From positions 98,665,180 to 98,729,179 of the forward strand of contig NC_133120.1 of NCBI RefSeq assembly GCF_033568475.1: 64,000 nucleotides of DNA. Direction: 5' to 3'. Below are positions 1 to 64,000 of the stretch, piece by piece. A program made the position numbers and the translations under genes. The notes under the pieces are model-generated. The model did no database searches and was not told the origin of the DNA. It saw nothing but the letters and a program-made list of their open reading frames with translations. Source of the DNA: Henckelia pumila (lineage: Eukaryota > Streptophyta > Magnoliopsida > Lamiales > Gesneriaceae). The first letter of the stretch is position 1. Each line of letters opens with the position of its first letter.

Positions 1-740
1 GTCCCACTGATGGCGACTATCCTGCAACTAGGGGCACACCCCTGCTGCAGCTCCACAGCCTCGAGCACTGCTCCGCTATACGAGTACTGCTCAGCTACTA
101 TGTCAAACACTATCTGACTATACTAAAAATATGTTCCCTACTCCAACTCTAAATAAGAGTACCCAAAGCACTAAAATAGAGCCACGTGGGCAAAGAAGAG
201 GAACTCGGAATTCGCACCAAATGAGGAGCTCGGACCTTATATTTATAGAGCACGTTTGGATCGTCCGATCCTGACTTCGGATCGTCCGAACTGCTTCGGG
301 CCGTCCAATCGTCTCATCGGATCATACTATCTCTGCCACGCGTCCAACCAATCGCATGCAACCATACACCTGTCCAATACACTGTTCGGGTCATTCTAAC
401 TGGCTCTTCGGATCATCCGAACATCTCCCGGATGACATCACCAATGACGTATTATTTTGGGACAGCTGGCCGCATGAGTTCGGATCGTTCGAACCCACTT
501 CGGACCGTCCGAAGTCTTCAGAGCCTCCGAAGCCTGGCTCCGTCCATGTTCGGATCGTCCAAACTCATGTTCGGAGCGTCCGAACCTGCCGAACCATATC
601 CATCATTTTTTAGTGTCCTGGATCCATTTCTAGACTCCGTTAATGCATTTGGAATTTCCTTAATCATGTTTTACTTAATCTCAACATGAATATACGATTA
701 ATTACTCATTAATTGTTAGTTTTGGATACGGGCTACTACA
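1..740 (-). mobile_element. Partial LTR of a reverse-strand Ty3/gypsy-like element
   Basis: Read on the minus strand, this stretch starts with TGTAGTAGCCCG at 740 and runs off the left edge. The start resembles that of the Tekay-like LTR at 14341 (TGTAGTAACCC). A TATA box (ctataaata on the minus strand, 240-248) follows an array of short palindromes, the same U3 layout as the 14341 LTR. To the right, the pol frame of Retand-A begins abruptly at 741, so this is the 5' end of an element inserted into Retand-A. Its internal region and the other target-site copy are off the window; the candidate right-hand duplication is GGAGG (741-745). No coding sequence is visible. The clade is inferred only from LTR resemblance. 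Confidence 0.65.
258..575. repeat. Array of U3 palindromes related to TTCGGATCGTCCGAA
   Basis: At least six copies of an imperfect palindrome of the form TTCGGAnCGTCCGAA lie between the LTR start and its TATA box. Examples are near 280-293, 413-421, 478-492, 498-512, 550-562 and 569-582. The spacing is irregular. An equivalent but different palindrome array occupies the same position in the Tekay-like LTRs, which suggests an enhancer-like role. That role is inference. Confidence 0.6.
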
Positions 741-3012
741 GGAGGCCAGGGGGGAAGAGAAGTCTGTTCTGTGGAGGAGTCTAAAGGCGAATATGAAGAG
801 GTGGAGCTGGTACTCGGGCAGTCTGGGAAGTTTGCTAGGATTGCCCGGAACATGGAAACAAATTTGGCCGAGTCACTGAAAAGCTGTCTCATCCGGAACA
901 AGGACATATTCTCATGGGTTCAGGGCGATTTGATAGGAGTTTCATCTCATGTTGCGGAGCATAAACTTAATATCACCCCTGGATCCCGGCTTGTGATACA
1001 AAAGAAAAGACATTTCGGAGCCGAGAAGGATAAAGTGATCGCGGAGCAGGTTCAAGAGCTACTATGGGCCGGGCACATCAAGGAGGTACAATTTCCTACT
1101 TGGTTGTCCAATGTAGTACTAGTACCAAAGGCCACAGGGAAGTGGCGAATGTGTGTGGATTTCTGGGACTTAAATAAAGCCTATTCCAAGGATTGTTATC
1201 CTTTACCCCGGATTGACCAATTGGTAGACTTCACATCCGGTTGTGAATTGTTGTGCTTTATGGATGCATATCAGGGCTATCATCAAATTCCTTTAGCCCG
1301 GAAAGATCAATACAAAGTTAGCTTCATCACATCGGAAGGTACTTTTTGTTACGTGGTTATGCCATTTGGTCTAAAAAATGCAGGGGCTACGTATCAGAGG
1401 ATGATGGACAAAGTGTTCCGGGAGCAGGTGGGTCGGAACGTGGAGGTATATGTGGATGATATATTGGTGAAATCTAAGACCCGAGATTGCTTTATACCCG
1501 ACCTGGAAGAAACTTTTGCCACCGTTCGGCGGTACGGGATTAAGTTGAATCCAGTCAAGTGTATGTTCAGGGTGAAAAGTGGCAAATTTCTGGGGTTCAT
1601 GGTGACTGAACGAGGGATAGAAGTCAACCCGGAGAAGGTAAAGCTGTTGCAGGAAATTCCTTCACCCACATCAATCAAGGAGGTACATCGGCTGACTGGG
1701 CGAATCACAGCCCTGGCCCGATTTATCGCTCAGTCAGCTCATCGTAGTTATCCCTTTTTCCAAGTGTTGCGCACAGCCCAGAGGTTTGGCTGGACTGAGC
1801 AGTGCGAGCAATCCTTTCAGGAATTGAAGGAGCATCTAGCTAGCTTGCCTATCCTGGTTAAGCTAGAGCCAGGAGAAAAATTGTGGGTATATCTATCTAC
1901 TACTGAGAGGGCGGTCAGCACCGTTTTGATAAAGGAGGAAAGAGGATATCAGAGGCCCGTATACTATGTCAGTCATGCTTTGAAGGGGGCAGAGGTCAGA
2001 TATGCGGAGATTGAGAAAATGACCCTGGCGTTGGTAATAACAGCCCGGAAATTGAGACCTTATTTTTTGTCTCACCCGATAACTGTCCTTACTAATAGCC
2101 TTTTAGGGCGGATCCTGACTCATCCAGATGCCTCGGGGAGGCTTGTAAAATGGTCAGTAGAGTTGGGAGAATATGACATTGAATACCAGCCGCGTAAGGC
2201 CATTAAAGCCCAGGCTCTGTCCGATTTCTTGACAGAGGTGGCCACTTTTGGTCAGGAAGAGGTATGGAGAATATTTGTAGATGGAGCCAGTGGTGTTGGA
2301 GGCAGTGGCGTAGGAGTCATCTTGGTTTCACCCACCCAGGAGAAAATCAAAATCGCCATGAGGTTGGATTTCCAGGCCTCCAATAACGAAGCCAAATATG
2401 AAGCTGTGATAGCTGGGATGCGACAGGCTCGGGAAGTCGGGGTAAGTCATATTATAATATATTCTGACTCACAATTGGTTGTCCAGCAAGTAAAGAGGAT
2501 CTTCTGTACCCGAGAGGAGAAATTGATAAAATATAGTAAGGTAATTGAAGAGCTTGGGGCCAGTTTCATTACTTGGACTATAGAGCAGATACCCCGGGAA
2601 GAAAATATGGAAGCAGATGCCTTGGCTAAAAGAGCTGTAACTGGGGAAAATGGTGATAAAGAATCTCTGGTACAGAGGGAGATGGTGGCTACTATAGAAT
2701 CCCGAGAGCCGGTCATCCGGGAAGATACATGGATGATCCCTCTGGTCAGATATCTTACCAATGGGGATCTCCCAGCAGACAAAGGACAAGCCCAGGTCAT
2801 ACGAAGACAGATAGCCAGATTTTCTATCCTCGGAGGTAGGCTATACAGGCGTTCATATCAGGGTCCTTTGCTCAAATGCTTGGGGGAAGGGGAAACAGAA
2901 TATGTCTTGAGGGAAGTGCACGAGGGATGCCGTGGAAACCATGGAGGGTCTATGAGTCTGGCCCGAAGGGTATTGTTGGCAGGATACTGGTGGCCCACTT
3001 TGCAGGCTGATG
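741..3012 (+). pseudogene. Retand-A pol, first part: RT, RNase H, aRNH, start of integrase
   Basis: The frame is open from 741 to the TR-GAG insertion. RT comes first; its active site YVDD is at 1449-1460 and the MPFGLKNAGATYQR motif lies just upstream. The classical RNase H that follows has YLSTTE where an active enzyme has a TDAS-like motif, so it looks non-catalytic. This is expected in Tat elements, where a second RNase H (FVDGASG at about 2272-2290, then SNNEAKYEA and YSDSQLVV) provides the activity. The integrase zinc-binding region (HEGCRGNHGGS) starts near 2920 and is cut at 3012 after WWPTLQAD. It continues at 10546. There is no internal stop here, but VDFWDLNKAYSKD departs from the VDFRDLNKACPKD of the second copy at 45420. 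The upstream gag/protease is missing, so this is a fragment. Confidence 0.92.
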
Positions 3013-6000
3013 TGTAACGCCCAGAAATTCGTCACGTAAATTCGCATGCATAACTAGGGGATTTTAATAATTTTAAAAATAAAGTGAAAATGTGTTAAAT
3101 TGTTTTATGAGTTATTATGTGAATTATGTGATTTATTGACATGTTTTAAATATTGTTTCGGCATTTAAATCGGTATGATATGATTTATGAATTTATTTGA
3201 GAAAGTCTATTTTATGATCGCGTAGGCGAGATCGTGGACGGACGAGATGTTTGTTTTCACCCAAAATATTTTATGATATTTTTAGGAGCCTTAAAATATT
3301 ATTTTAAGGTATAATTGGAAGAAAATTATTGTATTTACATATATATTTATTTATGTGCTAGTTTTTACCCAAAATAAGTTATTTTAATTACTTTTATTAA
3401 CCTTTAAAAATCTCCTATTTTATTATTTCGAGATTATTAAGTTCTTAGCAAATTATCATGTATTTTTTTAAAGGTTAAATTATAGTAATTATCTATCGAA
3501 AGTATTTATTTAAATATTTAACCTAGATTACCCAAAATATTATCCTAAGATATTCTACCCTAATCCACCTACCCCTTACCTTACGTAAACTCACCTTTGA
3601 GCCGCCTCCATCATCCATCAGAAACCTCCTCCACTTCACAGCACACACAACACGATTAACTTGAAGAAAAATCAAAAGTTTGACGTATCGTTCATCCCGG
3701 AGATCAATCTACGCGTCGATAACGTATATTCGAGCGATTAAATCGCAAAGGCATGTTTTGAATCCATTCTTGGCCACCATTTGAATCATATAAACTGTTT
3801 TTAAGCATGAATGATTTGTTAATGCACGTGTTTTCAGAATTTAAGGATAATATTTGTGATTCATGCATGAAATCCCGTTTTTATTGTATAAGGCACATGA
3901 TGATGATTTTCTGACCATGGCTTGATCGGGACTGCTGCACCTTTGTTAGGGGTCTGATCTAGGGTCCTTAGGGTCGGTTTTGGTAGGGTGGTTCAGGGCT
4001 GGAAGTGGCTGGAACCATGCTAAATGGGCTAGGACAGAAGTTGGGCGAGTGCAGATTTCTGGAGGAGGATGGGATCGGATTCTGCATGGGGGGCTTTTGG
4101 CTGAGCCAAGCTTGGTCCTTAGGTTCCGTCTGAACCCTGGGATGGTCCAGGTGTCGGAGCTCCAGCCGGTGGTGGCCGAAGCAGGTTCGAAAAGGTCAAG
4201 GGCGTGGGCTGTGCAGATCGCACAGCAGGCTTGGTTTCAAAGGGGTCAGTTCAGCCATAGGGGGGCTTGGATGGGCCAGGGCGGGTTTGTTGGAACCGGC
4301 AGGACCCTTGGTTGGTCCTGCCGGCGGCTCTCCGGCCAGGGGTGGCCGGAGCTGGGCTGTAGCAAGGGGGAAAGGGGGGACTGCCGTAAGGGAGTTAAGA
4401 GGTGAGAATGGGGAGAAGGTCACGTACAGTGAGCTTTTGGGTTTAGGCGGGCCGAGCTTGGGTCCATGGGTCTGAGTCTGTGTCGGGTCATGTTATAATG
4501 GGCCAATTTAGTTTTAGTCCGGGTCTAGATTTTATTATTTTGGGCTCGGGTATTTTATTCTAATTAATTAAGAGTTTAAGTAATTAATTAATGGCTTGGG
4601 CTTGATTAATTAATTAATTGGATAAGATTAATGGGCTTTAATAATTAATGAATTTAGCCCACTAATTTGTCATGGGCCGTGTGATCCATGAGAATTATTG
4701 AGTCATGTTGTGTCGGGATTAGTATTTTTATCGGTCAAATTTATAAGTTAATGACTAGTTAATAAATTGTATTAATTAAATTTTAAGTTAATTAGTTAAT
4801 AGGCCTAAATTATGTTTTTAGTTAGCCCATTAGTTTCTCATGGGCCTGAAGGCCCATGAAGCTTAATGGGCCATGTCAGATTGGGCTTTTGGGTTTTTGA
4901 GTTAGTCTAGGTTTTTTTTTTAAGTTTAAGTCTAGTGGCCAGCAGCTCGAACAAGTTCTTGGAAAAATAAATATTCGTAAATATATATTTAATTCATGCA
5001 TGCATTTTTATTAGATATATAAGTATGATTTTTAAGAAAATAAATTAAATATATATTTACGGACAAATTTTCATGAAATAAAGAAATAAATGAGATTTTT
5101 TTTTAAGTTCATGCATCATGTAAGAATTTTTATGATAAGTTTAAATGTATGTTAAGAAAAATATATTTTTATGGAAGTTGAAGTGAAGGTGGAAAGTGAT
5201 GTGGTTGGAGGCCGGGATACCTGGGCCCGGTGACCTTTCTAATGATGTATAAGTATGATGAGCTTATGGATCCAGCTGAGAGGGCTGGTGAAGTGGCAGC
5301 ACAGAGGTGGAAACCCCACCGCCATGTACGTTGGTTTATAGATTGATCAATCGTTTAGTATGATGCCACCGACATAGATACGACCTGTTGAGAACTAAGA
5401 AATCATGATAAGTTATTTTATGAGATTTATTAAGTATGATGATATATATTTAGCATGATGATGAAGCAGTATGATTATTTATTTATGTTTATATGCATAT
5501 AATTTTAAGATCATGCACGTATAATTATTATTCACGTATTTTATATGATGTGTGCTTGTGTGTGGTTTCATTTTGTTATGTAAGGATAGAACGTGCTGAG
5601 CCTCTAGGCTCACTAGATTTAAATGGTGCAGGTGAGCAAAATGTCAATAAGGATAATGTGTTCCTGACTGGCGGCGAGGGCGTATGAGTATCCAGGCAGC
5701 TAGTACCCGTGACCATCGCTCTATTATGAATTTTATGTTGAGACTAAAACATTTATTTCCGCATAGGTTTTATTATTATAGTTTTTTAGTATATGCATGG
5801 ATTTTAGATTTAAGTATTTATTTTCTAAGTTTTCCTGAATTTTTGTGAAAGAAATATTTTTTAGGAATTTTATTATGGCATTCTTATAAATTATTATTTA
5901 GTAATTAATTTTAAGTATTTAATTGCATGCGTGTACTTTTATTGTATCTTTTGTGTATTTGTATTTTAAATTAAGTAAAGTTATTTTTATGTATGATATA

Positions 6001-6095
6001 TATATGTATGGGCATATATATATTTATATTCATTATTTTATTATCAGAGAGTTTTGTTAAAAAAAAAAATTCAGTAGGAGTTTTAGGATGTTTCA
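3013..6095 (+). repeat. 5' LTR of the TR-GAG element
   Basis: It runs from TGTAACGCCC to TTTCA, 3083 bp, and is very AT-rich apart from a GC-rich stretch at about 3960-4480. A second copy is at 7454-10540, and a diverged third copy lies in reverse at 22371-25441 inside the Cassandra chimera. The ORFs inside it (for example 3980-4405) show no recognisable domain and I take them as chance frames in the GC-rich part. Confidence 0.95.
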
Positions 6096-6112
6096 TTTGG
6101 TATCAGAGTCAT
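6096..6112 (+). promoter_or_regulatory. Primer-binding site, initiator Met tRNA type
   Basis: TTTGGTATCAGAGTCATGG directly follows the 5' LTR. TGGTATCAGAG is the usual plant complement to the 3' end of tRNA-iMet. The same site occurs at 15813, and in reverse at 22356-22368 and 26810-26822. Confidence 0.9.
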
Positions 6113-6313
6113 GGTCCTTGGAGGGTGACTAGCTTGCTGCTCGGAGCTCAAAAACCGCACTGCCAGTCTGTAAGTTTTAATTGTTTTAAATTATGATTTA
6201 TGCACGGGACACAAGAGTTATGTTTTTAATGATTTGTGAAAATGAGAATTTAGAGTTACGACAGTCTTAAAGTCAATAATATTAGCTATGCATAGTGATT
6301 TACGTGGGGAAAT

Positions 6314-7338
6314 ATGTGGTGGTGCAATATGCCTCCTAGACAGATGAACCGACGCAAGAATCCTCCACCTCCGCAAAACCCGCTCACAGCACTGGAGCAA
6401 GCCAATGCTAATATGATGACAGGAATCAATGCATTGCTGGAGCAATAGGCAGCACGACCCCGACTTTCACACGACGAAGACGTTGCGGAACGATTCCAGA
6501 AGAAGGGACCGAAGGAGTTTTCTGGTGTCACTGATCCACTCGTGGCTGAGGGGTGGATCCGTTACTTGGAGAACATATTTGCTTATATGGGACTCACTGA
6601 TGCCGATAAAATAAAGTGCGCGGTGTACATGATGAAAGACGATGCAGCCCTTTGGTGGGAGGGCGCAGTTCGAGGTGTGAACCCACAGACTTTGACGTGG
6701 GAGGAGTTCAAGAGGATGTTCTTCGCCAAATATTTTACTGAGGATGTGCGCAGCCGAATGATTCGGGAGTTCATGAGTCTCCGGCAGGGGGACAAGACGG
6801 TGGTTGAGTATATCAAGCAGTTCGAGAGGGGGTGTCATTTTGTGCCCCTGATTGCTGATAATGCGCAGGAGAAGATGAGACAGTTCGTCGATGGACTTAG
6901 GGCGGACATCAAGCATGATGTACGCATGATGGATGTCACCACTTATGAGGCAGCGGTGAGTAGGGCACTACGATCCGAGGATGGTAGGAAGGAGATCTTG
7001 AGGGAGCAGAGAGGAAGAGGCAATTCCAACCATCGTACCACGAGTCGTATCCACAGCAAGATGCAAAGAAGCAGGCCACTGGGCCGTCAAAGGGCCCAAA
7101 TCCACTGAGACAGCAAGGAGCTATCGTTCCTCGTGCAGAAACACTACCTCTCTGCCAGAAATGCCAGAAGCCCCATCCAGGGCCGTGCATGAAGGGATCA
7201 GACATGTGCTACCATTGCAAGGAACCGGGACACATTATGCTGCACTGTCCCAAGAAGAATGCTGCGGGATGAGTCTATGTGATGCAGGCGGAGGAAGCAG
7301 TACCGGATACTTTGCGCATCACGGGTAATTATATTTAA
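6314..7338 (+). pseudogene. Broken gag of the TR-GAG element
   Basis: This is a Ty3/gypsy capsid (Retrotrans_gag type) with WWEGA, FKRMFFAKYFTEDVRSRM and MSLRQGDKTVVEYIKQFERG, followed near the end by a zinc knuckle MCYHCKEPGHIMLHC (CX2CX4HX4C, about 7204-7248). Two nearby ATGs (6314 and 6329) could start it; both are also present in the intact copy at 26590. Compared with that copy, this one has a stop TAG at 6446-6448, a one-base deletion near 7008 that shifts the frame, and a stop TGA just after NAAG (about 7270). It ends at TAA 7338, right where a protease would begin in a full element. This suggests that an autonomous ancestor lost pol between gag and the PPT. Confidence 0.9.
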
Positions 7339-7438
7339 CGCATTAAATTTGTCACATTTGGAGGGCTTGATTCGGAACTACACGAGGAAACTTGTTCTTG
7401 CCTAGAGTTCGTTTCAATTTCGAGGACGAAATTTCATT

Positions 7439-7453
7439 TAAGGGGGAGAGAAT
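7439..7453 (+). promoter_or_regulatory. Polypurine tract of the TR-GAG element
   Basis: TAAGGGGGAGAGAAT lies immediately before the 3' LTR. It follows CGAGGACGAAATTTC, a sequence usual just before the PPT of Tekay/Del-type elements. Confidence 0.88.
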
Positions 7454-10400
7454 TGTAACGCCCAGAAATTCGTCACGTAAATTCGCATGTATAACTAGGG
7501 GATTTTAATAATTTTAAAAAAAAAGTGAAAATGTGTTAAATTGTTTTATGAGTTATTATGTGAATTATGTGATTTATTGACATGTTTTAAATATTGTTTT
7601 GGCATTTAAATCGGTATGATATGATTTATGAATTTATTTGAGAAAGTTGATTTTATGATCGCGTAGGCGAGACCGTGGACGGACGAGATGTTTGTTTTCA
7701 CCCAAAATATTTTATGATATTTTTAGGAGCCTTAAAATATTATTTTAAGGTAAAATTGGAAGAAAATTATGGTATTTACATATATATTTATTTATGTGCT
7801 AGTTTTTACCCAAAATAAGTTATTTTAATTACTTTTATTAACCTTTAAAAATCTCCTATTTTATTATTTCGAGATTATTAAGTTCTTAGCAAATTATCAT
7901 GTATTTTTTTAAAAGGTTAAATTATAGTTATTATCTATCGAAAGTATTTATTTAAATATTTAACCTAGATTACCCAAAATATTATCCTAAGATATTCTAC
8001 CCTAATCCACCTACCCCTTACCTTACGTAAACTCACCTTTGAGCCACCTCCATCATCCATCAGAAACCTCCTCCACTTCATAGCACACACAACACGATTA
8101 ACTTGAAGAAAAATCAAGAATTTGACGTATCGTTCATCCCGGAGATCAATCTACGCGTCGATAACGTATATTCGAGCGATTAAATCACAAAGGCACGTTT
8201 TGAATCCATTCTTGGCCACCATTTGAATCATATAAACTATTTTTAAGCATGAATGATTTGTTAATGCATGTGTTTTCAGAATTTAAGGATAATATTTGTG
8301 ATTCATGCATGAAATCCCGTTTTTTGTTGTATAAGGCACATGATGATGATTTTCTGACCATGGCTTGATCGGGACTGCTGCACCTTTGTTAGGGGTCTGA
8401 TCTAGGGTCCTTAGGGTCGGTTTTGGTAGGGTGTTTCAGGGCTGGAAGTGGCTGGAACCATGCTAAATGGGCTAGGACAGAAGTTGGGCGAGTGCAGATT
8501 TCTGGAGGAAGATGGGATAGGATTCTGCATAGGGGGGCTTTTGGCTGAGCCAAGCTTGGTCCTTAGGTTCCGTCTGAACCCTGGGATGGTCCAGGTGTCG
8601 GAGCTCCGGTCGGTGGTGGCCGGAGCAGGTTCAAAAAGGTCAAGGGCGTGGGCTGTGCAGATCGCACAGCAGGTTTGGTTTCAAAGGGGCCGGTTCAGCC
8701 ATAGTGGGGGTTGGCTGGGCCAGGGCGGGTTTGTTGGAACTGGCAGGACCCTTGGTTGGTCCTGCCGGCGGCTCTCCGGCCAGGGGTGGCCGGAGCTGGG
8801 CTGTAGCAAGGGGGAAAGGGGGGACTGCCGTAAGGGAGTTAAGAGGTTTGAATGGGGAGAAGGTCACGTACAATGAGCTTTTGGGTTTAAGCGGGCCGGC
8901 CTTGGGTCCATGGGTCCGGATCTGTGTCGGGTCATGTTATGATGGGCCAATTTAGTTTTAGTCCGGGTCTAGATTTTATTATTTTGGGCTCGGGTATTTT
9001 ATTCTAATTAATTAAGAGTTTAAGTAATTAATTAATGGCTTGGGCTTGATTAATTAATTAATTGGATAAGATTAATGGGATTTAATAATTAATGAATTTA
9101 GCCCACTAATTTGTCATGAGCCGTGTGATCCATGAGAATTATTGGGTCATGTTGTGTCGGGATTAGTATTTTTATCGGTCAAATTTATAAGTTAATGACT
9201 AGTTAATAAATTATATTAATTAAATTTTAAGTTAATTAGTTAATAGGCCTAAATTATGTTTATAGTTAGCCCATTAGTTTCTCATGGGCCTGAAGGCCCA
9301 TGAAGCTTAATGGGCCATGTCAGATTGGGCTTTTGGGTTTTTGAGTCAGTCTAGGTTTTTTTTTTAAGTTTAAGTCTAGTGGCCAGCAGCTCGAACAAGT
9401 TCTTGGAAAAATAAATGTTCATAAATATATATTTAATTCATGCATTCATTTTTATTAGATATATAAGTATGATTTTTAAGAAAATAAATTAAATATATAT
9501 TTACGGACAAATTTTCATGAAATAAAGAAATAAATGAGATTTTTTTTTAAGTTCATGCATCATGTAAGAATTTTTATGATAAGTTTAAATGTATGTTAAG
9601 AAAAATATATTTTTATGGAAGTTGAAGTGAAGGTGGAAAGTGATGTGGTTGGAGGCCGGGATACCTGGGCCCGGTGACCTTCCTAATGATGTATAAGTAT
9701 GATGAGCTTATGGATCCAGCTGAGAGGGCTGGTGAAGTGGCAGCACAGAGGTGAAAACCCCACCGCCACGTACGTTGGTTTATAGATTGATCAATCGTTT
9801 AGTATGATGCCACCTACATGGATACGACCTGTTGAGAACTAAGAAATCATGATAAGTTATTTTATGAGATTTATTAAGTATGATGATATATATTTAGCAT
9901 GATGATAAAGCGGTATGATTATTTATTTATGTTTATATGCATATAATTTTAAGATCATGCACGTATAATTATTATTCACGTATTTTATATGATGTGTGCT
10001 TGTGTGTGATTTCATTTTGTTATGTAAGGATAGAACGTGCTGAGCCTCTAGGCTCACTAGATTTAAATGGTGCAGGTGAGCAAAATGTCAATAAGGATAA
10101 TGTGTTCCCGACTGGCGGCGAGGGCGTATGAGTATCCAAGCAGCTAGTACCCGTGACCATCGCTCTATTATGAATTTTATGTTGAGACTAAAATATTTAT
10201 TTCCACATAGGTTTTATTATTATAGATTTTTAGTATATGCATGGATTTTAGATTTAAGTATTTATTTTCTAAGTTTTCCTGAATTTTTGTGAAAGAAATA
10301 TTATTTAGGAATTTTATTATGGCATTCTTATAAATTATTATTTAGTAATTAATTTTAAGTATTTAATTGCATGCGTGTACTTTTATTGTATCTTTTGTGT

Positions 10401-10540
10401 ATTTGTATTTTAAATTAAGTAAAGTTATTTTTATGTATGATATATATATGTATGGACATATATATATTTATATTCATTATTTTATTATCAGAGAGTTTTG
10501 TTAAAAAAAAAAAATTCAGTAGGAGTTTTAGGATGTTTCA
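7454..10540 (+). repeat. 3' LTR of the TR-GAG element
   Basis: It is 3087 bp and nearly identical to 3013-6095, with scattered single-base differences and small homopolymer changes. It ends GGATGTTTCA at 10540, followed by target duplication TGATG. Its ORF-like frames (8448-8876, 9937-10131) are paralogous to those in the 5' LTR and I do not call them genes. Confidence 0.95.
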
Positions 10541-10545
10541 TGATG

Positions 10546-11489
10546 CATCTAAGATTGCCCGGTCTTGTGAAGGCTGTCAGAGGTTTGGTAATGTGCAGCA
10601 TAGCCCGGCAAGTAATTTAAATCCGGTATGGGCCTCATGCCCCTTTGATCAATGGGGTCTGGACATAGTTGGGCCTTTTTCGCAAGCCCGGGCACAGAAG
10701 AAATTCTTGTCGGTAGCCGTGGATTATTTTTCCAAGTGGGTGGAGGCAGAGCCTTTGGCAAAAATAACAGAAGCTGAAGTAATGAAGTTTTTGTGGAAGA
10801 ACATAGTATGCCGATTTGGGCTCCCAAGGAAGTTGGTCTCGGATAATGGCAGGCAGTTTCAGGGGCAGAAATTGGCAGATTTGTGTGCCGAGATGGACAT
10901 TAAACAGGCCTTCACCTCGGTAGCCTATCCTCAAAGTAATGGTCAAACGAAGGTAACCAACCGTACTATTGTTCGATCTTTACAGGCTCGGTTGCATGGA
11001 ATGGGAAAAGACTGGGTAGTGGAGATCCCGAGTGTGTTGTGGGCCTATCGCACCACTCCGCATACTGCCACACAAGAATCACCTTTTAGCCTGGTATATG
11101 GTTCGAAGGCTATTCTGCCAGTAGAGATTGGACAGACTTCAGCTCGGATTAGGGCATATGATGATACAGAAGAAGGAGCCCGGACACAAGAATTGGATCT
11201 CATTGAAGAACGAAGGGAGAAAGCGGCTCACAGAATGGAAGCCTATAGAGCTCGGGTGATGAGAGCTTATAATCAAAAAGTCAAGTCTCGGGAATTCAAA
11301 GAAGGAGAATTTGTGTTGAAGAGGGTTAATCCAGCAGGGGAAGTTGGGAAGTTAGATGCCCGATGGGAGGGGCCATACAAGCTTATCAGAAGGGTCGGTG
11401 CTAATACTTGGTACCTACAAGATAGTCAGGGACGCCTCCTTAAACGACCATGGAATGCTTTGCATTTGAAAAAATATTTTGTTTTTTGA
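10546..11489 (+). pseudogene. Retand-A pol, second part: integrase core and C-terminal domain
   Basis: After the TR-GAG insertion the Retand-A frame resumes in phase (codons GAT GCA TCT across the joined target site). It gives the second half of the HHCC zinc finger (CEGC), then the catalytic core with D in WGLDIVGPF (about 10647) and D in VSDNGRQF (about 10836). The third catalytic residue, expected as E after NGQ, is K (AAG at 10950-10952, NGQTKVTNR). The second Retand copy has NGQVEVTNR there. The C-terminal part with the GKLDARWEGPYK motif ends at TGA 11489. Combined with the insertion, this integrase cannot be active. Confidence 0.93.
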
Positions 11490-11540
11490 TTGTAATTAAT
11501 GTCTATTAATGAAGGGGTTTATTCATTCAAGAATGTTTTA

Positions 11541-12295
11541 TAAGCCCGGGAGGTTCCAGGCCCCGGCACCCATCTTAAGCCCAAGACATATATAAGACCT
11601 TGGCACTATATAAGCCCGGGAGATTCCAGGCCCTGACACCCATCTTAAGCCCAAGGCATATATAAGCCCTTGGTATTATATAAGCCCGGGAGGTTCCAGG
11701 CCCCGGCACCCATCTTAAGCCCAAGGCATATATAAGCCCTTGGCATTATATAAGCCCAGGAGGATCCAGGCCCCGGCACCCATCTTAAGCCCAAGGCATA
11801 TATAAGCCCTTGGCATTATATAAGCCCGAGAGGTTCCAGGCCCCGGCACCCATCTTAAGCCCAAGGCATATATAAGCCCTTAGCACTATATAAGCCCGAG
11901 AGGTTCCAGGCCCCGGCACCCATCTTAAGCCCAAGGCATATATAAGCCCTTGGAATTATATAAGCCCGGGAGGTTCCAGGCCCCGGCACCCATCTTAAGC
12001 CCAAGGCATATATAAGTCATTGTCATTATATAAGCCCGTGAGGATCCAGGCCTCGGCACCCATCTTAAGCCCAAGGCATATATAAGCCCTTGGCACTATA
12101 TAAGCCCGGGAGGTTCCAGGCCCAGGCACTCATCTTAAGCCCAAGGCATATATAAGCCCGGGAGGATCCAGGCCCCGGCACCCATATTAAGCCCAAGGCA
12201 TATATAAGCCCTTGGCATTGTATAAGTCCGGGAGGTTCTAGGCCCCGGCACCCATCTTCAGCCCCAGGGCATCTATAATCCCTTGGCACTATCTA
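11541..12295 (+). repeat. Tandem array of 70-bp units in the 3' untranslated part of Retand-A
   Basis: There are about 10.5 head-to-tail copies of a 70-bp unit starting TAAGCCCGGGAGGTTCCAGG, with unit starts at 11541, 11611, 11681 and so on. One shortened unit lies near 12140-12165. Each unit contains CATATATAAGCCC. Tandem arrays at this place are a known trait of Tat/Ogre/Retand elements and can seed satellites. The array lies just downstream of the antisense gene end (12395). Confidence 0.95.
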
Positions 12296-12394
12296 CTCTT
12301 TTATAAGTAAAGCATTAAAATAAAGAGAACAGACGAATTGCATTACGAATAAAGGAGTACAGGAGGAGGGGCTTCTACGGCCCAATTACAAAAA

Positions 12395-13069
12395 TTAATT
12401 CAAAATACTGGGGTTGTCAGAGGGGCCCCCGTCTTCAATTGTCGGAGCTCCTTTAGGGAGGGCAGCCTCTGCACCTTCAGTTTCTTTGGCACTAGGGAGG
12501 AAGTCAATGGCCTTGTCCAAATCGGGGAAATATTTTTGCTCAGTAGACCATAGCCCAGCCTCCTCAAATTGATCTCGGTACTTGTAAAAGCTAGTCTGGA
12601 AGAAGGCGTAGGATTTGTCCACTACAGCCTCTTGAAACTCCGCTGAGGTCAGGACAGCGGCCTTGATCTCTTCTTCAGATTTTAACCGGGTCTCCAGGGC
12701 TGACACCGCTTTTTCGGCCTTATCCTTGGCCGCTGCCACCTCCGCCTGAGCCTTAGAAGCTTCCTGTTAGGCTGCCTCCATTTGAGCCATGACCGCCATA
12801 AGACGATCTTGACTCTGTCCCGCAGTAGCCCGAGCTTGAGCAAGATCAGCCTGCGCAGATTGCACGGCATTTTCAGCTCTATCTAAGGAGGACCGAAGGC
12901 TTGACACCACTTGGTCATGAGTTTGCCTCGTCATTTGCAGCTCCTGCTCCAACTTCTTGTTCAGCTCTAAGATAGTCCGGGACCTCTCAGCCTCCACATG
13001 CGCCCGGTCTGTTTCAATCCGGCCAAACCGGGTCGCATCTTCATAGCTGTCCACCAGCATATGCAGCCC
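12395..13069 (-). pseudogene. Retand-A antisense gene, exon 3 (coiled coil)
   Basis: This is the last exon of the minus-strand gene carried by Retand-A. It begins after an intron acceptor (TTTATAG, 13070-13076 on the minus strand) with GLHMLVDSYED and ends at the stop near 12395. The sequence is rich in E, K, A, Q and R with heptad-like spacing (LNKKLEQELQM, LRSSLDRAENAV), a long coiled coil. A C-terminal part with FYKYRDQFEEAG and PDLDKAIDFLP follows. One in-frame TAA (12767-12769) interrupts it, so the gene is broken at that codon. The matching exon in Retand-B is 50437-51027. Function is unknown. Confidence 0.75.
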
Positions 13070-13137
13070 CTATAAACACAGGTGTTAAAAAGAAGTGCAA
13101 TGTCAGAAAACCATTCAATCCAGAAAAATAGACTTAC

Positions 13138-13741
13138 AGATATAATCCGCTTGGTGCCCTCGAAGTATTTGACATCAGGGCCTTGATGACAAAGATAGTG
13201 TTGCTCCGCAGGAGTTATGAGATCTTTCAATATCCGTACTCCCCGACCGGAGGACCCTGCCTGAAATATATTCTCCCTCGCACCCAGGGGGCTATAACCC
13301 GGTGCAGCTTCATAAAATGGTGTCAGGGGTTGGAAAGAAGGAGACAGGGGAGCCACCTCTTCGGGGTCACTTAGAATGACCATGTCTGGTTCCCCCACAG
13401 CTTTTCTTTTACGGATCAGAAACGAGGAGGGTTCAGCAACAGGGGAACTAGACTCATTTTCTACCCCGGTTTCCATTAAAGGAATCATGGGCGTTACAAC
13501 AAAAGATGGGGGGGGGGGGGGGAAGCAGGACCAGGACCAGTGGAGGAGCATAGACGCTCTTGGACCTAGCTCCCTTGTGCCCGCCGTTCCTCAGCTAGTT
13601 GAAGGACTCTGGCTTTCCTGGCCGCCTCCGCAGCTTTGGTTTCCTCTCTTTTTTGAGCAGCCGCCTTCTCAGCTGCCCGTTTCTTGGCAAAGGCCTGCTT
13701 CATTAGTCGAGATTTTTTCTTTTTCTTGGTGGCCGGTTCTG
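13138..13741 (-). pseudogene. Retand-A antisense gene, exon 2
   Basis: It starts after acceptor TTTGTGCAG with AEPATKKKKK, a lysine-rich, nuclear-localisation-like stretch, and runs through a low-complexity part to GVRILKDLITPAEQHYL. It ends at a GTAAGT donor (13137-13132). The reading frame changes between about 13566 and 13551, close to a run of 14 G (13508-13521; C on the coding strand), so a slippage indel is likely. The order of a basic stretch, then a linker, then a short conserved block ending just before intron 2, matches Retand-B 51100-51561. Confidence 0.7.
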
Positions 13742-13824
13742 CTGCACAAAATGTGAATGAAAAGAATTGGTACATTAGAAACAGTATGGAAGAGAAGCAA
13801 GTACATAATAGCAGTAAAACATAC

Positions 13825-14340
13825 CAGAGGCCGGGGCCGGGGCATCATAATCATCAATAATCCGGTCTACCGGATCAACTACCCGGTCACCCAACCCATA
13901 ATCATTCAAGATTTTCTCCTCCAGGAGAGGGGCTGAAGGAAACTTTTGGTTTTCCACCAGCTCTTGAGAGCGAAGATATGGTTCTTCTAGCTTATAATTC
14001 TTAGGGAGTTCGGGCTGGGGAGGAAGGGCAGTCAAGAATTCGGTGGGTCTGGTTCGGTCACTAGGTAGCTGAACATAAAAGAATCTTTCTTTCCACCCCT
14101 TCCAAGAGGATGGGGTGTCGTCTAGGAACCGGGCATTTTGCCTGGCGTTCAAAGAAAAGGCCATCTCAGTAAAACGGCAGGCATAGTAATAGTGAAAAAC
14201 AAGAGGGGTGATGGCCAAATTGTTAGCTTTGAAAAGGACGTAAGTGGCGGCCATCATACGGAAAGCATTTGGATGAAATTGGTTCAGGGGAACCTTGTAA
14301 AAAGCAGCAATTTTATAATAGAAAGGATGAACAGGGAAAC
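13825..14340 (-). pseudogene. Retand-A antisense gene, exon 1 (3' portion)
   Basis: It continues, across the Tekay-like insertion, the frame that starts at 27676. It carries the second half of the conserved N-terminal domain (FHPNAFRMMAATYVLFKANN, then WKERFFYVQ) and an acidic tail ending at PAPASG before a GTATGT donor at 13824. The corresponding blocks in Retand-B are FTPNSFRTLCSFVVLF and WKNSFFFVH. The domain resembles the plant 'putative gypsy-type transposon' proteins; I make that match from memory of the family and it needs a profile search. Confidence 0.75.
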
Positions 14341-15808
14341 TGTAGTAACCCAGAACTCATTTTAAGATAATAATATGTTAAACATAATTAAGGGTTGGTA
14401 ATTAATCAATTTCGGAGTGTTATTGGACTTCAGAAGAGAATTTGGGCTTTTGACTTTGGGCCGGATCGGAAGCTCCGAACCCAGATCGAAAGCTCCGATC
14501 CCAACCACTTCGGAAGCTCAGCGGAAGCACCGAGATCAAAAGCTCCGATCCTGGAACGGACGTTCTGATCTCCGGCTGCCAGCTTTACCCGATGACTCAG
14601 CCACGAGTTTTGACAAGTGTTGATCGGAGGCGAGATCGGAAGCTCCGATCGTCGGATCGGACGTTTCGATCCCGGCGTGTCATGCATGCAAGGCGTGAGC
14701 TGGATCGGAAGCTCCGATCCCGAGATCGGTGGTTCCGATCCTGGCCGGGAATTTTGCCTATAAATAGGGCTTGGTTGATTTCATTTGAATTACGAATTCC
14801 CGAGTATCCTTCTTCAGTTATATAGTGTGAGATATACACTTGAGGGCCCTATTGGTTATAATAGAGGTTCTGGAATAACCAAGGAGTGGTTATAGTCATC
14901 CGGGACTAGCGACTTCAAAGGGCTATCTACGGACGAAGGTATGGTCCGGGAATCTATTTAAGTTTTGGGAGTACTTATTAGCATAGTTAAGGCTTATAGA
15001 ATTTATGTAGTGATACGGTGAACTTTTGAATATAGGCTTGGAACCTAGGATCCTACTATACTTGAACTAGCCTAGAGGTACGTACACATTGACTGAGATT
15101 GCCAGCGAGTATACATGTTTATATGTTGCATTTATTTGGCATTATTATATGGCATGATATATGATTTACCGCTTTCTATATTCATATGTCATGTGCATAT
15201 ACACGTTGAGCCTATACCTTGTTATACCTAAATATAGAGCCGCTCAGCTCTATATTCGATAGTCTGTCACTGAGAGTACCGCGACGGCGGGGGCATTTTA
15301 TGTTTGACTACTCTGGTGTACTAGACGAGTGTGGTTGCACCCAGAGGTTGATCCGTGCGGTGGCAGCACTCATGTGGCGCCGGTACTGAGCATGACTTTT
15401 CGGATGACCCTTTACCAGTCATCATGTTGCATGCATTATATACATATGTTTACTCATGTCTATGTACTGGGCGTTAGCGCTCACGTCCTAGTTGTTATCT
15501 TGGACACCCTATTCCATGGGGCAGGTCACAGGATGGACGGAGCTGGTAGTTCAAAGCAGGACTAGAGAGCAGGAGCCTTGAGGAGTTTATTATACAGCAG
15601 GATTCGATATAGCTGTATAATGTTTACTTTTAAGTTTTCGATATGGTTGTATCACTATAGATTTAAGCTTGGATTATGTTACTAAGCTGATATGTAAATT
15701 ATGGTTATGTTTCCGCACGTTTTTACTCTGTTAAGTATTTTGTTGTATTAAGTTTAATGCATGCTATTAGTTGCCAGTTAGTAGGTGATTCCATGCAGGG
15801 TCACTACA
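14341..15808 (+). repeat. 5' LTR of the Tekay-like element
   Basis: It runs from TGTAGTAACCCAG to GTCACTACA. The U3 contains a palindrome array (14455-14745), followed at once by a TATA box CTATAAATAG (14759-14768). The LTR continues with a long transcribed part. No gene lies inside; the small ORFs rich in R and S come from the palindromes. Confidence 0.95.
14455..14745. repeat. Palindrome array of GATCGGAAGCTCCGATC in the U3
   Basis: About ten copies of the 17-bp palindrome GATCGGAAGCTCCGATC, or variants with the centre GGACGTTCC, occur within 290 bp directly upstream of the TATA box. The copy in the 3' LTR (20615-20905) keeps some units perfect that are mutated here (for example GATCGAAAGC versus GATCGGAAGC), mostly by C-to-T or G-to-A changes. 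Confidence 0.85.
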
Positions 15809-15810
15809 TT

Positions 15811-15825
15811 TTTGGTATCAGAGCA
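15811..15825 (+). promoter_or_regulatory. Primer-binding site of the Tekay-like element
   Basis: TTTGGTATCAGAGCATGC follows the 5' LTR after two bases. TGGTATCAGAGC is complementary to the initiator Met tRNA 3' end. Confidence 0.9.
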
Positions 15826-15918
15826 TGCTTAGATTTTGGGATTAGTACTTGGGATTTAGAATTAGTTTTGAGTAATTCTTGCGCATTTGGGATTTTAATG
15901 TGCAATTCTTTTCAGGAT

Positions 15919-18900
15919 ATGGCTGACGAGAGTCACGGTAGTGTTGGCCAGGGAGGTGGTCATCATCATCGTCATCACCGCCATCATGATGATCAACATC
16001 GTCATCATGAGGGTATACGTCGCTACTCTATCAATAAATTCATGCAAGTAGGACCGAAACCTTTGGTGGGAGGCGAGAATCCTGAACAAGCAAGAAGTTG
16101 GATGTCTAAACTCGAGAGTACTTTTCGTGCTTTCGATTGTACTGAGGATCAGAAATTGGAAGTTCTAGAATTTGTTATAGAGGATCGAGCACGTTTTTGG
16201 TAGGATGCCAAAGCTGCTCACGCACGTACTGAGAGAGGACAGGTGACTTGGGGAGATTTCTTTCAGCAGTTCCAGAAACTGTATTTTCCTCCAGCTGTTC
16301 GCCAAGCACGATCGGTGGAGTTGCTTACTCTGAGGCAAGGATCAATGACTTTTGATCAATATCAGCAATGATTTCTTGATCTGCTACCTTTCAGTCCTCA
16401 TATTAATGAGAGTGATGCATCGAAGTATGATCTCTTTCTACAAGGCCTGAACCAAGATATCTACTCACAGGTTATTGTCTGTGATGACCCACTATCTTAT
16501 GAGACTTTGGTGAACCGTTGCCGTCTTGTGGAGACCAGCAACAGGCGTGCACAGTTGTTGATGCCAGCACAGCTTAGTGGATCATTTGAGCCTAGAGCTC
16601 AATCTGTTGTGCAATCTGGACCTACGTCTTCTTCTACTCCTACTACTTCATCTGGATCTCGTGGTTCACGAGGTATGTTCCGTTTTGGGAAGAAGAAGAA
16701 GAAGGAGGAGTTTTGTAGTCACTGTGGAGGGAAGCATCCTGCAGCTTCATGTCGGAGAGCTACTGATGCTTGTTATATTTGCGGTCAGCAGGGACATCTG
16801 CGGAGAGATTGTCCTCAGCGCATGGGTTCTGCTAGTGGATCGGGATCACAGGTTGGATCTCAGGCTTCTACTTTTCCACGACAGCAGCCAGCACCATAGA
16901 GTTTTTCTGGTTACCGTCCCCAGACTCAAGGGAAAGTATTTGCTTTGTCTCAAGAACAGGCTACAGAGGGAAGCGATCGCATGTTGGCAGGTACCTTTTT
17001 GTTATGTGGTATTCCTGCACTTGTTTTAATTGATACTGGAGCATCGCTTTCCTTTATTTCTAGTCGCTTTGTTAAGAGACATAGATTACCTTATGTATCA
17101 TTAGATATGGATTTAGATGTATCTACTCCGCTGGAGCAGGAGATAGTAACTAAGCGTCTAGTGATGGGTTGCCTTCTAGAGTTTGAGGGTAATACGTTAT
17201 CGGCTAATTTGATGATATTAGCGATGACAGATTTTGATTGTATTTTGGGAATAGATATACTGACTTTGTATCATGCTACTGTGGATTGTTATCAGCGTCT
17301 GGTACAGTTTCATCCTGCTAAGGGTAATAGCTGGTATTTTTATGGTGAGGGTGCGCGACCTTCGATGCCACTTGTTTCGGCTCTGAAGGCATGTCATGTC
17401 TTGGAGTCAGGTGGGGAGGGCTACCTTATCTATGCAGTTGATATGTCCATGAGTAGTACGGGTATTGATCAGTTACCGGTAGTTAGTGAGTTTCCTGATG
17501 TATTCCCTGATGAGATTCCTGGTTTTCCTCTGGTGCGAGAGGTTGAATTTGGTATTGATTTAGTACCAGGAACTACGCCTATATCCCGAGCGCCTTATCG
17601 TCTAGCACCATCAGAGATGAGGGAATTGAAACAGCAGTTACAGGATCTGCTTGATAAGGGATATATTCGTCCGAGTGTTTCTCCGTGGGGAGCACCTGTT
17701 TTGTTCGTTAAGAAGAAAGATGGATCGATGCGATTGTGTATTGATTACAGGCAGTTGAATCGTGTCACCATCACGAATAAGTATCCTTTGCTGCAGATTG
17801 ATGATCTATTCGATCAACTAAATGGTACTTCTATTTACTCCAAGATAGATATGAGATCTGGATACCACCAGATGCGGGTACGAGACTCAGATATTTCTAC
17901 GACTGCTTTTAGGACCAGATACGGGCATTATGAATTTCTGGTTATGCCATTTGGTTTGACGAATGCACCGGCAATCTTTATGAATCTGATAAATCAGGTA
18001 TTTCGAGAATATCTGGATAGATTTGTCATCGTCTTCATTGATGATATTCTTGTCTATTCTCGTGACAAGGATGAGCATGCACAGCATTAGAGGATTGTTT
18101 TACAGACGTTACGAGATAAGCAACTATATGCGAAATTGAGCAAGTGTGAATTCTGGCTTGATCGTGTAGTGTTTCTCGGTCATGTGATTTCTATTGAAGG
18201 GATATCTGTTGATCCTAGTAAGATAGAGGCAGTGCTGAACTGGTCTCGTCCGACGACGGTTGCTGAGATTCGTAGTTTCTTGGGTCTAGCTGGATATTAC
18301 CGTCAGTTCATCGAGAATTTTGCACAGTTGGCAAGGCCTTTGACACAGCTTACATGGAAAGATGTTGCCTTCATATGGTCCTTGGATTGTGAGGAGTCAT
18401 TTCATGAGCTGCGTAGACATCTTACTACTGCACCTGTGCTAGCTCTACCTTCTAGATCAGGAGGATATGTTGTTTTCACTGATGCCTCTGGTCAGGGGTT
18501 AGGATGTGTTCTGACACAGCATGGACATGTTATTGCCTATGCTTCTCGACAGTTGAAGACGCATGAGAATAATTATCCAGTACATGATCTCGAGTTAGCC
18601 GCCATTGTATTTGCACTCAAGATCTGGAGGCATTATCTTTATGGCGAGAAATTTGAGATATTCACGGATCACAAGAGTTTGAAGTATTTATTCACTTAGG
18701 TGAAGTTGAATATGCGACAGAGACGCTGGATGGATTTTCTGAAGGATTATGATTGTGAAATCAAATATCATCCAGGTTCTGTTAATCTTACTGCTGATGC
18801 CTTGAGTCAGCAGGTGAGACTTTCTGCACTTCAGACTAGTGAAGTATCTCATATGATTCAAGAGTGCTGTTCATTGAGTTTTACGCTCAAACACAAGAAA

Positions 18901-20505
18901 TGGAGAAATGGGATTCGATTATATACTATTTTGTCTGAGCCAGCATTGTATTCTCGGATCAGAGATGCTCAGATATTTGATGTTAAGACTCAGCGTTTGG
19001 CACGTTTAGCCAATGGAGTTAATACATCTGGATTTCATTTTCAAGCAGATGGTTTATTGTGCTTATCTAATCGAGTGGTTGTACCTAATGTTGCGGAGCT
19101 CAGGAACGATATTCTATCTCAAGCTCACAGGAGTCGATTATCAGTTCATCCTGGAAGCATGAAAATGTATAAGGACTTGCGAACTAGATTCTGGTGGAAA
19201 GGGATGAAGAGGATTGTGTATCAATTTGTTTCGAGATGTTTGGTTTGTCAACAGGTCAAGGCTGAACATCGACGACCAGGTGGATTATTGCATAATCTTG
19301 AGATTCCTGAATGGAAATGGGAGCACGTAACTATGGATTTTTTTACTCACTTACCTATGACTTCACGTCAGTGTGATGCTATCTTGGTCGTTGTTGACCG
19401 TTTGACAAAATCAACACACTTTATTCCTTATAACCGGGAGTATTCTTATGATCGCATGGCACGTTTATACATCCAGGAGATAGTGTGATTGCATGGGATT
19501 CCAGTGAGCATAGTTAGTGATAGAGACCCGCGATTTACCTCACATTTTTGGGGTGGTTTTCAGGAGGCGTTGGGTACCACTCTGAGTTTGAGCACTGCAT
19601 ATCATTCGGAGACTGACGGACAGTCAGAGCGGACGATTCGTACATTGGAGGATATTCTACGTTCTTCTGTCATGGACTTTGGCTTATCTTGGCAGGATCA
19701 GTTACCTTTGATCGAATTTTCCTACAATAACAGTTATCATCGTAGTATTGATATGGCACCTTTCGAGGCATTGTATGGTCGACGGTGTCGTACTCCGTTA
19801 TTCTGGGATGAAGTCGGGGAACGGCAAGTCGAGGGTTCTGAATTGGTGCAGCAAATTGTAGACAAGGTAGATTTGATCAAGCATAGGATCAAAGTTGCTC
19901 AAGATAGACAAGCCAGTTATGCTAATATTCGTCGCAGGCCACTTCAGTTTGAGCCTGGTGAATATGTGTTTCTACGAGTATCACCTTTCAGGAAGGTGAT
20001 GAGATTCGGCGTGAAAGGCAAGTTGTCTCCTCGTTTTATTGGACCTTTCCAGATACTGGAGAAGATCGGAGATGTTGCATATCGTTTGGCTTTACCGCCA
20101 AATCTTTCCAGTATATATAATGTTTTTCATGTGTCGTTACTTCGACAGTATATAGCTGATGAATCTCATGTGATTCAGTCTACTGATATTCAGCTAGAGC
20201 CAGATCTGTCTTTTGTTGAACGACCAATCCGTATCTTAGACAGAAAGGAGAAAGTTCTTCGGAACAAGACTATACCACTTGTGATGGTACAGTGGCAGCG
20301 CCGAGGCATTGAAGAAGCAACTTGGGAAACTGAGAGTCGTATGCAAGCAGAATATCCTGAGTTATTTGCTTTGTATTTTTTATTACCATGTAGTTGTAAT
20401 TACAGTTGTTGTAATAAAACGTGGTTTGATAATTCATATTGTTATCTTGATTTGTCTTTAGATGTTATTTCGCGGACGAAATATCTAAAGGTGGGGAGAA
20501 TGTAG
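15919..20505 (+). pseudogene. Tekay-like gag-pol polyprotein with six in-frame stops
   Basis: One frame of 1529 codons starts at ATG 15919. Its order is: His-rich N-terminus; capsid; two zinc knuckles (CSHCGGKHPAASC and CYICGQQGHLRRDC, about 16715-16815); protease with LIDTGAS (about 17027); RT with FIDDILVYS (about 18037); RNase H with [14 protein letters not shown]; integrase with MDFF, SDRDPRF and [14 protein letters not shown] (all three catalytic acids present); and a C-terminal chromodomain-like segment ([29 protein letters not shown], about 20225-20360). Stops lie at 16201 (TAG), 16369 (TGA), 16897 (TAG), 18088 (TAG), 18697 (TAG) and 19486 (TGA). There is no frameshift in 4.6 kb. The final TAG (20503-20505) lies inside the first bases of the 3' LTR. 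Confidence 0.95.
20487..20500 (+). promoter_or_regulatory. Polypurine tract of the Tekay-like element
   Basis: AAAGGTGGGGAGAA lies directly before the 3' LTR start TGTAGTAACC and after GCGGACGAAATATC. Confidence 0.88.
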
Positions 20506-21919
20506 TAACCCAGAACTCATTTTAAGATAATAATATGTTAAACATGATTAAGGGTTGGTAATTAATCAATTTCGGAGTGTTATTGGACTTCGGAAGAGAA
20601 TTTGGGCTTTTGACTTTGGGCCGGATCGGAAGCTCCGAACCCAGATCGGAAGCTCCAATCCCAGCCACTTCGGAAGCTCAGCGGAAGCACCGAGATCGGA
20701 AGCTCCGATCCTGGAACGGACGTTCCGATCTCCGGCTGCCAGCTTTACCCGATGACTCAGCCACAAGTTTTGACAAGTGTTGATCGGAGGCAAGATCGGA
20801 AGCTCCGATCGTCGGATCGGACGTTCCGATCCCGGCGTGTCATGCATGCAAGGCGTGAGCTGGATCGGAAGCTCCGATCCCAAGATCTGTGGTTCCGATC
20901 CTGGCCGGGAATTTTGCCTATAAATAGGGCTTGGCTGATTTCATTTGAATTACGAATTCCCGAGTTTCCTTCTTCAGTTATATAGTGTGAGATATACACT
21001 TGAGGGCCCTATCGGTTATAATAGAGGTTCTGGAATAACCAAGGAGTGGTTATAGTGATCCGGGACTAGCGACTTCAAAGGGCTATCTACGGACGAAGGT
21101 ATGATCCGGGAATCTATTTAAGTTTTGGGAGTACTTATTAGCTTAGTTAAGGCTTATAGAATTTATGTAGTAATATGGTGAACTTTTGAATATAGGCTTG
21201 GAACCTAGGATCCTACTATACTTGAACTAGCCTAGAGGTACGTACACATTGACTGAGATTGCCAGCGAGTATACATGTTTATATGTTGCATTTATTTGGC
21301 ATTATTATATGGCATGATATATGATTTACCGCTTTTTATATTCATATGTCATGTGCATATACACGTTGAGCCTATACCTTGTTATACCTAACTATAGAGC
21401 CGCTCAGCTCTATATTCAATAGTCTGTCACTGAGAGTACCGCGACGGCGGGGGCATTTTATGTCTGACTACTCTGGTGTACTAGACGAGTGTGGTTGCAC
21501 CCAAAGGTTGATCCGTGCAGTGGTAGCACTCATGTGGCGCCGGTACTGAGCATGACTTTTTGGATGACCCTTTACCAGTCATCATGTTGCATGCATTATA
21601 TACATATGTTTACTCATGTCTATGTACTGGACGTTAGCGCTCACGTCCTAATTGTTATCTTGGACACCCTATTCCATGGGGCAGGTCACAGGATGGACGG
21701 AGCTGGTAGTTCAAGGCAGGACTAGAGAGCAGGAGCCTTAAGGAGTTTATTATACAGCAGGATTCGATATAGCTGTATAATGTTTACTTTTAAGTTTTCG
21801 ATATGGTTGTATCACTATAGATTTAAGCCTGGATTATGTTACTAAGCTGATATGTAAATTATGGTTATGTTTCCGCACGTTTTTACTCTGTTAAGTATTT
21901 TGCTGTATTAAGTTTAATG
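20501..21919 (+). repeat. 3' LTR of the Tekay-like element, main part
   Basis: Homologous to 14341-15759. It carries the same palindrome array and TATA box (20919-20928) and stops at TTTAATG (21919), where the nested chimera starts. The remaining 49 bp (starting CATGCTATTAGTTGCC) are at 27211-27259, after the duplicated TAATG. Confidence 0.95.
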
Positions 21920-22300
21920 TGTAACGTCCCACTGTATCAAGACGGGTCTTTTCAGCGTGCTTATGTCCTCACTCACACGCACCCTGAGAAACTTTCCAGG
22001 GGGTCACCCATCCTATAATTGCCCCAAGTCAAGCACGCTTAACTTTAGAGTTCTTATGTGATGAGCTCCCGAAAAGAAGATGCACCTTCTTGATATGAGC
22101 AGTACATATGAAATCTTTTTAATCCCTCCTCAACTATATAGTCCCATACCTACACAGTCTCAGAATCCCCTCTCATTCCGGCACGGGATCGGTTCATTCA
22201 TGTCTCCCTCCGCCTAGAAGCCTACCAGGAGCCGCTCATTGTCCGTGCAACCTCTTGGTACCGGCGATCACTCCCTGCCTCTTCAGCCCCGGGCGTCACA
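21920..22300 (-). repeat. Cassandra LTR (3' copy in element orientation)
   Basis: Read on the minus strand it runs from TGTGACGCCCGGGGC to GGGACGTTACA, 381 bp. The other copy is 26825-27205. Neither contains coding sequence. Confidence 0.92.
21990..22055 (-). ncRNA. 5S-rRNA-derived segment in the Cassandra LTR
   Basis: On the minus strand this segment contains AGAACTC, then AGTTAAGCGTGCTTG, and after a spacer AGGATGGGTGACCCCCTGG. These correspond to the A-box and C-box parts of the plant 5S rRNA internal control region, with changes in between. Cassandra LTRs are known to carry such a segment and may use Pol III signals. This is not a functional 5S gene: the ends of the rRNA are absent. The second copy is at about 26895-26962. 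Confidence 0.85.
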
Positions 22301-22370
22301 TGCCCACAAGCTTCCGCTTGGTTCGTCCCCGAACCATACCGTACTAAGAGAGGTCGGCTCTGATACCAAA
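22301..22370 (-). promoter_or_regulatory. Inner PBS and Cassandra internal segment with PPT
   Basis: On the minus strand, TTTGGTATCAGAGCC (22356-22370) directly follows the end of the TR-GAG LTR and continues into CGACCTCTC...GTTCGGGGACGAACC...GCTTGTGGGCA. The PPT-like GGAAGCTTGTGGGCA then abuts the Cassandra LTR. The change from TR-GAG to Cassandra sequence falls within or right after the PBS. Confidence 0.85.
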
Positions 22371-25300
22371 TGAAACATCCTAGAACTTCTAGTGAAATTT
22401 TTTTTTTTTTAAATAACTCTCTAACTATAAAATAATAAATATAAATATATATATGCCCATACATATATATATTGTACTTTAAAAAAAATACTTTACTTAA
22501 TTTAAAATACATATACACAATAAATACAATAAAAAGTACTCGCATGCAATTAAATACTTAAAATTAATTACTAAATAATCATTCATAAGATTGCCATAAT
22601 AAAATTCCTAAATAATATTTCTTTCACCAAGATTAATGAAAACTTAGAAAATAAATACTTAAATCTAAAATCCATGCAGGTACGGAAAATCTATAATAAT
22701 AAAACATATGCGGAAATAAATGTTCTAGTCTCAACATAAAATTCATCTTAGAGCAATGGTCACGGGTTCTAGCCGCTGGATACTCATACGCCCTCGCCGT
22801 CAGTCGGAAACACATTAACTTCATTAATATTCTGCTCACCTGCACCATTTAAATCTAGTGAGCCTAGAGGCTCAGCACGTTCTATCCTTATATAACAAAA
22901 TGAAACCACACACAAGCACACATCATATAAAATACGTGAATATAAATATACGTGCATGATCTTAAAAATATATGCATATAGACATGAATAAAAAATTATA
23001 ATGCTTCATCATCATGCTAAACATAAACATCACATTTAATAAATCTCATAAAATGTCTTATCATAATTTCTTAGTTCTCAACAGGTCGTATCCATGTCGG
23101 TGACATCATACTGAGCGATTGATCAATCTATAAACCAACGTACGCGGCGGTGGGGTTTCCACCTCTGTGCTGCCACTTCACCAGCCCTCTCAGCTGGATC
23201 CATAAGCTCATCATACTTATACATCATTAGGAAGGTCACCGGGCCCAGGTATCCCGGCCTCCAACCACATCACTTTCCACCTTCACTTCAACTTCCATAA
23301 AAATATTTTTTTCTTAACATGCAATTAAACTTATCATAAAAATTGTTACATGATGCATGAACATAAAAATTCTCATTTATTTCTTTATTTTCATGAAAAT
23401 TTGTCCGTAAATATATATTTAATTTATTTTCTTAAAAATCAAACTTATATATTTAATAAAATGCATGCATGAATTAAATATATATTTACGGATGTTTATT
23501 TTTCCATGGACTTGTTCGAGCTGCTGACCACTTAACTTAAACCCATAAATTTCTAGACTGACTCAAAAACCCAAAAGCCCAACCTGACCTGGCCCATTAA
23601 GTTCATGGGCCCCCAGGCCCATGAAAAACTAATGGGCTCACTAAAAACATAATTTAGGCCCATCAACTTATTAACTTAAAGTTAAATTAATAAAATTATT
23701 AACTAACCATTAACTTATAAATTTGACTGATAAAATTACTAAACCCGACACAACTTGGCCCAATAATTCTCATGAATCACACGGCCCATGAAAAATTAGT
23801 GGGCTCACTTCATTAATTATTTAAGCCCAAAATTAATATTAAATTAGTGTAATTAATTAATTAAGTCAAGCCCAAACCCATTAATTATTAACTAAATCTC
23901 TTATTTAATTTAAAATAAAAATACCCGAGTTCAACTAATATAACCCAGACCCGGACCAAACTAACTCAACCCATTATATTTTAGACCCGACCCGGACTCG
24001 AAAAGCGGAGCCCGGCCTGTCAAAACACAAGACACAACCCTAGCTTACCTCCCCCTAAGCCCAACTCGAGGCAGCCCTGAGCGGCTTCAGAAAATCTGAT
24101 AGTGCCGCCTGCTCAGGCCACCTTTGGCCGTGAAACCACCTCTCATACTTAGCCAACACCCAGACGGTTCTAACCCAACAACTTTTACCTCAAACCGTGG
24201 TCTGTGGAAGAAGAACGAACCAAAACACTCTAGACCTAGTTTCTGCTCGCGTGCAGAACGCGAGCAGCCACTTCCGGCCGTTTGGCCGCCAATATCCGGC
24301 AAGAACTGGCCGGAGAACCACCTGAAAAATCTTCCCCAAGGTCTTGGGGTTCTAACCTAACTGGAATCACCCTAAAATACGCTCTGTGGACCGAGAACGA
24401 GCAAATCTCCCAACCTCGCTCAACCTGCGCGACCTGCTGCGCATCAGAAGATATGGCCGGTTCCAGCCCTTTCCAGCCATGAACCAGCCCTCCAAACCGA
24501 CCCTAAGGACCCTAGATCAGACCCCTAACAAAGGTGCAGCAGTCCCGATCAAGCCGTGGTCAGAAAACTCGTCAACATGAGCCATATGCATAAAAAACGT
24601 GATTACATGCATGAATCATGAATAATATCCTTAAATTCTGAAAACACGTGCATTAACAAATCATTCATAGTAAAAATCAGTGTATATGATTTAAATGGTG
24701 GCCAAGAATGGATTCGAGACGTGCCTTGATGATTATTTGCAAGAAATAGCGTTTATATCGCGCGTACGGTTCCTCCGGGACGAACGAATCTCCAAACCAA
24801 TATAAAATATTAAAAGCTCGGCTATGGGGCTGTGAAAATCTTGCTGGAACGATGAAGACGATGGAGAAAGGTTGAGGGAGGCGGCTAGGGAGTTGAGGCG
24901 TGAGAAAGGGTAGAAAATCTTAGGATAACTAGGTTAATTAGTTAATAAATAATTAGGATAGATAAATACTATAATTTAAACTTAAAATAAATACATGATA
25001 ATTTTCTAAAAACTTAATAATCTCGAAATAATAAAATAGGATATTTTTAAAGGTTAATAAAAGTAATTAAAATAACTTATTTTGGATAAAAACTAGCACA
25101 TAAATAAATATATATAAATACCATAATTTTCTTCAAATTATACCTTAAAATAATATTTTAAGGCTCTTAAAAATCCCATAAAATATTTTGGGTGAAAATA
25201 ACATCTCGTCCGTCCACGGCCCCGCCTACGCGATCATAAAAATAAGATTTCTCAAATAAATTCATAAATCACATCAAACAGATTTAAATGCCGAAAGAAA

Positions 25301-25441
25301 TTATTTTAAAACATGCAAATAAATCACATAATTTAAATAATCATTCATAAAAACAATTTAACACATTTTTACATTATTTTAAAATTATTAAATTCCCTAG
25401 TTATGCATGCGGATTTACGTGACGAATTTCTGGGCGTTACA
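22371..25441 (-). repeat. Complete TR-GAG LTR inside the chimera
   Basis: On the minus strand it starts TGTAACGCCCAGAAATTC at 25441 and ends GGATGTTTCA at 22371, 3071 bp. It is collinear with 3013-6095 but clearly more diverged from it than those two LTRs are from each other, so it comes from another family member. The chimera has only one such LTR. Confidence 0.92.
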
Positions 25442-25457
25442 ATTCTCTCCCCCTTAA
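25442..25457 (-). promoter_or_regulatory. Polypurine tract of the embedded TR-GAG unit
   Basis: On the minus strand, TTAAGGGGGAGAGAAT precedes the TR-GAG LTR exactly as at 7439-7453, after CGAGGACGAAATTCC. Confidence 0.85.
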
Positions 25458-25558
25458 ATGGAATTTCGTCCTCGAAATTGAAACGAACTCCAGGCAATAA
25501 CAAGTTTCTTTGCGTAGTCCCGAATAGAGCAAATCCAAAAACGACAAATTTTAATGCG

Positions 25559-26590
25559 TTAAGAAAAATTACCCGTGATGCGCAAAGTATCCGGCACTGC
25601 TTCCTCCGCCTGCATCACATAAACACGTCCGATAGCATTCTTCTTGGGACAGTGCAGCATGATGTGTCCTGGTTCCTTGCAATGATAGCACATGCCTGAT
25701 CCCTTCATGCACGGCCCTGGATGGGGCTTCTGGCATTTCTGGCAAAGAGGTAGTGCTTCTGCACGAGGAACGATAGCTCCCTGCTGTCTCGGTGGATTTG
25801 GGCCCTTCAACGGCCCAATGGACTGCTTCTTTGCATCCTGCTGTGGATACGACTCGTGATACGATGGTTGGAACTGCCTTTTCCTCTGCTGCTCCCTCAA
25901 GATCTCCTTCCTACCATCCTCGGATCTCAATGCCCTACTAACCTCTGCCTCATAAGTGGTGACGTCCATCATTCGTACATCATGCTTGATCTCCGCCCTA
26001 AGCCCATCGATGAACTGTCTCATCTTCTCCTCGGCACTATCAGCAATCAGGGGCACAAAATGACACCCCCTCTCGAACTGCTTGATGTACTCAACCACTG
26101 TCTTGTCCCCCTGTCGGAGACTCATAAACTCCCGGATCATGCGACTGCGCACATCCTCCGTGAAATACTTGGCGTAGAAGATACGCCTAAACTCCGCCCA
26201 AGTCAATGTAGGAAGATGTACTCCCCTGGCAGCACCCTCCCACCAAAGAGCTGCATCTCCCCTCATCATATAAGTCGCACAGTTCACCCTGTCGGCGTCA
26301 GTAATCCCCATGTATGCAAAGATGGACTCCAAAGAACGAATCCACCCCTCAGCCACCAATGGATCGGTGGTACCAGTGAACTCCTTCGGCCCCTTCTTAT
26401 GGAACCGCTCAGCAACGTCCTCCTCGTGGGACAGTCTAGGACGTGCAGCCTGCTGCTCCAACAGAGCAGTAGTCCCTGCCATCATATTAGCATTGGCCTG
26501 CTCCAATGCTGCAAGAGGATTCTGCGGAGGTGGAGGTGGAGGTTCCCCACGTCGATTCATAGGTCTCGGAGGCATTCTGCACCACCACAT
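25559..26590 (-). CDS. Intact gag of the embedded TR-GAG unit
   Basis: This frame of 343 aa is open throughout. A proline-rich N-terminus (PPPPPPQNP) is followed by the Retrotrans_gag capsid core (WWEGAARG, FYAKYFTEDVRSRMIR, YIKQFERGCHF) and the zinc knuckle CYHCKEPGHIMLHC near residues 303-316. It ends at LRITGNFS with no protease. Two in-frame ATGs (26590 and 26575) are candidates; both are conserved in the broken copy at 6314. Gag-only elements presumably supply their own particle protein and borrow RT and integrase. It is the only undamaged retroelement coding frame in the window, which may mean recent activity or simply recent insertion. Confidence 0.88.
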   Translation of the reverse strand: MWWCRMPPRPMNRRGEPPPPPPQNPLAALEQANANMMAGTTALLEQQAARPRLSHEEDVAERFHKKGPKEFTGTTDPLVAEGWIRSLESIFAYMGITDADRVNCATYMMRGDAALWWEGAARGVHLPTLTWAEFRRIFYAKYFTEDVRSRMIREFMSLRQGDKTVVEYIKQFERGCHFVPLIADSAEEKMRQFIDGLRAEIKHDVRMMDVTTYEAEVSRALRSEDGRKEILREQQRKRQFQPSYHESYPQQDAKKQSIGPLKGPNPPRQQGAIVPRAEALPLCQKCQKPHPGPCMKGSGMCYHCKEPGHIMLHCPKKNAIGRVYVMQAEEAVPDTLRITGNFS

Positions 26591-26809
26591 ATTTCTTTAC
26601 GTAAATCGCCATGCATAACTAATATTTTTTTATTTTTATTTTTTGACTTTAAGACTGTCATAACTTTAAATTCTCATTTTCATAAATCATTGAAAATATA
26701 AACTCCTGTGTCCCATGTATAAATCATAATTTAAAACACTTAAAACTTACAGACTGGCAGTGCGGTTTCTGAGCTCCGTGTAGCAGGCTAGTCACCCTCC
26801 AAGGACCAT

Positions 26810-26822
26810 GGCTCTGATACCA
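26810..26822 (-). promoter_or_regulatory. Outer PBS of the chimera
   Basis: On the minus strand the Cassandra LTR end ACGTTACA is followed by AATGGTATCAGAGCCATGG. It then continues as TR-GAG leader (TCCTTGGAGGGTGACTAG, also at 6115-6132), not as Cassandra. The switch from Cassandra to TR-GAG therefore also lies at the PBS. Confidence 0.88.
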
Positions 26823-26824
26823 TT

Positions 26825-27205
26825 TGTAACGTCCCACTGTATAAAGACGGGTCTTTTCAGCGTGCTTATGTCCTCACTCACACGCACCCTGAGAAACTTT
26901 CCAGGGGGTCACCCATCCTATAATTGCCCCAAGTCAAGCACGCTTAACCTTAGAGTTCTTATGTGATGAGCTCCCGAAAAGAAGATGCACCTTCTTGATA
27001 TGAGCAGTACATATGAAATCTTTTTAATCCCTCCTCAACTATGTAGTCCCATACCTACACAGTCTCAGAATCCCCTCTCATTCCGGCACGAGATCGGTTC
27101 ATTCATGTCTCCCTCCGCCTAGAAGCCTACCAGGAGCCGCTCATTGTCCGTGCAACCTCTTGGCACCGGCGATCACTCCCTGCCTCTTCAGCCCCGGGCG
27201 TCACA
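26825..27205 (-). repeat. Cassandra LTR (5' copy in element orientation)
   Basis: 381 bp, nearly identical to 21920-22300, with differences such as ATCAAGAC/ATAAAGAC and GGGATC/GAGATC. It contains the second 5S-derived segment (about 26895-26962). Confidence 0.92.
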
Positions 27206-27259
27206 TAATGCATGCTATTAGTTGCCAGTTAGTAGGTGATTCCATGCAGGGTCACTACA

Positions 27260-27676
27260 GAAATGAAGCCCATTCCTGAGCTGTTCCCTGAAGAAGGTAT
27301 AAAACCCCTCGGGCGGCTGGTCAGCCCGGCCAAGGGACCCGGGAATGAGAATAGAATATGCAGGAGGGATGTTACCCATAACTCGAAGCTCCTCTATGGA
27401 TTCTGGGCGTAGGGTACTGGTAAATTGGGAGAACCAGGGACCTTCAGGGTTTGGTTTGGGCAAAGGAAGAAGAGGGTTAGAAGCAGAAGCTTTAGCTTTG
27501 CATTTATCCTTAGAAGTCCCAGTTTGGGCCTTCTTTGGACGAGAGGAGGAAGGGGCTAATCTCGGTTGGACACCGGAAATGACAGGGGGTGGAGAATCAT
27601 GGCGTAGGGCCGCGGACTCTACACTAGCAGAGCCACGAGCATTGGCACCAGATGTAGAAGAGGCAGATTCCGACAT
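27260..27676 (-). pseudogene. Retand-A antisense gene, exon 1 (5' portion)
   Basis: The likely start is ATG 27674-27676 (MSESASSTSG); an in-frame ATG at 27833 would add 53 hydrophobic residues and lies only about 37 bp below the TATA box. A Ser/Pro/Lys-rich N-terminus leads into the conserved block PWFSQFTS...YSILIPG..GRADQPPEGFYTFFREQLRNGLHF, which matches VPWFDLYSS...FIIPDLDDRADNPPMGYYTFYVDQLESGLRF of Retand-B. The exon is cut by the Tekay-like element and continues at 14335 in the same frame. Confidence 0.78.
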
Positions 27677-27870
27677 TTTTAGGAAGACGACAAGGTAAAA
27701 GAAGGGGACACTGAGTATAAGGTAGAGTAAAAACTTACAGAAGAAGGACGGAGCACGAACAAGGGCTATAAGAACCAAGCTTGAAATACAGAATCGCCAA
27801 AGCCGGAGAAACTTAGAAGCAGGGAAGGAATGCATGAACAGATAAAGTAAAAAATGAAGGAAGGGGTTTA

Positions 27871-27880
27871 GTATTTATAG
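27871..27880 (-). promoter_or_regulatory. TATA box of the Retand-A antisense gene
   Basis: CTATAAATAC on the minus strand lies about 195 bp upstream of the ATG at 27676. Retand-B has the same motif 131 bp upstream of its antisense ATG. Confidence 0.6.
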
Positions 27881-28091
27881 GTGAAGAACTTACATCTAGG
27901 CTGTAGATTTAAAGATGATCGGAGGGTAAGGATGAGCTTGGGAAGTTGAACCGGGCAGCGTAATGATCATACGGGTAGTTGAAAGGACAAGTAACGTCCA
28001 CTGACACCTGCCCGTCACTTCAAATTCTAGGGCTGACGTCAGCCCTACAGCATTTAACAAAATTTCACAATTTGTTTAAAGCCCCACGGAA

Positions 28092-28640
28092 TGGTGATAC
28101 CCCGGGAAGTCAGGGGTATCAGGGCTAAGAAAAAGCATAAGCATCAGGGATGTTAGTCAGGACAGCGAACAGGGTTCTAGCCCGACTATTTTTAGGGAGG
28201 AGTGGTGATATCCCGGGAAGTCAGGGGTATCAGGGCTAAGAAGAATCAGAAGCATCAGGGATGTTAGTCAGGACAGCGAACATGGTTCTAGCCCGACTAT
28301 TTTTAGGGAGGAGTGATGATATCCCGGGAATCCAGGGGTATCAGGGCTAAGGAGAAGCAGAACATCAGGGATACTAGTCAGGACAGCGAACAGGGTTCTA
28401 GCCCGACTATTTTTAGGGAGGAGTGGTGATATCCCGGGAAGCCAGGGGTATCAGGGCTAAGGAGAAGCAAAAGCATCAGAGATGCTAGTCAGGACAGCGA
28501 ACAGGGTTCTAGCCCGATTATTTTTAGGGAAGAGTGGTGATATCCCAGGAAGCCAGGGGTATCAGGGCTAAGGAGAAGCAGAAGCACCAAGGATGCTAGT
28601 CAGGGCAGTGAACAAAGCTATACCGAGTCAAGGACGTTAG
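28092..28640 (+). repeat. Five ~111-bp tandem units spanning a PPT/LTR-start-like junction
   Basis: Units begin TGGTGATAtCCCGGGAA at 28092, 28203, 28314, 28424 and 28535. Units two to five are each preceded by TTTTTAGGGAGGAG or a one-base variant. The same pair of motifs (TTTTAGGGGGGGACT followed by TGTGATACCCTGGG) forms the PPT/3' LTR boundary of Retand-B at 52829-52860. So the repeat unit here contains what looks like PPT plus the start of U3, several times over. Confidence 0.85.
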
Positions 28641-29155
28641 GGATGTATAAAGGCAAACCTGGAGCTCCAGGATCCCGGGAGGATCAGGTCTTCATGACTT
28701 AGGCAAAGCCCATTTCTCCAGGGCATGATCCCCACGATTGCCATAATCTCAAGCCTTCCGGCTTCATCGTGTGTGACAGGTAAACGTGGGCAACTCTTGC
28801 ACCCACGACCCAGATCGTGGCCAATACCCTGGAAATGCGGAATGACTCTCTCACTCCAAGGCTTATAAATACCTTGCCTCAGGTGTTTGTAGAGGTATGT
28901 TCATCAAAAATTCCAAAGCACTATATTCATTTTTCTTGAAGCCCACTCTATTTCTGAGTCTGACTTAAGCATCGGAGTGGCCCCGCCGGAAAACCTTCCG
29001 GCGTCCCACTAACGTGCTTTCATTTCTTTCCCTTGTGTACAGATCATCTTGATCAAGGAGGGACAAACCACACTTCATCTCTACTAGCCCGGTCAGCTCG
29101 TCAAGCCCACTATACTACCCTTGATAGCTCGGGCACTCGTTTTTATCAAACATCA
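28092..29155 (+). repeat. 3' LTR of Retand-A (start uncertain)
   Basis: The LTR shares its downstream layout with the Retand-B LTRs: TATA box (TTATAAATACC, 28863-28873), then a transcribed part with CTGACTTAAGCATCGGAG and CCGGAAAACCTTCCGG (Retand-B: CTGACTTGAGCGTCGGAG, CCGGAACACCTTCCGG). The end is near TTTTTATCA..CATCA (29148-29155). The left edge could be 28092 (first unit, about 1.06 kb) or any later unit down to 28535 (about 0.62 kb, closer to the 701-bp LTR of Retand-B). Confidence 0.75.
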
Positions 29156-30240
29156 TCAATGATGTTTTAGTAATTTATCTTATTTGTGTTGATTAATATT
29201 AGAGTTAATTGTTAAAAATTCCCCCATCACATGTTTCATTATAATTCAGTCCCTGTCAGATTTTTTCTTTTTCTGCACTCCCTGATCCATTAAAAGTTTG
29301 TTTCTACTACCTGGGCCTACAAATAATTTTCAAAGTGAAAAATAAGTATAAATAATTGAAAATCTAGTACAAATATATGAAATTTGAGTACTAATTATTT
29401 CGAATCTGGTACAAAAACTTGTTTTCTTGGTATAAAACATTTTGTATTATATTTCATCTCTTTAAAACTGAAAATATAAATCATGATTCTGTACTCAATT
29501 TGAGATAATTAATGCTAGAAATATATAAATCAATACGTAAATTAAATATTTTTGTACTCAAATTTCTTAAATTAATACAATAAAAATTGTTAATTTTCGT
29601 GATTTTCAAAATACTAATATATATGTCAAAAAAATAATGAACAGATGCTTTAATATAAATATTTTGTACATAAACATGTATGTACAATAAGCTTTTGGTA
29701 GTAATAAAGTAGTTTCAATGTTATACTCAAAATCTTAATTTTTATACCAGATCTGAAACTGTGAGTACTCAAACAAAGATTTAACCTTTTGTACCGATTT
29801 TTATCAATGAAAAGAAAAGTGAGATCAGAGAGTTCAAACAAAGATTCTTGACATAGGGACTGATTCTTAGTCTCACATTTGTATCAAATATTAAAAAATA
29901 TTACTTTTTACGACAAAAATATTCATTTTTATTATATCTATTACTTTAATATTATTATTTAATAAAGTAAGAGGGTTGTATTGTAACTATTTTTTGGTAT
30001 TTTTATGCGAACTTTCAAAAATAACTCTATCCAATAAATAAATAAAAAATTATTTAACAATTTCAATTTATTTTCATAAACTTTCTCACCATTTCATACT
30101 TCACGTTTCACATATTTTAATTTTAAAAATTTTAAAACTAACTCTCACGTATGTTTACTTGCTTAAGATTGGTTTTTTATTTTTTTTAAAACAACTTTTA
30201 TTCATAAATTATTTTTTAATGCGATAATTTGATAAACTAA
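29156..30240. other. AT-rich intergenic DNA without recognised genes
   Basis: No coding frame with a recognisable domain, no LTR and no clear inverted repeat was seen. The short frames here are chance frames in AT-rich sequence. Confidence 0.6.
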
Positions 30241-30247
30241 GAAGCTA

Positions 30248-30295
<48 letters not shown>
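30248..30295. repeat. (TA)n microsatellite
   Basis: About 23 TA dinucleotides. Other TA runs lie at 30471-30490, 30881-30922, 31042-31056, 32245-32280 (continuing into CA repeats) and 32419-32434. Small foldback elements sit between these runs. Confidence 0.95.
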
Positions 30296-30298
<3 letters not shown>

Positions 30299-30505
30299 AG
30301 ATTGATCACGAATCCATAAGATCGTCTCACAAGAGATCTATTCATCTATTAATGTAAGCAAAATAAGATATCAGAACATATTTAAAAACACAAAACTTGG
30401 ACTACTTGATCGATCGATAACATTTGTTACATATATGTTAAAAATTAAAATAATGTTCCCAAATATTTATATATATATATATATATATATTTAAAAGGGT
30501 AAAAA

Positions 30506-30670
30506 TTTTAAGCTGTCCAACAAATAATGTTCACTCCGTGCTCGACCACTAAAACCTGGTGTCGTGTTTTAATGGTGCGAAAAATAAAAAAACAAAAACA
30601 ACTAAAACCCGGCACCAGATTTTAATGGTCGGACATGAAATGAGCAAAAATTTATTGGGCTACTTAAAAC
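30506..30670. mobile_element. Foldback (MITE-like) element, copy 1
   Basis: The termini TTTTAAGCTGTCCAACAAAT and, inverted, TTTTAAGTAGCCCAATAAAT form imperfect inverted repeats. The centre is a long near-palindrome with ACTAAAACCTGGTGTCGTGTTTTA against AAAACCCGGCACCAGATTTTAA. No coding sequence. It is related to 32440-32592. Confidence 0.65.
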
Positions 30671-30879
30671 TTCACTTTAAAAAGGTAACCTCGATATACT
30701 TATAATTTTTTGGAATATAACAAAATATGCAGTCCATATAACTTTAAATGGAAGCAAGAAAAAAACTTTTTAATAATTTTGAAATTATGCAGTCATTTTA
30801 AAATGTTTTTTTTGGGAACTATATTAAAAAAATGGTATATTTTAATTTAACTTTTTTATTTGATAATTCAGTAATGATG

Positions 30880-30930
<51 letters not shown>

Positions 30931-30931
30931 A

Positions 30932-30990
30932 TATGTGGCACTATTCTATTGGACCACATCTTTATCACATCCAATAAAATAGTATCACAT
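30932..30990. repeat. Short foldback
   Basis: ATGTGGCACTATTCTATTGGA faces an inverted, slightly changed copy (TCCAATAAAATAGTATCACAT). It is too small to classify. Confidence 0.4.
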
Positions 30991-31061
30991 CATTGGTGGA
31001 CATGGTAGTGGGCATGATGGGTGGGCACTTGAAAGAAACTATATATATATATATATAGAGT

Positions 31062-31886
31062 CTTGTTCCCCTGCACCCAAGGGTGCAGGAATTGTGGGCG
31101 CCAGCTGAGCTGGCAGCCCAGCTGGCGCCCACTTTTTTTTTATTATTATTTTATAAAATAAAAAAAACAGAGCGTAGTGCTTCCTTCACTTTTCTTCCCT
31201 TTCACTTCTACGCGCCATGTCGTCGACAACTCGCCTGGAGGGAAAGACACCATCCGCCGCACGGCCGCACCATAGACCAATCTCTGCCGCCCCAACCTCC
31301 GGTGAACGTTTGACCAAGATGTTGGGTTTTTACTTTTTATTCCCAAGAACACCAAGCATTCATTCCGTTCTTGAACACCCCTGCCACCCAAACCCATACC
31401 CTGGGCACAATTTTCACCTCTGCACCACCATTTTCCAGATCTCTTGCTCACCAAACACACGCACCTCCATTTCAATCAACAACATCGATCTCTCACCATC
31501 TCCCCCTCCTTGCAAACACCCCCCCAATCATTCATCGACCTCCAAATAAGTTTCACTCTCAACAGATCCATTTCACTTTCCGATTCCCTTGGCGATGAAG
31601 GTGATGGGTCGGGACTTGGTGTTGGTGATGGGTAGGGAATTGAGTGGAGATGAAGGATGGCATCTAAATTTATTCTTATTTGTAGGAAGACTATTTCTAG
31701 CTGGCGAAGGAGGCGGCGGAGCGTTATCTCCCGAGAGAAGCCGAGAGAAGAAGACACTGAGCGTTCGCGAGAGAAGACGTTGTTCTTCATCAAGTGGGCC
31801 AAGATTGGGCCCAATTAAAAAAAAAAAAAAAAAAAAAGTGATCTGGCGCCCACAATTCCCCCTCACCCTAAGGTGCAGGGAACAAG
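31062..31886. mobile_element. 825-bp terminal-inverted-repeat element with GC-rich interior
   Basis: The left end CTTGTTCCCCTGCACCCAAG, followed by AATTGTGGGCGCCA, is matched in reverse at the right end (TGGCGCCCACAATT, then AGGTGCAGGGAACAAG). The ends therefore form about 40-bp inverted repeats, with a T-run and an A-run just inside. TA repeats flank both sides. The interior is much richer in G and C than the surroundings and has short frames on both strands (for example 31217-31549), none recognisable. The interior looks like 5' UTR or exon sequence taken from a gene, which would make it a Pack-type element; this is inference. Confidence 0.6.
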
Positions 31887-31899
31887 ATTATATATATTT

Positions 31900-32242
31900 G
31901 ATCCCCGTGCGGTGAATTCGTGCACACCCGTACTCAAAATAATTCTGATTGACTTGAAATTTTTACGGTAGGATCGTTTCAAAAATACGAATCAAACGAT
32001 ATATTATATGCTACAAATTTCAATCTCGATGGCCGAAATCGTGAATATGACAAAAAACTGCACATTTAACCCTATTTCCGGCCATCTTCACGATTTCGGC
32101 CATCGAGATTGAAATTTGTAGCACATGATATATCGTTGGATTCGTATTTTTGAAACGATCTTACCGTAAAAATTTCAAGTCAATCGAAATTTTTTTGAGC
32201 ACGAGTGTGCAAGGATTCCCCGCACCCTAGGGTGCGGGGATC

Positions 32243-32243
<1 letters not shown>
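31900..32243. mobile_element. Foldback MITE with ~150-bp arms
   Basis: The left arm (GATCCCCGTGCGGTG through CTCGATGGCCGAAATCGTGAA, 31900-32045) returns inverted at 32088-32243 (CACGATTTCGGCCATCGAGA to GTGCGGGGATC). The loop is about 45 bp. It is flanked by TATATATA on both sides. A truncated relative is at 55308-55498. Confidence 0.85.
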
Positions 32244-32290
<47 letters not shown>

Positions 32291-32291
<1 letters not shown>

Positions 32292-32417
32292 GTTTTGATA
32301 TGATGAGCATCCATCGTGAGCACCGCTGATGTGGCATGTTATGCATCCAATAGGTGAATGCCATGTGGGTAGGTGCTCACAGAAGTGCTCACGGTGGTTG
32401 CTCACCATAGCAAAACT
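32291..32417. mobile_element. Small MITE (127 bp)
   Basis: The left end AGTTTTGATATGATGAGCA and the inverted right end AGTTTTGCTATGGTGAGCA make a clear terminal inverted repeat, and the interior repeats GTGAGCAC in inverted form. CA/TA repeats lie to the left and TA repeats to the right. Confidence 0.75.
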
Positions 32418-32439
32418 CTATATATATATATATATGAGG

Positions 32440-32592
32440 ACTTTTCAACTGTCCAACAATATTTTCTCACCTCGTTTTCGACCTCGGGTTTTAGTTGTTT
32501 TTTTTATTTTTATTTTTCGCATAATTAAAATACGGTATCGAGTTTTAGTACTCGAAAATAAGTTGAATATCATTTATTGGGTTGATAAAATT
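32440..32592. mobile_element. Foldback (MITE-like) element, copy 2
   Basis: Shares CTGTCCAACAA at one end, ATTTATTGGGTTGAT at the other and a central AGTTGTTTTTTTTATTTTTA-type stretch with the reverse complement of 30506-30670. It ends about 190 bp upstream of the RBP45 start codon, so it sits in that promoter. Confidence 0.6.
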
Positions 32593-32593
32593 T

Positions 32594-32784
32594 CTATATA
32601 TACAAAATACTATACAAAACATATGTATATGTTGGAATATTTATATGTATATCTTTGTGGTGGAGGAATTGCCAAAAAGCCTCGGCCATTAACTAGGGTT
32701 CTCTCTCCAGTGCCCCTCATCCGCAGATCCAATTAGGGTTTCGCTCCAATCCTTTTTCTCTCAAGCACGCACACGTCCGCAACG
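32594..32784 (+). promoter_or_regulatory. Core promoter and 5' leader of the RBP45-like gene
   Basis: A TATA-like TCTATATATACAA (32592-32604) precedes a leader with two AGGGTTT-type boxes (TAGGGTTCTC about 32693 and TTAGGGTTTCGC about 32732). Such telo-box motifs are frequent in promoters and leaders of plant RNA-processing and translation genes. The transcription start is not determined. Confidence 0.5.
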
Positions 32785-35700
32785 ATGATGCAGCCAGGAA
32801 ACACCATGGTCCCGCCGCAATACCAGCAGCAGCCACCACAGCCGTGGATGACTCAGCCGTCTCAACAACCACAGTACCAGGTTCCCCCGCCCCAACAGCC
32901 ACCGGCTTCGGCATACTACTATCAACAGCAGCCTCCACAGGCCACCGCGCCACCTCAAATGCCCCAGCAATTTTCCACTGCTCAACCTGTAGCGGACGAT
33001 GGAATACGTAGCCTCTGGATTGGAGATCTGCAGAACTGGATGGATGAGCAGTTCATATATAGCTGTTTCGCATCCTCTGGCGAGGTATGTCCCCTTATTC
33101 CACAGAAAACGAAATACCCGTATAAGAAATGTTTGTTTGTAGATTTACTTGTTAATTATGAAATATCAAGATTCATGCGTTTGTAAGATATTTTCGAAGA
33201 AGACGAAGTCTTTTTTCTTATCTAGTGTGCTGCGTTCATGCTCGATTTATACTATAAGAAATGAATGTGTGAAAAATTATCTAGCGAGAAAGATTTAAGT
33301 TTTAGGATGCGTCAGTTGGATTAAGCAGTGAAGTTTCTAGTTGAATTTATTTCTCTTAATTGTTCTTTGTTTCTTTTGTTAAAGTATCCTTATGTTATTG
33401 CATGGTTGAATGTAAAGTGTGTTCATTATTGGGACATTGGTCAGGGTTAAAATTTTGGCCAATGCCTGTGTGTCCTTCAGGTTTTTTACATCTGCACCCC
33501 TATTTACCTTTCTTGTTGACTCTTCATAAGTTTCCTCTATGTTTCACTCTTATTTTGACCTTATAATATATGCACGGATGGCATTTCTATCTTGAAAAGG
33601 AGTTATTTTTCAGCATAACATTATAATTTTGTTTGTTGAGGCTGGTTAAACTTTATGTTCCGTTTTATTTTATTCATTTTGTGTGTAAACCTAATGTATA
33701 TTTTTATCCTTCAGGTAGCCTCTGTCAAAATCATTCGCAACAAGCAAACTGGACAATCAGAAGGTTATGGATTTATTGAATTTGTTAGTCACGCTGCTGC
33801 AGAGAAAAACCTGCATATGTATAATGGAACCCTAATCCCAAATGTTGAGCAAACGTTTAGGATGAACTGGGCCTCCATGGGTGCGGGTGAAAAGCATGAC
33901 GATTCTCCTGAATATACCATTTTTATTGGAGATTTGGCAGCTGATGTTACTGATTTCATGCTTCAAGAAACTTTTAGGGCCAATTATCCTTCAGTTAAGG
34001 GTGCAAAGATTGTCACAGATAGGACTACAGGACGTACAAAGGGTTATGGATTCGTGAGGTTTAGTGATGAAAGTGAACAACTTCGTGCTATGACTGAGAT
34101 GAATGGAAGGTTTTGTTCCACTAGACCCATGCGGATTGGTCCAGCTGCTAACAAACAGAAAGTGGGTGTCCAGACGAAAGGTGTGCACCATGTTTTTATC
34201 ATTGACTTTAGTTTGGATTGACCAGTGGATCATTGAATTCTCGTGCAATTTTTGAGTTTGATATTAATTTCTCTTTCATTTGATTTGATCTCTGAATTTT
34301 CGCAGTTTCAATGAATTGGTGGCATTATAGTTTTGGAATTCTCCAATAATGATGTGTCTTTGTTGAGCAGTGCTATTAAGTTGCTTTCTTTGAGTTTGAA
34401 TTCTTGAAGATAAGCGCGGATAATGTCATTTCCTTCCAGTACTTTAGATTTTAGGTTCAGAAGTGTTAAAAACTTGCATAATCTTATGAAAAACTCCCAT
34501 TGTCTCAAAGCAGGGTGTCAGGAGGCTCTATCATATAGGGGCCTGGAGACAATATCAGCTGAAATGATAACCTTTTTAGTGCCTGGTTTTTTGTAGGTCA
34601 GTTTTATTATAACGTTCACTTACTTTTGGCTTTTTGAGGCTTTAATTATACCGCGATTCTACTTTATTTTCCGTCAGTCCTTTATTATCCAAGCTCTCAG
34701 ACAAATTAAGTTACTCTTAACATTTGAAGCCCATCTATTTTTCAAACTTTAAACTCAGCTGCTACAACAACTCAAGATATCCATGTACCACTTTCCTTCG
34801 TGCCATTAGTAATTATTAGATTTTTTTTTTTATCTTCCCACCCTTTATTCTTTATTGAATTGAGGCTGGAGATACTTCATTTAGAAAAGGCTGACCATGA
34901 AGAGTGGGCAAATGACAAAGGTCAGTGAATTTGCTTACATCATGGAGTTTTTTAGTTCTCTCAGTGTACCCAATGCTTCCCATTCTGTAAGTTGTACTCT
35001 ATTTGGTTTAGTTATAATGTTCTATTTTGGTGTTCCCCTTTAAAGTCTTCAAAAATTTGGAGTGTGGTTAATTATATTCCAGTGTGCATCGAATTGTTTC
35101 TAGCTAAATTTAGTTACCAAACAATTTCCAGATACTATTTCTTATTTTGATATTGGTGCTGGTTTGCCAGCCAATTCTTGAAGGGTTGACTGGTTTGTTT
35201 GCATTTGATGCACAACAGTGGTATCGGTTCGTAAATTTTCCTGTTGAAGATGTGTAATGTCAAATGTGTAAGATGTTTCAAATTGTGTTTCTGGGGCATG
35301 ATATTGAACTGGAAAATATAATTGCAATATTGAAAATGACTTGGTTCTATTATTTTGCCATTACTTATCATGTCGTTGCGCAATAGTCTTCAACACTTGT
35401 GCTTGGTAAGTTGACTGAATGACCAGTTCCTGTCTCATCAATGATTGTTTTCCTTGTAACATTCTGTTTTTATTTTTTTCCATGTGCAGTACCATTTTTT
35501 TTCCGCCTTCTATTTGAATTTATCTCTCATATTGTTAGCATTCTGTTTGAAATTATCTTCTTCTCTCTCTAATTTGTGTTGAAAATATTCTGAATTGCCT
35601 ATAGTTTTGTATTAATTTGTATCCAAGGTTTTGGATTATGATAATGCATACAACATCCATTTGGATTTTCTCACGAGAATGTGACCTGCAGTTTTTCGAA

Positions 35701-36499
35701 AAAGCTGAAATCTAGCATCAAATTTGTTTTACTTCTCCGCTGTTCCCCTTCCTGTCATCCTGTGGCTTTCCCTCACTTGCATTTTCTCATGATTACAGCC
35801 TCATACCAGACTTCTCAGGGAACAGCAAGTGAGGATGATCCGACTAACACAACTGTCAGTAAATTTATTGACTACTGTTCATACATGCTAAATTTTAAAA
35901 AAACATTTGTTCACAGTTTGAGTTTTGGTTTTTTCACATCAGATCTTTGTTGGGAATTTGGATCCTAATGTCACAGATGACCACTTGAGGCAGGTTTTTG
36001 GACAATATGGACAATTGATTCATGTAAAAATTCCTGTAGGCAAACGATGTGGGTTTGTTCAATTTGCTGATAGGTAAATTGATTGTGCCTGCAGTTATTT
36101 TTTCTCCCTTTAATATATGTAAAAAAATATTACATGATTTTTTTTAATCTTTTACTTATATGTGTAGAAGCTGTGCTGAAGAAGCTATACGTATTCTAAG
36201 TGGAACACAGCTGGGAGGACAGACCATTCGACTCTCATGGGGCCGTAGTCCTTCAAACAAACAGGTTACTTTACCCATTTTGTAACTTTTCAATTTCAAA
36301 TCTTGCATTCTCATGGTATTCATCTATTTGAATCTTACATTGTCAGGTTGATGCCAACCAGTCGAACGGTGGATATTATGGATATACCCCTGGATACGAA
36401 ACTTATGGATACGCACAAGCCCCACAGGACACAAATATGTACTATTCAGGTTACCCTGGATATGGTAACTATCCAGCCCCTACCCAACAGCAGCAGTAG
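32785..36499 (+). CDS. RBP45: Polyadenylate-binding RNA-binding protein RBP45/47 type, six exons
   Basis: Nuclear hnRNP-like protein that binds U-rich and poly(A) RNA and shuttles to stress granules (family knowledge). Exons by splice sites and frame: 32785-33084, 33715-34180, 35799-35854, 35943-36073, 36168-36264 and 36347-36499 (TAG), giving 400 aa, a normal length. Residues 1-75 are rich in Q and P (PPQYQQQPPQPW). RRM1 starts at about 76 (LWIGDL, GYGFIEF), RRM2 at about 168 (IFIGDL, GYGFVRF), RRM3 at about 275 (IFVGNL, CGFVQF). The tail is rich in Y, G and Q (GYYGYTPGYETYGY). All introns are GT-AG; intron 2 is the longest (1618 bp). RBP45 and RBP47 are hard to separate by eye; the length favours RBP45. 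No damage seen. Confidence 0.93.
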
Positions 36500-37300
36500 C
36501 CTCGGTAATGCATATGCTGATGAATTCTATAACTAAATGGAAAGTCTGATTTCTTCATTTCATCCCCGCTTTCTGTTCTGTTTTTTGCTTGTGGTATTTT
36601 AATTCAGTCATTGCATTTCACAATGCGGGTAATTTTTCTTGTATTTTCTCTCGTTTTGTCTGCCTCATCAGTTGCATAACATTTTTGCTCGTGAAGCTAA
36701 ATTTTTCTCCAAGCTCTGTTTATATGTGTGCTTGTTTAGTCTTCAGTCTAAAATTTATTCAGAGTAAACTTTATTTACTCATGGCATCAAGAGTTGGTTT
36801 TAGACCAAAATGAAACCCATTGTCTTTTGCAAGAAGCTAAAGTTAAGCGAGTATTTCATGAATCAAGACATTTATTCTGTAAAAAGATGATTTGATTCCC
36901 ATGTATTTGTTAACAGTATGGTACTGTATCTTGTCGTAACATAATCAAAACCTAGTTTTCCATCGTCTACAGGCATGGAAGGGTGACTTACAGCTCAACT
37001 ATCGTGTCCTATCAAAGAAAAAGACAGCTCCGTAACGAGGTTGCTGGTAAGAAGATGGGAGCTGTTTACTCTTTCAGTGAAATGCTGCTGTTGAAGGATC
37101 TTTAAACTATTGTTAGGTGCATAGCCGTTTTAGTTCCTTCTGTGCTTCTGTTTTGAACTAAATTTATGTCGCGTTGAAGTCTTTCACTGTCATTAGAAAC
37201 TGAGAGTGGAGATCATGTCTCGTTTCAATGTTATACCTGTTTGTTCTTTTGTCCTTGAGATGGTTCTATGTGATTCTGAATTCGATCTTTACTATCTTAT
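36500..37300 (+). other. 3' UTR region of the RBP45-like gene, possibly with an intron
   Basis: The stop is followed after four bases by GTAATGC, a possible donor, and at about 36967-36973 by TCGTCTACAG, a good acceptor with T-rich sequence upstream. The downstream part up to about 37250 has no long frame. A 3' UTR intron of about 470 bp is therefore possible. No poly(A) site could be fixed. Confidence 0.4.
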
Positions 37301-38762
37301 TATTGTAGTTGAAACGGTATTTTGGTAGCCGCTTTTATTTCTGTGGTTAAATCGAGCCAATTCTTCACAGGAGCCGAAATCTTGGTGATTGACAAATGGT
37401 GATTGACAAATCTTAAATTGGGATTAACCGGCATTATTGTGGTTGATAAATGATACTTATTCTTGCCAAAGCTAAACTAAATGACATAAATTTTGCACAT
37501 CCTAGCATATTTTGACGACTTTGTAGGATTGCGGGGATTTTTGGACGCTCGGTCCAAAATGTCGCAGTCAAGTTATTTGATTGTTATCTTAGTGATTGGT
37601 CTCATCTTCCAGCTGTGCCTGATGTACGCTCTATACCATAGAGTGGACATTAAGATTTTAAAAAATTGTACAAGTCCGTTGAAGGATGTTATACATGATT
37701 TTTAAACTTTCAAAACTATCTTTGATGGAGAGATCTTTTCGTTTTATTTGGCGTATTTTTAACGTGTAATCGCGTTACTTTCATTGTATATACAATAAGA
37801 TGACTCATTATGATACTACAAAGTTAGCCAAGCATCGATTTTTCTGTTTTTCTCACTCTAGCGTGTTTAAATAATTTCATCCAAGAAATTTTTTTCAGGA
37901 AATGTGTTCTGTCTGGTGAAACAATTCAATATATTAACAGCTTAATTGACATGGTAACCACAGTAATGCGGGTGAATGGTGATACTGAGAGTTTAATTAA
38001 TTTATTTTTTTTGAAGTAATACTGAAAGTTTAATTTAATGTTGAAACATATACATTATTTTTTTATGATTGTCTTATTCTTAATTGAAAAGTATTCATAA
38101 TTGAATTTATTCGACAAATAAGTTTCTAGCTTTGATACCAAAAATTCGACTACATTATGAGTGGGAAAAAAAGATAGCTGGAACATTTCCTGCAATAATA
38201 TCAAATATGATATGTTTACATTAATAATTAATTGCCACATATTTAGATTTTTGTGGTATGTATATGAAATATTTATTAATGAAATTCTATTTTGCCTAAA
38301 AATTGATACACGTAGTAATTAATTGAGGAGTTAACGTTTACGTGACATTGGAAGGATCTTTTTTCCGATAGGTTAGATCCTACCCCATGGGTATTATCCT
38401 ATCATGATGTTAATCACTTATTGGTTCAAATCATGTGGATCTCACTAAATTATATGGGGCCCCGTGATTTGAATAAATAAGATACATACACCTGTCTCAT
38501 AGAGGTAATACCCAGGGGCTTGATTGTAATTTTCCCTTTTTTTCCTACATTTCTAATACAGTATAGTCAAGATTTGTATGGCTCGTGGTCATCGCACGAC
38601 ATATTTGAAAAATCCCTTTCAGTTTTATTTTTTAAAAAAAAAGAAAAAGAAAAAGAATAAAAAACCCCATCGGTTTTTGGTGGCCTCACCCTCCCCTCAC
38701 AGCATAACGAAGTAACGAACGATTTCCCATTTGCAGAAAGTGTTGGCCGCCACAACCCGCGA
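37301..38762. other. Intergenic region between RBP45 and SUFB
   Basis: AT-rich, with no gene recognised. It includes one MITE-like inverted repeat (38357-38528) and, close to SUFB, an A-rich stretch (38630-38662). The promoter of SUFB must lie in the last few hundred bases; I could not choose a TATA box. Confidence 0.5.
38357..38528. mobile_element. MITE-like inverted repeat
   Basis: CCTACCCCATGGGTATTATCCT on the left pairs with AGAGGTAATACCCAGGGGCTT on the right in inverted orientation. Inside, ACTTATTGGTTCAAATCATG pairs with CGTGATTTGAATAAATAAG. The total is about 170 bp, with no coding sequence. Confidence 0.6.
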
Positions 38763-40494
38763 ATGGCTGCTCTTCTCTCCAACGGAATTTCACCCTTCTC
38801 TCCACAACCCATACCGGAACTCTGCAAAGGAACTCTATTTCACCCCAGCTTCAAATCTCCCATCACCAGAAGCTCTAATTCAAGAGGTGTTCTCAAGATT
38901 AGGGCTGATTCCTCAGGTAAGAATACATCAACTGCAGATGTCGTTGACGTTGACCCACTTCAAAAATTCTTGAAAAGAGACTATAAATGGGGCTTCACGC
39001 AGGAGATTGATTCATTTTCCATCCCCAAGGGGCTTTCTGAGGAAACTGTGAGGTTCATTTCTTCTAGAAAGGGTGAACCCGATTGGATGTTGAAGTTTAG
39101 ATTGAAATCTTACGAGAGATTTTGCAATATGAAAGAGCCTAAATGGTCTGATAATCAGTACCCTAGGATTGATTTTCAAGATATTTGTTATTATTCTGAG
39201 CCAAAAAAGAAGCCAACTTTGAATAGTCTTGATGAGGCTGCCCCTGAGCTTATTAGATACTTTGATAAGCTCGGGATTCCTTTGAATGAAAGGAATCGGT
39301 TGGCTAATGTTAAGCCAATGGCGCTTGATGTGGTTTTTGACAGTGTTTCCATTGCCACTTCGCATAGGAAGACTTTAGAGGAGGCTGGCGTGATCTTTTG
39401 CTCTATTTCTGAAGCTGTCAGAGAGTATCCAGATTTGGTTAGGAAGTATTTTGGGAGAGTTGTCCCTGCAGATGATAACTTTTATGCAGCTTTGAATTCA
39501 GCAGTATTTAGTGATGGTTCGTTTGTTTACATACCTAAGAACACAAAGTGTCCTATGCAAATTTCAACATATTTTAGGATAAATGCCATGGAAACTGGGC
39601 AGTTTGAGAGGACCTTGATAGTTGCAGATGAAGGAAGTTCAGTGGAGTACTTGGAGGGATGCACTGCTCCTTCGTATGATACTAATCAGTTACATGCAGC
39701 AGTGGTGGAGTTGTATTGCCACACAGGTGCCGAGATCAAGTATTCCACGGTTCAGAATTGGTATGCCGGTGATGCTCAAGGGAAAGGAGGGATCTTTAAT
39801 TTTGTGACCAAGAGAGGTTTGTGTGCTGGAGCTCGATCAAGGATATCGTGGACACAAGTTGAGACGGGTTCCGCTATTACTTGGAAGTACCCTAGTGTTG
39901 TTTTAGAGGGTGATGAATCTGTTGGTGAATTTTATTCTGTGGCACTGACCAATAACTACCAACAGGCTGACACGGGGACAAAGATGATACACAAGGGGAA
40001 GAATACTAAGAGTAGAATTATTTCGAAAGGAATTTCTGCTGGGCATTCAAGGAACTGTTACAGAGGTCTAGTCCAAGTATTGTCCAATTCAGATAATGCT
40101 CGGAATTCCTCTCAATGCGACTCTATGCTTATTGGAAATAATGCAGCTGCCAATACCTATCCATATATTCAGGTTTTTATTTGAAACTCTGCATTTTTTG
40201 TATGGTTTTGTTGGTTTGATCTGTGATTCATCAAACCGATCTCATTGGTTTTGTGTTTATGAGATTGACACGTATCATTGCACCCTTGGCCCCTCTCTTT
40301 TGTCAGTTGGCTTCTGTTTCGTGATCCGTGTTAGTTGTTTCCAGATGTTGGAGAGATGTGGTCGAAATTAAACTTCAAAATTATAAGTTCCTGCATAATT
40401 TCTGATGTGGTTTGACTTTAAAACCCAAAATCATAAGCTCCTACAGATTTTCTTTGTGTTTCTCCTTGGCCTTTTTTTAAAAAAAAAAAAATTA

Positions 40495-40534
<40 letters not shown>

Positions 40535-41197
40535 AGCTTATTTTGAGGGACTCACTTGGTATATCTTTGCCATTTTAATTTGAATAGTTCGGGAATTTTG
40601 TGGAATAAATTTTACCTGATGCTCATGTCGAGTCTGGTAAGGTGATAATAGTAATCTCAGCATGTCACGTGTTGAGGGGGCAATAGTCCTGGTGACAGCC
40701 AGCAAGATACAGCTCTAAGCTTCTCGGATTTTAGTTATCTTAGGTTTACATGTCTAGAGAAGGAGATTGAATTCGTTCATATATTCTTGGTCTTTGAAGA
40801 TATTGTAGGTCCGGTGCTCGTTTATGTGATTTCCAAAAGTTTGATGGTATAATTAGCTTTTACCCCTCAAATTTAGAAGCTGGAACCATCACAAAACGAA
40901 TCCAGAAGTTCTTACTTGTAGCATAAAAATCTTTTAGACTAGAGGGTTCTCTATCAACTCAACTTGTTCTCTTAACAGACAAAAAACCCCTCGGCTCGTG
41001 TGGAACATGAAGCCACCACCTCGAAGATTGGCGATGACCAGTTATTTTACTTCCAACAAAGAGGTATTGATTATGAGAAAGCAATGGCTTCCATGATCTC
41101 TGGGTTCTGCCGGGATGTCTTCAATGAACTTCCGGATGAATTTGGCGCCGAGGTGAACCAGCTCATGAGCTTGAAGTTGGAAGGATCAGTTGGTTAA
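38763..41197 (+). CDS. SUFB: Chloroplast SufB, Fe-S cluster scaffold subunit (ABCI8)
   Basis: SufB forms the SufBC2D scaffold that builds Fe-S clusters in plastids. Exon 1 is 38763-40172 and exon 2 is 40979-41197 (TAA); joining them in phase 0 gives 542 aa, close to the family length. The first 50 or so residues ([16 protein letters not shown]...VLKIRA) are Ser-rich and lack acidic residues early, as in a plastid transit peptide. The mature part starts near [15 protein letters not shown]. The conserved core follows: [51 protein letters not shown], and [11 protein letters not shown] with the Cys at residue 452, which corresponds to the Cys needed for cluster assembly in bacterial SufB. Exon 2 carries the C-terminal helical part ([26 protein letters not shown]). 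No stops or shifts. Confidence 0.96.
40494..40535. repeat. (ATT)n microsatellite in the SUFB intron
   Basis: About 12 ATT units follow a T/A-run in the single 806-bp intron of SUFB. Confidence 0.95.
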
Positions 41198-41534
41198 GCT
41201 GCAAATAACAGTAAAGAAATGACACTCATATGTTGCTTAAACTCCTAGATATGTTAGATTATTAGTTTTGGTCTGTAAAATTGTGTCCAGTCTGAGACTC
41301 TGAGTCCATTTCAAAAGAGCTTGCTGTAAATGCATCATATGTATTTGTTTCTGTCTTGTAAAAATGAAGATGACTCAAACGAGTTTTGGTGAATAAAATC
41401 GCTATTTCCTGTTAACGGCGTTTGTTTTCAGGGTTGCTGTTGCTCGTGTCGGACTCGAGAATCTTTCGGAGTCCACTGGCAAGTGCTAACCGGAAAAGCT
41501 TGCCCATATCGGCGAGTCTCGAGCCTTCTTAAGT

Positions 41535-41618
41535 AGTGTTTGGGGAGAGCTTTTGGTGTTACACTTTTCAGCTTTTCTTTTAACCAAATTTTGAAGGTCT
41601 CTCAAACACTACTTTAAC
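41535..41618. mobile_element. Short MITE-like inverted repeat
   Basis: AAGTAGTGTTTGGGGAGAGC faces GGTCTCTCAAACACTACTTT in inverted orientation across about 85 bp, downstream of SUFB. Confidence 0.5.
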
Positions 41619-41929
41619 TTGCCTTTCCTCCATGAGAACTGAGGAGCATCCCGATATTGCAAAGAAATAATATGCACTGTTCTATTATACGTTAAACATT
41701 TATTTATATTTTATTAGATCGCAAAATATCTATACATATATATCAATATTAGGAGTCAAAACTCCAAAAGCACATAGCCGGCTCCTCCAAAAAACAAAAC
41801 AAATTAAAGTCCAACTTGTTGAATCACGTACACGCCGGCTTTCGCATTCCACAACACGGTTCAGTCACATGAATATCCCCTGCTTAATTCGTTGTATATA
41901 ATATAATATAAATTTAAATACACACAAAA

Positions 41930-42090
41930 TCTCGCATGAGAGTGAGACCGTCTCACGGAATCTCTGATCGGTCTTCGTGAAAAATATATTTTTTATGTCA
42001 AATATCGTTTTTCACTGTAAATATAAACTCAGTCGATCTGTCTCAAAGATATAAATCCGTCGTGCCGTCTCACAAAAACCTACTGTGTTT
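41930..42090. mobile_element. MITE-like repeat with GTGAGACCGTCTCAC ends
   Basis: The left end GAGTGAGACCGTCTCACGGA and the right end GTCGTGCCGTCTCACAAAAAC contain inverted forms of TGTGAGACGG. The interior has the ATATTTTTTATGTCAAATA style common to a family of short dicot repeats with these ends. The family name is not certain. Confidence 0.5.
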
Positions 42091-42379
42091 TTAATATAGA
42101 GTAGATGAAAAACTCGGTTATCTTTGATATGCAGGCCAATGACTTCTCATTAATTCTCAATCTTTGGTTAAAATTAATTAAAATAAATGAAACCTCAGCT
42201 TCCAGTGGGTATTTCTAATTCCAGTACAATGTCTTCCATCAGGGACACAATAAGACTTCACTCTGCAGGCTACGGAAATTAAAATAGAGCCCAAATTATT
42301 ACTTATTATCAAAACAGAGAGAATCCAACGGACCGATCGAGCTTCGGCAGGATTCTTTGTAACACTTACGAATATGGTT

Positions 42380-43080
42380 TGTGATACCCGGGAGGAGATT
42401 CGCTCAGCTCATCGATGACCCTAAGCTCCAAGAGCTATTATTTGGCAAGCTATGATAGAGATAGGGAACTCGGCCTCGGCAGCTCGGGAGCTCGGCCAAG
42501 CTCCCCCACCATAATTCCCAGCTCAGGTCGGGAGCTTAGCTCGGGAGCTCGGCCAAGCTTCCCCACCATAATTCCCAGCTCAGCTCGGGAGCTCGGCCAT
42601 GCTCTCCCGCCCTACTTCCCAGCTCAGCTCAGCCCTGAGGTCATTAGGGAGTTAGCTTCGTAGATTTGTTCGGCAACCTTGGTGAGCCAGCTAGGATGTT
42701 AGGATCAGTGTTTAAGATAAGATTCGGGCGAGATCTCAGCCTAGATATTCGGGATTGTGATCCCGGGATTTTCGAGTTCTTGATAAGGAAGGTAGGCGTT
42801 AAATACGGAGCTCTTTCCTATAAATACCATGTTCACTTTCATTATTTGCATCCTAATTTTCACTCGTGTACACACACCACTCTCGATATTTCGCTATCCT
42901 AGCATCTGACTTGAGCGTCGGAGGGGATACACCGGAACACCTTCCGGCCCCCCTTTAACACTCTTGTTTGTGGTTTCAGGTCAGCAACAACTCATCTTCT
43001 GTTGGAGGAATTTCATCATTTCATCTGTTGGAGGAATTTCATTAGTTCATCCAAGGAGATCACTTTATTGAGATATATCA
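42380..43080 (+). repeat. 5' LTR of Retand-B
   Basis: 701 bp, TGTGATACCCGGGAGG to GATATATCA. The U3 has three tandem units of the GGCCAAGCTCCCCCACCATA type (42490-42640), and a TATA box CTATAAATA lies at 42818-42826. A short palindrome CCGGAACACCTTCCGG follows in the transcribed part. Confidence 0.93.
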
Positions 43081-43082
43081 AT

Positions 43083-43097
43083 TGGCGCCGTCTGTGG
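43083..43097 (+). promoter_or_regulatory. Primer-binding site of Retand-B
   Basis: TGGCGCCGTCTGTGG begins two bases after the LTR. This PBS type is seen in Tat-lineage elements and differs from the Met-tRNA type of the other elements here. I did not assign the tRNA. Confidence 0.8.
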
Positions 43098-43120
43098 AAA
43101 ATTTAAGCTAAGGCGTAGAT

Positions 43121-44386
43121 ATGGCGGGAAGAGGAAGAGAAAGAGGGAGGGGAGGAGGAAATGTGGCGGACATGACTGTAGATCAGCTCAACCAGTTCAT
43201 CACTCAAACGGTGCAAACAGCCATGGGTCAGAATCCACCACCTCCTCCCCCTCCACATGGAGGTCAGCCAAACCAAATGGATGCGATGTGGGAAGAGATC
43301 AGGAGATTGGGTTGGCAAGTCGGAGGTCGGCCTGGGCCGATACAGAGGAAAAGCCCTTTTGCTCGGGCTATTTTAGATGAAGAACTCCCTGCGAATTTTA
43401 AGCAACCCACCTTAGGGGAGTATGATGGGAGCTCAGATCCAGAGGAACATTTGGGAAGGTTTGAAAATGCAGCCCTGTTGCACAGATATACGGATGCAAT
43501 TAAATGTCGGGTCTTCCTCACCACTCTGGTGAGATCAGCTCAGCAATGGTTCAACCTTTTACAGCCTGGTAGCATTCGAAGTTTCAATGACTTCAGCTCA
43601 GCCTTTTTACACCAATTTGCGAGTAGCAAAAAATATTTGAAGGCCTCTCTTAGTTTGTTTAATCTGAAGCAATCTGAGGTGGAACCTTTGAGGGAGTATG
43701 TTCAGCGCTTCAATACAGCAGCTTTGGAAGTACCTGCGGCCACTGCTGATACCTTGGTAAACTCTTTCACTCAAGGGTTGAGGGGAGGAGAGTTTTTCAA
43801 ATCTTTGGTCAAGAAGCCTCCTTTGACTTATGATGAGCTCCTTAGTCGAGCTGAGAAGTATGTGAATTTGGAGGATGCACAGAGGCAAAGGAGACATGAA
43901 GGAACGTCTGGGAGTAAGCCAAGTACCAAGATAAGAGCAAAGGTAGAAGGGAAGGCAGAAGTTGGAAGACAAAGGGTTGCGGAAGAGATGAACAGGGCTA
44001 AGGGACCCTACCCTTACGTACCACTCTCAGTAAGCCTGGAGAAGGCAATGCAATTCTGTGAGGATAGGCGAGCGCTTGTGAGGCATCGGAATGCTGAGAA
44101 AGGCCCGCGGTTACCGCCATCCAACAAGTTTTGCGACTTTCATTAGGAGTATGGGCATATCACTAATGACTGCCAGAGGCTAGGCGAGGAGTTGCAGAGA
44201 ATTATTTCTGAGGATGCTCGACTCAGGGCTGAGCTGACTCGGAGAGCGAATCCTCCTCGCCAAGGCCGAGCTCCTCAATGGAGGGATAAGGGAAATGAAG
44301 TAAGGGGAAACCAACCTGATCATCAAAGAAGAGCTCCACAAAATGGTCAGGAAGATAGGGTTGAGCAAATTGCAAATCACCTATGA
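43121..44386 (+). pseudogene. Retand-B gag
   Basis: ATG 43121 starts an Arg/Gly-rich N-terminus (MAGRGRERGRGGG), a poly-Pro stretch and the capsid domain (YDGSSDPEEHLGRFENAALL, SAQQWFNLL, FLHQFASSKK, LREYVQRFN). A TAG at 44144-44146 falls right after FCDFH, within a zinc-finger-like motif that continues as EYGHITNDC. The frame then runs on to TGA 44386. Pol follows in another frame. Confidence 0.9.
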
Positions 44387-47300
44387 TTTCAGGAGGCACT
44401 ACAGATGGAGATTCAGGAAGGGCTCGCAAAGCTCACGGGCGCAGATTGGAAAATTTTGAGGTAAATTCTCAGCTTAGCTGTCCTACTGATCCGAACATTA
44501 GTTTTGGAAGGAAAGATTTAAAGGATGTGGTGGTACCTCATAATGATCCCTTATTGGTCACCTTGACCATAGCCAATTATGATGTGGCTCGCATCTTTGT
44601 TGATACTGGTAGCTCAGTAAACATTATCTTCAAAGAAACCCTTGATCAAATGAAGTTGGAAGGATTTGAGTTGGACCCAATCACCACGGAGTTGTATGGG
44701 TTCACGGGTCATGCTTTGCAACCGTTGGGACAAATAGTGCTCCCATTATCTCTTGGAAATGGAGAGCAGAGAGTAACCAAAATGGCTTGCTTCACCATGA
44801 TGGATGCACCATCCTCTTTCAATGGAATATTGGGGTGCCCTGCCCTGAGTGATTTCCGAGCCGTGGCATCCACCTATCATCAGAATTTGAAGTTCCCAAG
44901 TGGAAGAGAAGTGGGGGTTGTTCGGGGTGATCAGAAGGCAGCTCAGTTGTGTTATGTGAATGAGGTGAAGATTGATGCAAAGAAAAAGAAGAGGGAAGTA
45001 GGAATGGTTTCAGTAGGTCGAACATCGAGGGTATTTGGTCAGAAGGTGCTTCTGATGTCATAAGAAGGTAATGAGAAGGTGGAATTAATCCCGGGAGCTC
45101 AGATTTTTAAATTAGCTGCTGATCTCGTCCCATTAGTGAAGCAAAGATTGGTTGACTGCTTGGAGAAGAACAAGGATGTTTTTGCTTGGTCTGTGTCAGA
45201 GCTCAAAGGGGTTAGTGCGGAAATTATGGTTCATCGACTCAACACTCTTGCGGGAGTGGGGCCGATAAAACAGAAGAAGAGACACTTTGGACCGGAAAAG
45301 GATAAGGTTATTAAAAAAAAAGTGGATGAGCTCCTTGAGGCAGGACACATTAGGGAAGTGCAGTTCCCTACTTGGTTATCAAATGTGGTCTTGGTCCCTA
45401 AGAGCTCAGGAAAGTGGAGGATGTGTGTCGATTTCAGAGACTTGAATAAGGCATGCCCCAAAGATTGTTATCCACTGCCTCGAATCGATCAGTTGGTTGA
45501 ATCTACGGCAGGTCATCAGTACTTATGCTTCATGGATGCATATCAGGGGTATCACCAAATTCCTTTGGCGGAGGAAGATCAGGACAAAGTAAGTTTCACT
45601 ACCTCTCATGGAACTTTTTGTTACAGAGTGATGCCTTTTGGTTTGAAGAATGCAGGGGCCACTTATCAAAGGCTCATGGACAGAGTGTTCGCCTCCCAAA
45701 TTGGCAGAAATGTGGAAGTTTATGTGGATGATATTCTGGTGAAGTCTCAGGATGATGTGGGATTGTTGGCCGACCTTGAGGAGACTTTCTCGACTTTAAG
45801 AGCTTATCAGGTGAAGCTTAATCCGGAGAAGTGTGTATTTGGAGTTAGGGGAGGTAAGTTTTTGGGGTACATGGTTACTGAGAGGGGCATAGAGGCCAAT
45901 CCTGAGAAGGTGCAGGCTATCCGATCCATGTCTGCTCCTCGTAATCTGCAAGAAGTTCAGAGGTTGGCAGAAAGGATAGCAGTCTTGTCTCGATTTATAT
46001 CAAGATCAGCTCATAGAAGTCTACCTTTCTTCAAAGTGCTTCGTAAATCCAAGAAATTTGAATGGGATGATGAATGCGGGAAGACATTTGATGACCTAAA
46101 AAGCTATTTAGCTGAACTCCCTGTGTTGGCTAAGGCAATTTCTGGTGAACCATTGTACATCTATTTATCAGCTTTAGAAGAGGCAGTCAGTTCAGTACTT
46201 ATTAGGCAGGAGGGAGCAGCTCAACACCCTATCTATTTCTTTTCACATGCCCTTAAGGGTGCAGAACTCCAGTATTCGGAGGTGGAAAAGCTAGCGTTGG
46301 CCTTGGTTATGAGAGCAAGGAAGCTCAGACCTTACTTTCTATCACATCCTATTGTGGTACTGACCAACAACTCTATTGGGAGGATATTGACTCGAGTTGA
46401 TATTTCGGAAATATTGGTGAAATGGACTACGGAGCTCAGTGAGTATGACATCCAGTATGAACCAAGGTCAGCCATTAAGGCTCAGGCGTTGGCAGATTTC
46501 CTGGCCGAAACGAGACATGTGGAAGCAGAGGATTTGTGGAAAGTATATGTTGATGGCTCTTCTAATAATGAAGGATGTGGAGTGGGGGTGTTTTTGATCT
46601 TTCCTCATGGAGATGAGATCAGATTGGCAGTTAGGTTGGATTTTCGAGCTTCTAATAACGAGGCAGAGTATGAGGCTGTGTTAATCGGCCTCCGAGCAGC
46701 TAAGCAAGCTGGGGCAGCTCGGGTGCATCTCTACTCTGATTCACAGTTAGTAGCTCAGCAGGTTAATGGAACGTATGAAGTGAAAAATGAGAAGTTAAAG
46801 GAATACATGAGGGCGATAGAGGAAGCTCGGGGCCTCTTTGATGAGGTAATGTTTGAACAAATTCCGAGGGAGAGCAATGAAAAAGCAGATTATCTTGCCA
46901 AGATGGCTAGCTCACTTCATAACTGGAAGAACAGAGACGTAGTCGTGCAAGTGGAATTAACACCTTCTACTGAGCTCACACCATTAGCTCTGGAAGAGAG
47001 TGACTAGAGAAGAGAGCTCTTGGAATACATGGAGAAGGGCGAGTTACCAAAGGATCCAAAGAAGGCATATCGGTTGAAGCAGAGGAGTCTCCGCTTTGTG
47101 ATGGTGGAGGGAGTTCTTTATAAGAGGTCATTTTCTGGACCTCTTCTCAAGTGTTTAGGCCCTAAGGAAGCTCATTATATCTTGAAGGAGATACACGAGG
47201 GGTGTTGTGGCAATCACTTGGGGTCTTATTCTCTAGCCCGTAAGGTTCTCTTAGCGGGATATTTTTGGCCTACTATTTTGAAAGGTGCCATAGCTTTGGT

Positions 47301-48225
47301 GACTTCTTGTGACAGTTGTCAGCGACATAGCAGACTTCAGCATCAGCCAGCAGCGTTAATGAAAGGAATCGTGGCAGCGTGTCCTTTCGATCAGTGGGGA
47401 ATGAATATTGTGGGTCCCTTCCCTCCGGCCCCAACCCAGAAGAAATTCTTGTTGGTCGCTATTGATTACTTTTCTAAGTGGGTGGAGGCGGAGGCCCTGG
47501 CTCGAATTATTGAAGGGGAAGTGCTGAAATTTCTATGGAAGAATATAGTATGCAGATTTGGGGTACCTAGGAAGCTCATTTCTGATAATGGGAGACAATT
47601 TCAAGGAGCTCGGGTGCAAGCATGGTGTAAAGAGATGAAAATTCAACAGCACTTCACATCTGTCCATTATCCTCAAAGCAATGGTCAAGTGGAGGTGACT
47701 AATCGGTCTTTGGTGCAAAGCTTGAAGACGCGCTTGGGAAAAGCCCAAGGAAATTGGGTGAAAGAGCTTCCTAGTGTGTTATGGTCGTATCGTACTACGC
47801 CGAGAATTGGGACTGGAGAGACTCCATTTAGTCTGGTGTATGAAAATGAGGCAGTCCTACCGGCAGAGATTGGAGAAGAGTCAGCTCGGATCATTTTCTA
47901 TGATGAGAAAAATGGAGAAAGGAGAATGGAAGACTTAGATTTTTTGGATGAAAAGAGAGAAGCTGCTGCCATCAGAATGGAGGCATACAAAAGCAGGATA
48001 GCTCAATCCTATAATCTTCGGGTGCGTAGGAAGGGATTCCAGGTAGGAGATTTGGTACTCAGAAGAGTTCAAGATGCGGTTGTAGGGAAGCTCGACCCTA
48101 AATGGGAAGGACCGTACAAGGTGGTGATGAGGCTCAGTTCGGATGCTTACTACTTAGAAGATTCAAAGGGAAAGATGCTGAAGAGACCATGGAGTGCTTA
48201 CAATTTACGTAAATATTATTCTTAA
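44383..48225 (+). pseudogene. Retand-B pol: PR, RT, RNase H, aRNH, integrase
   Basis: One frame holds the protease (FVDTGSSVN, about 44599), RT (VDFRDLNKACPKDCYPLPRI; YVDD at about 45721), a degenerate RNase H (YLSALEEAVSSVL, with no TDAS-like motif), the second RNase H (VYVDGSSNNEGCG, about 46546; YSDSQLVA) and the integrase (HEGCCGNHLGS, CDSCQ; SDNGRQF; NGQVEV). Two stops interrupt it: TAA 45061-45063 between PR and RT, and TAG 47005-47007 between aRNH and IN. The first integrase Asp is Asn (WGMNIVGPF, AAT at 47404-47406); Retand-A keeps Asp there. Pol is in a different frame from gag; the overlap is a few bases at 44383-44386, so either a single indel or a programmed shift separates them. 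Confidence 0.94.
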
Positions 48226-48325
48226 ATGTTGCAAGAACAATTTTTCTTTAAGTTGTAATTCATGCAAGCTGCATTTTACTTTTATCTATAAGCAGTTATT
48301 CTTTCAGAAATATTGATGAAAACAC

Positions 48326-49185
48326 ACCTTAGTCACGCCTCTTAGGCCCCTGACTTTGGTTCAGCTCATCACCTTAGTCACGCCTCTTAGGCCCTTGACT
48401 TTGGTTCAGCTCATCACCTTAGTCACACCTCTTAGGCCCCTGACTTTGGTTTAGCTCATCACCTTAGTCACGCCTCTTAGGCCCCTGACTTTGGCTCAGC
48501 TCACTACCTTAGTCACGCCTCTTAGGCCCCTGACTTTGGCTCAGATCACTACCTTAGTCACGCCTCTTAGGCCCCTGACTTTGGTTTAGCTCATCACCTT
48601 AGTCACGCCTCTTAGGCCCCTGACTTTGGTTTAGCTCATCACCTTAGTCACGCCTCTTAGGCCCCTGACTTTGGTTCAGCTCATCACCTTAGTCACGCCT
48701 CTTAAGCCCCTGACTTTGGTTCAGTTCATCGCCTTAGTCACGCCTCTTAGGCCCCTGACTTTGGCTCAGCTCACTACCTTAGTCACACCTCTTAGGCCCG
48801 ACTTTGGTTCAGCTCCCTACCTTAGTCACGCCTCTTAGGCCCCTGACTTTGGCTCAGCTCACTACTTTAATCACGCCTCTTAGGCCCCTGACTTTGGCTC
48901 AGCTCACTACCTTAGTCACGCCTCTTAAGCTCCTAACTTTGGTTCAGCTCATCTTAGTCACGCCTCTTAGGCCCCTGACTTTGGTTCAGCTCATCACCTT
49001 AGTCATGCCTCTTAGGCCCCTGACTTTGGTTCAACTTATCACCTTAGTCACGCCTCTTAAGACCCTGACTTTGGTTTAGCTCATCGCCTTAGTCACGCCT
49101 CTTAGGCCCCTGACTTTGGCTCAGCTCACTACCTTAGTCACGCCTCTTAGGCCCGACTTTGGTTCAGCTCCCTACCTTAGTCACG
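48326..49185 (+). repeat. Tandem array of 45-bp units, Retand-B
   Basis: About 19 copies of a 45-bp unit reading ACCTTAGTCACGCCTCTTAG, then GCCCCTGACTTTGG and TTCAGCTCATC, starting 126 bp after the integrase start of its 3' flank. A few units have small deletions (for example near 48797 and 48950). Confidence 0.95.
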
Positions 49186-49439
49186 TCACCTTGACCCTGA
49201 TTTTTGGGCTCAGCTCAGTTACAACACTTTGATTTCAGCCCTTAGCCCATTTTAGATACTCAAGTACAAATGGTGTTAGCAGGTTAATTAAACACGCACT
49301 TGGTAATTATGAGGGGTCACTTCACATTGCTCTTATTTAGATGAGCTGGGAGTCAAGGCAATTTGGTTTTGGAGCTCGGGAGCTCGGGAGCCCATTTAGG
49401 CGATCTGAGAACATATGTCAGGTCAGGTCGGAAGTTTGG

Positions 49440-50340
49440 CTACGGTAGCTCAGCTCGGCTCTGGGAGCTCAGCTCGGCTCCTGAAGCTCAGCTCAGTTCA
49501 ACACCTCCGGGTGTTGGTTTATTTTTAAATAAGTACTTTGCTCCCCTTAGGGAGCTCAGCTCAGTTCAATACCTCCGGGTGTTGGTTTATTTTTAAATAA
49601 GTACTTTGCTCCCCTTAGGGAGCTCAGCTCAGTTCAACACCTCCGGGTGTTGGTTTATTTTTAAATAAGTACTTTGCTCCCCTTAGGGAGCTCAGCTCAG
49701 TTCAACACCTCCGGGTGTTGGTTTATTTTTAAATAAGTACTCTGCTCCCCTTAGGGAGCTCAGCTCAGTTCAACACCTCCGGATGTTGGTTTTTTTTTTT
49801 TAAATAAGTACTTTGCTCCCCTTAGGGAGCTCAGCTTAGTTCGACACCTCCGGGTGTTGGTTTATTTTTAAATAAGTACTTTGCTCCCCTTAGGGAGCTC
49901 AGCTCAGTTCAACGCCTCCGGGTGTTCGTTTATTTTTAAATAAGTACTTTGCTCCCCTTAGGGAGCTCAGCTCAGTTCAACGCCTCTGGGTGTTGGTTTA
50001 TTTTTAAGTACGTACTTTGCTCCCCTTAGGGAACTAAGCTCAGTTCAATGCCTCCGGGTGTTAGTTTATTTTTAGGTGATAATCTCACCTTTCTTTAGGG
50101 AGCTCAGCTCAACGCGACACCTTTGGGCGTTGGTTTATTTTTAAGTGATAGACTTATCTCCCCTCATGGAGCTCAGCTCAGCTCAACACCTTCGGGTAGT
50201 CTATTTTTAAGTATGTATATTGCCTTCCTATGGGAGCTGGGCTCAGCTCGCCTTCGAGTGTTAGTATTATTTTTGGTGTTTATCATACCTCCCCTCAAGG
50301 AGCTCAGTTCAGCTCAGCTCGCATTTGAATATAAAGGAGA
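49440..50340 (+). repeat. Tandem array of 68-bp units, Retand-B
   Basis: About 12-13 copies of a 68-bp unit with GGGAGCTCAGCTCAGTTCAA, ACACCTCCGGGTGTTGG and TTTATTTTTAAATAAGTACT. The units contain a small palindrome (AACACCTCCGGGTGTT). They are regular from 49501 to 50040 and more diverged toward 50340, which is the side next to the antisense gene. Confidence 0.95.
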
Positions 50341-50436
50341 TCAGTCTAACATACAATAGCGATAAGTAAATAATAAAGCAAAGGAACTTGCATAAGAAAG
50401 TAAAGAGTTCAGCGTTTACATCCACATAAACTAGAA

Positions 50437-52481
50437 TTAACTCTCATCCTCGCCCTCGCCCTCGCCCCGCTCGGCCTCGCCCTCACCCTCCTTGGCTGCC
50501 TCTACTGAGGTGAGAGAGAGAGAAAACCCATCCAAATCCAAAAAATCCATAGGGACCCCTTCAGGAGGGTAGCCTGCTGCCCTGAACTGTTGGGTACAAC
50601 CCTCAAACCCTTTGGATAGGTAGTCATAGGCTTGGATAGTAACCTCATCCATGAACTCGTCCGACTTTAGGAAGCCTTCTTTGAAGCCTTCAGCCCCCTT
50701 AGCCAGCTCGGTTCGGGACAACTCTAACTCTTGGAGGGCTTGAGCAAGCTGATCCTGAGAACCTTTGAGCTCCCCCTGCAAAGCCTCCTTCTGCACCTCA
50801 TAAACTCGGAGGTCATTTTGCAGCTTCAACCTCTCAGCCTGAGAGCCTATCCGCATTTCCTCCATTTGGGCTTGGAGATTGGCCACCTCCTTTTCATAAC
50901 CAAGCTTTGCGTCCTTCGCTAACTGATTAAGCTCAGCAAAATGAGCTTCATAATTTTGGGTATCCTTGGAAAATTGCTTTCGAGTCATGGAAGCTCGGAG
51001 GGACAGCTCGGCGTTCAGGACGACGACCTAAGAAAGGAAAAGTGTAAGTAAATATAAATATAAGAGAGAAACATAAAATAATGGCGAGGGGAAGGTTACC
51101 TCAGCCGAGGCAGTGTTAGAACGTTGTATCAGCTCAGTCCATCCAAGGTTCTTTACATAATCAGCGTCAGCCTGAGAGATCATATCCCGAAGGACTGACC
51201 CGGCAGTTGGAGTAGGCCCGACCCCCACGATACGCAGGGCATCATGGTACATCTTAAAGAAATTGGTCCTGCACCGGACCATAGGAGTCTGAGGTTTCTC
51301 CGCCCTGAACTGACGGAGGGGTACCACTTCTGGAATAGAAGACCTCCCGGAGTCCAGCTCCACCACATCAGGGTGCGGGCTTTGATGTTGCCCGCCTTTT
51401 CGAGCCTTTGGATTGGGTTGTAGAAGGCTCAGGTTTGCCAGTAGCTCGGGGTAAAGGGGCTTTAGATTTGGCCGAGCTCCATTCAGTCTTACCACCCGAC
51501 GGGGCAGCTGTTTTCTTCTTCTCCAGCATTCTCTTTATGGCGGCGTTCATAACTCTTTTTTCTGCACAAGACAAAGGGAAGGTCAGGACAGTAAATGGTG
51601 AGAACACTAGTAAAGCATAGCACGTGCGGGGGAAGGGCCATACCTAAGTTTCCTTGGACAGAAACATCTGCCGAGCTGAGCCCATGATGGCAGAGCAAGT
51701 CCTCTGCCAGAAGGGCAGAGATATCAAAGCACCTTTCCCCTATGGCCCTTAGGGCTCCAGTAAGCAGCTCCCCCTGACAGAAGCCCGGGGCAGGAATAGG
51801 CAGGAGAGGGAGGGTTTCCCTCCAGACTGAGCATATGTCCCAGGTATCAGTAGGGTGAACAAAGAAGAAGGAGTTTTTCCAATTTTTGTTGGAACTGGGA
51901 GAGCCCTTAAAAAATTTGCAGTTAGGGCGGCAAGAGAAGTAAAAGGGCCGCTCCTCAGAACATTTGGGGAGAAAAAAATTGCATATAGTAAAACAAGTTA
52001 CTTCAAAACCTAAGGTTCTAAAAAGGACCACAAAGCTGCACAAGGTTCGGAAGGAGTTGGGGGTAAATTTTCCTAAGTGGAGCTCGTAGTAGCGACTGAG
52101 CTGTTGAAAGAGAGGGGGGAGAGGAAACCTAAGGCCAGATTCTAGCTGATCTACATAAAAAGTATAATATCCCATAGGGGGATTGTCAGCTCGGTCATCG
52201 AGGTCAGGAATGATAAATTCATAACCCTCGGGAGCATGAGATAGGGCCCTAATTTTTTCCTCATCCGAGACATCTAGCTCAGATGAGTACAGGTCAAACC
52301 AGGGCACTGAGGGGGCCTCGGGGTTACTCCCCAAATCATCATCCAGAGTGGAAGTTGAGGCGGGAGCAGGATCCTTGCCCGGGGACTCTCCTGCTAGGGT
52401 AATTGCGAGTGAATCGTATCGATCCACCTCAGCAAATACCTCATCTGAGCTCTCATGATGAGGGCGGGATGAAGAATCCAT
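50437..52481 (-). pseudogene. Antisense spliced gene of Retand-B (three exons)
   Basis: Exon 1 is 52481-51644 (ATG, MDSSSRPHHESSDE), intron 1 51643-51562 (82 bp, GTATGG..TGTGCAG), exon 2 51561-51100, intron 2 51099-51028 (72 bp, GTAACC..TTCTTAG), exon 3 51027-50437 (TAA). Exon 1 has an acidic N-terminus and a conserved domain (PWFDLYSSELD, RADNPPMGYYTFYVDQLESGLRF, FTPNSFRTL, WKNSFFFVH). Exon 2 has a basic region (KRMLEKKKTAAPSGGK). Exon 3 is a coiled coil (YEKEVANLQAQMEEMRIGSQ, LQGELKGSQDQLAQALQELE) with an acidic end. One frame change inside exon 2 near 51375 breaks it. Intron phases are 1 and 0, the same as in Retand-A. Extra antisense ORFs are known from Tat/Retand elements; the function is unknown. 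Confidence 0.82.
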
Positions 52482-52611
52482 TAAGGGGGTTTAAACTTAC
52501 TTGGGGAGCTCGAAAATCAGGAAGAAAAGAAGAGGACGGGAGCAAAAGCTAGAGAGATAAAATATGCAAGAGGGATAGAAGTGAAAGTGAAAAAAAAATT
52601 TACAGCGAGGC

Positions 52612-52621
52612 CTATTTATAG
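52612..52621 (-). promoter_or_regulatory. TATA box of the Retand-B antisense gene
   Basis: CTATAAATAG on the minus strand, 131 bp upstream of the ATG at 52481. A pyrimidine-rich leader (TTTTTTTTCACTTTCACTTC) follows. Confidence 0.65.
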
Positions 52622-52828
52622 AAAGCTCGGATCAATTCAAGCCGTTGATCTTGGGACAGGTGGACGATTCAGATCAAGTGGAATTCGAAAAATTACCGTT
52701 GGGAGAGCAAAACAAAGTACATCTTGTCAGAAGGACCGAGAAGCTCGGTAAGACACCTCAGATCGGCAATTTCTTAGGGTCATCTCAGAACCAAAACAAC
52801 GAATTTCGTGTCTTTGACCTCAGTTCGA

Positions 52829-52844
52829 CTTTTAGGGGGGGACT
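52829..52844 (+). promoter_or_regulatory. Polypurine tract of Retand-B
   Basis: TTTTAGGGGGGGACT lies immediately before the 3' LTR start TGTGATACCC. Confidence 0.85.
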
Positions 52845-53668
52845 TGTGATACCCTGGGAGGAGATTCGCTCAGCTCATCGATGACCCTAAGCTCCAAGAG
52901 CTATTATTTGGCAAGCTATGATAGAGATAGGGAACTCGGCTCGGCAGCTCGGAAGCTCGACCAAGCTCCCCCACCATAATTCCCAGCTCAGGTCGGGAGC
53001 TTAGGTCGGGAGCTCGGCCAAGCTTCCCCACCATAATTCCCAGCTCAGGTCGGGAGCTTAGCTCGGGAGCTCGGGAGCTCGGCCAAGCTTCCCCATCATA
53101 ATTCTCAGCTCAGGTCGGGAGCTTAGCTCGGGAGCTCGGCCAAGCTCCCCCATCATAATTCCCAGCTCAGCTCGGGAGCTCGGCCATGCTCTCCCACCCT
53201 ACTTCCGAGCTCAGCTCAGCCTTGAGGTCATTAGGGAGTTAGCTTCGTAGATTTGTTCGGCAACCTTGGTGAGCCAGCTAAGGATGTTAGGATCAGTGTT
53301 TAAGATAAGATTCGGGCGAGATCTCAGCCTAGATATTCGGGATTATGATCCCGGGATTCTCGGGTTCTTGATAAGGAAGATAGACGTTAAATACGGAGCT
53401 CTTTTCTATAAATACCAGGTTCACTTTCATTATTTGCATCCTAATTTTCACTCGTGTACACACACCACTCTCTATATTTCGCTATCCTAGCATCTGACTT
53501 GAGCGTCGGAGGGAATATGCCGGAACACTTTCCGGCCACCCTTTAACATTCTTGTTCGTGGTTTCAGGTCAGCAACAGCTCATCTTCTGTTGGAGGAATT
53601 TCATCATTTCATCTGTTGGAGGAATTTCATCAGTTCATCCAAGTAGATCACTTTATTGAGGTATATCA
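52845..53668 (+). repeat. 3' LTR of Retand-B
   Basis: 824 bp, homologous to 42380-43080 but 123 bp longer. It has five instead of three tandem U3 units (52945-53215). The rest is collinear with few substitutions, including TATA box CTATAAATA (53406-53414). Confidence 0.93.
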
Positions 53669-54571
53669 TGATTTTTTTTTACACGGATTGAATTGGAAAC
53701 TCGAAACGTATCTTATATCGGAAAATTGTATGTCATACAAGTTCAACATACGGTCAAAAACAATATTTCTTATCGTCAGTATCCAGTCAAATTTTTTGGG
53801 TCCCTACTTTACCAGAAAATTTGGACATTTTGGATTTGGGGTGGAAATTTTTTATTTTATTTTATTTTATTTTTCCTTTCTAGTTGAGAAGAGCTAGCTA
53901 CAATGATTTGAAATAAATTAAATTCAACGGCGCATAGTGTGTTTATTTGAATGCACAATGAAAATAAATGGTGTGCCCCATGATGCACCCTTGGCCAGCA
54001 CACTATCTGATCAATAAAATTCAATTGGGTGTCACAATTTTCAACCAAATGTAATGCACATGCACTGTTTCTTCACACGGAATCCAAACTGAAATACACA
54101 TTAATAGAGATAGTTATCTTTACAATATTATAATATTATAAATCTATACTATTAATTAAACTCGACTCATATATATTAACCGACTTGGTTCATCTGTAAG
54201 TAACACCAATTCCAATATCAACAAAAAATTTTGTCTTAATTTAGAGTTTGATTTAAATTTGTGGCCTAACCCCACTTGGATGTTGCATCAAATATAATAT
54301 TCGATAAGATTACAACTTTAATGAAGGCATATCAGAAGAATTAAAAAAAAAACACACATTCCAACTCTGTTTTTAAAATACAAAGTATAATATATTATGA
54401 ATATTAAATAAATTAAAACTAGAATTAAATATAAAAGTGAAGCTAGGCCGGCACCACGTACAGCTACTCCTTCTAATAACGCTATAAATGCTGCATCAAG
54501 TACAAAATCCGGATAATATAAAAGACACCATTTTTCCTCAGTACTTGTCCATCTCCAAGTTATAACTAAAA
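53669..54571. other. Intergenic region upstream of the small basic protein gene
   Basis: AT-rich, with no gene recognised. TATA-like CTATAAATG (54482-54490) and AATATAAAAG (54514-54523) lie 80 and 50 bp before the ATG at 54572, and either could serve that gene. Confidence 0.5.
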
Positions 54572-54910
54572 ATGGCTATCTCGAAGAGGCGGCCATATTC
54601 GTACTCGAGGATCACGCACGAAGATCCCGAAGAAACACAGCACAGGCTGGCGCAGTTCTTGATCTACAAGACTTTGCAGAAAGCAGACACTAGGAGATCA
54701 TATTCATGGCTGGGGATTAGAATAGTTCGATTGAGAATCAAGATTGGCACGAGGCTGAAGAAGATGAAAAGGGGTTTCGTTTCCACGGTTTTCTCTGCTA
54801 AATATGATCTCTGCAAGCAGGTTAACTGTGTCTTGAGATATTGGAAGCAATTGCTGCGTGGCAAACGAGGCACATCAGTTGGTTCCATGATCCCTCCAAT
54901 GCTTTCATGA
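54572..54910 (+). CDS. Small basic plant protein, function unknown
   Basis: An intronless frame of 112 aa, rich in Arg and Lys. It starts MAISKRRPYSYSRITHEDPE and contains HRLAQFLIYKTLQKAD, then LRIKIGTRLKKMKRGF, CVLRYWKQLLRG and a hydrophobic end. No signal peptide or membrane segment is visible. I believe similar short proteins of about 100-120 aa with a SYSR..HEDPEE..HR.AQFLI.K pattern occur in many dicots without a described function; that is recall, not a search. Good TATA-like sequences close upstream and a well-formed frame favour a real gene. Confidence 0.7.
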   Translation: MAISKRRPYSYSRITHEDPEETQHRLAQFLIYKTLQKADTRRSYSWLGIRIVRLRIKIGTRLKKMKRGFVSTVFSAKYDLCKQVNCVLRYWKQLLRGKRGTSVGSMIPPMLS

Positions 54911-57057
54911 GTTTTGACACCATCATATTCTCTCGTCTTTTACGAACTTTTTTCTTGTTCTTGTTCTGTTCGTCGGACAAAAGAGGGTGTTTGGCAGTTC
55001 AGTTCATACCTTGTGAGTAAGCTATAGTCTGTTTTGGATCCCATTGAAAGGTTTGTTCTTGGTTATGCTTCTCGTTTCTTGAAGATTGAATCTATTGTGA
55101 AATATAATTCATCCACCCCAAGATACATAGACCCATTTTGTATAGCAAACACAAAGTTTAGAGACAAATTTTATGTTTTATTTTTAATTATTTTATTCAA
55201 AAAATAGTTGCACTTATTTAATAAGATAAGATGATGCTAAAAACAATTATTTATAGGACCATAAATTTGTGATAGTCGCAAAAATGAATCATATATATAT
55301 AGTTTTGATCCCACGCACCTTAGGATATGAAGATCCACGTGCGCCTGTGCCCAAAACAATTACGATTGTCTTGAAATTTTCACGGTAGTATTGTCTCAAA
55401 AATGCGGATCCAACGATATATCATATGATACAAATTTCAATCTCGGTGGTCGAAAATGTGAAGATAGTCGAAAATTACATGTTTCACATTTTCGGTCAGC
55501 ATCCATATAAGTAACCATCGTCAGCACCTACAAGCCTAAAATGTGATAGAAATGTTTGAATATGGAAATTATCAATTTATGATTCAAGCATAGTTGAAAA
55601 TATGATAAAAAAAAAGCATATTAGTTCAGCATGATCAATTATTTTATAAAGAACTATAAAAGGATATGGTGAACATGATGTGTGCCAATATCTTTTTCCA
55701 AATATGTGGTTTCACATTTGGATTGAAGTTTTGTATGTTAAGTGTGTCTAATTTGGCACAGCCACATTAATCATATATTGATTGTTATTTAAAAAGAATC
55801 ACGACTATATATAAATTAAAGTCCATCTTCTTATAATTAATATTAATAAAACAAATTAACTCCAATTATACTTTAAATCGACCGTACTGAACTTGAGACC
55901 TCTCGAGTACGTACTACTCATCGACTTTTAAATTTCCACAGACAATCCGACACAAAATAAATCCAAATCTAATATTTCGGCCTCATGGCTGACCAATCCT
56001 AACAAGGGAAAGGGCTTAATGCTGAATCTTCCCTTTTAACTTTTTGTTATTATAAAATAATAATAAATAAATTTATGTGTTACATCACCGTGAAAGAATA
56101 CAGGTTGGACATGAAGAAATGTGGCAGAGATATTATCGATATATGTTCCCAAATGATTGAAATCTTAATAATTATATTAGGTTCTAGTATAAAAAATCGA
56201 TTTTATGATGTGTGTATGTCTAAATATCAAATCTTGATCAAAGCTACAAAGAGTGGGGAATGGGGCCAAATTTTGCTCGATAACTAATCTTGGAGCCTTA
56301 AGTATATATCGAGCCATTCATATTTTTCGTTTCTTATATGTGAATTCATGGTTTAATTTGTATACGAACTATGAATAAAGATAATTGGTGCGATCTAGAG
56401 GTAATACTGTAATCCAAGCATCTTAATCGATATAGTCGTGCGCGAGTGTAAATTTTTTTTTTTTTGTGAAATATAAAATATTATTAGTAGGTTATTATTA
56501 GGTTAGAACTTAGGAGATAACTTTTCATAAACCTTTACTCGAATTTTCATTTTACAAACTTGATAGTCACATACATGTACAAATAACATTAAATTGTTAT
56601 ATATTACCGGTACGGAAATATCGTAAACAACTTTGGGCCCGACGATGAAAAACAGCATTTACAACTGGGCCCCTTAAGCCCAAGCATGATGAACTATAAT
56701 ACTATTCTGGGTCCCTTATTATCGGGCTCAGAGTTGTCCATTATCATTTATCAAGTGACTTTGCTTTGCTCTATTAAAAAAAAATATAAAAACAAAATTC
56801 AATCAAAAAATTAATAATTAAATTAAGTTAATCTTTTTATGTTCTTAAAAATAATTTTTTCTGATGGAGTAATTCACATTGATGATGAAATCCAAAAAAA
56901 ATCAAATTGATGATGGAGAATTCTAACTTATAATGTAATAATAATTTAATAAAGGGTAGACTTTGATCAACGAAAACGTCCACTGTCATGGCCTTTTGTG
57001 GAAATGGTCTTGGAAATTTGTCCGCACTGAATTTTGAGGAATTTCGGAGATTTTTCT
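54911..57057. other. Intergenic region between the small gene and HSP70-16
   Basis: AT-rich. It holds a truncated MITE (55308-55498) and, near 56633-56725, a cluster of GGGCCC/GGCCCA/GGCTCA motifs that could be promoter elements of HSP70-16. The short frame at 56075-56287 has no recognisable domain. Confidence 0.5.
55308..55498. mobile_element. Truncated relative of the 31900-32243 MITE
   Basis: GATCCCACGCACC...CTTGAAATTTTCACGGTAG, then CAACGATATATCATATGATACA and TTTCAATCTCGGTGGTCGAAAATG, follow the same order as the MITE arm at 31900-32045. The centre is present, but the second arm stops after about 15 bp (CACATTTTCGGTCAG). Confidence 0.75.
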
Positions 57058-57481
57058 CGTTCATCCCCTCCCATATCTAATATTACTTTTCATCTTTATT
57101 AGGGTTCCCGCCATCTTGGTCAACTTTTCGCATTGTAGAGGTATGTTTCAGTTTCTTTGATTCTCATGTACTCAGTGGGGTGGAGTTATGCATCTCGTTT
57201 CTGTAAAATTGAGCGTGGATTATGCAATGTTTTGACATGCTGTATGATATATTCTGTAAAGTCAATTTTTTGGTCTATTCGATTTTTATGTGCGATTCTA
57301 TTTTCTGAAAAATTTTGAGTTCACCATATATTGACGATCTCGCATATGTAATATTGTGTTTTCGATTGGAGATGCTTGATTTGTTTGCGGAGATGGGGTT
57401 GAGAACTCGTTGTGTTGGGAGTGAATTTTTGCGTGTTTACCTGAAAATTTGTGGTTTTTGTGATTGGGCTTTCAGTTTGAG
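57058..57481 (+). promoter_or_regulatory. 5' UTR of HSP70-16 with an intron
   Basis: TTAGGGTTCCCGCC (57102) sits in a leader that ends at a donor AG|GTATGT (57141). An acceptor TTTCAG (57470-57475) lies six bases before the ATG at 57482. A 335-bp intron in the leader is therefore likely. Confidence 0.6.
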
Positions 57482-60400
57482 ATGAGTGTGGTGGGGTTCG
57501 ACATTGGAAACGAGAACAGTGTGATAGCAGCTGCTAAGCAACGGGGGATTGATGTGTTGCTGAATGATGAGTCAAAACGGGAAACTCCGACAGTGGTTTC
57601 ATTCGGTGAAAAGCAGAGGTTTCTGGGCTCTGCTGGAGCTGCCTCCGCAACCATGCACCCAAAATCAACAATTTATCAAATCAAGAGATTGATTGGACGG
57701 AGATTTAGTGAATCCATCGTGCAAGATGACCTAAAATTGTTTCCTTTTGAGGCTTCTGAGGGCCCCGATGGTGGAATTTTGATTCACTTGCAATACTTGA
57801 ATGAAAAACAAAGTTTTACACCAATTCAGATATTAGCAATGTTCCTTGCTCATTTAAAGCAGGTTACAGAGAAGAATCTTGAGACACAAGTTACTGATTG
57901 TGTGATTGGTATACCTAGTTACTTCACAGATTTGCAGAGGCGTGCATATTTGCAGGCTGCAGAAATTGCCGGGTTGACTTCGTTAAGGTTGATGCATGAC
58001 TGTACTGCTACTGCTCTGGGCTATGGTATATACAAGACCGACTTGCAGAGCAATAGTCCAACAAATGTTGTTTTCGTGGATGTTGGTCATAGCGATACAC
58101 AAGTTGCGGTGGTATCATTTCTTCCCAGGTTTATGAAGGTGTTATCACATGCTTGTGACGATAACTTAGGAGGAAGAGACTTTGATGAGGTTCTGTTTAG
58201 ATATTTTGCTTCTCAGTTCCAGGAACAGGATAATATCAATGTGTATGCTAGTGCCCGAGCTTCTATAAGGCTGAGAGCAGCATGTGAGAAACTAAAGAAA
58301 GTGTTAAGTGCTAACCCCGAGGCACCACTGAATATCGAGTGCTTGATGGAAGAGAAAGATGTAAAGGGATACATTAATAGAGACGATTTTGAGAATCTAT
58401 CATCTTATTTACTGGAAAGGATTAAGAACACCTGCCATAGGGCTTTGCATGATTCTGGTCTGTCTGTGGAAATGGTTCATACTGTTGAACTTGTTGGATC
58501 AGGTTCTCGAATACCTGCCATTGCAAAAATATTAAATTCACTTTTCATGAAGGAGCCTCGTCGAACAATAAATGCTAGCGAATGTGTAGCTCTTGGCTGT
58601 GCCATTCAATGTGCGATGCTCTGCCCCACATTCCGTGTGAGAGAGTATGAGGTATATTTCCCACTAAATTGAATCATTTTCATTTATACATTCCTGTTTT
58701 GTAGTTATTTTGAGCATGTTTTAATGAATGTCTCATGTTTTGAGAAAATAAATTTGTACTTCTAAATGCCAAGAAATTGAGACTCGTAATTAATAGCTCT
58801 TGTCGTTTTAACCTTCTATCATCTTCCGATTATAAATTAATCTACATTGTATACTTTTGATTCTTTTGTACTTGATCACCTGTCTTTGGGTATACCATAA
58901 CTTGCAGTACTGTTATTCGTTGTCTAAGATGGTAAGATTCAAAAAGCATTTGATAATTTTGGATAAAAGCCCTCCAGACAAGACAACCACAGATCCAAAA
59001 GTATGTCGACAACTGTGACATGAGTATGCCGATACATTTTCCATTTTCCCTCCGTGCCTGCTTAAAAAAATCTCTTTAGAAAAATGTGGCATGTTTTGTT
59101 ACTGTGGAGAATCTATGGATTTAGTTTTTTCTTGTACACATGGGTAATTACTAAGATTACAGACTCAACTTTTAGTACTAGCACATTAAACTAGCTTCCA
59201 TTCATGTCTTTGGAGGACTTATTATCACTTGCTGCCTTGCAATGAATTTTTTGATCTATTAAGAGCAGAAAAAGACCTTTACTTTATAGAGTGGTATGTA
59301 GGCCTTCATCCAGATAGTGGTTCGCTTTGAGGCCCTTTAATTCAGAATTCAGATGAGAGAGCAGAACATGTGTAGCATCGTTCTTTACTATTTTTTGTGC
59401 GCATTGATTGCACAATAAACATTGGTTCGTTACATTTTCAGGTGCAAGATTGCTTCCCATTCTCAATTGGATTAGCATTATATGAAAGGCCGACATTCAA
59501 ACTTGCATCCAAAACGGTATTTCCCAGGAGATATCCTTTTCCCAGTACAAAGATTCTTGCTTTGCACACAAGTGATTACATTCACATGGAAGCCTACTAT
59601 TCAAATGAGGAGGAGCTACCTCCTGGCGTACCCTCCAGAATCAGTTGTTTTAAGGTATATGCCTCCTGGCGTACCCACCTTCTTGAAATTAAGCACTTTG
59701 AAGGTTCTTAAGCTACCTCCATCAATTTAGAGCCTTTGAACTGCAAGTAAGAGAGAAGGGTCTATTATTGACTTGATAGCTTGATCATAGGAAAGTTCTA
59801 GAGCACTGAATTAGTGAATTATGGTTCAAGCAGTAATATTCTCCTTAAAGAAGCATCTAGAATTAATCAAATTACGTATAGCATCTAGAATTAATCAAAT
59901 TATGTATTTGACTGAAGAATATTATGTACTTCATGACTATATCTGAATTAACTATTCCTAATGCTTGTTAATCACCGTCTCTTATGCTCCTAGAATGTTA
60001 ATTTCCCTTGAAAGTGGGAATACTAACTTTTATTCTCTACAGTTGAACCGTTCGATGATTTTTCCTACCGCTTATGCCATAGGTTTATGTTAAAAGATAA
60101 ACAATGTACACGCACGCGTCGCATATGTAAAAACTTCTATAAGTTTGAATTATTCCCACACACAATTATACTAATCTGAAAAGGTGTATTTGTAGATTGC
60201 AGCAGTGATAACTTGTTCTTGCACACAGTATTTTGGACTTTGAATGGTTGACCTGTACCGCTGATAAATGAAAGATTAAGCGGTGATATGCAAGTAATTG
60301 TAGCTACGTTGTGCATATTATGTGCCTGGAGAATCATGCCACTTGTACTAAGTGATTTGAAGCATCCTAAATGCTGTATGTGCCAGGCAAAGAAAGACTT

Positions 60401-63400
60401 GAAAAAGTATTTGAAATGTTGGCTGGTCATTGAATTCCATATTAGCCGAAGAATTTGCAAAATAATTTTAGATTCCCTTTTTGTAATACTGTCTCCATCT
60501 TATCACGGCTCTATTTCAGATTGGACCTGTCGGAGTTTCTCACTCAGAGAAAGCAAAGATCAAAATTGAAGTTCAACTAAACCTACATGGAATTTTTACC
60601 ATAGATTCTGCTTCTGTAAGTGGTAGCATGTTATTCCAGTGTGTATGAAGCTAGAACTTTAGAAGATGCAATACCAAATTTATTGGAAACTTTGTCGCTT
60701 CTGCAGCTGATCAAGCATCGCTCGGATGATTCTAAGGTGTATAACAGTCGTCCTTTAGTTTCAAAAAATGGGGAGCCAAGCAATCAAGACAATTCTGGCA
60801 AAGCAGATGACCTATCAGTAAGTCAAGTCAGGCAAAATTATTGTGGAAATACTTGATGTATCATTCTTTCACTGAATTGAGAACGTTTTCAATTCCCAAC
60901 GCACGTTGCAAATAAAAAGCAACATAACAATATTTTTCCTGCCTCGCAGGCTCACACCCCACCCCACCCCACCCTGCCACCCCTCCCCTGCATGTGTACG
61001 ACAACTATGTCCAACCCTGACTTGGGTCCATCTCTTTTTGTAAACCTTGTAAAAACTGTGCTTCGTTCCTGTACTGTTAGGGTTGCCCCAGCTGTTTCAT
61101 GACTTGGTCTTGCCTATGCTGCTTTTCCTCTGACATTGCTGTTTTTATGGTTATATGTGCATTTATTCTGCTTGTTTACTGTTTGGAGCTTTTTAATTTT
61201 ACCTAAATAGTATGACTAACCTTAATTCTTGCTACTTGATTGGACATCATTAACTATGCTCAAATTGGCCATAGTAATTTAGTTAGAAAAGCTTTTTTAC
61301 ATTACCTTGAACTTTTTGAAGTCGAATGTCCTTGACGGTCCTATTTCTTTTGGGGGTTTCTCATTCCTATTTCTGTAATTGAGCTTGTTTTGATGGAATA
61401 TTTCATGGCTGCTTAATTTGTGTTTGAATTTAAACAGATTCAAACTTAACATCAATCTTCATCATAATCACTATTGATACTTTTTTCACTGTCAGTGACT
61501 CAAATTTAAATTTATGCGTTTGCATTGAGATAAAACTGTTTCTTCTGGAGGTATGGTCGATTGCGCATAATCATTGATATTGGGCTCCAAATCTGGTTCA
61601 AACCCATGATACATAATTTTTTGTAAGCTGGCAAGCATTGGTGAACTATCTTTAGATGCATTGGTTAATTAACCATTTGAAGCAAGTTAATATCTGATAA
61701 GATACAACTATATTGTGTGATATTTCTGGTGCGAAGTTGTTCAATCGGTTCTCTTGTGCTGCTTTCTAGTTAAAAAAATGCTGTTTATATGAGTAAGAAA
61801 ATAATCTTGGCAGCCTTAGTTTAAGCATGCTGGTCTTTACAGTTTTTGCAATTTAATACTCCAAAGCTATACAAGTGTTCCAACGCATTGCAGGATCATG
61901 AAAGACAAACGGTTACTAATAGACATGATTTATTAATTGATGAGAATGTCCATGGTGAATTGATGTTGGGGGAACTCTCGCAAGCTCAAGAAAAAGAGTC
62001 TCAGTTAACCCAACAAGACATTGACATGGAGCGTACGAAAGATAAGAAAAACACACTGGAGTCTTATGTTTATGAAACGCGAAATAAGGTATCTCCTTGT
62101 GCTCTAAGATATTGTTGCATTCTCTGCTTTTATTACATGCCTGCTTGATGGGTGAAGTTGCTTGAGAAAAGGTCATCGGCAAATTGGTCAGTACAGAGTT
62201 TAAATTCAACAGATTTAGCCATTTGACATTGTTAGTGCAAGATCGTTGATTCGAAACTTAACCTAAAAGAAAAACACAAAAGAAGAAAAGATGACTGAGA
62301 ATGAAATGTCTAGGCTGGAACTATGAACTCAGCTGTTGTTTCCATGCAAAAACGATGTATCTGAACATACTGAGAAAATTTCTTCCCCATTTTCCTGTGT
62401 AATTATTTTAGACTGTTATTTTATTTATTAGGATTGATTTATGAATTAGTATGGTTCTGCACAAGTATGGCAATCTTTTTTCATGGAAATTTCAGCCAAT
62501 ATCTGATATGCCGGTTTTGTAAGTCAGATGCTTGCGGTATATTTTCCAAGTTGTTTGAAAATGATAGACTTACTGTAACAGTCAAGATCTGTGAAGCTCT
62601 TCCACATCTTGTCACAAAACCATGATGACTGTAATAGTTATGATTTGTGAAGCTCTACCACATTGTCACAGAACCATGCCCATGTTGTTTCACTTGATTG
62701 CAAAAAGTGTTGCACATCTTATTCTCTGTTGAATTATTCGTTGTGGGACTCATAAGCATCTAAACAGCTTTTGAATAAATATCGGAGTTTTGCCACTGAT
62801 TCTGAAAAGGAAGAGATCTCCAGTAACTTGCAGCAAACAGAGGAATGGCTTTATGATGGAGGAGATGATGAGTCTGAATTTGTTTATACTAGAAAATTAG
62901 AGGATTTGAAAAAGGTTAATTTATTTTATCTGCTTTAATTCTTGAAAACTTTACTTCTAACAGTCAATAATTGATTTGCTTTTTAATGTGTTAATTAGAT
63001 CGTTAATCCAATTGAACATCGATTTACTGATGAAGAAGCAAGGGTACTGGCAGCCCGAGGGCTATTCAATTGCATATTGGAGTGTCGGGATGCTGTAGAA
63101 TCACTTCCACCTGGTGAAAGAGAAGCTGTACGGTTCATGCTGATGATTGAGTTTTTTTTAATGCTAAACTATGCTTTTTGGATGACTCTCAAGAGAACGT
63201 GATTGATTGGTTGTCTTTTATTTAAAAGGTATTGGCAGAATGCCGTAAAGCGGATCAGTGGCTTCGAGAAAATATCCAACAGCAAAATTTGTTACCCAAG
63301 AATGCTGATCCAATAATTTGGTCTAGTGACATAACAGAGAAAACCGAGGCGCTTACTGAGTAAGGAAATCTGTTTAGGCATTGAAATTCATGTATCATAA

Positions 63401-64000
63401 TCAATTTAAAGCATGAAAGGCTGCATGTTAGGTTGACTTCGATTTTTAGTTATTTTCCCACCTGAAAATTTCCTTCCATAATTGTTTCCTTTCTAATATA
63501 GCACCATACCTACCCTCCAGAAATTCATTAAATTCAGGAAATATCGTGCCTATTGTGGTTACAAAGTAACTTGATATTTGATCGATTCATTGTATGATCC
63601 TGCATGCAACTATGCTAAAAATAAGCCAGCTATACTGTTGTAGGGGTGTGGTTTTGAGTATATGTATCATGGGGATTTAGCACCGGTGCATCTCAACAAT
63701 CCGCATCTAATAATACCAAGACTCATAGGCTCATAGCTAATGATGCATTAACAACGATCCTGCTTCTCGAATCAAGTTTGCATTGACAAAAGCTGTTTAG
63801 CTCTTTTCCAAATTGATGCTGCACATAGGAGGCCACTGTCTCTAAAAATGCTTTCCGTAATTTTTTTCCCGTGTATTTTTTTCATTTTTCGAAAATGTTT
63901 TTTAGGATGTGCAACCAATTGATACTACGCAGCCGTTCATTCTCAAGCCCAGAGGATGCCAAAGAATCAGAGACAAGAGGACAGAGGGATGATATGGATG
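57482..64000 (+). CDS. HSP70-16: Heat shock 70 kDa protein 16-like (HSP110 subfamily), 3' end cut by window
   Basis: Hsp110/SSE-type chaperone, expected to act as nucleotide exchange factor for Hsp70 (family knowledge). Exons: 57482-58651, 59442-59654, 60520-60615, 60707-60817, 61894-62088, 62768-62914, 62999-63127, 63229-63359 and 63906 to beyond 64000. All introns are GT-AG and all joins keep frame; about 763 codons are visible and the last, ending DDMD, is close to the end. ATG 57482 (MSVVGFDIGNEN) is the start. Exon 1 encodes the whole ATPase domain: VGFDIGNEN, HDCTATALGYG (about 172), VFVDVGHSD (about 196), ELVGSGSRIP (about 336). These are the diverged forms of the Hsp70 nucleotide motifs typical of this subfamily. 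Exons 2-4 give the beta domain, 5-9 the helical part (MERTKDKKNTLESYVYETRNK, QTEEWLYDGGDDE). Confidence 0.95.
60955..60990. repeat. C-rich CCCCA repeats in HSP70-16 intron 4
   Basis: ACCCCACCCCACCCCACCC within the 1076-bp intron between exons 4 and 5; possibly a source of quadruplex on the opposite strand. Confidence 0.8.

Follow-up and report, generated by a model that had tools for sequence, protein, structure and literature searches.

A Cassandra retroelement of Henckelia pumila joined at the primer-binding site to a single TR-GAG unit

A 5,286-bp retroelement on the minus strand (21920-27205) of the window, the 64,000-nucleotide stretch of Henckelia pumila DNA analyzed here, is a chimera of two unrelated families, Cassandra and TR-GAG, joined at the primer-binding site (PBS). 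It has both junctions inside the PBS, outer long terminal repeats (LTRs) that are nearly identical, and one target site duplication (TSD), and an empty copy of its insertion site is preserved nearby. Template-switching complexes are already known (Sabot and Schulman 2007); the chimera is most likely a heterologous version of them, formed between unrelated families and joined at the PBS. It resembles a fossil left by a mix-up of a familiar type, and there is no sign here of spread.

Every boundary was confirmed to the base by script. Read on the minus strand from 27205 to 21920, the order is Cassandra LTR, AA, PBS, TR-GAG leader, intact gag, polypurine tract (PPT), one 3,071-bp TR-GAG LTR, TT, PBS, 55-bp Cassandra interior, and Cassandra LTR, and a TAATG duplication flanks the whole on both sides. 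The initial annotation had proposed a chimera of two unrelated families joined at the PBS, with one LTR-plus-interior TR-GAG unit inside a Cassandra element under a single target duplication, perfect TAATG flanks, and an intact gag; all of this was borne out, and the empty site adds support. The features are as follows.

27206-27210, unstranded: TSD TAATG, right copy, identical to the left copy
26825-27205, minus strand: Cassandra LTR, the element's 5' copy; 381 bp, TG...CA; box A/18 nt/box C at 26949-26907
26810-26822, minus strand: PBS#1, TGGTATCAGAGCC; junction of Cassandra LTR and TR-GAG leader
26576-26809, minus strand: TR-GAG leader, by similarity to the resident TR-GAG
25559-26575, minus strand: gag open reading frame (ORF), 338 aa, with capsid domain and CCHC zinc knuckle
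25442-25455, minus strand: TR-GAG polypurine tract, AAGGGGGAGAGAAT; the same stretch precedes the resident 3' LTR at 7454
22371-25441, minus strand: single complete TR-GAG LTR; 3,071 bp, TGTAACG...TTTCA
22356-22368, minus strand: PBS#2, TGGTATCAGAGCC; junction of TR-GAG LTR, with its TT spacer, and Cassandra interior
22301-22355, minus strand: Cassandra interior after the PBS; 55 bp, with a weak purine-rich end, GTGGGCA
21920-22300, minus strand: Cassandra LTR, the element's 3' copy; 381 bp, TG...CA; box A/18 nt/box C at 22044-22002
21915-21919, unstranded: TSD TAATG, left copy; matches 27206-27210 and the lone copy at 15755-15759 exactly
15755-15759, plus strand: empty site, TAATG uninterrupted, in the 5' LTR of the host Ty3 element
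14341-27259, plus strand: host Ty3/gypsy element; 5' LTR 14341-15808, 3' LTR 20501-21919 plus 27206-27259
3013-10540, plus strand: separate complete (resident) TR-GAG; LTRs 3013-6095 and 7454-10540, TSD TGATG, gag broken

The two Cassandra LTRs differ by 5 substitutions and no gaps (376/381 identical; K2P 0.0133, error 0.006). Both match the Cassandra query of box A RGTTAAGYRHGY, 18 nt, and box C RRRATRGGTRACY, as given in PMC7215508, with the 18-nt spacing kept, and the PBS TGGTATCAGAGC, assigned to Met-tRNA by the tRNA match in that paper, is present just inside the 5' LTR, after AA. The 5S derivation claimed earlier for these LTRs reflects a real relation but one that is weak by Rfam: in a search of 501 bases that covered, of the two LTRs, the 3' one, RF00001 (5S rRNA) scored 26.8 bits at 22087-21974 (E = 0.0021), below its gathering score of 38, and a scan of the whole window gave no Rfam match at the gathering score. 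At 5,286 bp and with a gag ORF, the whole is not a miniature non-coding Cassandra; only its terminal parts, the LTRs and the 55-bp interior, fit that description.

TR-GAGs (terminal-repeat retrotransposons with GAG domain) were reportedly defined by Chaparro et al. in 2015. The embedded unit has a single gag ORF, no protease, reverse transcriptase (RT), or integrase, and both a PBS and a PPT, as expected of such an element, and one LTR of its own (25441-22371) instead of two. The ORFs of at least 180 aa within 22371-26822 are gag and one overlapping antisense ORF (25856-26701, outside the domain scan). The gag ORF, which reaches 343 aa if counted from an upstream in-frame ATG, matched gag/capsid domains only (Pfam PF03732, Retrotrans_gag, 62.2 bits; PF19259, 45.1 bits). 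A protein search with gag gave 146 proteins at an E of 0.001 or less among 5,191 candidates; among the best 120 of these 146, which carry no genomic context, the closest match was 87% (Henckelia pumila).

The resident TR-GAG displays the normal two-LTR form of the donor family. Relative to this copy the embedded unit is mosaic; on the leader side, identity is 91.9% over 26822-26673 and 84.5% over 26672-26523. A mosaic unit fits a family that exchanges segments; alternatively, recombination in DNA could give the same pattern. From its nearest relatives in the window the unit diverges by a K2P of 0.120 and 0.124 for the LTR and 0.146 for the interior, values computed with resident LTR borders one base off (6096, 7455, and 10541). 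Because these relatives stand at a K of about 0.12, the unit cannot be dated, and the divergence comparison suggested in the initial annotation is of no help.

The 13-nt Met-tRNA PBS is the only word longer than 10 nt common to both families, the longest outside it being 10 nt, and each spacer follows the LTR that it adjoins, AA on the Cassandra side and TT on the TR-GAG side. A common word of 13 nt is by itself not very rare, since 25 of 1,000 Markov-resampled units reach at least 13; the junctions are placed beyond chance by the sole common word above 10 nt being the PBS of both families and holding both junctions. A scan of viral contigs, a collection that is not one of plants and may omit records from the genome to which the window belongs, found neither junction 1 nor gag.

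The chimera sits in the 3' LTR of the host Ty3/gypsy element, whose protease/RT domains lie at 16945-18090. In the host LTR alignment, 14334-15759 corresponds to 20494-21919 at 97.4% identity and 15755-15808 to 27206-27259 at 100%. Together, one perfect TSD and an uninterrupted sister site fit a single integration. The host LTR pair has a K2P of 0.0252 (error 0.004) left of the site and 0/49 differences right of it, and the outer Cassandra LTRs are no older, as required, at 0.0133 versus 0.0252, a difference of less than two errors. The unfilled site, which lies within the same window, had been absent from the initial annotation.

With moderate confidence, we favor an origin as a heterologous reverse-transcription complex, in which second-strand (PBS-guided) transfer between Cassandra and TR-GAG cDNAs would have preceded integration. 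The two cDNAs would have been made in one particle, with Met-tRNA priming both. Cassandra plus-strand strong-stop DNA, a copy of the LTR and PBS, would have annealed through the 13-nt PBS to the TR-GAG minus strand instead of its own, and would have been extended through leader, gag, PPT, and LTR up to the tRNA-copied PBS at the end of that strand; a second transfer, again at the PBS, would have brought it onto Cassandra's own minus strand. The product would be LTR(C)-PBS-gag-PPT-LTR(T)-PBS-interior(C)-LTR(C), with normal Cassandra ends and one integration. Several observations speak for transfer at the PBS: both junctions fall in it, each LTR retains its own spacer, the point where minus-strand synthesis begins, and the insert runs precisely from PBS through interior, PPT, and LTR to PBS, as a completed minus-strand intermediate does. 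According to Sabot and Schulman (2007, PMC1950507), reverse-transcription complexes can be told from recombination after insertion by a TSD common to the whole and by outer LTRs that are nearly identical. A 2025 review (PMC12786077) describes second-strand transfer as relying on PBS microhomology and on host alt-EJ factors, and cites PBS-guided circles from fly mdg4 and mouse IAP. Against this origin it may be said that one copy is known and that a particle shared by Cassandra and TR-GAG is something we infer.

All of these sequence features would also arise if a one-LTR TR-GAG circle or cDNA had entered a resident Cassandra at the PBS at a later time. Both origins offered in the initial annotation, a one-LTR circle or a reverse-transcription switch, may stand, the second now refined to plus-strand (PBS) transfer. 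In such a two-step history, which we regard as possible but unlikely, a plain Cassandra would have inserted first and the TR-GAG DNA would have entered it at the PBS, integrase-free, by single-strand annealing or microhomology repair. The product would be identical, and no microhomology between the two families is longer than the 13-nt PBS; 13 nt is, however, little for homologous recombination directed at one chromosomal target, and a one-step origin requires no second event at the locus. Precedent for the two-step route comes from Tf1, for which PMC12786077 reports that integrase-defective elements go most often into partly homologous stretches, including the PBS and PPT, and that the integrase-free route tends toward tandem insertions.

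The suggestion that the chimera moved as a unit, and that a Cassandra now encodes its own Gag, is so far unsupported. We consider it very unlikely that a working 5.3-kb composite, with Cassandra 5S-type LTRs and a gag gained by PBS-guided cDNA fusion, moves or moved, and that the shared Met-tRNA PBS serves as a general joint for unit swaps among unrelated, co-packaged plant retroelements during second-strand transfer. Very improbable is an established mobile lineage, with several copies carrying both junctions at different sites and derived from RNA reading through from Cassandra LTR to Cassandra LTR. The ends, PBS#1, the Cassandra 3' end, and the gag ORF are all intact, and copying of a full read-through RNA is not forbidden. 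However, T4 runs at 26745, 26736, and 26696 (sense strand) lie between the 5' LTR box C and gag, so that a Pol III transcript is expected to stop before gag, and a transcript starting in one family's LTR and ending in the other's would have no common R for first-strand transfer, as judged by the longest common word outside the PBS (10 nt) rather than by mapping of R. These predicted stop signals and the absence of common LTR sequence for first-strand transfer argue against easy spread, and no second copy was found within the 64-kb window.

The chance that an assembly or library artefact fused a Cassandra and a TR-GAG copy is slighter still. The analysis rests on assembly sequence, but such an artefact would take two joins that both fell within one 13-nt PBS and left the TSD and empty site undisturbed, and assemblers do not normally join sequences over as little as 13 bp. 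We reject post-integration recombination between adjacent, independently inserted elements (a Devos-type complex), by far the commonest source of three-LTR structures in the survey of Sabot and Schulman (20 recombinant complexes versus 2 from template switching, in about 7 Mb from Triticeae; PMC1950507, Table 1), as it predicts no common TSD and a hybrid middle LTR. The chimera instead has a perfect TSD, an intact empty site, outer LTRs that pair together (376/381), and a middle LTR with TR-GAG ends on both sides and no Cassandra sequence inside. We also reject a nested insertion into Cassandra, whether of a complete TR-GAG or of a solo LTR: the insert holds gag with a single LTR, not two LTRs or an LTR alone, and it is bordered on the inside by copies of the PBS and not by target duplications.

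The nearest known counterparts are the template-switching complexes of Angela, Squiq, and Opie, which likewise combine three LTRs, one of them internal, with two interiors in a single orientation, carry one 5-bp TSD, have outer LTRs that are almost identical, and are ascribed to a switch between co-packaged templates (PMC1950507). They arise between closely related partners, with the switch assigned to the R region (PMC1950507); in the chimera, the partners are unrelated, the middle LTR is wholly unlike the outer pair, and the PBS is where the switch lies. As described in PMC7215508, PMC10853983, and PMC4717578, Cassandra elements share with the chimera the 5S-like LTR with box A/18 nt/box C, the Met PBS, and a very short non-coding interior. 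Same-family Cassandra arrays with at least three LTRs are known, with template switching as one possible source (PMC7215508); here the second unit is instead a foreign gag interior with a foreign 3.07-kb LTR. TR-GAGs (PMC8704663) also have long LTRs and, from PBS to PPT, a lone gag ORF with no pol found, but the chimera has one such LTR, and a Cassandra LTR takes the place of the 5' LTR. Experimental recombination of co-packaged plant retroelement RNAs during reverse transcription is described for tobacco Tnt1 and mini-Tnt1 in PMC2923131, within one family and by switches during minus-strand synthesis within homologous LTR sequence. We found no literature treating Cassandra and TR-GAG together and recognized no PBS-joined chimera of unrelated families in the literature searched, mostly by titles and abstract openings; the available part of PMC12312487 holds nothing on such chimeras.

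Plant LTR retrotransposons most often share one primer, the initiator Met-tRNA, according to PMC12786077. If second-strand transfer uses PBS microhomology, fusion at the PBS should be open to unrelated elements, and this locus is a clean example of such a fusion whose empty site survives. A one-step origin, if true, would mean that reverse transcription of a TRIM and of a gag-only element took place in close proximity, and would thereby bear on which element supplies the particles that Cassandra uses. The arrangement LTR(A)-PBS-interior(B)-LTR(B)-PBS-interior(A)-LTR(A) with a TSD is a signature that can be counted genome-wide.

The element at 21920-27205 is a Cassandra TRIM that holds between its LTRs one TR-GAG unit, a family also represented nearby by a separate two-LTR copy (the resident TR-GAG). 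The features are as follows.

27205 to 21920, minus strand: chimera, ordered LTR (381 bp), AA, TGGTATCAGAGCC, leader, gag, polypurine tract, LTR (3,071 bp), TT, TGGTATCAGAGCC, 55 bp, LTR (381 bp)
After the leader and before the polypurine tract, minus strand: gag ORF, 338 codons
22371-25441, minus strand: TR-GAG LTR, 3,071 bp, followed by TT and the second TGGTATCAGAGCC
Before the second outer LTR, minus strand: last interior piece, 55 bp, neither gag nor TR-GAG LTR
3013-10540: resident TR-GAG, LTRs at 3013-6095 and 7454-10540 (about 3.08 kb each), target site duplication TGATG

The sequence bears out the order of parts proposed by the initial annotation, with Cassandra LTRs outside and a TR-GAG gag and one LTR inside, all in one orientation, and the gag, described there as intact, has an open reading frame throughout. 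Alignment of the two outer LTRs is gapless and shows 5 substitutions in 381 positions. The claim that they carry 5S-derived sequence stands: both contain two 5S-type boxes with 18-nt spacing, the pattern of the Cassandra query printed by Kalendar et al. 2020 (PMC7215508), and a search of the minus strand of the window matched these two LTRs and no other place. However, the Rfam 5S likeness of the 3' LTR is weak (26.8 bits where gathering requires 38, with E 0.0021 for a search of 501 bases), and at the gathering score Rfam found no match in the whole window.

Both switches between families fall, as had been claimed, within the shared primer-binding site (PBS), whose 13 nt are the longest word common to Cassandra and the TR-GAG unit; the next longest, in either orientation, has 10 nt. 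A 13-nt match is not very rare by chance, as 25 of 1,000 Markov-resampled units, compared with the Cassandra LTR, PBS and interior, reached at least that length. As read from the sequence, the evidence of the junctions is that both joints lie inside this word and that the word is the PBS of both partners, not match length alone. The spacers stay with their own LTRs, AA after Cassandra and TT after TR-GAG, and the TT is the same in the resident TR-GAG.

The perfect TAATG duplication reported around the chimera was confirmed on both flanks, and a sister LTR supplies the uninterrupted site as well. The chimera sits in the 3' LTR of a Ty3 element, and the 5' LTR of that element (14341-15808) is uninterrupted there; the two align at 97.4% left of the site (14334-15759 with 20494-21919) and at 100% right of it (15755-15808 with 27206-27259). 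The sister LTR lacks the block 21920-27205 and one TAATG, as is predicted for an integrase-type insertion. The host LTR pair (K2P 0.0252, error 0.004, over the 1,419 sites to the left; no differences in 49 sites to the right) appears more diverged than the Cassandra pair (K2P 0.0133, 381 sites, error 0.006), the order expected for insertion into the host, a weak indication given these errors. The targets of the resident TR-GAG (TGATG, 3008-3012) and the chimera (TAATG, 21915-21919) are similar, and CAT follows each at the insertion point.

The inserted block has exactly the form PBS-gag-PPT-U3RU5-PBS, which is also the plus sense that a finished TR-GAG minus strand would have, its second PBS being the tRNA copy. 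Cassandra plus-strand strong-stop DNA would anneal through the PBS to such a strand, be extended to its end and transfer at the second PBS onto Cassandra's own minus strand, which would give the order of parts seen here and leave identical Cassandra ends for integrase to use; one type of step, PBS-guided plus-strand transfer, would suffice, used twice. Retroviral plus-strand transfer relies on short PBS complementarity (PMC3187697), and a 2025 review describes a need for microhomology at the PBS and for alt-EJ factors of the host (PMC12786077). For this locus we infer, with moderate confidence, a one-step origin by such transfers before integration, which refines the reverse transcriptase switch suggested earlier. 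The one-LTR circle suggested alongside it survives within a two-step route that we rank lower and consider rather unlikely, in which TR-GAG cDNA or a circle entered, independently of integrase, a Cassandra already resident in the Ty3 LTR. This would yield the same product, and integrase-independent Tf1 insertions at PBS homology are on record (PMC12786077, section 16); according to the same review, the PBS-guided route gives mainly one-LTR circles in fly mdg4 and mouse IAP, and how circles form in plants is still an open question. We reject recombination between neighbouring elements, given the target site duplication, the empty site and a middle LTR that shows no mixing.

Easy spread of the chimera seems doubtful, because of T4 runs ahead of gag and unlike putative R ends. 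A Pol III transcript, the type ascribed to Cassandra (PMC12786077), would be expected to end before gag, because sense-strand T4 runs at 26745, 26736 and 26696 lie between box C (26907) and the gag start (26575); were only the Cassandra parts present, no T4 would follow box C until 22075, in the 3' LTR (69 T4 in the element, positions from the first eight and last six). In RNA running from one family's LTR to the other's, the putative R ends would be unlike, and first strand transfer should fail; outside the PBS, Cassandra and the TR-GAG unit have no common word longer than 10 nt. A transcript reading through from one Cassandra LTR to the other could in principle replicate the whole chimera.

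The resident TR-GAG, whose LTRs are 97.7% identical (K2P 0.0218), is kin to most, not all, of the insert: the embedded LTR lies at K2P 0.120 and 0.124 from the two resident LTRs, and the interiors at 0.146. The insert gag has Pfam Retrotrans_gag and Ty3_capsid matches and no enzyme domain, and its closest protein among the matches listed is from Henckelia pumila (87%); together with the SufB frame described below, this makes that species, or one closely akin to it (Gesneriaceae), the most likely source of the window. The resident gag is broken by a stop and a frame break in the translated alignment and another stop further on. Because dN/dS between the two is 0.12 (333 codons; bootstrap 0.08-0.18), comparison of the gags indicates that gag is held under selection in the TR-GAG family, which has no bearing on the chimera itself. 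Pairing from the DNA alignment gave dS 0.609 and dN 0.069 (332 codons). The resident TR-GAG apparently sits in another Ty3 element, with a pol-like ORF at 771-3017 (by eye) and an integrase at 10437-11489 (Pfam).

Against the resident TR-GAG, 27 of 31 windows of the embedded unit had 72.9-98.7% identity and four had 42.0-48.5%, three of these making up 24457-24016 (about 440 bp) and the fourth 24892-24755. Likeness at 24457-24016 is at shuffled level (local score 26; best 32 and mean 20.3 in 200 shuffles). This block is foreign to the resident LTR (7454-10540) at the equivalent place, and its flanks are well matched; a smaller block of this sort lies near 24892-24755. By these alignments the TR-GAG LTR family is modular. 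Divergence of gag (26575-25562, minus strand) from the resident copy is patchy, with dS at 1.44 for the capsid half against 0.22 for the C-terminal half, which suggests segment exchange within TR-GAG. The embedded unit is itself a mosaic, which fits a family that swaps segments, whatever the route.

Complexes of this general kind are known from Sabot and Schulman 2007 (PMC1950507), with two in about 7 Mb of Triticeae and one each in rice and maize. The present case departs from those in joining a TRIM to an unrelated family and in having its joints at the PBS. We found no paper naming both Cassandra and TR-GAG in a search that most subscription papers lay outside, so an earlier description is possible.

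Elsewhere in the window, 42475-53668 is probably another Ty3 element: its stretches at 42475-43080 and 53062-53668 are 95% similar, Pfam identifies a gag ORF at 43121-44146, and pol-like ORFs can be seen by eye. It contains tandem arrays of 45 bp x 19 (48325-49185) and 68 bp x 10 (49485-50197) and antisense ORFs; the one at 51489-52481 has a Pfam match to Transposase_28, "putative gypsy type transposon." Tandem arrays also lie close to retroelement ORFs at 11539-12292 (70-bp units, about 9 copies) and 28088-28614 (111-bp units, about 5 copies). Pieces of ordinary plant genes encode an RRM protein (33655-34221), SufB/ABCI8 (38763-40184; 473 residues, 100% identical to a Henckelia pumila protein) and an HSP70-family protein (57464-58672).
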